A stretch of DNA of 45,737 nt from an uncultured Sphingomonadales bacterium. Lineage in GTDB: Bacteria > Pseudomonadota > Alphaproteobacteria > Sphingomonadales > Sphingomonadaceae. The position numbers were made by a program, and so were the translations under genes. The stretch's first letter is position 1. Each line of letters opens with the position of its first letter. Positions 1-45,737 of the stretch are shown here, in pieces. The stretch covers positions 1-45,737 of the forward strand of contig CAINGT010000006.1 in assembly GCA_903848655.1 (NCBI GenBank), written 5' to 3'. A model generated the notes under the pieces. That model was not told where the DNA came from. It made no database searches and worked only from the letters and a program-made list of their open reading frames with translations.

Positions 1-7
1 GGTCGTT

Positions 8-151
8 AGAGCGTGATGCGAGCCGCAGGCCACCGAAGGTAAAAAGTTGGAACCGGTTTTTACCTTCGGTGGCCTGCGGCTCGAAATAAATCACGCGAAA
101 ACAAAGACTCTAGAGCGGAATGCGATTCAATCTAATCGCATTCCGCTCTAG
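8..151 (-). repeat. Dispersed palindromic repeat, copy 1 (long-stem variant)
   Basis: Same element as at 9891-10015 and 42482-42606, in opposite orientation. The outer hairpin has perfect 18-bp arms (110-127 and 134-151, CTAGAGCGGAATGCGATT and its complement) with a 6-nt loop. Unlike the other copies, the block around GAGCCGCAGGCCACCGAAGG is present twice in inverted orientation, giving a second perfect 27-bp stem (19-45 with 57-83) and an 11-nt loop. GANTC sites lie at 106-110 and 124-128. The repeat identity is seen directly; its function is unknown. Confidence 0.9.
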
Positions 152-175
152 TCCCGCGTGCCGCTATGCTGATCC

Positions 176-256
176 ATGCGCCAGCCCCGGAATCTACCGG
201 GTAGGCCCGGCGCGCGTAGATTCCGAAGCGTGCGCACGACCCCCGCGCTGGCGCAT
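176..256 (+). other. Nested inverted repeats just upstream of the HAD gene
   Basis: An outer 10-bp perfect stem (176-185 with 247-256, ATGCGCCAGC) encloses a second 10-bp perfect stem (188-197 with 216-225, CGGAATCTAC), whose loop can itself fold through CCGGG/CCCGG (197-201 with 206-210). The structure ends 10 nt before the proposed ATG at 266. It could be a structured 5' leader of the phosphatase-ackA transcript or a leftover of a repeat insertion. No T-run follows, so an intrinsic terminator is unlikely. Confidence 0.5.
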
Positions 257-265
257 CATGCGCGG

Positions 266-1012
266 ATGAAACGTCTGATCGCCTTTGATCTCGATGGCAC
301 ACTCGCCGCCAGCAAACAGGCGATTGATCCGGATATGGCGCTGCTGTTGACGCGATTGCTCGACCGGGGCGCGGTGGCGGTGATTTCGGGCGGTGACTGG
401 CCGCAGTTTACCGCGCAACTGGTCGATCATCTGCCGCCAGAGGCTGATTTCAGCCGCTTGTGGCTGCTGCCGACATCGGGGACTAAGCTCTACCGGTTTG
501 CGGGTGAATGGCGCTGTATCGAGGCCGAAACGCTGTCACCGGTGGAGCGCGCGCACGTGATCGCGGCGATGGAACGCGTGGTGAATGGCGCGGGCCTTGC
601 TGCCGAGCCGGCATGGGGTGCGCGGATCGAAGATCGCATCAGCCAGATCACGCTGTCAGCGCTGGGTCAGCAGGCACCGGCTGCGGCCAAAGCGGCGTGG
701 GATCCCGACCGGCACCGGCGCGAAGCGCTGCGCGCCGCGCTGGCCCCGCTACTGCCGGGGTTTGCGGTGCGCATCGGTGGATCGACGTCGATTGACGTTA
801 CCCGCGCCGGGACCGACAAAGCCTGGGGAATGCGGCAATTGGCGAAAAGCGCCGCGCTGTCGCTCGATGATATGCTGTTTGTCGGCGATGCGCTCTATCC
901 CGGCGGTAACGATGCGGCGGTGCGCGCGGCGGGCATCGCTTGCATTGCGGTGCGTGATATTGCCGATACCCGGCTGGTGCTGACCACGCTGGTGCTGAGC
1001 GGGTGGGCATGA
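266..1012 (+). CDS. HAD-IIB family phosphatase (phosphomannomutase/sucrose-phosphatase type)
   Basis: A 248-residue cytoplasmic Mg-dependent HAD hydrolase. The nucleophile motif FDLDGTLA stands at residues 7-14 (Asp8 nucleophile, Asp10 acid/base), an ISGGD motif follows near residue 55, and GDALYPGGND near the C-terminus matches the metal-binding motif of the phosphomannomutase/sucrose-phosphatase branch (subclass IIB). The family includes sugar-phosphate phosphatases and eukaryotic-type phosphomannomutases; the substrate cannot be told from sequence. An upstream ATG at 176 would add 30 arginine-rich residues encoded by the hairpin region and is rejected; the family alignment begins at MKRLIAFD. 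The stop codon overlaps the ackA start by 4 nt, so the two are probably translated together. Confidence 0.85.
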   Translation: MKRLIAFDLDGTLAASKQAIDPDMALLLTRLLDRGAVAVISGGDWPQFTAQLVDHLPPEADFSRLWLLPTSGTKLYRFAGEWRCIEAETLSPVERAHVIAAMERVVNGAGLAAEPAWGARIEDRISQITLSALGQQAPAAAKAAWDPDRHRREALRAALAPLLPGFAVRIGGSTSIDVTRAGTDKAWGMRQLAKSAALSLDDMLFVGDALYPGGNDAAVRAAGIACIAVRDIADTRLVLTTLVLSGWA

Positions 1013-2202
1013 CCGCGCCGGGCACAATTCTGGCGCTCAATGCCGGATCGTCGAGCCTGAAATTCGCGGTGTTTGCCGAGTGCGCGGCGCTGCCCGACAT
1101 GATGCGCGGCGCGGTCACGCAGAGCGCTGGCGCAGCGCATGTCTTGGCGCATGATGCAGCGGGAAAGTGCCTCATCGATCAACCGCTCGCAGACGGCGGT
1201 GATGCGGCGGCGCTCGCCACGGTGCTGGCGCTGGCCGATGCGACGGGCGCACTGGTCGCAGTGGGCCATCGTGTGGTCCATGGCGGGGCCGACCATGCCG
1301 CGCCCGAACGAGTCGATCCGGCGCTGCTCGCTGCGCTCGCTGGCCTGATCGCGCTTGATCCGCTGCACCTGCCGCACAATCTGGCGCTGATCCGCGCAGT
1401 GCAGGCGGCGCGCCCGCACGTGCTGCAAGTCGCGTGTTATGACACCGCGTTTCATCACACGATGCCGCTGGTGGCGCAGCAGATGGCCTTGCCGCGCGCG
1501 TTGCGCGATGCGGGGATGCGCCGCTATGGCTTTCATGGGCTGTCGTGCGAATTCATCGCGCAGGCCTTGCACGAAGTGGCCCCGGCGCTGGCAGCGGGGC
1601 GCACCATTATCGCGCATCTGGGGGCGGGGGCAAGCTTGTGCGCGCTGGCGCACGGGCGCAGCTTGGCCAGCACAATGGGGCTGAGCGTGCTCGATGGGCT
1701 GGTTATGGCCACGCGCTGCGGCAGCCTCGATCCCGGCGCGATCTTTATGCTGGGGCGAATGGGGCACGATCTCGCCACCATTGAAGACTTGCTTTATCAT
1801 CGCTCTGGCTTGCTCGGGCTGTCGGGGATCAGCGGTGATATGGCGGTGCTGCTGGCGAGTCCCGATCCCCGCGCGGCTGAGGCGATTGCGCATTATGTCT
1901 ATCGCTTGGCGCTGGATATCGGCGCGATGGCCGCCGCGCTGGGCGGGCTTGACGGGATTGTGTTTACCGGCGGGGTGGGCGCCCACGCCGCCGCGATCCG
2001 CGCAGCGGTGGGCGACCGGCTGGGCTGGCTGGGGCTAAGGCTGAACCCGCGCGCCAATGCGGCGGGCGCGGCGCTGATCAGCGCAGCGGATAGCCGCGTC
2101 GCGGTCCGCGTAATCGCGACCGACGAAGAACGCGTGATCGCGCGCCATGCCCGCGCGATTTACAGCGAAAACCGCGCGAGAACCGCACCATCATCGGCAT
2201 AG
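1009..2202 (+). CDS. ackA: Acetate kinase
   Basis: A 397-residue acetate kinase (ATP + acetate to ADP + acetyl phosphate) of the ASKHA fold, normal length for the family. Visible signatures are LNAGSSSLKF at residues 9-18, YDTAFHH, RYGFHGLS, HLGAGAS and TRCGSLDPG. The ATG at 1009 overlaps the preceding TGA in an ATGA junction; a GTG two codons upstream at 1003 is possible but less likely. No phosphotransacetylase or phosphoketolase lies in the window; a partner would have to be left of position 1 or elsewhere. The last 43 bases overlap the 3' end of the convergent metallophosphoesterase gene. Confidence 0.95.
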   Translation: MTAPGTILALNAGSSSLKFAVFAECAALPDMMRGAVTQSAGAAHVLAHDAAGKCLIDQPLADGGDAAALATVLALADATGALVAVGHRVVHGGADHAAPERVDPALLAALAGLIALDPLHLPHNLALIRAVQAARPHVLQVACYDTAFHHTMPLVAQQMALPRALRDAGMRRYGFHGLSCEFIAQALHEVAPALAAGRTIIAHLGAGASLCALAHGRSLASTMGLSVLDGLVMATRCGSLDPGAIFMLGRMGHDLATIEDLLYHRSGLLGLSGISGDMAVLLASPDPRAAEAIAHYVYRLALDIGAMAAALGGLDGIVFTGGVGAHAAAIRAAVGDRLGWLGLRLNPRANAAGAALISAADSRVAVRVIATDEERVIARHARAIYSENRARTAPSSA

Positions 2203-3461
2203 ACGGTCAATCGCCAGCCGCGTGCGCGGCGTTCGAGCAGGCCAAAGCCATAGCGATCGAGCACCGTGGTCAGGTCTTTCAGCGCAGCGGCGCCCGGTTT
2301 GCCCGCCGCATCGGCCAAGTTTGCCGGGGCGGGGGGAACATCTTCGAGCGTTCCCGAAAACCCGGTGATGATCTGCACGGGCCGGTCGGTAAACCGGGCA
2401 AATTGAAATTCGTGGATATGGCCCGCCAGCATTGCCGCAACGTGCGGCAGCGGGGGAACGCGCAACTGGCTGACCGGCTTGCTGCCAATGGTGATCGCAC
2501 CGGTGCCCGTGCCATCCCACCGCACCGCGTTGAACGGAAAATGCGCGGCCACAAACCCGGGGGTGGCACCGTGCGACAGGCGAGCGATATGCGCCATATC
2601 CTGATCGAACTGCGCAGCATCGGGGTTGCTGGTGGCAAACCCGACCAGATCGGCGATCACCAGCCGTGCGCCATGGCCCAGCGCAACGGCATAAGGGGCG
2701 GTGCGATTGCCCGCTGGGTCGTTCGCCGGATCGCGGCAATCGCGGCCTTCGTGCAAAGCATGGGGATCGAGCAAGCGCCACCAGCCTTGCCCGCCGCGCG
2801 CGCATTCTTCATGATTGCCGCGCACAAACACCCACGGCGCGGCGGCCAGCAGCGGCGCGGCGGGGGTCAGAAAATCGGCGCGCCAGCCGTCTTCACCATA
2901 GCCCCAAGCCGTGGCAGCACAGCCAGGTTTGTCGGCGGGGCAGGGATTTTCGCGATAGAGATAATCGCCGACATGCAGCACGAGATCGGGCTTGAGCGCC
3001 GCCGCGCGCGCCGCGATGCGCGCAAACGGCCATTGCGCCGGATCATTGCAGGCTTGCCAAGCATGGTCTGCCGCTTTCAAGCGGCAGCCAGTATCGCCGA
3101 TCACCACAATGCGGTTCACGCGTGCTGGCGGCAAAGGCAGGCGCGTTCCGTTGAGGCTGGCGCGCCGGGCGTTGCGCGGCACCGCCCGTTCGCACACGCG
3201 ACTTGAAAATGCGATGGGGCCCGCCACTTCGGCCTTGTTCGCGCGTTGCGGCATCAAGCCGGGTGCGGCGCGCACCGCCATTGGGTGGGCGCGCCCATCG
3301 ACTGTGACCACCGGGCACGCTGCGGCGCTGGTTACAACCCGCACCACGCTGCCGCCCGTCGGGGCCAGCGCCACCCATGCTTGTGGCGCTTCGGCGGCGC
3401 GCACCGGCAGGCCTGCTGCCACCGCGCATCCCAACAGCATCGTCGCCCAGATCCGGCGCAT
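2160..3461 (-). CDS. Secreted calcineurin-like metallophosphoesterase
   Basis: A 433-residue protein with a Sec signal peptide (residues 1-23, cleavage likely after VRA-A), so probably periplasmic. The binuclear metal motifs appear in order: GDTGC, GDYLYRENPC, GNHEECARGG, and GHIHEF near the C-terminus, the pattern of purple-acid-phosphatase-like enzymes. Substrate unknown. The ATG at 3461 is preceded by GAAAGGA about 8 nt upstream; frame extension to 3929 is arginine/histidine-rich shadow of the next gene and is excluded. It follows pmbA with a 68-nt gap on the same strand. Its 3' end overlaps ackA by 43 bp, tail to tail. Confidence 0.88.
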   Translation of the reverse strand: MRRIWATMLLGCAVAAGLPVRAAEAPQAWVALAPTGGSVVRVVTSAAACPVVTVDGRAHPMAVRAAPGLMPQRANKAEVAGPIAFSSRVCERAVPRNARRASLNGTRLPLPPARVNRIVVIGDTGCRLKAADHAWQACNDPAQWPFARIAARAAALKPDLVLHVGDYLYRENPCPADKPGCAATAWGYGEDGWRADFLTPAAPLLAAAPWVFVRGNHEECARGGQGWWRLLDPHALHEGRDCRDPANDPAGNRTAPYAVALGHGARLVIADLVGFATSNPDAAQFDQDMAHIARLSHGATPGFVAAHFPFNAVRWDGTGTGAITIGSKPVSQLRVPPLPHVAAMLAGHIHEFQFARFTDRPVQIITGFSGTLEDVPPAPANLADAAGKPGAAALKDLTTVLDRYGFGLLERRARGWRLTVYADDGAVLARFSL

Positions 3462-3529
3462 CACCCCATCCTTTCGTCGTATCGAACGGCGATACCAAGC
3501 CCCGACGACACTTCGATGACGCGCGTGGG

Positions 3530-4876
3530 TCAATCGCCCGCCACGGTCATGCCATCGATGCGCAGCGTGGGTACGTCGATGCCGTGGATGCGTTCCAGAT
3601 CGCTGGCGGCGGTCAGCGCGGCGAACATGTCGATCAGATTGCCCGCGATGGTGAATTCGGCGACGGGTTCGCCGATTACCCCGCCGCTGATGCGATAGCC
3701 GCTGGCCCCCCGGCTGTAATCGCCGGTCACACCGTTGACCCCGCTGCCGATCAGTTCGGTGATATAGACGCCTTCGCCGATATCCGCGATCAGCGCCGCC
3801 GCGCTCAGGCTGCCGGGCGCAATGTGGACATTGCCGGTGGTGACATGCGGTGCGCCCGATCCGCCCCGCCCGGCGTGGCCGCCGGGGGTCAGCTGCAATT
3901 GCCGCGCGGCGGCGCAATCCATCAGCCATCCGGTCAGCCGCCCGCCTTCGACCAGATGGGTGGTGCGCGTCGGCAAGCCTTCGCCATCGAACGGGCGGGA
4001 TCGCAAGCCGCGCGCGGTGTGGGGATCATCGGTGATGGTGATCGCGCTGTCGAACAGCTGCGCGCCATCGCGGTCGAGCAGGAAACTGGCGCGCCGGGCA
4101 ATCGCTGAACCGGTCATCGCCGCGATCAGATGTCCGACCAGCGATCCGCCGACGCGCGGATCGAACACCACGCTGCATGGCCCGCTGCGCATCCGACCGG
4201 GATTGACCCGGCGCACCGCGCGTTCGCCCGCTTCGCGCCCGATGGCCTCGGCACCGGGCAAGTCGGCGGCGTGGCGGGTGCTGCGCCAGGCATAGTCGCG
4301 CTGCATTGTGGCCGCTTCGCCCGCCAGCACGCTGGCCGACAGGCCGTAGCTGCTGGCGGCATAGGCCCCGGCAAACCCGTGGCTGGTGGCAAGCGCAAAC
4401 ACCGAACGCCCTGCGCTGGCGCTGCCGCCATTGCTGTTGGTGACGCCGGGCACGGCCAGCGCGGCGGCCTCGACCGTTTCGGCCAAGCGGCGCAAGGCTT
4501 GCGGTTCGGCTTCGCCGCCATCGTCAAGATCAAGATCGGGCGCGGCGCTGCGCAACAGCAAGTCCGGATCGGCCAGCCCGGCGAACCGGTCGGGCGGGGC
4601 GAGCCGCGCCATCGCCACCGCGCGGCTGGCGAGTTCATCGAGCGCGGCATCGCCCAGATCGGTCGAACCGATCGACGCTGACCCGCCACCCGCGAACACG
4701 CGCAAGCCGATATGTTCGGATTCGGAGTGTTCAACATCTTCGAGCGCGCCCAGCCGCACGGTCACGCTGTGCGCGCCATGCGCCAGATAGACCGCATCAG
4801 CGGACTGCGCGCCCGCCGCAGCGGCCCGGCGCAACAGTACCTCGCACCGGTGTTTGGCGTCATTGGGGGATAACAT
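3530..4876 (-). CDS. pmbA: TldE/PmbA-type subunit of the TldD/TldE protease
   Basis: A 448-residue protein of the PmbA/TldE family, which works with TldD as a heterodimeric zinc protease (known roles: microcin B17 maturation and CcdA degradation). It shows the long family C-terminus with TGNVHIAPG, IADIGEGVYITELIGSGVN and the DYSRGASGYRISGG motif that is highly conserved in TldD/PmbA proteins. Consistent with the non-catalytic subunit, no HExxxH zinc motif is present. TldD is not in this window. Start at the ATG at 4876 (MLSPNDAKHR). A gap of 68 nt separates it from the metallophosphoesterase downstream, probably one transcript. Confidence 0.93.
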   Translation of the reverse strand: MLSPNDAKHRCEVLLRRAAAAGAQSADAVYLAHGAHSVTVRLGALEDVEHSESEHIGLRVFAGGGSASIGSTDLGDAALDELASRAVAMARLAPPDRFAGLADPDLLLRSAAPDLDLDDGGEAEPQALRRLAETVEAAALAVPGVTNSNGGSASAGRSVFALATSHGFAGAYAASSYGLSASVLAGEAATMQRDYAWRSTRHAADLPGAEAIGREAGERAVRRVNPGRMRSGPCSVVFDPRVGGSLVGHLIAAMTGSAIARRASFLLDRDGAQLFDSAITITDDPHTARGLRSRPFDGEGLPTRTTHLVEGGRLTGWLMDCAAARQLQLTPGGHAGRGGSGAPHVTTGNVHIAPGSLSAAALIADIGEGVYITELIGSGVNGVTGDYSRGASGYRISGGVIGEPVAEFTIAGNLIDMFAALTAASDLERIHGIDVPTLRIDGMTVAGD

Positions 4877-4928
4877 GGCTGATCCTGCGCGTGTCGGCCG
4901 GAACGGCGGAACGCTGGGGGGGCTTTAA

Positions 4929-4974
4929 GCATCGCGCAAAAAAGTGGGAACCGGTTTTTTGCACCAAGCGATGC
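4929..4974. repeat. Short palindromic repeat with AAAAAGTGGGAACCGG core
   Basis: An imperfect hairpin (GCATCG...CGATGC ends, A6/T6 inner arms) around GTGGGAACCGG. The core is shared with copies at 8-151, 9891-10015, 25446-25510 and 42482-42606, but the GAGCCGCAGG block and terminal hairpin are missing. Similar G-rich-core palindromes are common between genes in alphaproteobacterial genomes (recalled, not searched). Confidence 0.75.
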
Positions 4975-4986
4975 GACCCTCTTTTT

Positions 4987-5085
4987 CTCCCCTCTCCTTC
5001 AGGGGAGGGGCCGGGGGTGGGGGCTCGCGTCATGCTCTCACCAAGCTGATCGCCCTCACGCCCTTCCCCTGAAGGGCCAGGGGCT
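4987..5085. repeat. C/G-rich inverted repeat, class 2, copy 1
   Basis: Two inverted blocks: a CTCCTTCAGGGGAGGGG unit followed by GGGGGTGGGGG (4994-5023) and the opposite-strand counterpart CCCTTCCCCTGAAGGG (5061-5076). The same motif recurs at 9787-9870 after ctrA. The element lies between pmbA and the small membrane gene and has no coding capacity that looks real. Confidence 0.7.
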
Positions 5086-5130
5086 TTGGCGGTGGTTTTC
5101 GTGACGGCTGAATCTGGAGCCGTTCGCGCC

Positions 5131-5511
5131 TTAACCGAACAGCGCAACACCCGCCTTGAATGCCCCGGTTATCGCGAATGGCAGGCCAAGCGCCAGCAGC
5201 CACACGGCGAGCTGGTCGCGCTTGAACCGGGCACGCAGCCCGGGATCGGCGGCTTGCTGGTCATCCAGCGCTTCCCAATGGCGTTCATAGTGTCGCAACA
5301 GCGGTATGATCCCTGCCACCAACAGCACCAGCGCCATCAGCGGGAGCATTGAGGAAATGCCTGCGGACAGCGCGTGCATCGTCACCATGATGTGCAAGGC
5401 GGTATAGATCAGCAGGGCATAAGCGATCGTATCGCTCATCGCCTTGCGCCAATCGCAGCGGTGCAATGCCCGGGCGGTCGGGTAGTGGATACGCGTAAAA
5501 GGTTTGGCCAT
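5131..5511 (-). CDS. Small conserved-looking membrane protein of unknown function
   Basis: A 126-residue protein that I do not recognise. About the first 30 residues are soluble and basic; then two hydrophobic helices (about residues 30-50 and 54-70), a charged loop with HYERHWEALDDQQAADPGLRARFKRDQ, and a third helix at the C-terminus. The ATG at 5511 has a good ribosome site (GGAGAAGGA, about 9 nt upstream); the frame opens further upstream but without such a signal. It is transcribed divergently from lptB across a 131-bp gap. Codon use resembles the neighbours, so it is likely real and native. Confidence 0.7.
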   Translation of the reverse strand: MAKPFTRIHYPTARALHRCDWRKAMSDTIAYALLIYTALHIMVTMHALSAGISSMLPLMALVLLVAGIIPLLRHYERHWEALDDQQAADPGLRARFKRDQLAVWLLALGLPFAITGAFKAGVALFG

Positions 5512-5642
5512 TGCTGTGGTCCTTCTCCCGATTCGCAATACATCACGCCTCGGGCGATATGGCAAGCCCGCGCTGGTCGCGCACAAATCGTGCCAGATCG
5601 TGCACGGCAGGCTTTGCCAGCCGCTGCGCGCAGGCTATGGGC

Positions 5643-6467
5643 ATGACCCAGCCGCCCTTGCGGGTCGGTTCAGGAACGATTGCGCCACTGCCGATGACAT
5701 TGCCTGCCCCAACCGTGCCCGCGCCTGCCAGCGCCCCTGCCCAGACCGGCGGGCTGGAAGTCGTGTCGATTGCCAAATCGTATGACAAGCGCGCGGTGCT
5801 GACCGATATCTCGTTGTCGGTGGCCAAAGGCGAAGTGCTGGGGCTGCTCGGACCCAATGGCGCGGGCAAGACAACGTGTTTCTATTCGATCATGGGGCTG
5901 GTGCGGCCGGATTCGGGGCGCATCCTGCTCGATGGGGTCGATATCACGCGGCTGCCGATGTATCGCCGCGCGATTTTGGGGCTGGGCTATTTGCCGCAGG
6001 AAACCTCGATCTTTCGCGGGCTGACGGTCGAACAGAATATCGCCACCGTGCTCGAACTGGTCGAACCCGACCGCGCCACGCGCGCCGCCGAACTCGAAGT
6101 GCTGCTCGAAGAATTCGGGCTGACCAAGCTGCGATCCAGCGCGGCGATGGCGCTGTCGGGCGGCGAGCGGCGGCGCTGCGAAATCGCGCGCGCGCTCGCC
6201 GCGCATCCGTCGATCATCTTGCTCGATGAACCGTTTGCCGGGATCGATCCGCTGTCGATCAACGATATTCGCCATTTGGTGATCGATCTGAAACGGCGCG
6301 GCATCGGCGTGCTGATTACCGACCACAATGTGCGGGAAACGCTCGATATCGTTGATCGCGCGTGCATTATCTATGGCGGCCAAGTGCTGTTTGCCGGCAG
6401 TCCCGAAGCCTTGGTGGCCGATCCCAATGTGCGGCGGCTCTATCTGGGTGAGGGCTTTACGCTCTGA
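5643..6467 (+). CDS. lptB: LPS export ABC transporter ATPase LptB
   Basis: A 274-residue ATPase that drives lipopolysaccharide extraction by LptFG at the inner membrane. Walker A GPNGAGKTT, Q-loop LPQETSIF, signature LSGGERRRCE, Walker B IILLDEPFAGID and H-loop TDHNV are all present, and the C-terminal LYLGEGF matches LptB. An alanine/proline-rich N-terminal extension of about 35 residues precedes the ABC domain. Start is uncertain: 5643 and 5637 have weak ribosome sites, and an ATG at 5694 would remove 17 residues. Followed 35 nt later by rpoN, the classical order. lptA and lptC, often just upstream in relatives, are not here. Confidence 0.93.
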   Translation: MTQPPLRVGSGTIAPLPMTLPAPTVPAPASAPAQTGGLEVVSIAKSYDKRAVLTDISLSVAKGEVLGLLGPNGAGKTTCFYSIMGLVRPDSGRILLDGVDITRLPMYRRAILGLGYLPQETSIFRGLTVEQNIATVLELVEPDRATRAAELEVLLEEFGLTKLRSSAAMALSGGERRRCEIARALAAHPSIILLDEPFAGIDPLSINDIRHLVIDLKRRGIGVLITDHNVRETLDIVDRACIIYGGQVLFAGSPEALVADPNVRRLYLGEGFTL

Positions 6468-6502
6468 TGCCCGGTTCTTGGCCATGATCCGGCATTAACA
6501 CG

Positions 6503-8029
6503 ATGGCACTCGGCCCCAGGCTGGACTTGCGCCAAAGCCAGTCGCTGGTGATGACACCGCAGTTGCAGCAGGCGATCAAGCTGCTGACACTGTCCAATCT
6601 CGAAGTCGAAGCGTTTATCGGCGAAGCGCTCGATGCCAATCCGCTGCTTGATGTGGCCGAAAGCGGCGATCCGGCAGTGGTGGCGGATGACGGCCCCGCG
6701 CCCGATCTGCGGCGCACAGCGCTCGAACGATCACCCGTCGATCAACTGGTCGGCGAAGGCCGCGCTGATGAAGACCGTCCGCTCGATATCGACCCCGCCA
6801 CCATCGACCGCGACCGCGATACGGGCGAGCGCGATTCTGGCGACTGGGGGGCCAGCGGTGGCGGGGGTGATAGCGAACTGCCGGGGATCGATACGCATGG
6901 CAGCGCGCCCGCCAGCCTTGCCGAACACTTGCACCGCCAGATCGGCGCAACCACGCGCGATCCACAGGTGCTGTTCGTGGCGCGCTGGTTGATCGATCAA
7001 CTGGATGAAGCGGGCTATCTGGTTCAGCCGCTGGACGAGGTCGCGGGTGCGCTCGGGGTGTCGCTGGCGCTGGCGGAAACCGCGCTGGCGCGGGTGCAGG
7101 CGCTCGATCCGACCGGGGTGGGCGCGCGCAATCTGGCCGAATGTCTGGCGTTGCAATTGCGCGAACGGGATCGCTGCGATCCGTATATGGCGCGGTTGCT
7201 CGATCATCTCGACTGGCTCGGGCGCGGGGAACTGGCGCGGTTGCGGCGGCTGTGCGGGGTGGATGAGGATGATTTCGGCGATATGCTGGCCGAATTGCGC
7301 CAGCTTGATCCCAAGCCGGGGCTGCGGTTTGGCGGCTCGGTGCCCGAAACGATCATACCCGATATTCTGGTGCGCGCGGTTGCACCTGCGGGGTGGGACA
7401 TTGCGATCAATCAGGCGACCTTGCCGCGCCTGATCGTCAACCGCGCCTATTATGTCGAAATGCGCGGCGCGGCGGTCAGCAAGGCGGCGCGCGCATGGCT
7501 GGGTGAACGGCTGGCCGATGCCAATTGGCTGGTCAAGGCGCTTGACCAGCGGCAAAAGACGATCCTGAAAGTCGCGGCTGAAATCGTCCGCCAGCAGGAC
7601 GGGTTTTTCCACCACGGGGTCGCGCATTTGCGCCCTTTGACGCTGCGCACCGTGGCCGAAGCGGTGGGCCTGCACGAATCGACCGTCAGCCGGGTGACCG
7701 CCAACAAATATCTGCTCTGCGCGCGCGGCACGTTCGAGCTGAAATTCTTCTTCACGTCGGGCGTGGCTTCGGCAGATGGCGCGGGCGCGGTTTCGGCCGA
7801 AGCGGTCAAGGCGGCGATCCGCCAATTGATCGAAGCCGAAACCCCCGGCGCGGTGCTGTCAGACGATGCGCTGGTCGATCTGCTGAATGCGCGCGGGTTT
7901 GATCTGGCGCGGCGCACGGTTGCCAAATATCGCGAGGCGATTGGCCTTGGCAGTTCGGTGCAGCGCCGCCGCCAGATGACGCTGGGCCAGACCGCGCGCG
8001 GGCAGAAAGCCATGGCGGGCAGCCGCTGA
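6503..8029 (+). CDS. rpoN: RNA polymerase sigma-54 factor
   Basis: A 508-residue RpoN. Region I is the glutamine/leucine-rich N-terminus (LDLRQSQSLVMTPQLQQAIKL), followed by an acidic low-complexity region II (about residues 50-140) and the core-binding and DNA-binding region III. The RpoN box ARRTVAKYRE lies about 30 residues from the C-terminus, and the SVQRRRQ that normally follows it is present. Sigma-54 needs AAA+ activators; none is in the window. The ATG at 6503 fits the family N-terminus. It sits 35 nt downstream of lptB and is followed by a TPR gene, not by the hpf/ptsN pair seen in many proteobacteria. Confidence 0.96.
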   Translation: MALGPRLDLRQSQSLVMTPQLQQAIKLLTLSNLEVEAFIGEALDANPLLDVAESGDPAVVADDGPAPDLRRTALERSPVDQLVGEGRADEDRPLDIDPATIDRDRDTGERDSGDWGASGGGGDSELPGIDTHGSAPASLAEHLHRQIGATTRDPQVLFVARWLIDQLDEAGYLVQPLDEVAGALGVSLALAETALARVQALDPTGVGARNLAECLALQLRERDRCDPYMARLLDHLDWLGRGELARLRRLCGVDEDDFGDMLAELRQLDPKPGLRFGGSVPETIIPDILVRAVAPAGWDIAINQATLPRLIVNRAYYVEMRGAAVSKAARAWLGERLADANWLVKALDQRQKTILKVAAEIVRQQDGFFHHGVAHLRPLTLRTVAEAVGLHESTVSRVTANKYLLCARGTFELKFFFTSGVASADGAGAVSAEAVKAAIRQLIEAETPGAVLSDDALVDLLNARGFDLARRTVAKYREAIGLGSSVQRRRQMTLGQTARGQKAMAGSR

Positions 8030-8085
8030 CCATGCCAAAGCCGGTTGCAGCCGATGCGCGCTTGGCGAAAAAGGGGATCATTGCG

Positions 8086-8949
8086 ATGACCAAAGCCGAC
8101 CCCGCCCAAGACCCTGCGCCGCCACCGGTGGGATTGGGCACTGGCCCGGTCGCCGTGTTGCGGCGGCTGGGGATGGTCGTGCTGGTGGTCAGCACGATCA
8201 GCGTGAGCGGGGTGGCGATCTATCGCAACTTGCGTGATCGTGCCGGGGTGCCGGTGGCCATCGCGCCCGCCCCTGCCCCGCGCGAAACCCACGCGGCTTC
8301 GGTCGAAGACGTGATTACGCGGTCGCAAACGCAAGTCGAGCGCACGCCCGATGACGCCGATGCGTGGCGTATGCTCGGCTGGTCGCATTTTCAGCGCCAA
8401 CAATATGCCCAATCCGCCGCCGCCTTGCGGCAGGCCACCCGGCTCGATCCGACCAATGCGCGCACGTTTTCGTTTCTGGGTGAGGCCTTGCTGCTCGCCA
8501 AACGGCCGCAGCGCCATATGCCGCGCGAGGCGCGCACCGCGTTCGATCACGCGCTGCGGCTCGATCCGAAAGATGCGCGCGCGCGCTATTATCGGGCGGT
8601 TGGCTGGGATCTGGCCGGGCAGCACCGGCGCGCAATCCATGCGTGGTTCGCGCTGCTGCGCGATACTCCGCCCGATGCGCCCTATGCCGCCGATATTCGC
8701 GCGGTGATCCGCACCGTTGGCGCGCGCCACCATATCAAAGTCGAAAAGCGGTTGGCCGAAGTGCAATATGTGCCGCCCGACATCACTGCACCGGCCACCG
8801 GCAAGCCGCCGGTTGGTCCCGGCCGCGCCGCGCCTGCCGTGCTGCCCGGCCCGATTGGCCATCACATGCGCGCCATCGAAGGTGTGCCGGAACCGGCGGC
8901 ATCCGGTTCACACGCAGATACAATACCTGAAAATTCAGCACCCCATTGA
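8086..8949 (+). CDS. Membrane-anchored TPR protein (CcmI/CycH-like repeat region)
   Basis: A 287-residue protein with one transmembrane helix near residues 25-45, placing the rest in the periplasm. Three TPR units follow (about residues 75-215), with DADAWRMLGWSHFQRQQYAQSAAALRQA the clearest, then a proline-rich tail of about 70 residues. Similar TPR domains occur in cytochrome c maturation proteins, but no other ccm gene is nearby and the assignment to that pathway is not supported. The ATG at 8086 has AAGGGG 9 nt upstream; an in-frame ATG at 8032, 2 nt after the rpoN stop, would add 18 residues and cannot be excluded. Confidence 0.75.
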   Translation: MTKADPAQDPAPPPVGLGTGPVAVLRRLGMVVLVVSTISVSGVAIYRNLRDRAGVPVAIAPAPAPRETHAASVEDVITRSQTQVERTPDDADAWRMLGWSHFQRQQYAQSAAALRQATRLDPTNARTFSFLGEALLLAKRPQRHMPREARTAFDHALRLDPKDARARYYRAVGWDLAGQHRRAIHAWFALLRDTPPDAPYAADIRAVIRTVGARHHIKVEKRLAEVQYVPPDITAPATGKPPVGPGRAAPAVLPGPIGHHMRAIEGVPEPAASGSHADTIPENSAPH

Positions 8950-8956
8950 GCATAAA

Positions 8957-8989
8957 TTAACCTTTCATGTTCAGGTATGATATGGTTAA
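8957..8989. promoter_or_regulatory. Inverted TTAACC half-sites upstream of ctrA
   Basis: TTAACC (8957-8962) and GGTTAA (8984-8989) form an inverted pair separated by 21 nt, about 65-100 nt before the ctrA ATG, in an AT-rich patch. CtrA recognises TTAA-based half-sites and is known to control its own promoter in Caulobacter, so these may be autoregulatory. The spacing is not the canonical TTAA-N7-TTAA, so this is tentative. Confidence 0.35.
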
Positions 8990-9054
8990 TGCAGGCCGAT
9001 CCTGTGCCGGGGATCGCAACCAAACCGGGTTATGGCAAACAAGGGAAGTGATCG

Positions 9055-9756
9055 ATGCGCGTTTTGCTGATCGAGGACGAACCATCCACCGCCAAAGCAA
9101 TCGAATTGATGCTGGGCGGCGAAGGGTTCAATGTCTATTCCACCGACTTGGGCGAAGAAGGCCTCGATCTGGGCAAGCTGTATGATTATGACATCATTCT
9201 GCTCGATCTCAACTTGCCCGACATGCATGGCTATGACGTGCTGAAAAAGCTGCGCGTCGCCAAAGTGCAGACGCCGGTGCTGATCTTGTCGGGCATTTCC
9301 GAAATGGACAGCAAAGTGCGCTCGTTCGGGTTTGGCGCGGATGATTACGTTACCAAGCCGTTCCACCGCGAAGAGCTGATCGCGCGCATCCATGCGGTGG
9401 TGCGCCGGTCAAAGGGCCATTCGCAATCGGTGATCCGCACGGGGAAGCTGTCGGTCAATCTCGATGCCAAGACGGTCGAAGTCGATGGCGCGCGCGTCCA
9501 TCTGACCGGCAAAGAGTATGCGATGCTCGAACTGCTGTCGCTGCGCAAGGGCACAACGCTGACCAAGGAAATGTTCCTCAACCACCTCTATGGCGGAATG
9601 GACGAGCCGGAACTGAAAATCATTGACGTGTTCATCTGCAAGCTGCGCAAGAAATTGGCGCACGCCTGCGGCGGCGACAACTATATCGAAACCGTCTGGG
9701 GCCGGGGCTATGTCCTGCGCGATCCGGAAGATCTGGCCAGTACCGAAGCCGCCTGA
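9055..9756 (+). CDS. ctrA: Cell-cycle response regulator CtrA
   Basis: A 233-residue OmpR-type response regulator. The receiver domain (residues 1-120) has acidic residues E7/D8, phosphoacceptor Asp51 in LLDLNLPD, and Lys in [10 protein letters not shown]. The C-terminal winged helix (about 125-230) contains [20 protein letters not shown] and [19 protein letters not shown], characteristic of CtrA rather than other OmpR proteins. CtrA receives phosphate from CckA through ChpT; a chpT gene lies at 44105-44758 in this window. In sphingomonads CtrA is linked mainly to motility, chemotaxis and division timing. AAGGGAAG precedes the ATG by about 7 nt. Confidence 0.96.
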
Positions 9757-9786
9757 TTGCTGAACGTTTGACCGGCGTACAATAAG

Positions 9787-9870
9787 CCCCCGCCCCTTCA
9801 GGGGAGGGGGTTGGGGGTGGGGCCACGTCGGCGGGGTGTTGGCATAGCGCCCACACCAACCCCCGGCCCC
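9787..9870. repeat. C/G-rich inverted repeat, class 2, copy 2
   Basis: CCCCTTCAGGGGAGGGGG (9793-9810) is followed by TTGGGGGTGGGG and, after a spacer, by the inverted CCAACCCCCGGCCCC (9856-9870). It shares its core with 4987-5085. It lies 30 nt after the ctrA stop and could form a transcript-end hairpin, but no T-run follows. Confidence 0.7.
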
Positions 9871-9890
9871 GCTTGCAGCGTGATCTGCCC

Positions 9891-10015
9891 CTATAGCGGA
9901 ATGCGATTAGATTGAATCGCATTCCGCTATAGAGTCTTTGTTTTCGCGTGATTTATTGCGAGCCGCAGGCCACCGAAGGTAAAAACCGGTTCCCACTTTT
10001 TCGCGTCACGCTCTA
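9891..10015 (+). repeat. Dispersed palindromic repeat, copy 2
   Basis: The terminal hairpin (9891-9908 with 9915-9932) reads CTATAGCGG...CCGCTATAG, differing from copies 1 and 3 (CTAGAGCGG...CCGCTCTAG) at both pairing positions, so the stem is kept. Then come TCTTTGTTTTCGCGTGATTTATTGC, the GAGCCGCAGGCCACCGAAGG block, the AAAACCGGTTCCCACTTTTT core, and TCACGCTCT. GANTC sites are at 9914-9918 and 9932-9936. It fills the gap between ctrA and the DUF1003 gene. Confidence 0.9.
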
Positions 10016-10021
10016 ACGGGT

Positions 10022-10585
10022 TTAAGGCCGCGTCAGACCCCCCCGCTCCGCGCGCAAGGCGCTCAATTCGTCTTTGGTTTCGTGCAGCAAGTGCGTCAGT
10101 TCGGCCACGGCGGTTGACAGTTTGAGCACTTCACTTTCGCGCAACTCGTCGATCTTTTCGTGCAGCAGTTCGATTTCCAGTTCGGCCTTGATATTGATCT
10201 TGTAGTCGGATTCGGCGGCCTTGCGGTCGATGTCCTGCTGCCGGTTCTGGCTCATCATGATGAACGGCGCGGCATAGGCGGCCTGAAATGACAACGCGAG
10301 GTTGAGCAGGATGAACGGGTAAGGATCCCACCGCTCCACCACTGCGGTGATATTCAGCACGATCCAGCACACCAGAATCGCTGACTGGATAATGATGAAC
10401 CGCCACGATCCCATCGTCGCGGCAACGGTGTCGGCAATTTTCTGCCCGGTGGTCAACTGACCCTCGCGCGCGCTGGCTGCGTGGGCAGATCGCAAGCGTT
10501 GTGTCCGGCGCATGACGCGCATATCGTGGAGCAGCGACTGTTCGGCCTCATCAAGCAGATGCACGGCGGTTTCGATGGCATTCAT
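10022..10585 (-). CDS. DUF1003 family membrane protein
   Basis: A 187-residue protein of the DUF1003 family. The N-terminal 45 residues are soluble; the family core starts at QKIADTVAATMGSWRFIIIQ and holds two transmembrane helices (about 60-80 and 90-110) with the conserved DPYPFILLNLALSFQAAYAAPFIMMSQNR stretch linking and following them. The C-terminal 70 residues are a charged coiled coil. The biochemical role of the family is unknown. Start at ATG 10585 with CAGGAG 11 nt upstream. It lies 49 nt downstream of the cyclophilin gene on the same strand and may share its transcript. Its 3' end abuts repeat copy 2. Confidence 0.9.
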   Translation of the reverse strand: MNAIETAVHLLDEAEQSLLHDMRVMRRTQRLRSAHAASAREGQLTTGQKIADTVAATMGSWRFIIIQSAILVCWIVLNITAVVERWDPYPFILLNLALSFQAAYAAPFIMMSQNRQQDIDRKAAESDYKINIKAELEIELLHEKIDELRESEVLKLSTAVAELTHLLHETKDELSALRAERGGLTRP

Positions 10586-10634
10586 CTTGGCGGAAACTCC
10601 TGCGGGGCAAAGTCTTGTTGGGTAGCGGCAGGCT

Positions 10635-11306
10635 TTACGGCAATGGCACGCGCCGCACGGTCAGCACTTTGACCGGATCGGCCAGCATCTGCCCGCGCAT
10701 CACCCCCTCGCCGAGTGTCGGCGATAGCGGCGCGTCCCAGATCTTGCGCGCCACGTCCATCCCCGCCACCACACGACCGAACGCGGCGTAGCCCAGCGCC
10801 AGATCGGGATCGGCGGCTTTCGGATCGGCATCAAGCCCGGTCAGGTCGGACAGCAGGATCGAGAAATTGGCGGTTGCGGTGCCCGGACCATTGCGCGCCA
10901 TCGAGATCGCGCCGGTTGTGTGCGTCAGCCCGGTCTGCGTGGTAGGTTCGTGCGCAATGGGTGCGAACAGCCGACGCGGATCGCGCAATCCGGCCTGAAT
11001 CAGGCCATTGGGCTGATCACCCCACGCCAGATGCATTGCGCGGTAGAACACGATCCCGTCAAACCGCCGGGTATCGACATAATGCAGAAAATTGGCGGTG
11101 GAGACAGGCGCATGTTTGCCATCGAGATCGACGGTAATTGTACCCAAACTGGTTTCAAGTGCCACGCGCACAGTATCGGCCAGCGGGATTGGCGCGGGTT
11201 GCGCCACTGCCGGGTGGCGCGCGCGGGGCGGGGCGGCGATTGCCGGGCCACTGCCAAACAGCAACAGGGCCAGCACGGTTGCGGCGGCGAATCGACGGAT
11301 CATCAT
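10635..11306 (-). CDS. Secreted cyclophilin-type peptidyl-prolyl isomerase
   Basis: A 223-residue protein with a Sec signal peptide (MMIRRFAAATVLALLLF..., cleavage near AIA-A), hence periplasmic. The cyclophilin fold begins at VALETSLGTITVDLDGKHAPVSTANFL; YRAM, GLIQAG, GAISMARNGPGTATANFSILLSD and GYAAFGRVVAGMDV follow in family order. The usual QFFI active-site stretch is replaced by NFSILL, so activity could be weaker than in housekeeping cyclophilins. Tandem ATGs at 11306 and 11303 mark the start; an upstream extension to 11366 lacks family similarity. Divergent from the S9 peptidase across 141 bp, with DUF1003 downstream. Confidence 0.88.
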   Translation of the reverse strand: MMIRRFAAATVLALLLFGSGPAIAAPPRARHPAVAQPAPIPLADTVRVALETSLGTITVDLDGKHAPVSTANFLHYVDTRRFDGIVFYRAMHLAWGDQPNGLIQAGLRDPRRLFAPIAHEPTTQTGLTHTTGAISMARNGPGTATANFSILLSDLTGLDADPKAADPDLALGYAAFGRVVAGMDVARKIWDAPLSPTLGEGVMRGQMLADPVKVLTVRRVPLP

Positions 11307-11447
11307 CGCGTGATCGTGCCGCAGCCGCGCCCGGACGGCCAGACAAATTGTCAGTGCCGTCGCCATCCTTGCGCCGCCGCGTTCGGTTGACAGCCATACC
11401 GATCACCGGCATCGTTTCGCAAGAATCGACACAAGCAGGGGGCTTCG

Positions 11448-13424
11448 GTGGGGTTTGGGCAGACACTGGCGAGGTTGGTGCGGGCATCGGTGCTGGCAAT
11501 CGCGCTGATCCCTTGTGCGGCGCGGGCTGCGCCGCCGCTGGCGACTTACGGGCAGTTACCGGGGTTTGAAATGGCCTCGCTGTCGCCGTCGGGCGACCAT
11601 GTCGCGATCATCGGAACAGTCGAAGACAAGCGGTTGCTGGTGGTGATGGACGCTGCGCGCAACCCGGTTTACAAAGTAGTCATCCCGTCAAAGAGCAAAA
11701 TTCGCGGGGTTGACTGGGTGGGCGATCAGGCAGTTCTGATCGATTATTCCCAAACAGTGGTACTGGGAATGGATTTCACCACCAACAAGGCCGAATTGGG
11801 CACGGTGGTCGTCTTCCCGCTGGACGGGTCGAAAGCCTGGGTGATGTTCCAAGGCGACGCCGATATCACCGGTGGGGTGCGGGGCAGCTATGGCCTCGTG
11901 CAGAAAAATGGCCGCTGGTTCGGCTATTTTGGCGGCATTACGCTGCAAAGTAGCCTGGGTTTTGACAAATACCTGAGCACCACGCACCCCGATCTTTACG
12001 AAGTCGATATGCAGACCCGCAAACACCATATCGTCGGCAGACATATCGAAGGCGATGAAGATTGGCGCGGTTGGCTGGTCAATGACACCGGCGCGATCGG
12101 TGCGGTGCTCGATGTCGGGAGCAAAACCGGACAGTGGACACTGACCAACGGGCGCGGGCTCAAACTCGCCTCGGGCAAGGATCCTTTGGGGAAAGTCGAC
12201 CTGATCGGCTTTACCGCCGATGGTGCAAGCGTGGTCTATGGCTTGCGCGACAGCGCCGAGGCCGAGGACAAATGGTTCAGCGTGCCGCTGACAGGGGGGG
12301 CGAGCCAGCCCTATCTCGATGGCATTGCGGTTGACCGCATGATGTATGACACTGGCCGCCGCCTGATCGGCTATATCGAGGACAATACCAGCAGTTCTGG
12401 CCATTTTTTCGACCCGCGCCACGACAAAGTTTACAAAGCCAGCTTGCGCGCGTTTGCCAGCGCGCGGATGGTGCTGACCGACGCCAATCAGGCCTTTGAC
12501 CGGTTGCTGGTCAAGACCGAAGGGGCGGGCGACCCCGAAACATGGTGGATGATCGATATTCGCACTGGCCATGCCGATCCGCTGGGCTATTCCTATGCGG
12601 TCGATCCTGCGGATGTCGGGCCGATGAAAATGGTAACTTATACCGCTGCCGATGGGCGGAAGATCGAAGGCGTGCTGACACTGCCGCCGGACCGCCCGGC
12701 CAAGGCGCTGCCGGCGGTGATCCTGCCGCATGGCGGGCCCGGCTCGTATGACGTGATCCGCTTTGACTGGATCGCGCAAGCGTATGCCTCACGCGGATAT
12801 GCGGTGTTTCAGCCCAATTTTCGCGGGTCCACCGGGTATGGCGCGGAATTTGAACAAGCCGGGTATGGCGAATGGGGCCGCAAGATGCAGACCGATCTGT
12901 CTGACGGGCTGGCCGATCTGGTGCGGCAGGGCGTGGTCGATCCGCGCCGGGTGTGCATCGTCGGGGCCAGTTATGGCGGCTATGCCGCGCTCGCCGGAGT
13001 CAGCCTGCAACACGGCATCTATCGCTGTGCGGTGGCCGTGGCGGGGATCAGCGATGTGATGCGAATGGTCAATCAGGACAATTATGCCAGCGGCGGGGAT
13101 GCGATGATAAATCGCATCCTGAAGCGCGAGATCGGTTCGGGCCACGATCTCAAAGCGGTATCGCCGATCCGCTTTGTCGATACGATCGACGCGCCGATCC
13201 TGCTGATCCATGGCAAAGACGATACCGTGGTCGATTATTCGCAAAGCTCGGCAATGGCCTCCGCCTTGCGCCAGGCGGGCAAACCGGTCGAATTCGTGAC
13301 GCTGAAAGACGAAGACCATTGGCTGTCACGCAGTGAAACCCGGCTGCAAATGCTCGAAGCCGCGGTCGGTTTTGTAATCCGCAACAACCCGCCCGATCCT
13401 GCCCCACCGGCCAAAGTGCCGTAA
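11448..13424 (+). CDS. Secreted S9-family prolyl oligopeptidase-like peptidase
   Basis: A 658-residue serine peptidase with a signal peptide (about residues 1-27) pointing to the periplasm. The N-terminal two thirds are a degenerate beta-propeller; the C-terminal alpha/beta hydrolase has the nucleophile in GASYGGYAA (Ser508), the Asp in HGKDDTVV (Asp592) and the His in DEDHWLS (His624), a complete triad. The domain start HGGPGSYD and the FRGSTGYG motif are typical of acylaminoacyl-peptidase/dipeptidyl-peptidase relatives. The start is GTG at 11448 with AGGGGG 7 nt upstream. It ends 91 nt before the transglutaminase operon, on the same strand; whether it belongs to that unit is open. Confidence 0.92.
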
Positions 13425-13515
13425 CCGGGTCGTTTGTCACAAAGGTGGTGCAGCGGGTGCGAATCGGGGATTGGATGTTGCCGCGCGCCATCAGATCGCG
13501 CACAGACTGCCAGCT

Positions 13516-16500
13516 ATGATAAAGGCCAGCCTGCACCACCTTACCCGCTATTCCTATGACAAGCCGGTGCGGCTGGGGCCGCAAGTGGTGCGGTTGCGGC
13601 CCGCGCCGCACAGCCGCACGGCGGTGCCGAATTATGCGCTGAAAATCAGCCCGGCCAACCATTTCATCAATTGGCAGCAAGACCCGTTCGGCAATTGGCA
13701 GGCGCGGATCGTGTTTCCCGAGCCGGTCGATCATTTCGCGGTCGAAGTCGATCTGCTGGCCGAACTGGCGGTCTACAACCCCTTCGACTTTTTTGTCGAA
13801 GACTATGCCGAAACATATCCGTTCGCCTATGATCCACTGCTGGCGCAAGATCTGGCCGCCTGTTTCGAAATCGGACCGCAAGGCCCGCGCTGCGATGCGC
13901 TGGTCGAACGGTTTGCCGGGGCATCGGGCCGCACCATCGATCTGTTGGTGGCGATCAACGCCGCGGTCAATCAGGCGGTCGATTATGTCATCCGGCTCGA
14001 AGCCGGGGTGCAGACCCCCGAACAGACGCTGGAAATCGGCAGCGGATCGTGCCGCGATTCGGCATGGTTGCTGGTGCAAGTGTTGCGGCGGCTGGGCTTT
14101 GCCGCACGCTTTGTGTCGGGCTATTCGATCCAGCTGACCCCCGATGTCGCGGCGGTCGATGGCCCGCGCGGCGTGGCGCACGATGTCTGCGACTTGCACG
14201 CCTGGACCGAAGTCTATCTGCCCGGTGCAGGCTGGATCGGGCTTGACGCCACATGGGGTCTGCTCGCGGGCGAAGGGCATATTCCGCTCTGCGCGACGCC
14301 GCATTATGCCAGCGCCGCGCCGATTACCGGTGCAGTGCTCGAACCGGTGCACGTCGATTTCCAGTTCGCGATGGACGTGTCGCGGATTGCCGAAGCGGTG
14401 CGGATCACCAAACCGTTTACCGATGCGCGCTGGCACGCGCTGCTCGCGCTGGGCGATGCGGTCGATGCCGATCTGGCGGCGCATGATGTGCGGCTGACCA
14501 TTGGCGGCGAACCAACCTTCGTGGCCGATGGCGATTTTGAAGCGCCCGAATGGAATGCCGCCGCCGTTGGCCCGACCAAGGCAGGCTATGCCGATCGGCT
14601 GATCCGGCGCTTGCGCGATCATTTTGCGCCGGGATCGTTGCTGCACCACGGGCAGGGCAAATGGTATCCGGGCGAAAGCCTGCCGCGCTGGGGTTATTCG
14701 CTGTACTGGCGCAAGGACGGCGTGCCGGTGTGGCGCGATGCGCGGCTGATCGCCGCAGCGGCGCCGGGCGCGGCGGCCCCGGTTGATGCCGCGCCGGGCG
14801 CGGCGGCCCCGGTTGATGCCGCGCCGGGCGCGGCGGCCCGGGTCGATACCGATGCTGCGCAACGCTTCCTCCACGCCACCGCGCAAGCGCTGGGGGTCGA
14901 AGCCGACTGCACCCAGCCGGTCTACGAAGACGCGGTCGAATGGATCGTGCGAGAGGCGCAATTGCCCGCCAATGTCCAGCCGACCGATCCGCGCATCGAC
15001 GATGCCGAAGAGCGGGCGCGGATGATGCGAACGTTTCAGCGCGGGCTGACCCGCCCGGTCGGCTATGTCCTGCCGATCCAGCGCTGGCAGGCGGGGGCCG
15101 TGCAGCCGCAGCGCAAATGGCGGTCGGAACGCTGGAAAGTGCGGCGCGGCGCGCTGTTTGCCGCGCCGGGCGATGCCGCGCTGGGCTATCGCCTGCCGCT
15201 GGGGTCGCTGCCGTTTGTCGCGCCCAGCGATTTTCCCTATATCCACCCGCGCGATACCGCCGAACCGCGCGGGCCTTTGCCCGATCTGCGCGCGCACGTG
15301 ATCGAACGCGCCAGCCAGACGCGCGAAGCCGCCGCCCCGGCGCAATTGTCGGTCGCGGTCGAGAGCGCCACCAGCGCGGCGCAAGGTTATGTCGAACAGA
15401 CGATGATCGAAGGCGCGGTGCGGACTGCGATCACGGTCGAGCCGCGCGGCGATCATCTGTGCGTGTTCATCCCCCCGGTCGAAACGCTCGAAGACTGGCT
15501 CGATCTGGTGGCCAGTATCGAAACTGTCGCCGAATCGACCGGGCTGCCGGTGCGGATCGAAGGCTATCCGCCGCCGCCCGATCCGCGCATCACCGTGCTG
15601 AAAATCACCCCCGATCCGGGCGTGATCGAAGTCAATATCCAGCCCGCCGCCTCATGGCGCGAATCGGTGGCGATTACCGAAACGCTTTATGCAAGCGCGG
15701 CGCAAGTCGGGCTGACCGCTGACAAATTCATGATCGATGGCCGCGCCACCGGCACGGGCGGGGGCAACCATATCGTGCTCGGCGGGCCAAGCCTGCTCGA
15801 TTCGCCGTTCATCCGCCGCCCCGATCTGCTCAAATCGTTCGTGATCTACTGGCAGCGGCATCCATCGCTCAGCTATCTGTTTTCCGGCCTGTTCATCGGC
15901 CCGACGTGTCAGGCCCCGCGCATCGACGAAGCGCGCCACGACGGGCTTTACGAACTGGAAATCGCGCTGGCGCAAGTGCCGCACCCGTCCGCGCCGCAGC
16001 CCCCGGCGTGGGTGGTGGACCGCCTGTTCCGCAATCTGCTGGTCGATGTAACGGGCAATACCCACCGCACCGAAATCTGCATCGACAAGCTGTTTTCGCC
16101 CGATGGGCCAACCGGGCGGCTCGGGCTGGTGGAATTTCGCGGGTTCGAAATGCCGCCCGAACCGCGCATGTCGCTGGCCGCGCAACTGCTGCTGCGCGCG
16201 TTGGCCGCGTGGTTCTGGCGCGAACCGGTCGATGGTCCGCTGGTGCGCTGGGGCACCCGGCTGCACGACCGGTTCATGCTGGGCCACTTTGTGTGGGATG
16301 ATTTTTGCGCGGTGCTCGATGATTTGCGCGGGGCCGGTTACGCGTTCGATCCGGTGTGGTTCGAAGCGCAACGCCAGTTCCGCTTTCCGGTGCACGGCAC
16401 GGTCAGCGCGGGCGGGGTTGGCCTTGAAATCAGCCATGCGCTCGAACCGTGGAATGTGCTGGGTGAAACCGGCGCGATTGGCGGCACGGTGCGCTATGTC

Positions 16501-16935
16501 GATGCGTCAACCGAACGGCTGCAAGTGCGCGCCACCGGGCTGGTGGCGGGGCGGCACGTGATCGCGTGCAACGGGCGGCGCGTGCCGATGCACCCGACCG
16601 GAACCGATGGCGAAGGCGTCGGCGGTGTGCGGTACAAAGCGTGGATGCCCGCCAATTGCCTCCATCCGCAAATGCCGCCGCACGCGCCGCTGACATTTGA
16701 CGTGATCGATAGCTGGAACGGGCGGTCGCTGGGCGGCTGCGTCTATCACGTGGCGCATCCCGGCGGGCGCAGCCACGAAACCGTGCCGATCAATGCCTAT
16801 GAAGCCGAAGCGCGGCGGCTGGCGCGGTTTCAGCCGCATGGCCACAGTCCGGGGTGGATCGTGCCGCCGCCGGTCGAGGCGGGGGGCGAATTTCCGCTGA
16901 CGCTCGATTTGCGCCGCCCCGGCGGGCTGGGCTGA
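13516..16935 (+). CDS. Transglutaminase-like/DUF2126 protein of the ATP-grasp peptide system
   Basis: A 1139-residue protein. The N-terminal domain begins with [13 protein letters not shown], typical of bacterial transglutaminase-like proteins; the papain-like core has Cys179 (GSCRDSAW), His228 (DLHAWTEVY) and Asp244 (GLDATWG). The remaining roughly 800 residues are DUF2126, which always accompanies this type of transglutaminase in operons with circularly permuted ATP-grasp proteins. Known literature (Iyer and Aravind) predicts peptide or amide-bond synthesis and processing; no product is established. A 30-bp tandem repeat lies in DUF2126. The ATG at 13516 matches the family N-terminus; an earlier in-frame ATG at 13471 is unlikely. 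A 5-nt gap separates it from the next gene. Confidence 0.93.
14761..14850 (+). repeat. Three 30-bp tandem repeats inside the DUF2126 gene
   Basis: Two identical 30-bp units (14761-14790, 14791-14820) and a third with three changes (14821-14850), in frame, encode the ten-residue unit [10 protein letters not shown]. The repeat lies between conserved blocks and adds an Ala/Pro-rich insert, presumably a surface loop. Copy number may vary between strains by slippage. Confidence 0.95.
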
Positions 16936-16940
16936 CCGCA

Positions 16941-19439
16941 ATGCCCGCCAGCCCCCCGCCGCTTGCCTTCGCGGCAGGGTTGCACGACTATCCGGTAGGG
17001 ACAGACGCGCTCGATCTGTACCGGCTGGCCAAGCCCGGCGTTGCCGCCAAGTGGCAGGCGATGGCGCGCGGGCTGGTGGCCTTGCGCGACGAAGCGGGCA
17101 TTCCGGTGGCGGAAGTGGTGGCGCGCCAGATTCAGGATCTGGGCCTAAGCTTTCGCATGACCGGCGATGCCGAAGAACGACCTTGGCCGCTGTCACCGAT
17201 GCCGCTGGTGATCGGCGCGGCCGAATGGGCGGGGATCGAACGCGGGCTGATCCAGCGCGCCGAACTGATCGAGGCGGTGACCGCCGATATTTATGGCCCG
17301 CAACGCCTGATCGCCGAAGGGCACTTGCCCGCCGCGCTGGTTGCGGGCAGCCGGTTTTTTGCGCGCAATGTGATCGGCGCGCGCACAGTCGATGGCCGCA
17401 GCGCGCAAGGCCCCTTGCTGTCGGTCTATGCCGCCGATCTGGTCTGTTCCGCCGGGGGGCAGTGGCGCGTGCTGCACGACCGGCTGCGGCTGGCCACCGG
17501 GGTCGGCTATGCGCTCGAAAACCGGCTGGCCTTGTCGCGCAGCACGGGGGCCTTGCTGGGGGGTATCCACACCCGGCGGCTGGCGCAGTTTTTTGCCGAG
17601 ATGCGCAGCGGCATGGCGCGGACGTGTTCGCGCGAAACCCCGCGCATCGCGCTGCTGACCCCCGGACGGCTCAACCAGTCTTATCCCGAACAGGCGCATC
17701 TGGCGCGCTATCTGGGCTTTCCGCTGGTGGAAGGGCGCGATCTGACCGTCAGCGATGACCGGTTGTATGTCCGCACGATTGCCGGGCCAAAACGGATCGA
17801 CGCGCTGTGGCGGTGGATCGACACCAACGCGCTCGACCCGCTGGCGTTCGATGCGCGCAGCGAAATCGGCGTGCCCGACGGGTTTGAGGCATGGTTGCGC
17901 GGCGGGGTCGAACTCATCAACGCGCCCGGTGCCGAAGTGCTCGAAGCGCCCGCATTTGCTGCCTTTCTGCCGCATTTGTGCCGCGTGTTGCGCGATGAAG
18001 CGCCGATCCTGCCCAATGTCACGACATGGTGGTGCGGGCAAAGCGATCAGGCGCAAGGCTTGCGCGACCGGCTGGACGAACTCGTGGTGATTTCCGCGTT
18101 CGGGCGCAAAGTCGAAGGCCTGCCCGCGGGCAAAGGCCTGCCGGGGCGCACGATGTCCCGCCTGACGCGCGATACGCTGCTCGCCGCGTTCGAACGCCGG
18201 CCGCTCGACTATTGCGGGCAGGAAATCGTTGAACTGGCGACCACCCCGGCGCTGATCGATGAACGCTATGTGCCGCGCGCGTTTACTTTGCGTGCGTTTG
18301 TTGCGCGCGGTGCGGATGGCGCGTGGACGGTGATGCCGGGCGGGTTTGCGCGGCTGTCGACATCGGGCGAAGTGCAAAGCGCGTGGATGGGCGAAGGCGA
18401 TCTGTCGGCGGATGTGTGCATCGTCGATGATGCCGCGCCCGCCAGTCTGGCGGCATCGCGGCTGGTCGAAACCGCCAAAGTGCGGCGCGGCGGGGGGATT
18501 CTGGCCAGTCAGGCGGCGGACAACCTTTACTGGTTTGCACGCTATGTCGAACGCGCGGAAATGACTTTGCGCGTGATCCGTGCGGTGCTCGGCAGCATGA
18601 TCGAGGTCGATGCGGCGGCGGGCGGCAACCCTGAAACCGTGGCGGCGCTGTTGGCGCTGCTGGTCGAATGGGGGGCGATCAGCCCGGCCACGGCCAAATT
18701 GCCGGTGGCGCAAGCGGCGCGCGCGGCGCTATCGGAAACCGTGCTGGCTGGCGGTGTGGGCACGATCTTTAACCGCTTTCGCGCTGCCGGGCTGACTTTG
18801 CGCGACCGGCTGACTCCCGATTTCTGGCGGATTGTCAGCCGGCCTTTGCCGCCGCTCGAATCGCATCGCCCCGGGGCCTTGCTGCGGATCGCGCGCGAAT
18901 TGATCGAGCGGCTGAGCGCGGTGTCGGGGCTGCTGGCGGAAAATTTCAACCGGGGTCCATCGTGGCGCTTTCTCGATCTGGGGCGGCGGGTGGAGCGCGC
19001 ATTCGGGATTTGTGCGACGGTCGCCGCGCTGGGCGATCCGGGCGATCAGGCCGAAGCGTTGAGCGTGCTGCTCGACCTGTCGGACAGCCAGATTACGTAT
19101 CGCGCGCGCTATCTGACCGGGCCGCGCCGCGATCCAGTGCTCGATATGCTGCTGCTCGATCCCGACAATCCGCGCAGCCTGATGTTTCAGGTCAATGCCA
19201 TTTGCGATCATATCGCCGCTTTGCCCAGCTTGGGCGAAGACATGATGCCCGAACTGCCGCTGTTGCAGGCGCGCGCACTGCAAGGTCCGTTGCGCGCGGT
19301 AACGGTCGAATCGTTCGATGCCGACTTGTTGACGCAGACCGATGCGCGGCTGGAAACGCTGTCAGACACCATCGCCGCGCGCTATTTCCTGCAATACGAA
19401 AAGAGCCGCAATTCTTACGGCGACAACTTGCTCGCGTGA
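16941..19439 (+). CDS. Circularly permuted ATP-grasp ligase fused to an alpha-E domain
   Basis: An 832-residue cytoplasmic fusion. Residues about 60-480 are a type 2 circularly permuted ATP-grasp domain (IYGPQRLIAEGHLPAALV, LLTPGRLNQSYPEQAHLARYLGFPLVEGRDL, and PRAFTLRAFVARGADGAWTVMPGGFARL are family landmarks), predicted to form amide bonds using ATP. From residue about 518 the alpha-E domain starts with ILASQAADNLYWFARYVERAE, an all-helical domain of unknown function. In many bacteria these are two genes; here they are one. The ATG at 16941 lies 5 nt after the DUF2126 stop, and the next transglutaminase starts 10 nt downstream, so all three are surely co-transcribed. Confidence 0.93.
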   Translation: MPASPPPLAFAAGLHDYPVGTDALDLYRLAKPGVAAKWQAMARGLVALRDEAGIPVAEVVARQIQDLGLSFRMTGDAEERPWPLSPMPLVIGAAEWAGIERGLIQRAELIEAVTADIYGPQRLIAEGHLPAALVAGSRFFARNVIGARTVDGRSAQGPLLSVYAADLVCSAGGQWRVLHDRLRLATGVGYALENRLALSRSTGALLGGIHTRRLAQFFAEMRSGMARTCSRETPRIALLTPGRLNQSYPEQAHLARYLGFPLVEGRDLTVSDDRLYVRTIAGPKRIDALWRWIDTNALDPLAFDARSEIGVPDGFEAWLRGGVELINAPGAEVLEAPAFAAFLPHLCRVLRDEAPILPNVTTWWCGQSDQAQGLRDRLDELVVISAFGRKVEGLPAGKGLPGRTMSRLTRDTLLAAFERRPLDYCGQEIVELATTPALIDERYVPRAFTLRAFVARGADGAWTVMPGGFARLSTSGEVQSAWMGEGDLSADVCIVDDAAPASLAASRLVETAKVRRGGGILASQAADNLYWFARYVERAEMTLRVIRAVLGSMIEVDAAAGGNPETVAALLALLVEWGAISPATAKLPVAQAARAALSETVLAGGVGTIFNRFRAAGLTLRDRLTPDFWRIVSRPLPPLESHRPGALLRIARELIERLSAVSGLLAENFNRGPSWRFLDLGRRVERAFGICATVAALGDPGDQAEALSVLLDLSDSQITYRARYLTGPRRDPVLDMLLLDPDNPRSLMFQVNAICDHIAALPSLGEDMMPELPLLQARALQGPLRAVTVESFDADLLTQTDARLETLSDTIAARYFLQYEKSRNSYGDNLLA

Positions 19440-19449
19440 TCGGCCCGCC

Positions 19450-20373
19450 ATGCTTTATGATATTCGCCACCTGACCACGGTCAAATATGCCAGCCCGGTG
19501 CGGCTGGCGCGGTTCAACTTGCGGTTGCGCCCGGCGGCGTGGCCGGGGCAAGTGCTCGACCGGTTCAAGCTGGTGATTGATCCACCGCCGTGGTCGATTC
19601 AGGATGAATCCGGCCCGTTCATCGTCAACCGCAGCCGGCTGACCATCCGCGAGCCGCTGGCAAAGCTGCGCATCGAAAGCCGGTTTCGTGTCGAAGTGTC
19701 CGATCCGTCGCTGATCGCGGCGATGGTGATCGGCGATGGCGCGAACCCTTGCGCCGATCCGCTGATGGGCGGGCCAACCGTGGCGCAGATCCGCGAACGC
19801 GCCGCGCGCAACCGTGATCTGACCGCGATGGGCCCGGCGAGCTATCTTTACCCGTCGCCGATGGCCCCCAGCTCGCCCGCGATTGCCGGTTGGGCCGAAG
19901 CGTTTTTCCCCACCCAGCAAAGCGTGCTGGTGGCCGCCTGCACGCTGATGCGCGCGATCCATCAGGAATTCACTTATGATGGTGATGCCACCACCACGCG
20001 CACTTTGCCCGATGAAGCTTTTGCCGCGCGCCATGGGGTGTGTCAGGATTTTGCCCATGTGATGATCGTGGCGGCGCGCGCGCACGGCATTCCGGCGGCT
20101 TATGTCAGCGGCTATTTGCGCACTATCCCCCCGCCGGGCAAACCCCGGCTGATCGGTGCCGATGCCACCCATGCTTGGGCCAATCTGTGGTGCGGCGATG
20201 ATCTCGGCTGGATCGGGTTTGATCCGACCAACGACACGCTGGCGCGCGCGGACCACATCTTTACCGCGATGGGGCGCGATTATGCCGATGTTGCCCCGTT
20301 GGACGGGGTGTTCCACGGCGGGTCGAAACAGACGATGACCGTGTCGGTCGATGTTGCGCCAGTAACCGACTGA
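19450..20373 (+). CDS. Transglutaminase-like cysteine protease/amidase
   Basis: A 307-residue transglutaminase-family protein with N-terminal beta domain (LYDIRHLTTVKYASPVRLARFNLRLRP) and papain-like core: Cys198 in GVCQDFAHVM, His241 in ATHAWANLW, Asp258 in GFDPTND. The triad is complete. No signal peptide, so cytoplasmic. It is the third gene of the ATP-grasp unit, 10 nt after its neighbour, and has no DUF2126. In the model of Iyer and Aravind such enzymes hydrolyse or transfer the amide bonds made by the ATP-grasp partner. The ATG at 19450 starts the family domain directly. It ends 12 bp before the convergent membrane protein gene. Confidence 0.93.
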   Translation: MLYDIRHLTTVKYASPVRLARFNLRLRPAAWPGQVLDRFKLVIDPPPWSIQDESGPFIVNRSRLTIREPLAKLRIESRFRVEVSDPSLIAAMVIGDGANPCADPLMGGPTVAQIRERAARNRDLTAMGPASYLYPSPMAPSSPAIAGWAEAFFPTQQSVLVAACTLMRAIHQEFTYDGDATTTRTLPDEAFAARHGVCQDFAHVMIVAARAHGIPAAYVSGYLRTIPPPGKPRLIGADATHAWANLWCGDDLGWIGFDPTNDTLARADHIFTAMGRDYADVAPLDGVFHGGSKQTMTVSVDVAPVTD

Positions 20374-20385
20374 CACCCAATACGA

Positions 20386-22149
20386 TCAGGGGATGACCCG
20401 CCAAACGCGAATGTGGCTTTCGGGCGCAAGATCGACCGGTTGCAGCCAGCCGGGGGGCTGACCGCGCAGCAAGTGCGCCATCAGGCCATTGGGCGCATCA
20501 TCGCGGTAATTGCGCGCTTCGGGGGTATCGGGGCAGACCACGATCAGCGTGGCATGGCGGCGCTGCACCAGCGCCCGCGCTTCATCCGGCGGGGCCAGAA
20601 ACGCCGCGATCACATCATGCATCGCTGCCGCGCCGCGATGGTGCCCGGTGGCGACCACGCGCTGACGCGATGCGCGCAAGATGTCCGGCCCCATGTCGAG
20701 CGGCATGAACAGATCGGTCGGCGGCAAACGATCGAGCGCGCGCGCGGCGGCGGCATAGTCGCACCGGCTTGACGCAAGTGCCGCGCCGCCGGTCGCCGGG
20801 CTTGCTGTCGCCAAAGTCCACGCCAGCACCGGCAACGCTGGGATCAACACCGGTACGAATGCGCCAAGACCCGCGATCCGCCACAGCGGCGGCGCGCGGC
20901 GCAACGCGATCAGCCAGCGCAGCAGCACGATGCCGGTCGGGATTGCGGCCAGCGCGCAAGCCGTCGCGCTGGCGCGCGACAGCAATGCCGCCACCAACAC
21001 TGCCCCGGCCAGCACCAGCGTATAATCGCGCCACCAGCTTTGCGCCGCCGCAGTCGGTGCATCGCGCCACAACACAATACTCGCGATCAGCCCGACCAAC
21101 GGCACGCCGATCCATTCTGCCGCCAGCACCGGGGCCATGTGCCAGACCGGCATCCCTTCAAACACATAAGCGTACCACATGCGGCTGACCAGCGGGTCCA
21201 ATGCGCCCATCGCGCCGCCCCGGCATTGTGGCGCGGCCCACAGATAAAGCGCCAGCGTTGCGCACACTGTCGCGCCCGCTGCAACGCAAGCCACCAACCG
21301 GCGCGGCGCACGCCACCACAACACGCCGCAGCCCAACGCCAACACGCCGAACAGAGCAATGTGGAGCGGCGACACCTGATCGCAATGGGTCACCAGATCA
21401 GCGGTGCCGCGCGTGGCCAAGAACACCGCCGCGCTGGCCAGCGTCAGCGTTAAACTGGCGGTGGCCAGCCCGGCAAAACGGTCGCGCCCGCCCGCTGCGA
21501 TCAGGCCGCGCAGCGCCAGCACCGCCACAAACACTGCCGCCAGCGGCAGCCCCTCGATCGAGATCGCCAGCAGCACCGCCAGCGCCACCCCGATCACCAC
21601 CCCGCCGCGCACCGCCTCGCGCGCAGCCAGGCCATTGACCGCGACCAGTGCCATGACCACTTGCCAGCCATGATGATCGATCCGCAGCGGGGTCATTTGC
21701 AACACCAGCGGCGCGGCCAGCGCGGCGGCAAGGCAGGCCAGATCGACCGCATCGGCATCAGCCCGGCGCGCAACGAGCCTGCCCACCAGCAGCAGCGTGG
21801 CCAACAGTGTCAGCATCGGCACCACCACCAGCGTGACCGTTTCGGCCAGCCCCGGCCCGATCAGCGGGCGCAACACCACGATCATGCCGGCGAGCGGAAT
21901 ATCGACCAGCCGCGACCAATGCATCGCCACGCCTGCGGGCGCGGCGATGCGGTACTGGTGCACATCGAACCAGCTTTGCCCGGCGATCCAGTCGCGCACT
22001 TGCAGCAGTCGCAGCGCATCGTCGGCATCGCTCAGGCGCCCGGCGGCGATATTGGGGGCATAGGCCAGCAGCAGGAATGCCGACAGCATCAGCCAGGCGA
22101 TCATCACCCGCACGACCCACGGCGCGCCCGTCCTAATCCTGCCTGTCAC
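20386..22149 (-). CDS. Multispanning membrane protein, GT39/oligosaccharyltransferase-like
   Basis: About 587 residues with some 10-12 transmembrane helices and a soluble periplasmic C-terminal domain of about 110 residues. After the first helix comes DADDALRLLQVRDWIAGQSWFDVHQYR...MHWSRLVDIPL, whose acidic DADD and MHWSR motifs resemble the first periplasmic loop of GT-C glycosyltransferases that use polyprenyl-linked sugars. The exact family and substrate are uncertain. The start is unclear: GTG at 22149 keeps basic residues before the first helix; ATG at 22104 would start inside it; neither has a strong ribosome site. It follows the flavoprotein gene by 17 nt, so the pair is probably one operon. 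Confidence 0.75.
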   Translation of the reverse strand: MTGRIRTGAPWVVRVMIAWLMLSAFLLLAYAPNIAAGRLSDADDALRLLQVRDWIAGQSWFDVHQYRIAAPAGVAMHWSRLVDIPLAGMIVVLRPLIGPGLAETVTLVVVPMLTLLATLLLVGRLVARRADADAVDLACLAAALAAPLVLQMTPLRIDHHGWQVVMALVAVNGLAAREAVRGGVVIGVALAVLLAISIEGLPLAAVFVAVLALRGLIAAGGRDRFAGLATASLTLTLASAAVFLATRGTADLVTHCDQVSPLHIALFGVLALGCGVLWWRAPRRLVACVAAGATVCATLALYLWAAPQCRGGAMGALDPLVSRMWYAYVFEGMPVWHMAPVLAAEWIGVPLVGLIASIVLWRDAPTAAAQSWWRDYTLVLAGAVLVAALLSRASATACALAAIPTGIVLLRWLIALRRAPPLWRIAGLGAFVPVLIPALPVLAWTLATASPATGGAALASSRCDYAAAARALDRLPPTDLFMPLDMGPDILRASRQRVVATGHHRGAAAMHDVIAAFLAPPDEARALVQRRHATLIVVCPDTPEARNYRDDAPNGLMAHLLRGQPPGWLQPVDLAPESHIRVWRVIP

Positions 22150-22166
22150 AGCATACGATCCGGCAT

Positions 22167-23777
22167 TCAGGCGGCGATGCGTCCGGACTTGGTTGTGCGC
22201 GCCGGAACATCGCGCACGCTGTCGAGCGCGGCCTGGCTGTCGGCGCTGATCGCGCGGCGGCCGGGCTGCGCGGGCAGGGCCTTGGCATCGCCTTCGGTCC
22301 CTGCTTCGTGATATTCGGCATCTTCGTTGACACACCAGATGTCATAGACGCGCGCGCCCGCCATGATGTTTTCGACCGTCAGCATCGCGGTCATCATCGC
22401 ATGATCCTGATTGTTATAGCGGTGCATCCCGTTGCGCCCGACCATGTGCAACGTGGGATGGGCCGCTTCCAGCTCGTTCCGAAGCGCGGCGACATTGGCG
22501 GCGTAATCGTCGTCATAGACCGGATAGGCCTTTTCCTGCCGCACCACCGCGCCGCCGATGACCTGTTCGGGCCGCACCAGCCCCAGGATCGCCATTTCGT
22601 GCGTAGCCAGCGCGATCAACGCGTCATCGCTCGATGCCCACAGATCATCGCCGGCAAAGCAGAAATATTCCAGCCCGACACAGGCCACGGCAGGATCGGG
22701 CACCATTTCGGGCGACCATGACCGGAAATTCTGGATTCGCCCGACGCGCACTTTGCTGTCGTGGATATAGATCCAGTTATCGGGGAACAGATCGTCCGAC
22801 CGGATTTTCAGCGCCACCGTCAGAAAATCGCGATAGCGCAGCTTGCTCGCGGAAATCATGGTTTGCGGCTGAGGCTCGATGCGCGCCGCGAGTTCGCGCA
22901 GCGGTGCCGAACTGATCACATGTTTGGCAGCGATCACGGTGTCAACACCATCGCCAGCGCGCAGCGCGGTCATGCGCCAGCCTCCGGTGCCATCATCCGT
23001 CAACGCTTTCAGGCTGTGGCCCATCAGCACCTGTCCGCCAGCAGCCACGATCCGGTCGCGCGCGGCTTCCCACATCATGCCCGGGCCGAGCCGGGGATAG
23101 CGGAATGTTTCGAGCAGGGTCTTGGCCGCCATGCCGGTGTTGGGCCGCTTGTTGAGCCCGAGGCTGCGTTTCAGCCCGTCAAACACCGCCGCGCCGAGCG
23201 ACAGCCCTTTGATACGCTGCGCCGCCCAGTCCGCGCTCATTTCGTTGCACGGCATACCCCAGACCTTCTCGGTGTAAGTCTTGAAAAAGATGGAATAAAG
23301 CTTTTTGCCGAACTGGTTGCTGGTCCAGTCTTCAAAGCTGCGCACGGTGGTGATGGGAAACAGCCGCGCCCAGACATAGCTGGCCATGCACGTGGTTGAC
23401 CGCCACAGCCCCAGATTGCGCAGCGCCTCGAACGCGCGCAGCGGATAGGAATAGAATTTGCCCTCGTAATAGATCCGGCTCATCCGCGGGCGCTGGATGA
23501 AATCATCGGGCAGGATTTCGTTCCACAGATCGACCACTTGTTGCGATTTGGAAAAAAACCGATGCCCGCCAATGTCAAAGCGATAGCCGTCGTGTTCCAC
23601 CGTGCGGCTGATCCCGCCGACATAGCGCGGGTCTTGTTCGATAATCGCGACGCTGTACCCTTGGCGCGACAGCAGATAGCCTGCCGTCAGCCCGGCTGGC
23701 CCCGCGCCGATGATCGCGACATCAACCGCATGGTGCGCGGCATCATTTGGCGCGGAAAGGTCGCTATCAGTCGGCAT
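22167..23777 (-). CDS. FAD-dependent oxidoreductase of the UDP-galactopyranose mutase-like group
   Basis: A 536-residue flavoprotein. The N-terminal FAD site [21 protein letters not shown] is at residues 19-39, then [24 protein letters not shown], and near the end [18 protein letters not shown], the position where UDP-galactopyranose mutases carry R-Y-x-N-M-D-Q. It is longer than true Glf (compare 25725-26822) and lacks several of its motifs, so a related sugar- or lipid-linked sugar-modifying enzyme is possible. About 50 residues at the C-terminus look disordered. The ATG at 23777 follows AAGGGATC. The downstream membrane glycosyltransferase-like gene suggests a role in glycan assembly. Confidence 0.85.
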
Positions 23778-23798
23778 TGTTGATCCCTTGAGCGCTCG

Positions 23799-23863
23799 AT
23801 CGCCCTTCGCCCGCGTGAACGAAATTGCCTAATGGATGGTTAATTCGCGGTGTGAAGGGCGAT
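23799..23863. other. 10-bp inverted repeat with 45-nt loop between PilZ and flavoprotein genes
   Basis: ATCGCCCTTC (23799-23808) and GAAGGGCGAT (23854-23863) pair perfectly. The right arm starts 2 nt after the PilZ stop, and the loop holds a GGTTAA. It may help end the PilZ transcript or be an operator for the flavoprotein gene; neither is shown. Confidence 0.35.
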
Positions 23864-23865
23864 GA

Positions 23866-24447
23866 TTATGGCAGGGCAGGCAGCCCGGTGCAGTGCTTCG
23901 CCAGCTCTTCCAGTGGAAAAATGCGTTCAAAAACAATTCCATATTGCGGAGGATCGCGCCATCGCACGGTGGCATAGAGCGGCGGCAGGGCCGCAGTTTC
24001 GATCCGCACCGCCTGATCGATCGCCAGCCATCGTTCGCAGTCGAATGCTGCGCCTTGCGATGATATGTTGCGCAGCATAACCGGGACAGGTTCGTTGGTC
24101 GAATAGAGCGTTCCGGCAAGCGCGATATTCAGCCGGATATGGTGGCGTTTGTCACCCCCGCGTGCTTCGGCGATCAGGTGGTCCAGCAGCACCGGTTCGC
24201 GAAAGATCAGGTCGGCGTGGTCGGCGGCAACTCCGGTGCAATCGACTGGATGGCGGTCGCCATTGGCCAGTTCGATTGCCAGGTCCTCATGGTGTGGCAG
24301 CCCGGCGAACAGCTTGACCTTTAGCCCGCGCGCCGACGTGTCAAGGATCACGCACAGAGTTTCGCGCCCGCCGCCCACCAGCTTCGCCACGCGCAACAGC
24401 ACGGTCGTGCGTGCATCGGGGGGTGGATTTTCGGGCACTTGGTCCAT
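23866..24447 (-). CDS. Tandem PilZ-domain protein
   Basis: A 193-residue soluble protein with two PilZ-like halves. The second has the c-di-GMP signature RHHIR (RxxxR, near residue 103) and NISSQG (D/NxSxxG). The first has DTSARG at residues 36-41 but only a weak arginine motif, so it may be degenerate. PilZ proteins bind cyclic di-GMP and alter motility, polysaccharide or secretion partners. The ATG at 24447 has AAGGAG 5-6 nt upstream and overlaps the preceding TGA by one base (TGATG), so it is translationally coupled to the thioredoxin gene. A TTG one codon earlier (24450) is not needed. Confidence 0.88.
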   Translation of the reverse strand: MDQVPENPPPDARTTVLLRVAKLVGGGRETLCVILDTSARGLKVKLFAGLPHHEDLAIELANGDRHPVDCTGVAADHADLIFREPVLLDHLIAEARGGDKRHHIRLNIALAGTLYSTNEPVPVMLRNISSQGAAFDCERWLAIDQAVRIETAALPPLYATVRWRDPPQYGIVFERIFPLEELAKHCTGLPALP

Positions 24448-24902
24448 CAATGCTCCTTCACCAGCGCGGCAATCTGCGCTTCATAGGCCGCGATGTCGCC
24501 CGCGCCAAAACCTTGATGGCGATAGCGCAATTTGCCTTTGCGGTCGAATACCAGCGTCGCTGGCAATTCGTTGATCGCCCAAGTTTTGGCGACGCTGCCC
24601 GCGCCATCCCAGACCACCGGCAGGGTAGATTGCACCTGCCGCAAAAACGCCTCTCCCGCCGCGCGCTGGCGATCCTGATTGACGGTAATCACCACGACAT
24701 CCGCGCGCCGATAGCGCCGCGACAGTTGCGCCATGAACGGAAACGCCTGCTTGCACGGGCCGCACCACGACGCCCAGAAATCGAGATAGACGACTTTGCC
24801 CCGGTATTGCGCCAGATTGAACGCAGCGGGCGCGGCATGGGCGCTCATCCCCGACAGGCCCAGCAGCATGGCCGCCAGAGCCAAGCGAAATCGCATTGTC
24901 AT
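24447..24902 (-). CDS. TlpA/ResA-type periplasmic thioredoxin
   Basis: A 151-residue protein with a Sec signal peptide (about residues 1-23, AHA-A) and a thioredoxin fold with the active site WCGPC (Cys47, Cys50) after VVYLDFWAS. The cis-proline region is NELPATLVFD. Such proteins reduce or exchange disulphides in periplasmic targets, for example in cytochrome c assembly. The mature protein starts almost directly at the fold, shorter than typical TlpA. The ATG at 24902 overlaps the GNAT stop in a 4-nt ATGA junction. The three-gene unit GNAT-thioredoxin-PilZ has no obvious single pathway. Confidence 0.9.
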   Translation of the reverse strand: MTMRFRLALAAMLLGLSGMSAHAAPAAFNLAQYRGKVVYLDFWASWCGPCKQAFPFMAQLSRRYRRADVVVITVNQDRQRAAGEAFLRQVQSTLPVVWDGAGSVAKTWAINELPATLVFDRKGKLRYRHQGFGAGDIAAYEAQIAALVKEH

Positions 24903-25411
24903 AACCGCACCGCCATCATGAATTCGGGATCGACATGATCGCCCACGCGAAACGTGATATCGGCGATCTTGACCAGCCCGTACCGCGCATAGAACCGCTG
25001 TGCCTCGGGATTGTGGGCATAGACCGACAGTTGCAATTCGTCGGACTGCGCGGCGCGCGCCTGATCGAGCGCCCAATCCATCAACCGCGCGCCAAGCCCG
25101 CGCCCCAGCCGCGCCGGATCGGTGTACAATTGTTTAAGCTCGCACGGTGCCCGCGCATCGCTGTGGCGCGGCAGCGAACTGACTCGCGCGAATTTGCAGA
25201 ACGCGGCAATCGCGCCATCGGCTTCGACCACCGCGACGGCCAGACCGGGATTGGCAAGTTCACGCGCCACGGTGCCGGGACTGTGGGTTTGCGCCAGAAA
25301 CGCGGCAAGATTGTCCGGGCTGTAGAGATGGCCGAATTTGGCCACGAATGCCCGCGCGCCAAGCTCCGCCAGCGCAGCGATGTCAGCGGGGATTGCTAGG
25401 CGCATTATCAT
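24899..25411 (-). CDS. GNAT-family N-acetyltransferase
   Basis: A 170-residue acetyltransferase. The acetyl-CoA-binding motif A is seen as LKQLYTDPARLGRGLGARLMDWAL, and motif B as ELQLSVYAHNPEAQRFYARYGLV. The substrate is not predictable; similar proteins act on small amines or protein N-termini. The start pair ATG-ATA-ATG at 25411/25405 begins the fold (MIMRLAIPADIAALAELG); the open frame continues to 25606 through repeat DNA and is excluded. First gene of the overlapping unit with thioredoxin and PilZ. Confidence 0.88.
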   Translation of the reverse strand: MIMRLAIPADIAALAELGARAFVAKFGHLYSPDNLAAFLAQTHSPGTVARELANPGLAVAVVEADGAIAAFCKFARVSSLPRHSDARAPCELKQLYTDPARLGRGLGARLMDWALDQARAAQSDELQLSVYAHNPEAQRFYARYGLVKIADITFRVGDHVDPEFMMAVRL

Positions 25412-25445
25412 TGCTCGACGATAGCCCACGGACTTTGCGCGCGAT

Positions 25446-25510
25446 AGAGCGTGATGTGAAAAAGTGGGTACCGAATTTTTGCAATAAATCCCGCAAAAAC
25501 AAATACTCCT
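25446..25510 (-). repeat. Dispersed palindromic repeat, partial copy
   Basis: Reads AGAGCGTGATG, then a diverged GTGGGTACCGAATTTTTG core, GCAATAAATCCCGC and AAAACAAATACTC. The GAGCCGCAGG block and the terminal hairpin of the full element are missing, and no GANTC remains. The orientation matches copy 1. The remaining bases 25511-25724 up to glf hold no recognisable gene, tRNA or strong promoter. Confidence 0.75.
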
Positions 25511-25724
25511 GAGGAAGCTCCTAATCAACCTCATCGTATCTTGTGCAAGAGTGAGTGAGTCAGTGCGCTTGGCCCATGACCGCGCATGTCGTGCGTCGAC
25601 CGGCATTCTGGTTCGCTAGGTTGAAACGGCCTTGCGGCGTCAGCGCGCAGCAAGTACCGGCGGTTGCTCTAACGAGATGGTTTCGGACAAGGCGTCGGGT
25701 TCGTGCGCGCGAGGTAAAAATGCC

Positions 25725-26822
25725 ATGGTCGATTGGCTTATTGTCGGAGCCGGTTTTGCCGGTTCGGTACTGGCGGAACGTATCGCGACCCGGCAAAACC
25801 AGTCGGTGCTGGTGATTGATCGTCGCTCGCACATTGGCGGGAATGCTTACGACGAACTCGATCACTACGGGATTCTTTATCATAAATATGGGCCGCATAT
25901 ATTTCATACCAATTCGCAGGACATATTTGATTATCTTTCGCAATTCACCAAATGGCGGCCTTATGAACATCGGGTTTTGGCGGCAGTACGCGATAAGCTG
26001 GTGCCGATTCCGATCAACCGTACGACGCTGAACCGGCTCTACGGGCTGTCACTGGCAAACGATGCCGAGACTGCGGCTTTTCTCGCGACGCGGGCCGAAC
26101 CGGTCGCGGTGATTGAAACGTCCGAAGATGTCGTGGTCAATGCGGTCGGGCGCGAACTCTATGAACTGTTTTTTCAAGGTTATACCCGCAAGCAATGGGG
26201 GCTGGACCCGTCGCAGCTTGATAAATCGGTCACTGCGCGTGTACCGACCCGCGTCAATGAAGATGACCGCTATTTTACCGACACATTTCAGTTTATGCCC
26301 GCCGAGGGCTATACAAAAATGTTTGAAAAAATGCTCGCGTCGGATAATATCTCAGTTCAGCTTGCGACCGAATTTTTCGATATTCGCGATAAAATTCCGT
26401 TCAAAAATTTAATATTCACTGGCTGTATTGATGAATATTTTAATTACTGTATTGGAAAATTGCCCTACCGCAGCCTGAATTTTGAACACAAGCACATTGA
26501 AACAGAATTTTTCCAGCCGACTGGTACGGTAAACTATCCCGATCCGGGCACGCTTTATACCCGGATCAGCGAGTATAAGTATCTGACTGGGCAAAGTCAT
26601 GCATCGACTACGGTAACCTATGAATATCCGAGCAGCGATGGCGATCCCTATTACCCGATCCCACGGGACGAAAATCTTGCGCTGTTTCGCCAGTATGAGG
26701 CGCTGGCGGCGCAGGAGGCCAATGTTCACTTTGTTGGCCGGCTCGCATCCTATCGCTATTACAATATGGATCAGGTGGTTGGACAGGCACTGGCGAAATA
26801 TCGCCGTCTGTTTCCGGCCTGA
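25725..26822 (+). CDS. glf: UDP-galactopyranose mutase
   Basis: A 365-residue cytoplasmic flavoenzyme that converts UDP-galactopyranose to UDP-galactofuranose, the donor for galactofuranose in surface glycans. FAD motif VGAGFAGSVLAER at residues 6-18, NAYDELDHYGILYHKYGPHIFHT, YTRKQWG, VPTRVNEDDRYF, and C-terminal SYRYYNMDQVVG are all as in Glf; length is standard. The ATG at 25725 follows GAGGTAAAA. Base composition drops sharply inside the gene (clearly AT-rich at about 26280-26480), unlike its neighbours, suggesting horizontal transfer. A GT4 glycosyltransferase follows 46 nt downstream and may use the product. Confidence 0.95.
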   Translation: MVDWLIVGAGFAGSVLAERIATRQNQSVLVIDRRSHIGGNAYDELDHYGILYHKYGPHIFHTNSQDIFDYLSQFTKWRPYEHRVLAAVRDKLVPIPINRTTLNRLYGLSLANDAETAAFLATRAEPVAVIETSEDVVVNAVGRELYELFFQGYTRKQWGLDPSQLDKSVTARVPTRVNEDDRYFTDTFQFMPAEGYTKMFEKMLASDNISVQLATEFFDIRDKIPFKNLIFTGCIDEYFNYCIGKLPYRSLNFEHKHIETEFFQPTGTVNYPDPGTLYTRISEYKYLTGQSHASTTVTYEYPSSDGDPYYPIPRDENLALFRQYEALAAQEANVHFVGRLASYRYYNMDQVVGQALAKYRRLFPA

Positions 26823-26868
26823 TAGGCAGGTATCCCATGCTGGGGCGACCTGATCGGGAACGCAGATT

Positions 26869-28110
26869 ATGAAGTTGCTGGTGTACTGCAAGGACTATGC
26901 GCCGCTCGAAACCGGCTTTGCGATTGCGTTTCGCGGGTTTTGCGAGGCGCTGGCAGACCATCATCACGATGTTGCGGTTACGGTGGTCACCCCGACACCG
27001 GAGATTTCGAGTGGGATCGCTGCGCCCGACATGCAAGTGGTGCCCGTCGTCCGGCTGGCGCACGCATTTGTCGAATCCGATCCTCATGCCAGCGGCTGGC
27101 TGCGCCGGATCACATTTGCGGCTGCGTCGTTGCTCAACCGGCTGATCTGGTCACGCCGTCTGACGAAATTGTTCCGTGCGGGCGGCTATGACTTGCTGGT
27201 GTTTGAAAGCGCGGATGACTTGCTGATTGTGGGCGCGTTGCCCAAGACGGTGCTGGCGCGGGTGGCGATCCGGTTCCATTCGACAGGCGATACCGAAACC
27301 GCGCGTTACAGTCAGGGTTCGACCCGCAAGCTTGAACGATGGTTGATCCGTCAGCGGGTTTCGCGCCATGTCCGGGTGATCCTCGCGACCAATCGCTATC
27401 ATCTCGACTTTATCAAGACATTCTATTTCGCCGATGATCCTTATCGGCTGGCGCGATGCTATTTCGGTATCGTGCCCAACGTCATTAACGATGTCAGTCT
27501 GCCGGTTGTATCGGGTACCGCTGATACACTCATTGATCCGGCGCGGGTCAACCTCGTCACGCTTGGGCGCATGGATCGGCAGGGTGTGGCGCAAAAAGGC
27601 TTTGAAGACTTGTTCTACGCGCTGGCGATAGCGCCGGATGACGTGCGTGCCCGCATCAATCTGGTGATCGTCGGTGATGGTCCGCGCCGCGCTGCATTGA
27701 CCGCGCTCGCCCAGTCACTTGCGCCCGACTGTGTGCGGTTTGCCGGGCGGCTCGACAACAGCGACGTGCGCAAGCTGCTAACTATGGCCGAGGTCATAGT
27801 TTTGCTGTCGCGCTTTGAAGGGTTGTCGATGTTTGCGATTGAAGGCATGTTGTCGCAGTGCGCGGCGCTATTTACGCGCACGGGGGGTATTGCCGATCTG
27901 GTGTCGGACAATGGCTGGCTGGTCGAAGTCCAAAGCATTGACGGCATCGCGCAAACTTTGGGCGAAATCGTGCAAACCCCGCGCGCCGCGCTGGCAGCGA
28001 TGGGCCAAAACTCCCGGCGATACGCCCAGCACCATTTTGGTGCGCAAACCGTGGCCGTTATTGGGTACCGCCATTTGAGCAACGCCATTTTGTATCTGGC
28101 GAATGTTTAA
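26869..28110 (+). CDS. GT4-family glycosyltransferase
   Basis: A 413-residue GT-B glycosyltransferase. The N-terminal Rossmann half begins MKLLVYCKDYAPLETGFAIAFRGF; the C-terminal half has VNLVTLGRMDRQGVAQKGFEDLFYAL, INLVIVGDGPRRAALTALA and the nucleotide-sugar motif VIVLLSRFEGLSMFAIEGML, where the E-x7-E pattern of GT4 enzymes is recognisable. Acts at the cytoplasmic face in assembly of a surface polysaccharide; sugar and acceptor unknown. Downstream of glf by 46 nt on the same strand, so galactofuranose transfer is a possibility, not shown. It ends 34 bp from the convergent flippase gene. GC is slightly lower than the window average at its 5' end. Confidence 0.9.
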   Translation: MKLLVYCKDYAPLETGFAIAFRGFCEALADHHHDVAVTVVTPTPEISSGIAAPDMQVVPVVRLAHAFVESDPHASGWLRRITFAAASLLNRLIWSRRLTKLFRAGGYDLLVFESADDLLIVGALPKTVLARVAIRFHSTGDTETARYSQGSTRKLERWLIRQRVSRHVRVILATNRYHLDFIKTFYFADDPYRLARCYFGIVPNVINDVSLPVVSGTADTLIDPARVNLVTLGRMDRQGVAQKGFEDLFYALAIAPDDVRARINLVIVGDGPRRAALTALAQSLAPDCVRFAGRLDNSDVRKLLTMAEVIVLLSRFEGLSMFAIEGMLSQCAALFTRTGGIADLVSDNGWLVEVQSIDGIAQTLGEIVQTPRAALAAMGQNSRRYAQHHFGAQTVAVIGYRHLSNAILYLANV

Positions 28111-28144
28111 GCATGTGCCCACGGGCTTCTGCTTACTGGGTCAG

Positions 28145-29557
28145 TCATGCGCGGGCCGCCGATACCACCACCCCTGATCGGCGGGCCTTGCCGGTGCCGA
28201 TGATCGCGCAGGCTTGGCGGATGTCGAGCCCGACCATGGCCGCCACCACCGCGATTACGATTGGCGAGTGCGCCGCATAAGCGGCGATCGCACCGCCCGC
28301 CAGCGCGAGCTTGGCGAGCGCAAAACGCATCGCCGCCGTATCGACCGCAGGCCGGAATTCGGACCGGTTGCGGACGATATAGACCATCAGCAGCACGCAG
28401 ACCGTCGCCGGAAACATCCATGCCGCAATCACCGGATCGCGCAGCGCCCATGCGATAACGCTGCCTGCCGCCGCACTGGCAACCGTCAGCGACCCGATTA
28501 GCGCGATTTCGCGGTGGCGGTTCAGTGCGCCGAGCAGGCAGTCGAACAGAAATATACGCGCAAACAGCAGCATGATCGCCGCCAGGGTCGGCAGCGTGAC
28601 CGCGATGTGCGGCCCGATCTGGGTGCCGGGCAAAGTGCGGATCGGGATAACCAGACACAGCCCCAGACCAATCAGGCCAGCGGCAAACCACACCGACAGG
28701 AACACGCCCGAAAACCAGCGGAATGCGCGCCCTGCCCCAGTCTTGCCTTGGTCGTGCACCCCGTCGAGCAGGATCCGGTTGCCCCAACCACACAAGGCTC
28801 CGCACAACACGTTGCCGCCGCGCGCAAACAGGTCGATCGACAGCAACGCGCTGCCCGAAATCCGTGCGGGCAGCGCCAGCCCCAGTGTGATCCGTGCAAG
28901 TGTCAGCGCGAGGTTGGTACCGATGGATCCGGTCGCCAATGACCAGCCCTGCCCGGACAGCCGCCGCATCAGCCCGGCCCGACCTCTGCCCGAAACTGGC
29001 CAGCCGAACGCCACATAGCCGCCACCCACGACCATCCCGGCTATGCCAAAGGCACCTGCCACCAGCGGCCCATCGCCCCCCAGCAGCGCGGCCGCAAGCG
29101 ATGCGCCCCCCATCAGCGTAACCCGGATCAGTGAATAGACGTTATAATGCCATTGTTCGCGCGCGACATAGCGCAGAAACGCGGCGACCATGTCCGACAG
29201 CATCGTGCCCCCGGCGACTACGCCCATGCTGGCGGCAAATCCCGCAGCGCGCCGATCCCCGCTGACCCACAACAGCGCCGCGCCGACAAGGCCGAGCGCG
29301 ATGACGCCGAGCGCCAGCGATACCACCCAGCGCCGGGCATGGAGCAGCAGCGCGGCGCGAAACCGTTTGCGCCGCGATCCGCCATGGCGGGTGACGATCA
29401 ACCGCAGCCATTCCGACAGCCCGGCCGAGGCAAGCATCGCGCTGGCGAGGATCAGCGAAAACCGCGCATAGTGTTCCACCCCGATGACTTTGGCGGTCAA
29501 CAGCAGCAACACCATCTGGATCGCCGCAGCGATCAGGCTGATGACAATGACGATCAT
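28145..29557 (-). CDS. Wzx-like polysaccharide flippase/membrane transporter
   Basis: A 470-residue protein with about 12 predicted transmembrane helices, starting immediately with a helix (MIVIVISLIAAAIQMVLLLL). Composition and spacing fit the MOP superfamily of polysaccharide flippases (GVEHYARFSLILASAMLASAGLSEWLRL resembles the early helices). The assignment rests on topology and on neighbours (glf, GT4, beta-helix protein), not on diagnostic motifs. The N-terminus seems short for Wzx, possibly because the first helix is missing or the start is further upstream; the ATG at 29557 has GAGGAA about 9-10 nt before it. It lies 18 nt after the beta-helix gene, one operon. Confidence 0.75.
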   Translation of the reverse strand: MIVIVISLIAAAIQMVLLLLTAKVIGVEHYARFSLILASAMLASAGLSEWLRLIVTRHGGSRRKRFRAALLLHARRWVVSLALGVIALGLVGAALLWVSGDRRAAGFAASMGVVAGGTMLSDMVAAFLRYVAREQWHYNVYSLIRVTLMGGASLAAALLGGDGPLVAGAFGIAGMVVGGGYVAFGWPVSGRGRAGLMRRLSGQGWSLATGSIGTNLALTLARITLGLALPARISGSALLSIDLFARGGNVLCGALCGWGNRILLDGVHDQGKTGAGRAFRWFSGVFLSVWFAAGLIGLGLCLVIPIRTLPGTQIGPHIAVTLPTLAAIMLLFARIFLFDCLLGALNRHREIALIGSLTVASAAAGSVIAWALRDPVIAAWMFPATVCVLLMVYIVRNRSEFRPAVDTAAMRFALAKLALAGGAIAAYAAHSPIVIAVVAAMVGLDIRQACAIIGTGKARRSGVVVSAARA

Positions 29558-29575
29558 GCCTGGCGTTCCTCGCGC

Positions 29576-31027
29576 TCAATCATAGCTGAGCAGCGATTGC
29601 GGCAGACAGCGACCATCGGGTGCGGCCACGAACGTGCACGTCAGATAGCGTCGTCCCGAATTGGCCGCGAGGTGATCGGCGATCCCGCGATAGGCGGCGG
29701 CAAATGTCAGCGCGCCGATCCCGTGGGTGCCGCTATCGACCACCAGCGTAAAGATCGCGCCCGCAGCGGCATTGACTGGGCCGTGCAGATGCAGCGGGCC
29801 ATCGGCGATCACCGCAAAACTGTGGCCTGCGCCAAGGTCGGGCACGATGCTGTCATGCGCGCGCTGGGACAGCGCGCGCGGCGCGGCATCGGCGAGCGGC
29901 TTGACTCCGCCAGCGGTAATGCGGCTGTCGGTGCCCTGATCGCGCACGCGGGTGGTGGTCAGATGGCCATCGACAAAATCGACGGTCGTGCGGCTGCAAT
30001 CGGCGGCAATGTCGATCCCGCACAGCAAGGGCAAGCCGCGCGCGCCTTCAAGTTTGGGCATGATGACACGGCAGTCGGTGGCGCGCCGCAATGCAATGGC
30101 GGTTGAAAGCTGGAAAAAATCGCCGCCTTGCACGATATTGCCTTTGCCCGACACAATCAGCCCGATTGCCGGGGAATGGCCATCATAGATGTCAAAGGCT
30201 TCGCAATCGGTATAGAGCACGGTGTTGTAATTGCCGTCCAGCCGCAGTTGGCACTGGCCGCGATTGTTCAGACATTCGACGCGCGAAAAGATCGAATTCG
30301 CGATGTTGATCGCATTCAGCCCGCAGCCGCCGTTTTCGCTGAACCGCGCAAAATCGATCATGTTGCAAATGTTTTCCAGCCCGCGTGCGTCGAGCAGGCA
30401 GCCATCGCCGCCGTTGTGGCTGGCCCGCACATCCGCCATCCGCAGCCCTTCGGGCGACAGGATGGTAAAGCCGTTGTTGGGGTGGTTGCTGGCATAAAGA
30501 TCGATCAGGCTTAACATATAGGTGAAATTCTTGCCCGGCTGGGGCTGGCAGACAAACCCGTCGCCCGTGCCGCCACGGCGGCGCGCGGGCGAGCCATCGA
30601 TGGCAAACCCGCGAAACACGCAATCGCCGCCACCATTGACCACTACCCCCGGACCGCTGTGATCGATCAGCAGCGCGGTGTTCTGGCGGCCTGCGCCGGT
30701 CACAACGATATCAGTGGTGGCAAAGGTGATCGGCTGGGTCAGCCGATAGACCCCGACTGACAACTCAATCGGTAAGTTGCGCTGCCGCCCCGCGATGACA
30801 TTCGCGCGGGTCGCAGCGGCAATCGCGGCGAGCATGGCAGTGGTGCAATCGGTGGTGCCATCGGCAATCGCGCCGAACGCTTCGGGCCGGATGGTTCGGT
30901 CGGCGCGGATCGGCCCGGCGTTTCCCGCTCGCGCATCGGTGGGAACAATCGGCGCGCTGGCGCTGGCAACCGCCGTCGTCGCGCCCGCAGTGGCAGCAAG
31001 AATCGCACGGCGCGACAGCACGGTCAT
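29576..31027 (-). CDS. Tat-exported right-handed beta-helix (pectate-lyase-like) protein
   Basis: A 483-residue protein with a twin-arginine signal (SRRAILAATAGATTAVASA), so exported folded to the periplasm or cell surface. After RPEAFGAIADGTTDCTTAMLAAIAAA, the usual entry of pectate-lyase-superfamily folds, there are many Gly/Asn/Asp-rich turns of a parallel beta-helix, as in polysaccharide lyases, epimerases and GH28 relatives. No catalytic residue set can be assigned. The ATG at 31027 follows AAGGTG. It precedes the flippase gene by 18 nt, suggesting action on the polysaccharide that the flippase moves, for example trimming or epimerisation. Confidence 0.8.
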   Translation of the reverse strand: MTVLSRRAILAATAGATTAVASASAPIVPTDARAGNAGPIRADRTIRPEAFGAIADGTTDCTTAMLAAIAAATRANVIAGRQRNLPIELSVGVYRLTQPITFATTDIVVTGAGRQNTALLIDHSGPGVVVNGGGDCVFRGFAIDGSPARRRGGTGDGFVCQPQPGKNFTYMLSLIDLYASNHPNNGFTILSPEGLRMADVRASHNGGDGCLLDARGLENICNMIDFARFSENGGCGLNAINIANSIFSRVECLNNRGQCQLRLDGNYNTVLYTDCEAFDIYDGHSPAIGLIVSGKGNIVQGGDFFQLSTAIALRRATDCRVIMPKLEGARGLPLLCGIDIAADCSRTTVDFVDGHLTTTRVRDQGTDSRITAGGVKPLADAAPRALSQRAHDSIVPDLGAGHSFAVIADGPLHLHGPVNAAAGAIFTLVVDSGTHGIGALTFAAAYRGIADHLAANSGRRYLTCTFVAAPDGRCLPQSLLSYD

Positions 31028-31120
31028 TCATACACCTTGGGGTTGAGAGCGTGAGGCCCGTCTATCGCCAGACCTGCGCAAAAGCGAGAATTCGACAACG
31101 GCCTTTGGCCAGCGGCCCAG

Positions 31121-32263
31121 TTACAGCATCGTGGCGTAAAAGGCCCCTTCGAGCGGCAGCATCGCGGCACCAATGGCACAAGCATCGACATGGGTTTGCG
31201 ACAGCAGCAGTTTGGGCAAAGGCCGGGGTTCGAGGCGGCGGGCATCGTCGAACAGTTCGATGGCGGGAATGATTTTGCGCGCCAACGCCCGTGGCATCCG
31301 GCCGCCCAGCACGATGGCATCGGGATCGAGCAGCGCGGCGATGGACGAAGCGATCAGCGACAGCGCATCGCGGCTCGCATCGATCCAGTCATCAACGCCG
31401 GGCCAGTCGGGATCGAATGTGGCCAGCATGGCGGAAATGCCATCAACCGCCACGCCGCGCGCCTGCACCGCGTGCAGCAGGGTTTCGAGCGTCGGCAAAG
31501 GATAGACTTGCCTGGGCACGATCAGGCCGATTTCGCCGCCATTGCCGTGCCGTCCGCGCATCAGGCGATGATCGGAAATCACCCCGCCGCCGATCCCGGC
31601 AGCCAGGAACACATAGACAAAGTTTGAAAATGTCCGCCCCGCGCCCAGGAAACTTTCCCCGATGGCGGCGGCATTGCCATCGTTTTCGACCCATGCGGGC
31701 AGGCCGAGCGCATCGCTGAACAGCGTGTCGATTGGCACCATCGCCCAATCTTCGAGCGCGCCTGGCGGATTGAACCGTGATCGGCCATCGAGGCAATAGC
31801 CCGATATGCCGATCCCCACCCCCACCAACCGCTCGCGCGCGGCGGGCGTGCTGGCCAGAAACTGCGCCTTGACCACGGCAATCCGCGCGAACACCGCTGC
31901 GCGGCTCATATCGGGCATTTCGCAATGGTCGTAAGCCACCACGTTACCGGCGAAATCCATGAGCGCGATCGACATCGCGTCGGTCATCAACGCGACGCCC
32001 AGCGAAAACGCATGGTTGGGCGCAATCGCGATCTCGATACTGGGCTGGCCGCGCTTGCCGCTGGCGCGGCGCTCACCCGGTAGCAGCGCGCCGCGCGTGG
32101 CCAGTTCGTTGACCAGCCGCGACACGGTTTGTTGCGACAGCCCGCTCGCCTGCGCGATTTCGGGCTGAGTCACGCCGCGTGTCCGCAGCACATGGCTCAG
32201 GATGCGGCTTTCGCTGTCGGACGGGTGCCGGAAGGTGCCGGCCATGATCTGCCTGTGCATCAT
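31121..32263 (-). CDS. ROK-family transcriptional repressor
   Basis: A 380-residue regulator: winged helix-turn-helix at about residues 15-75 (TQPEIAQASGLSQQTVSRLVNELATRG) and a ROK sugar-binding domain from about 85 on, including GVGIGISGYCL, WVENDGNAAAIGES and GIGGGVISDHRLMRG. The kinase-type ATP motif is lost and the usual ROK zinc cluster (CxCGxxGCxE) is absent after GNGGEIGLI, so it is a sensor, not a kinase. It is divergent from the TonB receptor-glycerate kinase-hydrolase operon (145 bp between starts) and very probably controls it in response to a sugar. The ATG at 32263 has GGGAG 5 nt upstream; an ATG at 32245 is also possible. Confidence 0.9.
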   Translation of the reverse strand: MMHRQIMAGTFRHPSDSESRILSHVLRTRGVTQPEIAQASGLSQQTVSRLVNELATRGALLPGERRASGKRGQPSIEIAIAPNHAFSLGVALMTDAMSIALMDFAGNVVAYDHCEMPDMSRAAVFARIAVVKAQFLASTPAARERLVGVGIGISGYCLDGRSRFNPPGALEDWAMVPIDTLFSDALGLPAWVENDGNAAAIGESFLGAGRTFSNFVYVFLAAGIGGGVISDHRLMRGRHGNGGEIGLIVPRQVYPLPTLETLLHAVQARGVAVDGISAMLATFDPDWPGVDDWIDASRDALSLIASSIAALLDPDAIVLGGRMPRALARKIIPAIELFDDARRLEPRPLPKLLLSQTHVDACAIGAAMLPLEGAFYATML

Positions 32264-32408
32264 CCGCGCTCCCGTCGCAAATCCGCGTCCATCGCGCAAC
32301 ATGAAAACCCGCTTTAATACTCGCCATGGGTTGTAATTGGATGTTTACCCTGATAGACCCGAATCAATCGCCCGGATCAGGGCGGATCGACGAGGAGGAG
32401 GGGACGAC

Positions 32409-34892
32409 ATGAAAGTGATTTCCATCAGCATGCTGGCCGGCGCTTCGGTGCTCGCTATCGCACCCGCAATCAGCCACGCTCAGGCCCCTGCCGAGGCAGC
32501 GGCGCCCGCAGCGCCCGGCCAAGAAATCATCGTTACCGCCACCAGCCGATCGCGCGTCGCGCTCGATACGCCGCTCGCGGTCAGCCAGCTTGGCGCGCAA
32601 GCCTTGCAGCGCGCAGGCGCGTTGAGCCAGGCCGATATCCTCAACACCATCCCCACGTTAAAGGCCGATGGCGGCGGCGGCGAAGTTGCCGCGAACATTT
32701 TTGTCAAAGGGCTGCCATCGGGCGGTCAGTACCAGTTCACCCCGCTGATGTATGACGGCATCCCGGTGTTGTCGTCGTTCGGACTGAACTCGTCGGCGTA
32801 TGACGTCTATATGCGCAACGATCTGGGCATTGCCCGGCTGGAATTCGTGCGCGGCGGCGTGTCCAACTTGTTTGGCCCCGGATCGGTTGCTGGCCTGATC
32901 AACTATATCGGCAAGACCGGTGGCGACCGGCTGGCGGGCACCGCGCAGCTCGAAGTGGGTGAAAAAGACCGCTATCGCGGCGATCTGGCGCTGAGCGGAC
33001 CGCTCGGCAACAATGTCTATTTCGCGCTGTCGGGCTATTATCGCACTGACAAAGGCCCGGTCCGCACCAATCTTGATACCAAGGGCGGCCAGTTGCGCGG
33101 TAACCTCGAATACCGCTTCGGTGATGGCAGCGGGTCGATCAAGGTGCTGGGCCAATATATCAACGATCAGGTGCAGTTCTATCTGCCGTTCCCGCTCAAC
33201 GGCACGACGCGCAATCGCCTTGCGGGCAACGACGGTGCGCTGGTCAATTCAGTCCAGAACGCGTTCAGCGGGCTGGGGTTCAAGACCCCCGGCGGCGGCA
33301 CGTTCACTTCCAGCATCAACGATGGCGTGACGGCCAAGGGCGGAATGGTCGGGCTGACGTTTGACAAGAAGCTGGGCGACAGCGGCTGGGCGCTGAACGG
33401 CAAGATGAAATACAGCGATTACAAGCACAAGTTTGGCCTGTGGTCCGACGGTGATGGCGTTATCAACGTGCCGGAAACGCTGCAAAGCTTTTTGACCAAC
33501 CGCAGCCTTGGCAGCACCGCCAATGCGCAGTTCAATTTTGTCGGTGGCAGCGCGGTACCGGCCAATTCGCTGCTGTTTGCCAATCGTTTTACCGACCGCA
33601 TCCGCCCGGTTCGCGACTTTACCAGCGAAATCAACCTGACGCGCAAGCTGCAGACCGGCTCGGTCGATCACGCCTTGACGCTGGGTGAATTCTACGGACG
33701 GGCGAGCGCGGGCGACTTCAACGTCACCACGACGTATCTTGCTGAATTCAACAATACGCCTCGGCTGGTCAACCTGACCGTGACCAATCCGGTCGGCGGC
33801 GCGCAGACCATTGTGTCGAACAATGGCTTGCTCAACGCCGGGGCGGGGTACGTCAACAACTGGCACAAGGCCCAGCGCTATGCGACGTACTTTGCCGATC
33901 AGATGAAGATCGGCGAACGGTTCAACTTCGATATTGGTGGCCGGGTCGAACATATCAACGGCGATATCAGCCGCGAACGCACCTCCACCACGATCACCGA
34001 TGCCACCACCGCCAATTTGTCGTCGGCGCTGCGTGATGTGATCTGGGGCAACGGCGGCTTCCTCACCGGCAAAGTGTCTACCACCGAATGGGCGCTGGCG
34101 GCGGGCGCGCTCTACAAGCTGACCGATCAGATCAGCCTTTACGGCAATGCTTCGCGCGGGTTCTTCTTCCCCGAACTGCGTTCGGCGCAGTTCAAGACCC
34201 TGCCTGCGGGTACGGCGGCCAATGCCAGCCTGTCGCCTGGCATGCAGAGCTACAAAGCGGAAATTATCAAGCAGGCAGAACTGGGCATCAAGATGGTGCA
34301 GCCACGGTTCTCGCTGACACTGGCGGGGCTTTACACCCGGCTCGACAACCGCCGCCAGGTGCTGTTCGTCAACGATGGTTCGGGCGGGTTCGTCGAAAAG
34401 GTCAATCTGGTCGGGACCGAATCGTGGGGCATGGAAGCCACCGCAGATGTCAAGCTGATTACCAACTTGCGCTTCAAGGGCAACCTGACGCTGCAAAACT
34501 CCAAGTACACGGCGTTTGACACGACCCCGACAAACATTGGCAAGAAAGTCGAACGCCAGCCCGATGTGCTGTATAATGCTGGTTTGTATTATGATAACAA
34601 CACGCTCGATGTATCAATTTTCACCAATTACACGGGTTCCAACTATACCGCGTCGAGCAATGCGATTGAGTTGAAGGGGTGGAACGTCGCCAACTTCGAT
34701 GCGGGCTACAAGATCCCCGTCGGTGCGAATTCGGTCCGGGTGAGCATGAACGTGTTCAACGTGTTCAACACCGATGCCGTTACCGAAGGTTCGCCGCGTC
34801 AGGACAACAACCAGGCCGCCAACGGTGCGTTCTTTGTCGGGCGGCCGGTGCTGCCGCGCCGCATCATGGGCCGGATCACCTACAGCTTCTGA
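32409..34892 (+). CDS. TonB-dependent outer-membrane receptor
   Basis: An 827-residue receptor: signal peptide (residues 1-24, cleavage SHA-Q), Ala/Pro linker, TonB box-like QEIIVTAT, plug domain (about 55-170, with PLMYDGIPV and LEFVRGGVSNLFGPGSVAGLINYI) and a 22-strand barrel ending in the terminal phenylalanine of RIMGRITYSF. It resembles sphingomonad receptors for carbohydrates or other non-iron nutrients rather than siderophore receptors, an inference from its neighbours. The ATG at 32409 has a strong ribosome site (GGAGGAGGGG). First gene of the putative glycosylglycerate operon; the kinase starts 10 nt after its stop. Confidence 0.93.
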   Translation: MKVISISMLAGASVLAIAPAISHAQAPAEAAAPAAPGQEIIVTATSRSRVALDTPLAVSQLGAQALQRAGALSQADILNTIPTLKADGGGGEVAANIFVKGLPSGGQYQFTPLMYDGIPVLSSFGLNSSAYDVYMRNDLGIARLEFVRGGVSNLFGPGSVAGLINYIGKTGGDRLAGTAQLEVGEKDRYRGDLALSGPLGNNVYFALSGYYRTDKGPVRTNLDTKGGQLRGNLEYRFGDGSGSIKVLGQYINDQVQFYLPFPLNGTTRNRLAGNDGALVNSVQNAFSGLGFKTPGGGTFTSSINDGVTAKGGMVGLTFDKKLGDSGWALNGKMKYSDYKHKFGLWSDGDGVINVPETLQSFLTNRSLGSTANAQFNFVGGSAVPANSLLFANRFTDRIRPVRDFTSEINLTRKLQTGSVDHALTLGEFYGRASAGDFNVTTTYLAEFNNTPRLVNLTVTNPVGGAQTIVSNNGLLNAGAGYVNNWHKAQRYATYFADQMKIGERFNFDIGGRVEHINGDISRERTSTTITDATTANLSSALRDVIWGNGGFLTGKVSTTEWALAAGALYKLTDQISLYGNASRGFFFPELRSAQFKTLPAGTAANASLSPGMQSYKAEIIKQAELGIKMVQPRFSLTLAGLYTRLDNRRQVLFVNDGSGGFVEKVNLVGTESWGMEATADVKLITNLRFKGNLTLQNSKYTAFDTTPTNIGKKVERQPDVLYNAGLYYDNNTLDVSIFTNYTGSNYTASSNAIELKGWNVANFDAGYKIPVGANSVRVSMNVFNVFNTDAVTEGSPRQDNNQAANGAFFVGRPVLPRRIMGRITYSF

Positions 34893-34902
34893 CCGGGGCG
34901 AC

Positions 34903-36150
34903 ATGATCCCCGCAGGCCTGCGCGATGATTTGACTGCCTATCTGATGGCAGGGGTTGCGGCGGCCAGTGCCGAGGTGGCGCTGACCGGGTGGTTGCCGCG
35001 CCACCCGCCGCGCGGCCGGACCATCGTGCTCGGTTGCGGAAAAGCGGCGGCGGCCATGGCTGAAGTGGCCGCCGCAACTTTGCCGGGCGCGGTGACCGGC
35101 TGTGTGGTCACGCGCTATGGCCATGGCCCGCGCCGCGACACTGGCGCTATCACGGTGCTGGAAGCGAACCATCCCGTTCCCGATGCTGCCGGTCTGGCGG
35201 CGGGTCAGCGCATCCATGATCTTGCCACGCAGGCGCGCGGCGGTGATCGCGTGGTATTCCTGATTTCAGGCGGGGGGTCTGCGCTGCTGTGCCTGCCGCT
35301 GCCTGGGCTGGCGCTTGCGGACAAGGCGCGTCTGACCGATCATCTGGTCAAATCAGGTGCGCCCATCGGCGATATCAACTGCGTGCGCCGCCACCTCTCA
35401 CAAGTCAAAGGCGGGCGGCTGGCCGCTGCGGCGGCCGCCGCGGCCGATGACATGCACAGCTTTCTGATTTCGGATGTGACCGACGATGATCCGGCGGCGA
35501 TAGCATCGGGTCCTTCGGTGCCCGCGCCGTTTGAACCGGACCGCGCGATTGCGGTGCTGACCCGCAGCGGCTGGAGCATCGATCCAGCGCTGGCCGCGCA
35601 AATCCACGCCGGTCGCGGGCGTGATGCGCCGGTCCATCCGGTCAGGATTATCGCCAACGGCAAAACCGCGCTCGATGCCGTGGCTGACGCGGCCATGCGC
35701 GCTGGCTGGAACGTGGTGCGCGCGGGCGACACGCTGGCCGGCGATGCTGCCGCAACGGGCCGCAGCCATGCCGCGCTGGCGCTCGATTTCGCGGCACGGC
35801 CGGGCAAGCACTTGCTGCTTTCGGGCGGCGAACTGACAGTGCAAGTCCGCGCGCGCGATGGCCGGGGCGGGCCAAATCTGGAATATCTCGCCGCGCTGAT
35901 GGCGGCGCTGCCCGCTGGCGCGCCGGTCGCCGCGCTCGCCTGCGACAGCGACGGGATCGATGGCAGCGAAGACAATGCCGGGGGTTATTTCGACCCGCAA
36001 TGCCGCGCGTCGGCGCAAAGCTGCGCGGCGGCGCTGGCGGCCAATCGCAGTTATGATCTGTTCGCTGGCATTGGCGGGCTGATCAAGACCGGGCCGACGC
36101 GCACCAATGTCAACGATATCCGCATGATCGCGGTTGGAGGCAGTCTGTGA
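34903..36150 (+). CDS. Glycerate 2-kinase (GckA/MOFRL type)
   Basis: A 415-residue type II glycerate kinase that makes 2-phosphoglycerate from D-glycerate and ATP. Family landmarks: VLGCGKAAAAMAEVA, EANHPVPDAAG, LISGGGSALLCLPLPG, ISDVTDDDPAAIASGPSVP, LLSGGELTVQVRARDGRGGPNLEY and DSDGIDGSEDNAGGYFDP. The ATG at 34903 is 10 nt after the receptor stop. Its stop TGA overlaps the GTG start of the next gene by 4 nt. Placed beside a hydrolase whose relatives release glycerate from glycosylglycerates, it would feed the product into lower glycolysis. Confidence 0.95.
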   Translation: MIPAGLRDDLTAYLMAGVAAASAEVALTGWLPRHPPRGRTIVLGCGKAAAAMAEVAAATLPGAVTGCVVTRYGHGPRRDTGAITVLEANHPVPDAAGLAAGQRIHDLATQARGGDRVVFLISGGGSALLCLPLPGLALADKARLTDHLVKSGAPIGDINCVRRHLSQVKGGRLAAAAAAAADDMHSFLISDVTDDDPAAIASGPSVPAPFEPDRAIAVLTRSGWSIDPALAAQIHAGRGRDAPVHPVRIIANGKTALDAVADAAMRAGWNVVRAGDTLAGDAAATGRSHAALALDFAARPGKHLLLSGGELTVQVRARDGRGGPNLEYLAALMAALPAGAPVAALACDSDGIDGSEDNAGGYFDPQCRASAQSCAAALAANRSYDLFAGIGGLIKTGPTRTNVNDIRMIAVGGSL

Positions 36151-37415
36151 CCCGTGATCCCCGGTTCGACGAGCAAGCACGCGCAATTTTGCGCCACAAT
36201 GATCGCGGCGGGTATACCGTGCCCACGCCGGGGCTCTATCCGTTCCAGTGGAACTGGGATTCGGCGTTCGTCGCGCTTGGTTTCGCGACGTTTGACCGGG
36301 ACCGCGCGTGGCAGGAAATTGAAACGCTGATATCGGCGCAATGGGCTGACGGGATGATCCCGCATATCGTGTTCCATCAGGACGATGCAGGATATTTCCC
36401 CGGCCCCGATGTCTGGGCCACTGGCACAATGCCGCGCTCGTCGGGCATTACCCAGCCGCCGGTGCTCGCCAGCGTGGTGCGGCAGTTGTGGGAACAGGAC
36501 GGTGCCGATCCGGCGCACGCGCAGATGCGCGCGCTCTATGCCGCGTGTCTGCGCAGCCACCGCTGGTTTCACACGTATCGCGATCCGCTGGGCAATGGCC
36601 TGGTCATGGTCACGCACAATTGGGAAACCGGGCGCGACAATTCGAGCGAGTGGGACGATGCGCTCGCGCGCGTCGATACCAGCGGGGTCGGGGCTTATCA
36701 GCGCCGCGATACTGGCCATGTCGATGCGGCGATGCGCCCCCGGCAAGCGGAATATGACCGCTATGTCGCGATTCTCCAGTTCGGGCGCGCTTGCGGATGG
36801 AACCACCGGCAGATTGCCGATCACGGCCCTTTCCGCATGATCGATGTCGGCATGTCGATGGAACTGTTGCGCGCCAACCGCGACCTCTTGGTGCTGGCCG
36901 AAGCCATCAGCGATGCCCCGGCGGCGGCTGAATTGCGCGCGCGGATCGCACTGTCCGAAACCGGAATGGACTGGCTGTGGAACGACAGCGTCGGGGCTTA
37001 TTGTTCGCGCGATGCCACCACCGGGGAAAGCTCTGCTCTTGTAACCAATGCCAGCTTCCTTGCGTTTTATGCCGGGGTGGGCAATGCCGATCAGCGCGGG
37101 CGGCTGCTCGCCGCGCTCGATCGCATGACCGCGAGCGCGCGTTTCCTGATCCCCAGCCTTGAAGCGGGTAGCCGCGACTACGATCATCGCCGCTATTGGC
37201 GCGGGCCGATCTGGCTGGTGGTCAGCTATATGGTCGCGCAAGGGCTGGCCGAACAGGGCCATGGCGATTGGGCAGAGCGGATCCGCAGCGATTCGGCCGC
37301 GCTGATCGCGCAAGCGGGTTTCTACGAAAGCTTTAGCCCCGAAACCGGCGAAGGCAGCGGCGGAGCGGATTTTTCGTGGACGGCGGCGATGTGGCTGGCG
37401 TGGTGCGGCGCATAA
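36147..37415 (+). CDS. GH63-like glycoside hydrolase, probable glucosyl-/mannosylglycerate hydrolase
   Basis: A 422-residue (alpha/alpha)6-barrel hydrolase. It matches the single-domain GH63 branch of mannosylglycerate and glucosylglycerate hydrolases: FQWNWDSAF at residues 33-41, WATGTMPRSSGITQPPVLA, HNWETGRDNSSEWDDAL with the presumed acid Asp164, YWRGPIWLVVSYMV, and FYESFSPETGEGSG with the presumed base Glu394. No signal peptide, so cytoplasmic. The GTG start at 36147 has GGAGG upstream and overlaps the glycerate kinase stop by 4 nt. The fit of enzyme and neighbouring kinase supports release of glycerate plus a hexose. A different alpha-glycoside substrate is possible. Confidence 0.82.
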   Translation: MTRDPRFDEQARAILRHNDRGGYTVPTPGLYPFQWNWDSAFVALGFATFDRDRAWQEIETLISAQWADGMIPHIVFHQDDAGYFPGPDVWATGTMPRSSGITQPPVLASVVRQLWEQDGADPAHAQMRALYAACLRSHRWFHTYRDPLGNGLVMVTHNWETGRDNSSEWDDALARVDTSGVGAYQRRDTGHVDAAMRPRQAEYDRYVAILQFGRACGWNHRQIADHGPFRMIDVGMSMELLRANRDLLVLAEAISDAPAAAELRARIALSETGMDWLWNDSVGAYCSRDATTGESSALVTNASFLAFYAGVGNADQRGRLLAALDRMTASARFLIPSLEAGSRDYDHRRYWRGPIWLVVSYMVAQGLAEQGHGDWAERIRSDSAALIAQAGFYESFSPETGEGSGGADFSWTAAMWLAWCGA

Positions 37416-37416
37416 C

Positions 37417-38655
37417 ATGGCGCCGACCCGCGCCTTTGCCCAGCCAGCCTCCGCGCGCTATCCATGGCTGCTGGTTGGCCTGTTGTGGATGGTCTCGTTC
37501 CTCAATTCCGCCGACCGGGCGATTGTCAATTCGGTCAAACCGCTGTTGCGCGATGCCTTTGGCGTGACCGATATCCAACTCGGCATGGTCGATAGCGTGT
37601 TTTTCTGGACTTATGCGGTCTGTGCCTTTCTGTTCGGGCGCGCTGGGGACAGCGTGCGGCGGCGCAATATGATTATCTTCGGCTTGCTGTTCTGGAGCAC
37701 GGCCACCGGAATGATGCCGCTGGCGAGCGGCTTTGCCATGCTGATGGGAATGCGCACTTTGGTCGCGGTGGGCGAATCGACGTATTATCCAACCGCCACC
37801 GCGCTGATCAGTTCATGGCACCAGCCGCAGCGGCGCAGCCGCGCGCTGGCGATCCATCAGACTGCGGTGTTTGCCGGGGGCGGGATCGGCGGCTGGGTGG
37901 CGGGGCGGCTGGCCGACGCGCATGGCTGGGCCACGCCATTCGTGGTATTTGCGGCGCTGGGTTTTGTGGTGCTGGTGATTTTGTGGTTCGCTCTGCGCGA
38001 TGATGCCCCGCGCGCGGGTATCGTGGTGCAAGCCGCGCGCGCCGAACCGCTGCGGATCATCCTGTCCAACCCGGCGGCGCTGCTGCTGTGCGGGGTGTTC
38101 TTTCTGGCGACAGCGGCATCGTCGGCGGTGCTCAACTGGTGCAATACTTATGCGCATGATGTGCTGCACCTGAACCTTGCCGATAGCGCGCTGGTCGGCC
38201 CGGTGATGATTACGACCGCCGGTTTTGTGTCGGTCCTTGCCGGGGGCTGGTTGGGGGATCGGTTGGCCATGGCGCATCGGCTTGGCCGGTTTACCGTGCT
38301 GGCGCTGGGGCTGGCCATCGCCGCGCTGTTCCTGCTGCCGTTTCCGTGGGTCGGATCGGCAACGATGGCCGGATTGCTGCTGTTTGCCACGAGCAGCGGC
38401 AAAGGCCTGTTCGATGGCTGTATCTATGCCGCGATGCACGACATTATGCCCGATGAGGCGCGCGCCACCGCCGCCGGGCTGATGACGATGACCGGATTTC
38501 TGGGCGCGGGAATCGCAACGTTCGCGCTGCCCGCGATTGCCGCGCATACCGGGCTGGCGGCGGGTTTTGCGATGATGGCGGGGCTTTACACGCTGGCGGT
38601 GATCGCGCTGCTCGCCGGGCGGCGCGCGGTTCGACAAGTTATCGCACGCGGTTAG
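37417..38655 (+). CDS. MFS transporter, probable inner-membrane importer of the operon
   Basis: A 412-residue major facilitator with 12 predicted helices; the A-like motif GRAGDSVRRRNMI follows helix 2, and NSADRAIVNSVKPLLRDAFGV is the typical helix 1 exit of sugar-acid/anion-proton symporters of this group. It starts one base after the hydrolase stop (TAA-C-ATG at 37417), so it is the last gene of the operon. Together with the TonB receptor it would complete a path across both membranes. Substrate by inference only. A perfect 12-bp hairpin lies 31 nt after its stop. Confidence 0.88.
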   Translation: MAPTRAFAQPASARYPWLLVGLLWMVSFLNSADRAIVNSVKPLLRDAFGVTDIQLGMVDSVFFWTYAVCAFLFGRAGDSVRRRNMIIFGLLFWSTATGMMPLASGFAMLMGMRTLVAVGESTYYPTATALISSWHQPQRRSRALAIHQTAVFAGGGIGGWVAGRLADAHGWATPFVVFAALGFVVLVILWFALRDDAPRAGIVVQAARAEPLRIILSNPAALLLCGVFFLATAASSAVLNWCNTYAHDVLHLNLADSALVGPVMITTAGFVSVLAGGWLGDRLAMAHRLGRFTVLALGLAIAALFLLPFPWVGSATMAGLLLFATSSGKGLFDGCIYAAMHDIMPDEARATAAGLMTMTGFLGAGIATFALPAIAAHTGLAAGFAMMAGLYTLAVIALLAGRRAVRQVIARG

Positions 38656-38686
38656 GGCGCAACGCGATTCGGAGCGAAAACCACAT

Positions 38687-38715
38687 GCGGCCACCGGGCG
38701 GAACCCGGTGGCCGC
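38687..38715. terminator. Bidirectional hairpin between MFS and TorF genes
   Basis: GCGGCCACCGGG (38687-38698) pairs perfectly with CCCGGTGGCCGC (38704-38715) around a 5-nt loop. It sits between two convergent genes (stops at 38655 and 38764). An A-rich stretch on the left and AGTATGTTT on the right give short U-runs for both strands, so it fits a shared intrinsic terminator with weak tails. Confidence 0.8.
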
Positions 38716-38763
38716 AGTATGTTTGGCAGCCTGCCCCAGCCATGCGGATGGGGCAGCGCTGGA

Positions 38764-39600
38764 TCAGAACGAAGCGCTCAGCGTGATGACCGCGACTGGC
38801 TTGCTGGTGCGATAAAAGGATTCGACCAAAGTCGAACTGACCGACGTCTTGCCGCCGACCGTCACATTGCCAAGCCCGCTCTTGATGAAGTCATCACGAC
38901 CGATATTGGTGCCGACGAGCGCTGCATCGAGCGACAGGCTTTTCCATTTGACCGTCGCGCCGACGTTGTAGTCGAGGTAGTCTTTGGCATAGTCGAACCC
39001 GCCGCCGGTATGCGCGAGGTGCGAATGCAGCGTGATCGGCGTGCCCGGGATCGAAGCGCCCAGTTCGCCATAGACATACAAGTTTTTGCGCTCGGTCGAG
39101 GTCCAGTTGTAGTTGAACACTTTTTGCGCCGGGGCATAGTTTGCGCCCACTTTGAGCGTGGCCGGGCCGACCGCCTTGGTCAGCGAGCCATAGATTTCCC
39201 ACAAATTGCCGGCGGTCGCGCCGGGATAGATATAGCCATAGAGCCCGCCATCGATGGTCAGCCCGGTCTTGCCGATGGCGTGGGTATAGCCCCCATAGAC
39301 GTCGATTTCGGTGCCGCCGATATTGATCGGGCTGGTGCCCGGCGAAGCGCTCGAACCCCACGTCGAGACATAAAAGCCCGAAGCGTGCGAAACGGTGAAG
39401 GCAGCCTGCACCACCGGTTTGTTGTCCGACTGGGCAATGCCGCGGAACCGGTATTGGCTGGCCACTGCGGCGCTGCCGGTGATGGTGAACGCGCTGGGCG
39501 CGGCTGCGGGTGCATCTTCGGCATAAGCAGCGGTAGAAGCGGCGAGCGTTGAAATCGCCAGTACGGTCAGCGCCAAAGGCGTCTTGATATTCGTGCGCAT
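38764..39600 (-). CDS. TorF-family putative porin
   Basis: A 278-residue outer-membrane protein with Sec signal peptide (cleavage near AYA-E, residue 27). The start of the mature barrel, ITGSAAVASQYRFRGIAQSDNKPVVQAAFTVSH, is the TorF hallmark; the chain ends in the aromatic LSASF expected of barrel proteins. TorF proteins are common in sphingomonads and other proteobacteria; substrate unknown. The ATG at 39600 has CAGGAT about 9 nt upstream. It is monocistronic, convergent with the glycosylglycerate operon. The 284 bases between this gene and 39885 hold no recognised feature. Confidence 0.92.
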   Translation of the reverse strand: MRTNIKTPLALTVLAISTLAASTAAYAEDAPAAAPSAFTITGSAAVASQYRFRGIAQSDNKPVVQAAFTVSHASGFYVSTWGSSASPGTSPINIGGTEIDVYGGYTHAIGKTGLTIDGGLYGYIYPGATAGNLWEIYGSLTKAVGPATLKVGANYAPAQKVFNYNWTSTERKNLYVYGELGASIPGTPITLHSHLAHTGGGFDYAKDYLDYNVGATVKWKSLSLDAALVGTNIGRDDFIKSGLGNVTVGGKTSVSSTLVESFYRTSKPVAVITLSASF

Positions 39601-39884
39601 AGGAAATATCCTGTTGTTGTTTCCCTTCACGCTCCGCCTGCCAACGGGTTCGCCAGCCTTTTGACTGGTCGCTTTCCGTCTGTCTCTGTCAATGAAGCGG
39701 CTTGCCCGCTGGCTCAAGCGCTATTGGCACCAGCACTGCGCGTTGCCGCGCAATCGTGACTTTTTTGCATCACACAATGACTGGGTGGCATTACAATCAC
39801 CAGCCATTCGGGGCGATTGGTCCAGACTCGAGCTTCCACGCTTGCAAGTGCAGCATAAGCATCCGATACCTTTGATTTCGTGTC

Positions 39885-40664
39885 ATGGCGGTGTCGTTCC
39901 CCTTTTTGCGCAAGCGGTTTGCTGCTCAGCCTGCGTCGGCTACGCGGGTGCCGGACGGGCAGCGCGTCTATGCGATTGGCGATATTCACGGGCGCCGCGA
40001 TCTGCTGGAAATGATGATCGCGCGGGTCGAAGCCGATGATGCCGCGCGCACGGCGGCGCAAACTACCGTGATCTTGCTGGGCGATCTGGTGGATCGTGGG
40101 CCCGACAGTGCGGGCGTCATCACCCTGGCGCGCGACTGGGCGGCGCGCCGCACGGTGCGGCTGCTGGCGGGCAATCACGAAGAAATGTTTCTGGCCGCAT
40201 TCACCGACGAAAGCGTTCTGCGCCAATTCCTGCGTTTTGGCGGGCGCGCAACGCTGCTCAGCTATCCCATTACGGCTGAGGAATACCATCGCACTACCCA
40301 TGCGGAATTGCAGGATCTGATGCGCGCACGGGTGCCGGATACGGACATCGCGTTCCTGCAAGCCATGGAAAATCTGATTCGCATCGGCGATTATGTGTTT
40401 GTCCATGCCGGTATCCGCCCCGGATTGCCGCTGGCCGATCAGGCGGTGTCGGATTTGCGCTGGATTCGCGGCGAATTCATCGACGATAGCAGCCCGCGCG
40501 ATTTTGCCGTGGTGCACGGCCACACCATCACCGCTGCGCCGGATCTGCACCCGTGGCGCATCGGCATTGACACCGGGGCTTTTGCCAGCGGCGTGCTGAC
40601 CGCGATCGGGCTGGAAGGGTGCGACCGCTGGCTGCTGCAAACAACCGGCGATGCAGCCACTTAA
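39885..40664 (+). CDS. PPP-family serine/threonine-type metallophosphatase
   Basis: A 259-residue cytoplasmic phosphatase with the PPP signature set: YAIGDIHGRRDLL, LLGDLVDRGPDS, LLAGNHEEM, the later VFVHAGIRPG and VVHGHTI for metal and phosphate binding. Similar bacterial enzymes act on phosphoproteins or on diadenosine tetraphosphate; the short length resembles PrpA-type bacterial phosphatases. The ATG at 39885 opens about 25 residues before the fold; no obvious ribosome site. The stop overlaps the stop of the convergent mtgA by 3 bases (shared TTAA). No partner kinase is nearby. Confidence 0.92.
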   Translation: MAVSFPFLRKRFAAQPASATRVPDGQRVYAIGDIHGRRDLLEMMIARVEADDAARTAAQTTVILLGDLVDRGPDSAGVITLARDWAARRTVRLLAGNHEEMFLAAFTDESVLRQFLRFGGRATLLSYPITAEEYHRTTHAELQDLMRARVPDTDIAFLQAMENLIRIGDYVFVHAGIRPGLPLADQAVSDLRWIRGEFIDDSSPRDFAVVHGHTITAAPDLHPWRIGIDTGAFASGVLTAIGLEGCDRWLLQTTGDAAT

Positions 40665-41398
40665 GGATAGAGGCAGGCGTCGTAATCGCCGCGCACAGTA
40701 TCTTCGCGCGCGGCGATGACATTGCCGTGATGGCGCACCCGCCCTGTGGCCCCGATCACCGCGCGTTGTTTGGGCAGCGGGAACACCGCCGCGATCCGCG
40801 CCGCTTCCACCGTGGTCAGCGCGGCGGCGCTCTTGCGGTAATAGCGCTGCGCCCCGGCTTCGACCCCATAAGTGCCGATGCCGGTTTCGGCGACATTGAG
40901 ATAGACTTCCATGATCCGGCGTTTGCCCCAGATCGCTTCGATCAGCAGCGTGTACCACGCTTCGACCGCCTTGCGCGCATAGCCGCCGCCCTGCCACAAA
41001 AAAGCGTTCTTGGCGGTTTGCTGGCTGATCGTCGATCCGCCCCGAATGCGCGCCCCGGCCTGGTTGCGCCGCCATGCGGCGGCGATGGCATCTTCGTCGA
41101 ATCCCCAATGCGTGCAGAATTTGGCGTCTTCACCCGCAATGGCAGCATCGACCATCGTGCGGTTGATACTGGTAAATGGCACCCATTGCCGCGTTTGGCC
41201 GTTGGGATCGAGCAGCATGGTATACGTAAATGGCACCGGCACGAATTTGTAAATCACCACTTGCGCCACGCTGAGCGCAAGAAACGCCACCAGCACCCGC
41301 ACGATGACCGATCCAACCCAGCGGACAAAACCGCCGGAGCGCGCCTTTGCCCCACGACGCAAGCGCGGATTGCGCAATTCGTTCAATTCGGGGATCAT
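40661..41398 (-). CDS. mtgA: Monofunctional peptidoglycan glycosyltransferase
   Basis: A 245-residue GT51 enzyme that polymerises lipid II into glycan strands on the periplasmic side. A single transmembrane anchor spans about residues 30-50. The catalytic Glu90 is in AAIAGEDAKFCTHWGFD, followed by RGGSTISQQTAKNAFLW and GKRRIMEVYLNVAETG, all diagnostic of MtgA. Length is normal. The ATG at 41398 (MIPELNEL) was chosen; the frame extends to 41434 without family similarity. It lies 53 nt downstream of rpoH on the same strand. Confidence 0.95.
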   Translation of the reverse strand: MIPELNELRNPRLRRGAKARSGGFVRWVGSVIVRVLVAFLALSVAQVVIYKFVPVPFTYTMLLDPNGQTRQWVPFTSINRTMVDAAIAGEDAKFCTHWGFDEDAIAAAWRRNQAGARIRGGSTISQQTAKNAFLWQGGGYARKAVEAWYTLLIEAIWGKRRIMEVYLNVAETGIGTYGVEAGAQRYYRKSAAALTTVEAARIAAVFPLPKQRAVIGATGRVRHHGNVIAAREDTVRGDYDACLYP

Positions 41399-41451
41399 GA
41401 CCAGCGTGTGCCACGGATGGCGGCACGACGGCAAGCCCGCGTGATGCGCAC

Positions 41452-42354
41452 TTACATCGCGGGTAGCAAGTGGCGTTCCCCGGCAATGCGCTGCATCGCA
41501 ATCTGCAACTTTTCAAACGCGCGCACTTCGATCTGGCGGACGCGTTCGCGGCTGACCTGATAGACTTGGCTCAGTTCTTCCAGTGTGCGCGGTTCTTCGA
41601 TCAGTCGCCGGTCGGTCAGGATATGGCGTTCACGGTCATTGAGCGCGGACATCGCTTCGACCAGCAGCGCGTGGCGCATCTGCGCTTCTTCGGCATCGGC
41701 GACGGTTTCATCCTGCAAGGGCCGGTCATCGGCCAGCCAGTCCTGCCACGATCCTTCGCCGTCTTCGCGCAGCGAGACGTTAAGGCTGGCATCGCCGCCC
41801 ATCATCATCCGCCGGTTCATCGACACGACATCGGCTTCGGGCACGCCAAGGTCGGTCGCGATCTTTTTCACATCGTCGGGGTGAAGATCGGTGTCTTCGA
41901 ACGCTTCGAGATTTTTCTTCATCCGGCGCAGATTGAAGAACAGCTTTTTCTGCGAAGCGGTCGTGCCCATTTTGACCAGCGACCAGCTACGCAAAATGAA
42001 TTCCTGAATCGACGCCTTGATCCACCACATGGCATATGTGGCAAGACGAAAGCCCCGCTCGGCATCGAATTTCTTAACGCCCTGCATCAGCCCGATGTTG
42101 CCTTCGGAAATCAGCTCGGACACCGGCAGGCCATAACCGCGATAGCCCATCGCGATCTTGGCGACGAGTCGCAGATGGCTGGTCACGAGCTGGGCGGCGG
42201 CGTCGGGATCACCGTGTTCGGCATAGCGTTTGGCCAGCATATATTCCTGCTCTGCCGTCAGCACCGGAAACTTGCGGATTTCCGACATATAGCGGTTCAG
42301 GCTGGCTTCCCCGGTCAGCGCGGGAACGATCAGCGCCTTGTTGTTGTCACTCAC
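41452..42354 (-). CDS. rpoH: Heat-shock sigma factor RpoH (sigma-32)
   Basis: A 300-residue sigma factor of the RpoH group. Region 2 contains RGYGLPVSELISEGNIGLMQGVKKFD and FRLATYAMWWIKASIQEFIL; the RpoH box is the TASQKKLFFNLRRMK segment right after; region 4 ends with LSQVYQVSRERVRQIEVRAFEKL. It directs heat-shock gene transcription. The start is GTG at 42354 with AAAGGA 8 nt upstream; the frame continues upstream to 42429 but without coding character. The intergenic bases 42355-42481 must hold its promoter, but I could not assign it. Confidence 0.96.
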   Translation of the reverse strand: MSDNNKALIVPALTGEASLNRYMSEIRKFPVLTAEQEYMLAKRYAEHGDPDAAAQLVTSHLRLVAKIAMGYRGYGLPVSELISEGNIGLMQGVKKFDAERGFRLATYAMWWIKASIQEFILRSWSLVKMGTTASQKKLFFNLRRMKKNLEAFEDTDLHPDDVKKIATDLGVPEADVVSMNRRMMMGGDASLNVSLREDGEGSWQDWLADDRPLQDETVADAEEAQMRHALLVEAMSALNDRERHILTDRRLIEEPRTLEELSQVYQVSRERVRQIEVRAFEKLQIAMQRIAGERHLLPAM

Positions 42355-42481
42355 CAGCAAATCCTTTCGCGCGTGTCGGTTCCCGGTTGCTACAACCCCT
42401 GCCGGGCATCGGGCGGCGGGACCACACAAGATTTCTATGCTCCATCAAACTTTACATGAAAACATCGTTTCACAGTTTTTT

Positions 42482-42606
42482 CTAGAGCGGAATGCAATTA
42501 GATTGAATCGCATTCCGCTCTAGAATCTTTGTTTTCGCGTGATTTATTGCGAGCCGCAGGCCACCGAAGGTAAAAACCGGTTCCCACTTTTTCGCATCAC
42601 GCTCTA
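42482..42606 (+). repeat. Dispersed palindromic repeat, copy 3
   Basis: Terminal hairpin at 42482-42499 with 42506-42523 (one mismatch), then the same TTTGTTTTCGCGTGATTTATTGC, GAGCCGCAGGCC block, AAAACCGGTTCCCACTTTTT core and CATCACGCTCTAG as at 9891-10015, which it matches almost base for base. GANTC sites at 42505-42509 and 42523-42527. It lies between rpoH and rluD, 23 nt beyond the rluD stop. Confidence 0.92.
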
Positions 42607-42628
42607 GCGCCCCGTGGTGCAGTTCGGC

Positions 42629-43573
42629 TCATCCCCGCAACGCGTCCAGCAGCAGCGTCATATCTTCCGGCAGCGGACTGGTGAAGTGCACTGCCCGGCC
42701 ATCGACCGGATGCACAAACCCCAATTCGGCAGCATGAAGCGCCTGCCGCGAGAACCCCAGCGCCCCCAGCAGCGGGCGCAAGCGCGGCGAACAACGCCCA
42801 TAGACCGGATCGCCCAATAGCGAATGGCCGATTGACGCAAGGTGAACGCGCACTTGGTGGGTGCGCCCGGTTTCCAGCCGGCATTCGACCAGCGCTGCGG
42901 TACCGATCGGCTCGATCACGCGGTAATGCGTGACCGCGTGCTTGCCGCGCCCGTCGGTGACAAGCGCCATCTTCTTGCGGTCATGCGATGAACGGGCAAT
43001 CGATCCGGTGACCGTGCCCGCAACCGGAATCGGCACCCCGGCAGTGATCGCGCGATACGATCGCAAGATTGAATGATCGGCGAATTGCCGCGCAAGGCTT
43101 TCGTGCGCGGCATCGGTCTTGGCCACGACCAGCAGGCCCGAGGTGTCTTTGTCGATGCGGTGGACGATGCCGGGGCGCGCCACCCCGCCAATCCCCGACA
43201 ATTGGCCGTGGCAATGGTGCAACACGGCATTGACCAGCGTGCCATCGGGATTGCCCGCTGCGGGATGGACCACCAGCCCGGCGGGCTTGTCGATCACGAT
43301 CAGGCTGGCATCTTCGTGCACGATCACCAGCGGGATCGCCTGCGGTGCGGCCAGCGCCGTGCTTGGGCGCGGCACGGCAATCGTCCAGGCACAGCCCGGC
43401 CCTGGCTTGGCCGATGCTTGCGCCACGACGTGCCCGTCGAGCATGACCGCGCCTTCGCCGATCAAGGCCTTGACGCGTTCGCGCGACAGGCCCGAGGCTT
43501 CGGCCAGCGCCTTGTCGAGCCTGTGCCCGCTATCGCCGATCACCCCGGCCAGAATGGCTTGGCTGTCCCCCAT
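42629..43573 (-). CDS. rluD: 23S rRNA pseudouridine synthase, RluD family
   Basis: A 314-residue RluA/RluD-type enzyme: S4 RNA-binding domain at about residues 14-65 (RLDKALAEASGLSRERVKALI), then the catalytic domain with IVIDKPAGLVVHPA and GIVHRIDKDTSGLLV, catalytic Asp141. RluD modifies helix 69 of 23S rRNA at positions 1911, 1915 and 1917 in E. coli. The exact target set is inferred from overall similarity. The ATG at 43573 (MGDSQAILAG) begins before the S4 domain; 43645 is the frame limit only. Divergent from the JAMM gene across 88 bp. Confidence 0.92.
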   Translation of the reverse strand: MGDSQAILAGVIGDSGHRLDKALAEASGLSRERVKALIGEGAVMLDGHVVAQASAKPGPGCAWTIAVPRPSTALAAPQAIPLVIVHEDASLIVIDKPAGLVVHPAAGNPDGTLVNAVLHHCHGQLSGIGGVARPGIVHRIDKDTSGLLVVAKTDAAHESLARQFADHSILRSYRAITAGVPIPVAGTVTGSIARSSHDRKKMALVTDGRGKHAVTHYRVIEPIGTAALVECRLETGRTHQVRVHLASIGHSLLGDPVYGRCSPRLRPLLGALGFSRQALHAAELGFVHPVDGRAVHFTSPLPEDMTLLLDALRG

Positions 43574-43661
43574 ACTACCGCGATATGGGGCGCGCACGGC
43601 GGCTGACAAGTCAGACCCGCGAAGCTTGCCAACGGTCGGTTGCAAAAGCTATCAACCGGTG

Positions 43662-44057
43662 ATGCCAATTTGCATCACTTCATCGGCAATGGCGGCAATC
43701 CGCGCCGCCGCGCGCGCCGCGCACCCGCACGAGGTATGCGGCCTGCTGCTGGGCCAAGGCGACACGATCAGCGTGGCGCAAGCGACGGCAAATGTTGCCC
43801 CCGACCCGCTGCGCCGGTTTGCCATCGACCCCGCCGCGCTGATCGCTGCGCACCGGGCGGGCCGGGCAGGGGGGCTGGCGGTGCTGGGCTATTTCCATTC
43901 GCATCCGACTGGCCCGGCGCGACCCTCGCCCACCGACGTGGCCCAAGCGGCGCATGACGGGCGCATCTGGGCCATCATCGCGGGCGAAACCGTGGCGCTG
44001 TGGCGCGATCACACATCCGGATTCGCACCGCTTTCTTATGGCGTGATTGTCGATTAA
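43662..44057 (+). CDS. Stand-alone JAMM/MPN+ metallopeptidase
   Basis: A 131-residue single-domain protein with the complete JAMM zinc set: Glu24 (HEVCGLLLG), His79 and His81 (FHSHPTGPARPSPTD), Ser89 and Asp92. Relatives are deubiquitinase-like peptidases; bacterial stand-alone forms act on ubiquitin-like sulphur carriers or cysteine biosynthesis proteins. No ThiS/MoaD-like partner is in the window. The ATG at 43662 begins the domain. 47 nt separate it from chpT on the same strand, so they may be co-transcribed. Confidence 0.92.
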   Translation: MPICITSSAMAAIRAAARAAHPHEVCGLLLGQGDTISVAQATANVAPDPLRRFAIDPAALIAAHRAGRAGGLAVLGYFHSHPTGPARPSPTDVAQAAHDGRIWAIIAGETVALWRDHTSGFAPLSYGVIVD

Positions 44058-44104
44058 CGCATAGCGCTGTGGCTCACCCCAAACAAAGGGCCCGACCCCG
44101 GACC

Positions 44105-44758
44105 ATGACTATTGCCTCCCTCGAACTTGCCAGCCTGTTGTGTTCGCGCTTGTGCCACGATCTGTTGAGCCCGGTCGGCGCGCTGTCAAACGGGCTGGAA
44201 CTGCTGGCAGACGAAACCGATCCCGAAATGCGCCAGCGCTGTTTCGAACTGCTGGAACAAAGCGCGCGCGCCTCTGCAGACAAGCTGCGGTTTTTCCGGC
44301 TGGCGTTTGGCGCGGGCGGCGGGTTTGGCGAAAGCATTACGCTCGACGAACCGCGCGCGGTTGTCGATGCGCTCGTGGCGAGCCAGGGGCGCATCACCAT
44401 CAACTGGGCGCTGACTGGCGACACGATGCCCAAACCGGCGGTCAAGACGCTGCTCAACCTCGTGCTGATCGGGATCGAGGCGCTGGTGCGCGGCGGCTCG
44501 CTCGATATCGGTGCCGAAACCCGCGATAGCGGCGCGGGCGTGACCAGCGAGATCGTGGTGCGCGCGGCAGGCCCGCGGATTGCGTTCGACCCGTTGGTGG
44601 GTCAGGCGCTTGATGGGACATTGCCGGCCGAATCGCTGTCGGGCAAGACCGCGCCCGCTTACCTGATCCGGCAACTGGCCAGCGACAACGGCGGCGCGCT
44701 GCAATTCCATGTGTCAGCCGATGCGCTGGTGCTGGGCGCGGTGCTGCCTTCGCCGTGA
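44105..44758 (+). CDS. chpT: Histidine phosphotransferase ChpT
   Basis: A 217-residue cytoplasmic phosphotransferase that moves phosphate from the CckA receiver to CtrA and CpdR. The helical hairpin at the N-terminus carries the phosphoaccepting His18 in LCSRLCHDLLSPVGALSNGLELL; the rest is a degenerate histidine-kinase ATPase-like domain without the N and G boxes. Length matches the family. The target CtrA is at 9055-9756 in the same window; CckA is not seen. The ATG at 44105 has CCGGACC just upstream. An amidase gene follows 7 nt downstream. Confidence 0.93.
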   Translation: MTIASLELASLLCSRLCHDLLSPVGALSNGLELLADETDPEMRQRCFELLEQSARASADKLRFFRLAFGAGGGFGESITLDEPRAVVDALVASQGRITINWALTGDTMPKPAVKTLLNLVLIGIEALVRGGSLDIGAETRDSGAGVTSEIVVRAAGPRIAFDPLVGQALDGTLPAESLSGKTAPAYLIRQLASDNGGALQFHVSADALVLGAVLPSP

Positions 44759-44765
44759 TCGTGGC

Positions 44766-45470
44766 ATGAACCGCTGGCTGGTACAGCGCACCGTTGCGTC
44801 GCCCAACTGGAACGCACGCGCGCTGCCGATCACGATGGTGGTGCTGCATTATACCGGCATGGACAGCGCGGAGGCGGCGCTCGCGCGGCTGTGCGATCCG
44901 GCGGCCGAAGTGTCGGCGCATTATCTGATCGATGAAGACGGCACGGTGATCCGGCTGGTCGATGAAGCCAATCGCGCGTGGCACGCGGGCCGTTCGTGGT
45001 GGCGCGGGTTGACCGATATCAATTCGGCCAGTATCGGCATCGAACTGGTCAATCCGGGGCACGATTGCGGTTATCGCCCGTTTGCCGAGGCGCAGATGGC
45101 GGCGTTGATCCCCCTGCTGGCCGATATCGTTCAGCGTCACGGCATCGCGCCGGGCAATGTCGTGGGCCATTCCGATGTGGCCCCGGCGCGCAAGACCGAT
45201 CCGGGCGAACTGTTCGATTGGGATCTGCTGGCGCGCTACCGCCTTGCGCTGCCCAAACCCAAACCCCGGATGCGGCTGATCTATGACAACGACGGCGCAT
45301 TTTTCCTCGCGCTCGAACGCTTCGGCTATGACATTGCCGACCGCGCCGCCGCGATCCGCGCGTTTGAACGGCGCTGGCGCCCGCACCGCATTACGGGTGA
45401 AATCGACAGCCAGATCGGCGCGCTGCTGTTCGAACTGCTGATCGCGCGCGATCTGGGGCAGGATTGTTAA
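44766..45470 (+). CDS. N-acetylmuramoyl-L-alanine amidase (AmpD/AmiD type)
   Basis: A 234-residue zinc amidase (amidase_2) that removes peptides from muropeptides. Zinc ligands: His28 (VVLHYTG), His135 (VGHSDVAPARKTDPG) and Asp145. The C-terminal 65 residues look like a peptidoglycan-binding domain. No signal peptide is visible, so it is probably a cytoplasmic AmpD-like or a non-classically located enzyme; AmiD proteins are lipoproteins, and no lipobox is present. The ATG at 44766 is 7 nt after the chpT stop. It ends about 20 nt before rnpB. Confidence 0.92.
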   Translation: MNRWLVQRTVASPNWNARALPITMVVLHYTGMDSAEAALARLCDPAAEVSAHYLIDEDGTVIRLVDEANRAWHAGRSWWRGLTDINSASIGIELVNPGHDCGYRPFAEAQMAALIPLLADIVQRHGIAPGNVVGHSDVAPARKTDPGELFDWDLLARYRLALPKPKPRMRLIYDNDGAFFLALERFGYDIADRAAAIRAFERRWRPHRITGEIDSQIGALLFELLIARDLGQDC

Positions 45471-45489
45471 ACCGCGCGGGCGCTGCTAG

Positions 45490-45737
45490 GCGTGGCCGCG
45501 CCAGGGGGCCGGGCAGCCGCGTCATTGTGCAAACAATGCCGAGGAAAGTCCGGGCTCCATGAAACAAGGGTGGCGGGTAACGCCCGCCGGCTGCGGAGGC
45601 GATCCGTGGTCAGGGAAAGTGCCACAGAGAACAGACCGCCACACCGGAGCAATCCGGCGGCAAGGGTGAAACGGTGCGGTAAAAGCGCACCGCGCGCGCC
45701 GGTAACGGCCGCGGCACGGCAAACCCCACCCGGAGCA
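45490..45737 (+). ncRNA. rnpB: RNase P RNA (class A), 3' part outside the window
   Basis: The catalytic RNA that trims tRNA 5' leaders. The conserved block GAGGAAAGTCCGGGCTCC is at 45541-45558; further universal elements are CAGAGAACAGACCGCC (about 45623-45640), the AAGGGTGAAACGGTGCGGTAA segment after it, and GGCAAACCCCACCCGGAGCA at the end. The 5' boundary is approximate, set just before the P1/P2 stems. The 3' end, including the P1 partner strand, lies beyond position 45737. Confidence 0.95.

Follow-up and report, generated by a model that had tools for sequence, protein, structure and literature searches.

A predicted TonB-linked operon for the uptake and catabolism of glycosylglycerates in an uncultured Sphingomonadales bacterium

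Mannosylglycerate is a compatible solute of red algae and thermophiles, and the MngA/MngB system of Escherichia coli, which channels it from outside the cell into catabolism, uses a GH38 enzyme. The import routes named in the accessible parts of the literature are the PTS of this E. coli system for mannosylglycerate (PMC8490865) and a putative transporter of Prochlorococcus for glucosylglycerate, a major compatible solute of that organism (PMC11631117). For the latter, uptake of external glucosylglycerate as a carbon source has been proposed, as we propose below; its gene lies in a glucosylglycerate operon that also makes the solute, and the accessible text mentions no TonB receptor (PMC11631117). 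Enzymes that split these solutes include the mannosylglycerate hydrolase (MgH) of Thermus thermophilus (TTHA0978, PDB 4wva-4wvc), the glucosylglycerate hydrolase of Mycolicibacterium hassiacum (MhGgH), whose role is in recovery from nitrogen starvation, and glucosylglycerate phosphorylase (GH13_18; Meiothermus silvanus, E. coli, and others), which gives glucose-1-phosphate by phosphorolysis. TonB uptake is not described for glucosylglycerate in the accessible parts of PMC6521584 and PMC5507952, nor for mannosylglycerate in those of PMC8079746 and PMC12226641, and we found no open-access paper that brings together mannosylglycerate, its catabolism, its uptake, and sphingomonads. A preliminary description of the present DNA suggested that a TonB-linked route would be new, and this agrees with that literature, where we found none described. 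For other small sugars such routes are known: the carbohydrate-utilisation (CUT) loci, such as sux of Xanthomonas, combine one TonB receptor with an inner-membrane carrier, a degradative enzyme, and a regulator for high-affinity scavenging, with carriers that vary between lineages (accessible text of PMC1790865).

The window, that is, the whole stretch of DNA analysed (45,737 nucleotides), contains the following features:

31121..32302, minus strand: ROK-family transcriptional regulator (winged HTH and ROK domain), divergent from the operon
32316..32337, plus strand: predicted operator of the ROK regulator, a conserved 22-base site, AATACTCGCCATGGGTTGTAAT
32409..34892, plus strand: TonB-dependent outer-membrane receptor (ATG at 32409)
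34903..36150, plus strand: predicted glycerate 2-kinase of the DUF4147/MOFRL type (Pfam and solved relatives)
36147..37415, plus strand: predicted mannosyl-/glucosylglycerate hydrolase, single domain, GTG start (family, active site, and fold)
37417..38655, plus strand: MFS inner-membrane carrier (Pfam and homologues)
38686..38716, no strand assigned: GC-rich hairpin between convergent genes, a possible two-way terminator

Receptor, carrier, enzyme, and regulator stand in one locus, and this gene set is conserved in relatives: by its gene plan the locus is a CUT locus, a kind already known, but its predicted substrates are of a class that we have not found described for TonB uptake. It differs from sux in that its predicted substrate is an anionic osmolyte (a glycosylglycerate), that the other half of the molecule has a predicted kinase of its own, for glycerate, and that its ROK regulator has a predicted operator of its own. 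We consider it likely that this is a TonB-energised operon with which the cell scavenges and catabolises 2-O-alpha-glycosylglycerates that other organisms release.

The sequence itself shows the family to which each gene belongs, the active site, and the conservation of both the gene linkage and the operator-like site. All five genes claimed in the preliminary description, with the divergent ROK gene and the tight junctions (10 nt between receptor and kinase, a 4-nt overlap of kinase and hydrolase, 1 nt between hydrolase and MFS gene), are present, and Pfam agrees: the regulator matches ROK with 88 bits and a MarR-type HTH with 40, the receptor matches the barrel with 112 bits and Plug with 51, and the carrier matches MFS_1 with 199 bits. 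The receptor has a hydrophobic N-terminal segment and a stretch, EIIVTATSR, that we take to resemble a TonB box. Unlike the E. coli system, the locus has no PTS protein, with no Pfam match to a PTS family among its five gene products; there is likewise no glucosylglycerate phosphorylase gene in the operon. The closing hairpin also claimed exists, with 13-14 pairs and without a proper T-run on the plus strand. The terminator scan gave nine terminator-like sites where shuffles lead one to expect 8.6, which is no excess. The hairpin is therefore no demonstration of termination, and we dropped it as a proven terminator.

The hydrolase matches PF22422 (MGH1-like_GH) along the entire profile (1-356 of 356) with 369 bits against a cut-off of 27, compared with only 32 bits for GH63 and 26 for trehalase. 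Its best match is the Thermus MgH (380 bits, ∼43% identity), also the closest solved enzyme; MhGgH follows with 216 bits and 34% identity. Against the NCBIfam equivalog for glucosylglycerate hydrolase (NF047898) it scores 336 bits, below the cut-off of 550, as do the relatives from Meiothermus (403) and Deinococcus (366). The hydrolase model (pLDDT 93.8) aligns with 4wva at Z 61.8 and 1.4 Å over 412 residues. Among the VIA-align matches listed, MgH/GgH structures (MhGgH up to 53.2) have Z 61.8-44.8 and other GH63/GH37 structures at most 36.7; the first 20 Foldseek rows are all MgH/GgH. On these family scores and structures we rejected the enzyme as a trehalase, as an N-glycan glucosidase, and as a YgjK-like GH63 member: judged by sequence and modelled fold, the enzyme is of the MgH/GgH family and neither a trehalase nor an N-glycan glucosidase, the grouping on which the preliminary description depended.

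With residue roles taken from the accessible text of PMC6608630, 17 of 19 positions mapped from MhGgH (F89 and D212 are not among the 19) are identical in the window hydrolase, both catalytic residues included: D182, E419, Y36, W40, W42, D43, Y88, Q115, G180, R216, Y222, Y375, and W376 are among them. Positions 433 and 434 differ, Q434 being replaced by F as in Thermus, whose enzyme shares the fold and active site. This signature suggests an enzyme predicted to use both sugars. By analogy, D164 would act as the acid and E394 as the base in an inverting mechanism.

For small solutes an active outer-membrane receptor is often unnecessary, and the ligand of the receptor cannot be read from its sequence, which leaves room for import of a larger conjugate (glucosylglucosylglycerate, mannosylglucosylglycerate) or another small glycosyl hydroxy-acid that the same hydrolase would cleave. 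We think this unlikely. The TonB receptor SuxA serves sucrose, a disaccharide of similar size (accessible text of PMC1790865); the MhGgH pocket, largely matched here at the mapped positions, is closed by a cap, with neither glucosylglycerol nor glucosylglycolate used by MhGgH (accessible text of PMC6608630); and no glycosidase-family Pfam match was found among the four operon products other than the hydrolase.

The kinase passes the cut-offs of both DUF4147 (222 bits, cut-off 23) and MOFRL (93 bits, cut-off 28.3), and its solved relatives are PH0495 (188 bits) and the putative glycerate kinase 2b8n (179 bits). For the glycerate 2-kinase equivalogs NF041176 and NF040791 it scores 176 and 115 bits, below cut-offs of 550 and 670. 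The MFS carrier is distant from solved carriers, reaching at best 74 bits, with Spinster, and 58 with the galactonate transporter, and its best NCBIfam match, the D-galactonate transporter subfamily, reaches 108 bits, far under the cut-off of 395; its direction and substrate are therefore guesses. No export signal is seen in the hydrolase sequence, so the intact solute would have to cross the inner membrane.

The survey of conserved synteny called for in the preliminary description bore out the linkage. Among the best 80 of at least 575 relatives, so that the frequencies describe nearest relatives, a homologous TonB receptor (42-79% identity) lies beside the hydrolase in 36 loci; the gene set is therefore not due to chance. 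The kinase, on whose presence in related operons the earlier reading also turned, is retained within the available flank in 28 of these 36. Four of the kinase-less receptor-linked loci (L012, L031, L033, and L045) end within 7.1 kb of the hydrolase on one side or both; in L017, L023, L027, and L028 the kinase is absent on wider flanks, and all four have a LacI-like regulator match. An ABC permease occurs in 35 of the 80 loci, with the kinase in only one of the 35 and the receptor in none; the remaining nine, several on short contigs, have neither receptor nor ABC permease. The full uptake and catabolic route proposed earlier thus largely holds, on hydrolase family and kinase linkage, with the refinement that ABC-linked versions exist.

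The receptor-linked hydrolases form one clade (98/91), and for the 34 in the tree, which excludes three partial sequences (L013, L016, and L045), a single change of state suffices, whereas shuffles need 25.4. In this tree M. hassiacum and Thermus sit on long branches that were flagged as meeting, which leaves their order unsure. MFS carrier homologues with 75-80% identity are found in 11 window-type loci; between lineages the carrier is swapped (MFS or sodium symporter), as is the regulator (ROK, LysR, or LacI). Nine family genomes were fetched, five of them the same contigs as loci already in the set and so not independent. On a Deinococcus plasmid, a DUF4147 kinase (38% identity to the window's) directly follows the hydrolase with a 4-base overlap, and this pair sits behind an ABC importer. 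In Meiothermus taiwanensis a hydrolase of the same kind adjoins a gene resembling sucrose phosphorylase, in which one of the two motifs of glucosylglycerate phosphorylase is intact. The hydrolase family is poorly labelled in records: 14 of the 15 listed plasmid records with distant relatives (≤50% identity) carry the names "trehalase family glycosidase" or "hypothetical protein", and the other "neutral trehalase". Relatives of the glycerate kinase on plasmids (316 records) added nothing on linkage.

ROK homologues with 65-73% identity stand where the window's does in 10 loci (L002, L003, L005-L011, and L014), and ones with 48-54% in six more (L015, L018, L021, L024, L025, and L029). The window's ROK gene has possible ATG starts at 32302, 32263, 32260, and 32245, the true start probably lying in 32245-32263. 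The site at 32316-32337 is an imperfect palindrome, with clearer symmetry in L015 and L006, and relatives up to the Woeseiaceae keep it between the ROK and receptor genes. A matrix from which the window's site was left out gives that site 32.3, while nothing in the remaining 45.6 kb exceeds 6.8, and the exact pattern has a single match in the whole genome, at this position. The top site falls in the gap in eight of nine loci outside the matrix; three of these (the window, L005, and L006) are not blind, since the shared word was first seen there. In the blind test of the other six, which are the loci with ROK homologues of 48-54% identity, five pass against shuffles that preserve single-base composition only; L018 fails, with 40 of 200 shuffles scoring as well. 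L012, L016, and L036 lack the site, and no ROK homologue was detected in their available stretch either; L004, likewise without a detected ROK homologue, nevertheless has a weaker site (20.1) upstream of the receptor. We predict that 32316-32337 is the operator of the ROK regulator.

Which sugar is involved appears to vary. Directly 3′ of the hydrolase, three Woeseiaceae loci (L021, L024, and L029) have a PfkB kinase and an AGE-family enzyme (the AGE probe matched eight of 80 loci and the PfkB probe five, with details given for L012, L021, L024, and L029). The AGE protein of L024 matches 3gt5 with 447 bits and 5x32, which we take to be a mannose isomerase, with 444; the L029 PfkB kinase matches fructokinase 3ljs with 197. 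These mannose-isomerase-like and fructokinase-like genes favour mannosylglycerate there, pointing to it as the substrate of the three loci. In nine of the 12 loci with hydrolases of ≥75% identity (one of the 12, L013, is cut off), a ScrK-like ROK-type sugar kinase resembling fructokinases lies 3′ of the MFS gene, which is easier to reconcile with mannose or fructose than with glucose; this kinase is missing from the window. Together with the Thermus MgH as closest solved enzyme and its shared F at position 434, these neighbours make it possible, if the less favoured case, that mannosylglycerate is the natural substrate here too, the mannose being phosphorylated and isomerised by enzymes unrecognised here. 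However, the only clear ScrK-like kinase of this genome (C22) adjoins a GH32 gene, so its candidacy as the operon's missing hexose kinase is unsupported, and the phosphomannose isomerase/AGE models PF01238, PF20511, PF01050, and PF07221, to which the search was limited, have no match in the 97%-complete draft. A glucokinase is encoded outside the operon; with the four isomerase models unmatched, this favours glucosylglycerate. We therefore lean toward glucosylglycerate as the main substrate in this organism, although the enzyme should accept mannosylglycerate too.

Hydrolase and kinase might instead recycle self-made glycosylglycerate, with the transporters serving other compounds; a role of that kind is described for mycobacterial GgH (accessible text of PMC6608630). 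This is very improbable here. In the 97%-complete draft, mannosyl-3-phosphoglycerate (MPG) synthase (PF09488) was not found, while the Thermus control genome has one, and no glucosyl-3-phosphoglycerate synthase scores over the cut-off, that model giving weak matches in all 14 control genomes; moreover, the receptor gene is closely packed with those of hydrolase and kinase and follows a single hydrolase clade in its inheritance. We rejected recycling on the missing synthesis genes. Unlike the Thermus enzyme, the window hydrolase lies in a receptor/carrier/kinase operon of a genome without PF09488, and unlike MhGgH its proposed role is scavenging.

For the scavenging operon we infer substrate, direction of transport, kinase product, and regulatory logic as follows. 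The TonB receptor would move the solute across the outer membrane, and the MFS carrier would bring it intact into the cytoplasm, where the hydrolase would cleave it to hexose and D-glycerate with inversion. The kinase would convert the glycerate to 2-phosphoglycerate, and the hexose would pass to the glucokinase encoded elsewhere. Through 32316-32337 the ROK protein may control both directions; it would probably repress them until substrate or product lifts the repression.

On balance we favour a broader picture, of a dedicated TonB route for glycosylglycerates in Sphingomonadales, Caulobacterales, Kordiimonas/Emcibacter, and several lineages of gammaproteobacteria. Its carriers and regulators would be interchangeable, sister lineages may swap the sugar by way of a mannose isomerase and fructokinase, and the route may form a widespread, unrecognised osmolyte sink. 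The consumers of glucosylglycerate and mannosylglycerate, and their means, are scarcely described in the accessible literature. If this picture is true, one recognisable gene set would flag the heterotrophs that scavenge these solutes, the TonB route would be a sink for cyanobacterial and algal osmolytes, and experiments could address how osmolytes are exchanged between phototrophs and heterotrophs.

The preliminary description holds for all five genes, for the order in which they stand and for each of the three junctions, and all five products have Pfam assignments:

31121-32302, minus strand: ROK regulator with a MarR-like HTH
32316-32337: predicted ROK operator
32409-34892, plus strand: TonB receptor
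34903-36150, plus strand: DUF4147/MOFRL glycerate kinase
36147-37415, plus strand: PF22422 (MGH1-like) hydrolase
37417-38655, plus strand: MFS carrier
38686-38716: hairpin

The window lies on contig C6 of a draft genome (2.95 Mb, 145 contigs, 97% complete) in which the operon hydrolase is the sole PF22422 match. On the ROK side lie two long minus-strand frames (29576-31027 and 28145-29557) with no Pfam match at E 1e-5, and the first gene past the hairpin encodes a Gcw_chp protein. With a Pfam-blank frame beyond the ROK gene and the Gcw_chp gene past the hairpin, the operon looks bounded on both sides.

The hydrolase groups with the mannosyl- and glucosylglycerate hydrolases (MgH/GgH) and not with trehalases or glucosidases, as had been proposed. 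Among solved structures, phmmer places Thermus TTHA0978, an MgH, first (380 bits) and Mycolicibacterium hassiacum GgH (MhGgH) second (216 bits), followed by a Chaetomium glucosidase at only 27 bits. A model built from 30 aligned relatives (pLDDT 93.8, pTM 0.93) superposes on 4wva with Z 61.8 (1.4 Å over 412 residues), on 4wvc, which contains D-glycerate, with Z 61.6, and on the M. hassiacum entries with Z 53.2 to 44.8; the best scores against other GH63 members and trehalases are 36.7 and 33.5. When 19 residues treated in PMC6608630 were transferred onto the hydrolase, 17 were identical, including the acid D182 (here D164) and the base E419 (here E394). Position 433 in MhGgH numbering is D. 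At position 434 the window hydrolase has F, which it shares with Thermus; of the 80 other loci examined, 78 have F as well and two have gaps. According to the same paper, MhGgH favours glucosylglycerate, and the Thermus and Selaginella MgH take both solutes about equally. By this comparison, the window hydrolase looks like a dual-use enzyme acting on both solutes. It scores 336 bits against the NCBI GgH equivalog, below the cut-off of 550, and is therefore assigned to the family and not to the GgH name.

A single scan of a species-genome collection returned at least 575 hydrolase relatives, and the flanks of the best 80 were probed with all five proteins of the window's locus, supplemented by nine helper proteins drawn from the loci. 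A homologous TonB receptor occurs in 36 of these 80 loci, an ABC permease in its place in 35, and neither in nine. The preliminary description had made the glycerate kinase a part of the route, and the kinase is indeed kept in 28 of the 36 receptor-linked loci. The ABC-permease loci have the kinase in one case out of 35 and the receptor in none; they provide a built-in check on linkage by chance. At hydrolase identities of at least 75%, receptor and kinase are both present in every locus (12/12). Cultured bacteria that carry this operon include Novosphingobium sp. AAP83 and Sphingorhabdus rigui. In a maximum-likelihood tree of 80 rows, 34 receptor-linked hydrolases share one side of one branch (98/91), and receptor state changes once, against 25.4 times in shuffles. 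Carriers and regulators interchange markedly among receptor-type loci.

Locus types among the best 80 of at least 575 hydrolase relatives
Window type: ROK, receptor, kinase, hydrolase, MFS; then a ROK-type sugar kinase in 9 of the 12 loci with hydrolase identities of at least 75%
Sphingomonas type: LysR with receptor-hydrolase; kinase-MFS pair divergent
Sodium/solute symporter type: 11/80 loci; Kordiimonas, Q-1, Emcibacter, Woeseiaceae, Cellvibrionales and others
Steroidobacter-area type: L017, L023, L027, L028; LacI-like regulator; kinase absent from the examined flank

L017 has a symporter besides its MFS gene. L027 and L028 are nearly alike, one assigned to a gammaproteobacterium and one to a Terrabacteria (ANGP1) bin, and one bin may be contaminated. 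Beyond the locus, L008, L011 and L014 each carry another TonB receptor and two additional genes that the three share (about 13830-20600), perhaps as an extended version.

Of 298 genomes sampled evenly across the window's family, 10 carry the hydrolase (E 1e-60 or better), the window's included; at the same threshold it is found in none of the five other listed genomes of its genus; the locus is therefore patchy, as expected of an accessory trait. The receptor adjoins the hydrolase in eight of the nine other family genomes with the hydrolase, with kinase and MFS gene as well in seven (one contig is cut); one has ABC genes, and five of the nine repeat loci among the 80. The pairing of hydrolase and glycerate kinase also occurs outside the phylum: plasmid pDEIPE02 of Deinococcus peraridilitoris (1703-10401) carries in a row a substrate-binding regulator-like gene, an ABC importer, the hydrolase, a DUF4147 kinase and a ROK protein. 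In a plasmid collection, hydrolase relatives appear in 100 records, all below 60% identity; 71 are from Rhizobium and 46 are typed conjugative.

A common word around ATGGGTTGTAAT occurs in the ROK-receptor gaps of the window-type loci and could be lengthened to AATAC-n5-ATGGGTTGTAAT. A matrix from eight relatives, leaving out the window, was applied to nine other loci, a pass meaning that the best gap site scored above all 200 single-base shuffles and above the rest of the locus. Eight of the nine passed (L018 failed), including five of the six that had no part in motif discovery (L015, L018, L021, L024, L025 and L029). The window site at 32316 scores 32.3, the next-best 6.8; in the two LysR-type loci scored (L019 and L030) the site is absent, with best scores of 2.4 and 0.3. 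The exact pattern occurs at one place in the window genome, and the only other site found (C22:32393-32414) has three mismatches. From these scores, the LysR-type loci and the single exact match, 32316-32337 is the probable operator of the ROK protein, a regulator that probably acts locally.

The identity of the sugar appears to differ among loci. The window genome, a 97% complete draft, has a glucokinase (PF02685) and no match to the isomerase models PF01238, PF20511, PF01050 and PF07221, blanks that would count against mannose in this organism. In the Woeseiaceae loci L021, L024 and L029 (about 11250-13420), genes for a PfkB kinase and a mannose-isomerase-like protein of the AGE family lie directly 3' of the hydrolase. 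L012 likewise has the AGE gene (4274-5461), but no match to the PfkB probe. The nearest solved structures are 3gt5 and 5x32, the latter a mannose isomerase, for the AGE protein of L024, and fructokinase 3ljs for the PfkB kinase of L029. These additions suggest that the Woeseiaceae-type loci are a mannosylglycerate version. Gene content would imply glucose in the window setting and, in the Woeseiaceae, mannose passing through fructose to fructose-6-phosphate. Many window-type loci have a ScrK-like ROK kinase, which scores 178 bits against a cut-off of 400 and has a putative fructokinase as its nearest solved structure; as an indicator it is ambiguous. On a Meiothermus taiwanensis plasmid (6974-10004), the hydrolase adjoins a gene annotated "sugar phosphorylase" (192 bits to sucrose phosphorylase). 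Its TETN agrees with the marks of glucosylglycerate phosphorylase in PMC10608839 (TETN and PYELN) and its PYELC differs, making the predicted product a partial match; this plasmid possibly holds two ways of splitting one solute.

The most likely scheme combines gene families, active site, linkage and conserved site, all established from sequence, with a substrate, transport direction, kinase product and sign of regulation that we infer. The solute would enter through the TonB receptor and then the MFS carrier and be split by the hydrolase in the cytoplasm; the kinase would yield 2-phosphoglycerate, the hexose would pass to glucokinase, and the ROK protein would govern the locus through 32316-32337. 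No synthase for either solute exceeded the cut-off in the window genome, which makes an external source probable. For Prochlorococcus, a putative transporter has already been proposed to take up glucosylglycerate itself (PMC11631117). Among open-access papers we found none tying glycosylglycerates to TonB uptake. The locus has the plan of a TonB-receptor carbohydrate utilisation (CUT) locus, with all four structural features described in PMC1790865. Relative to known CUT loci, the predicted substrate would be new, and its carriers and regulators interchange markedly between lineages.
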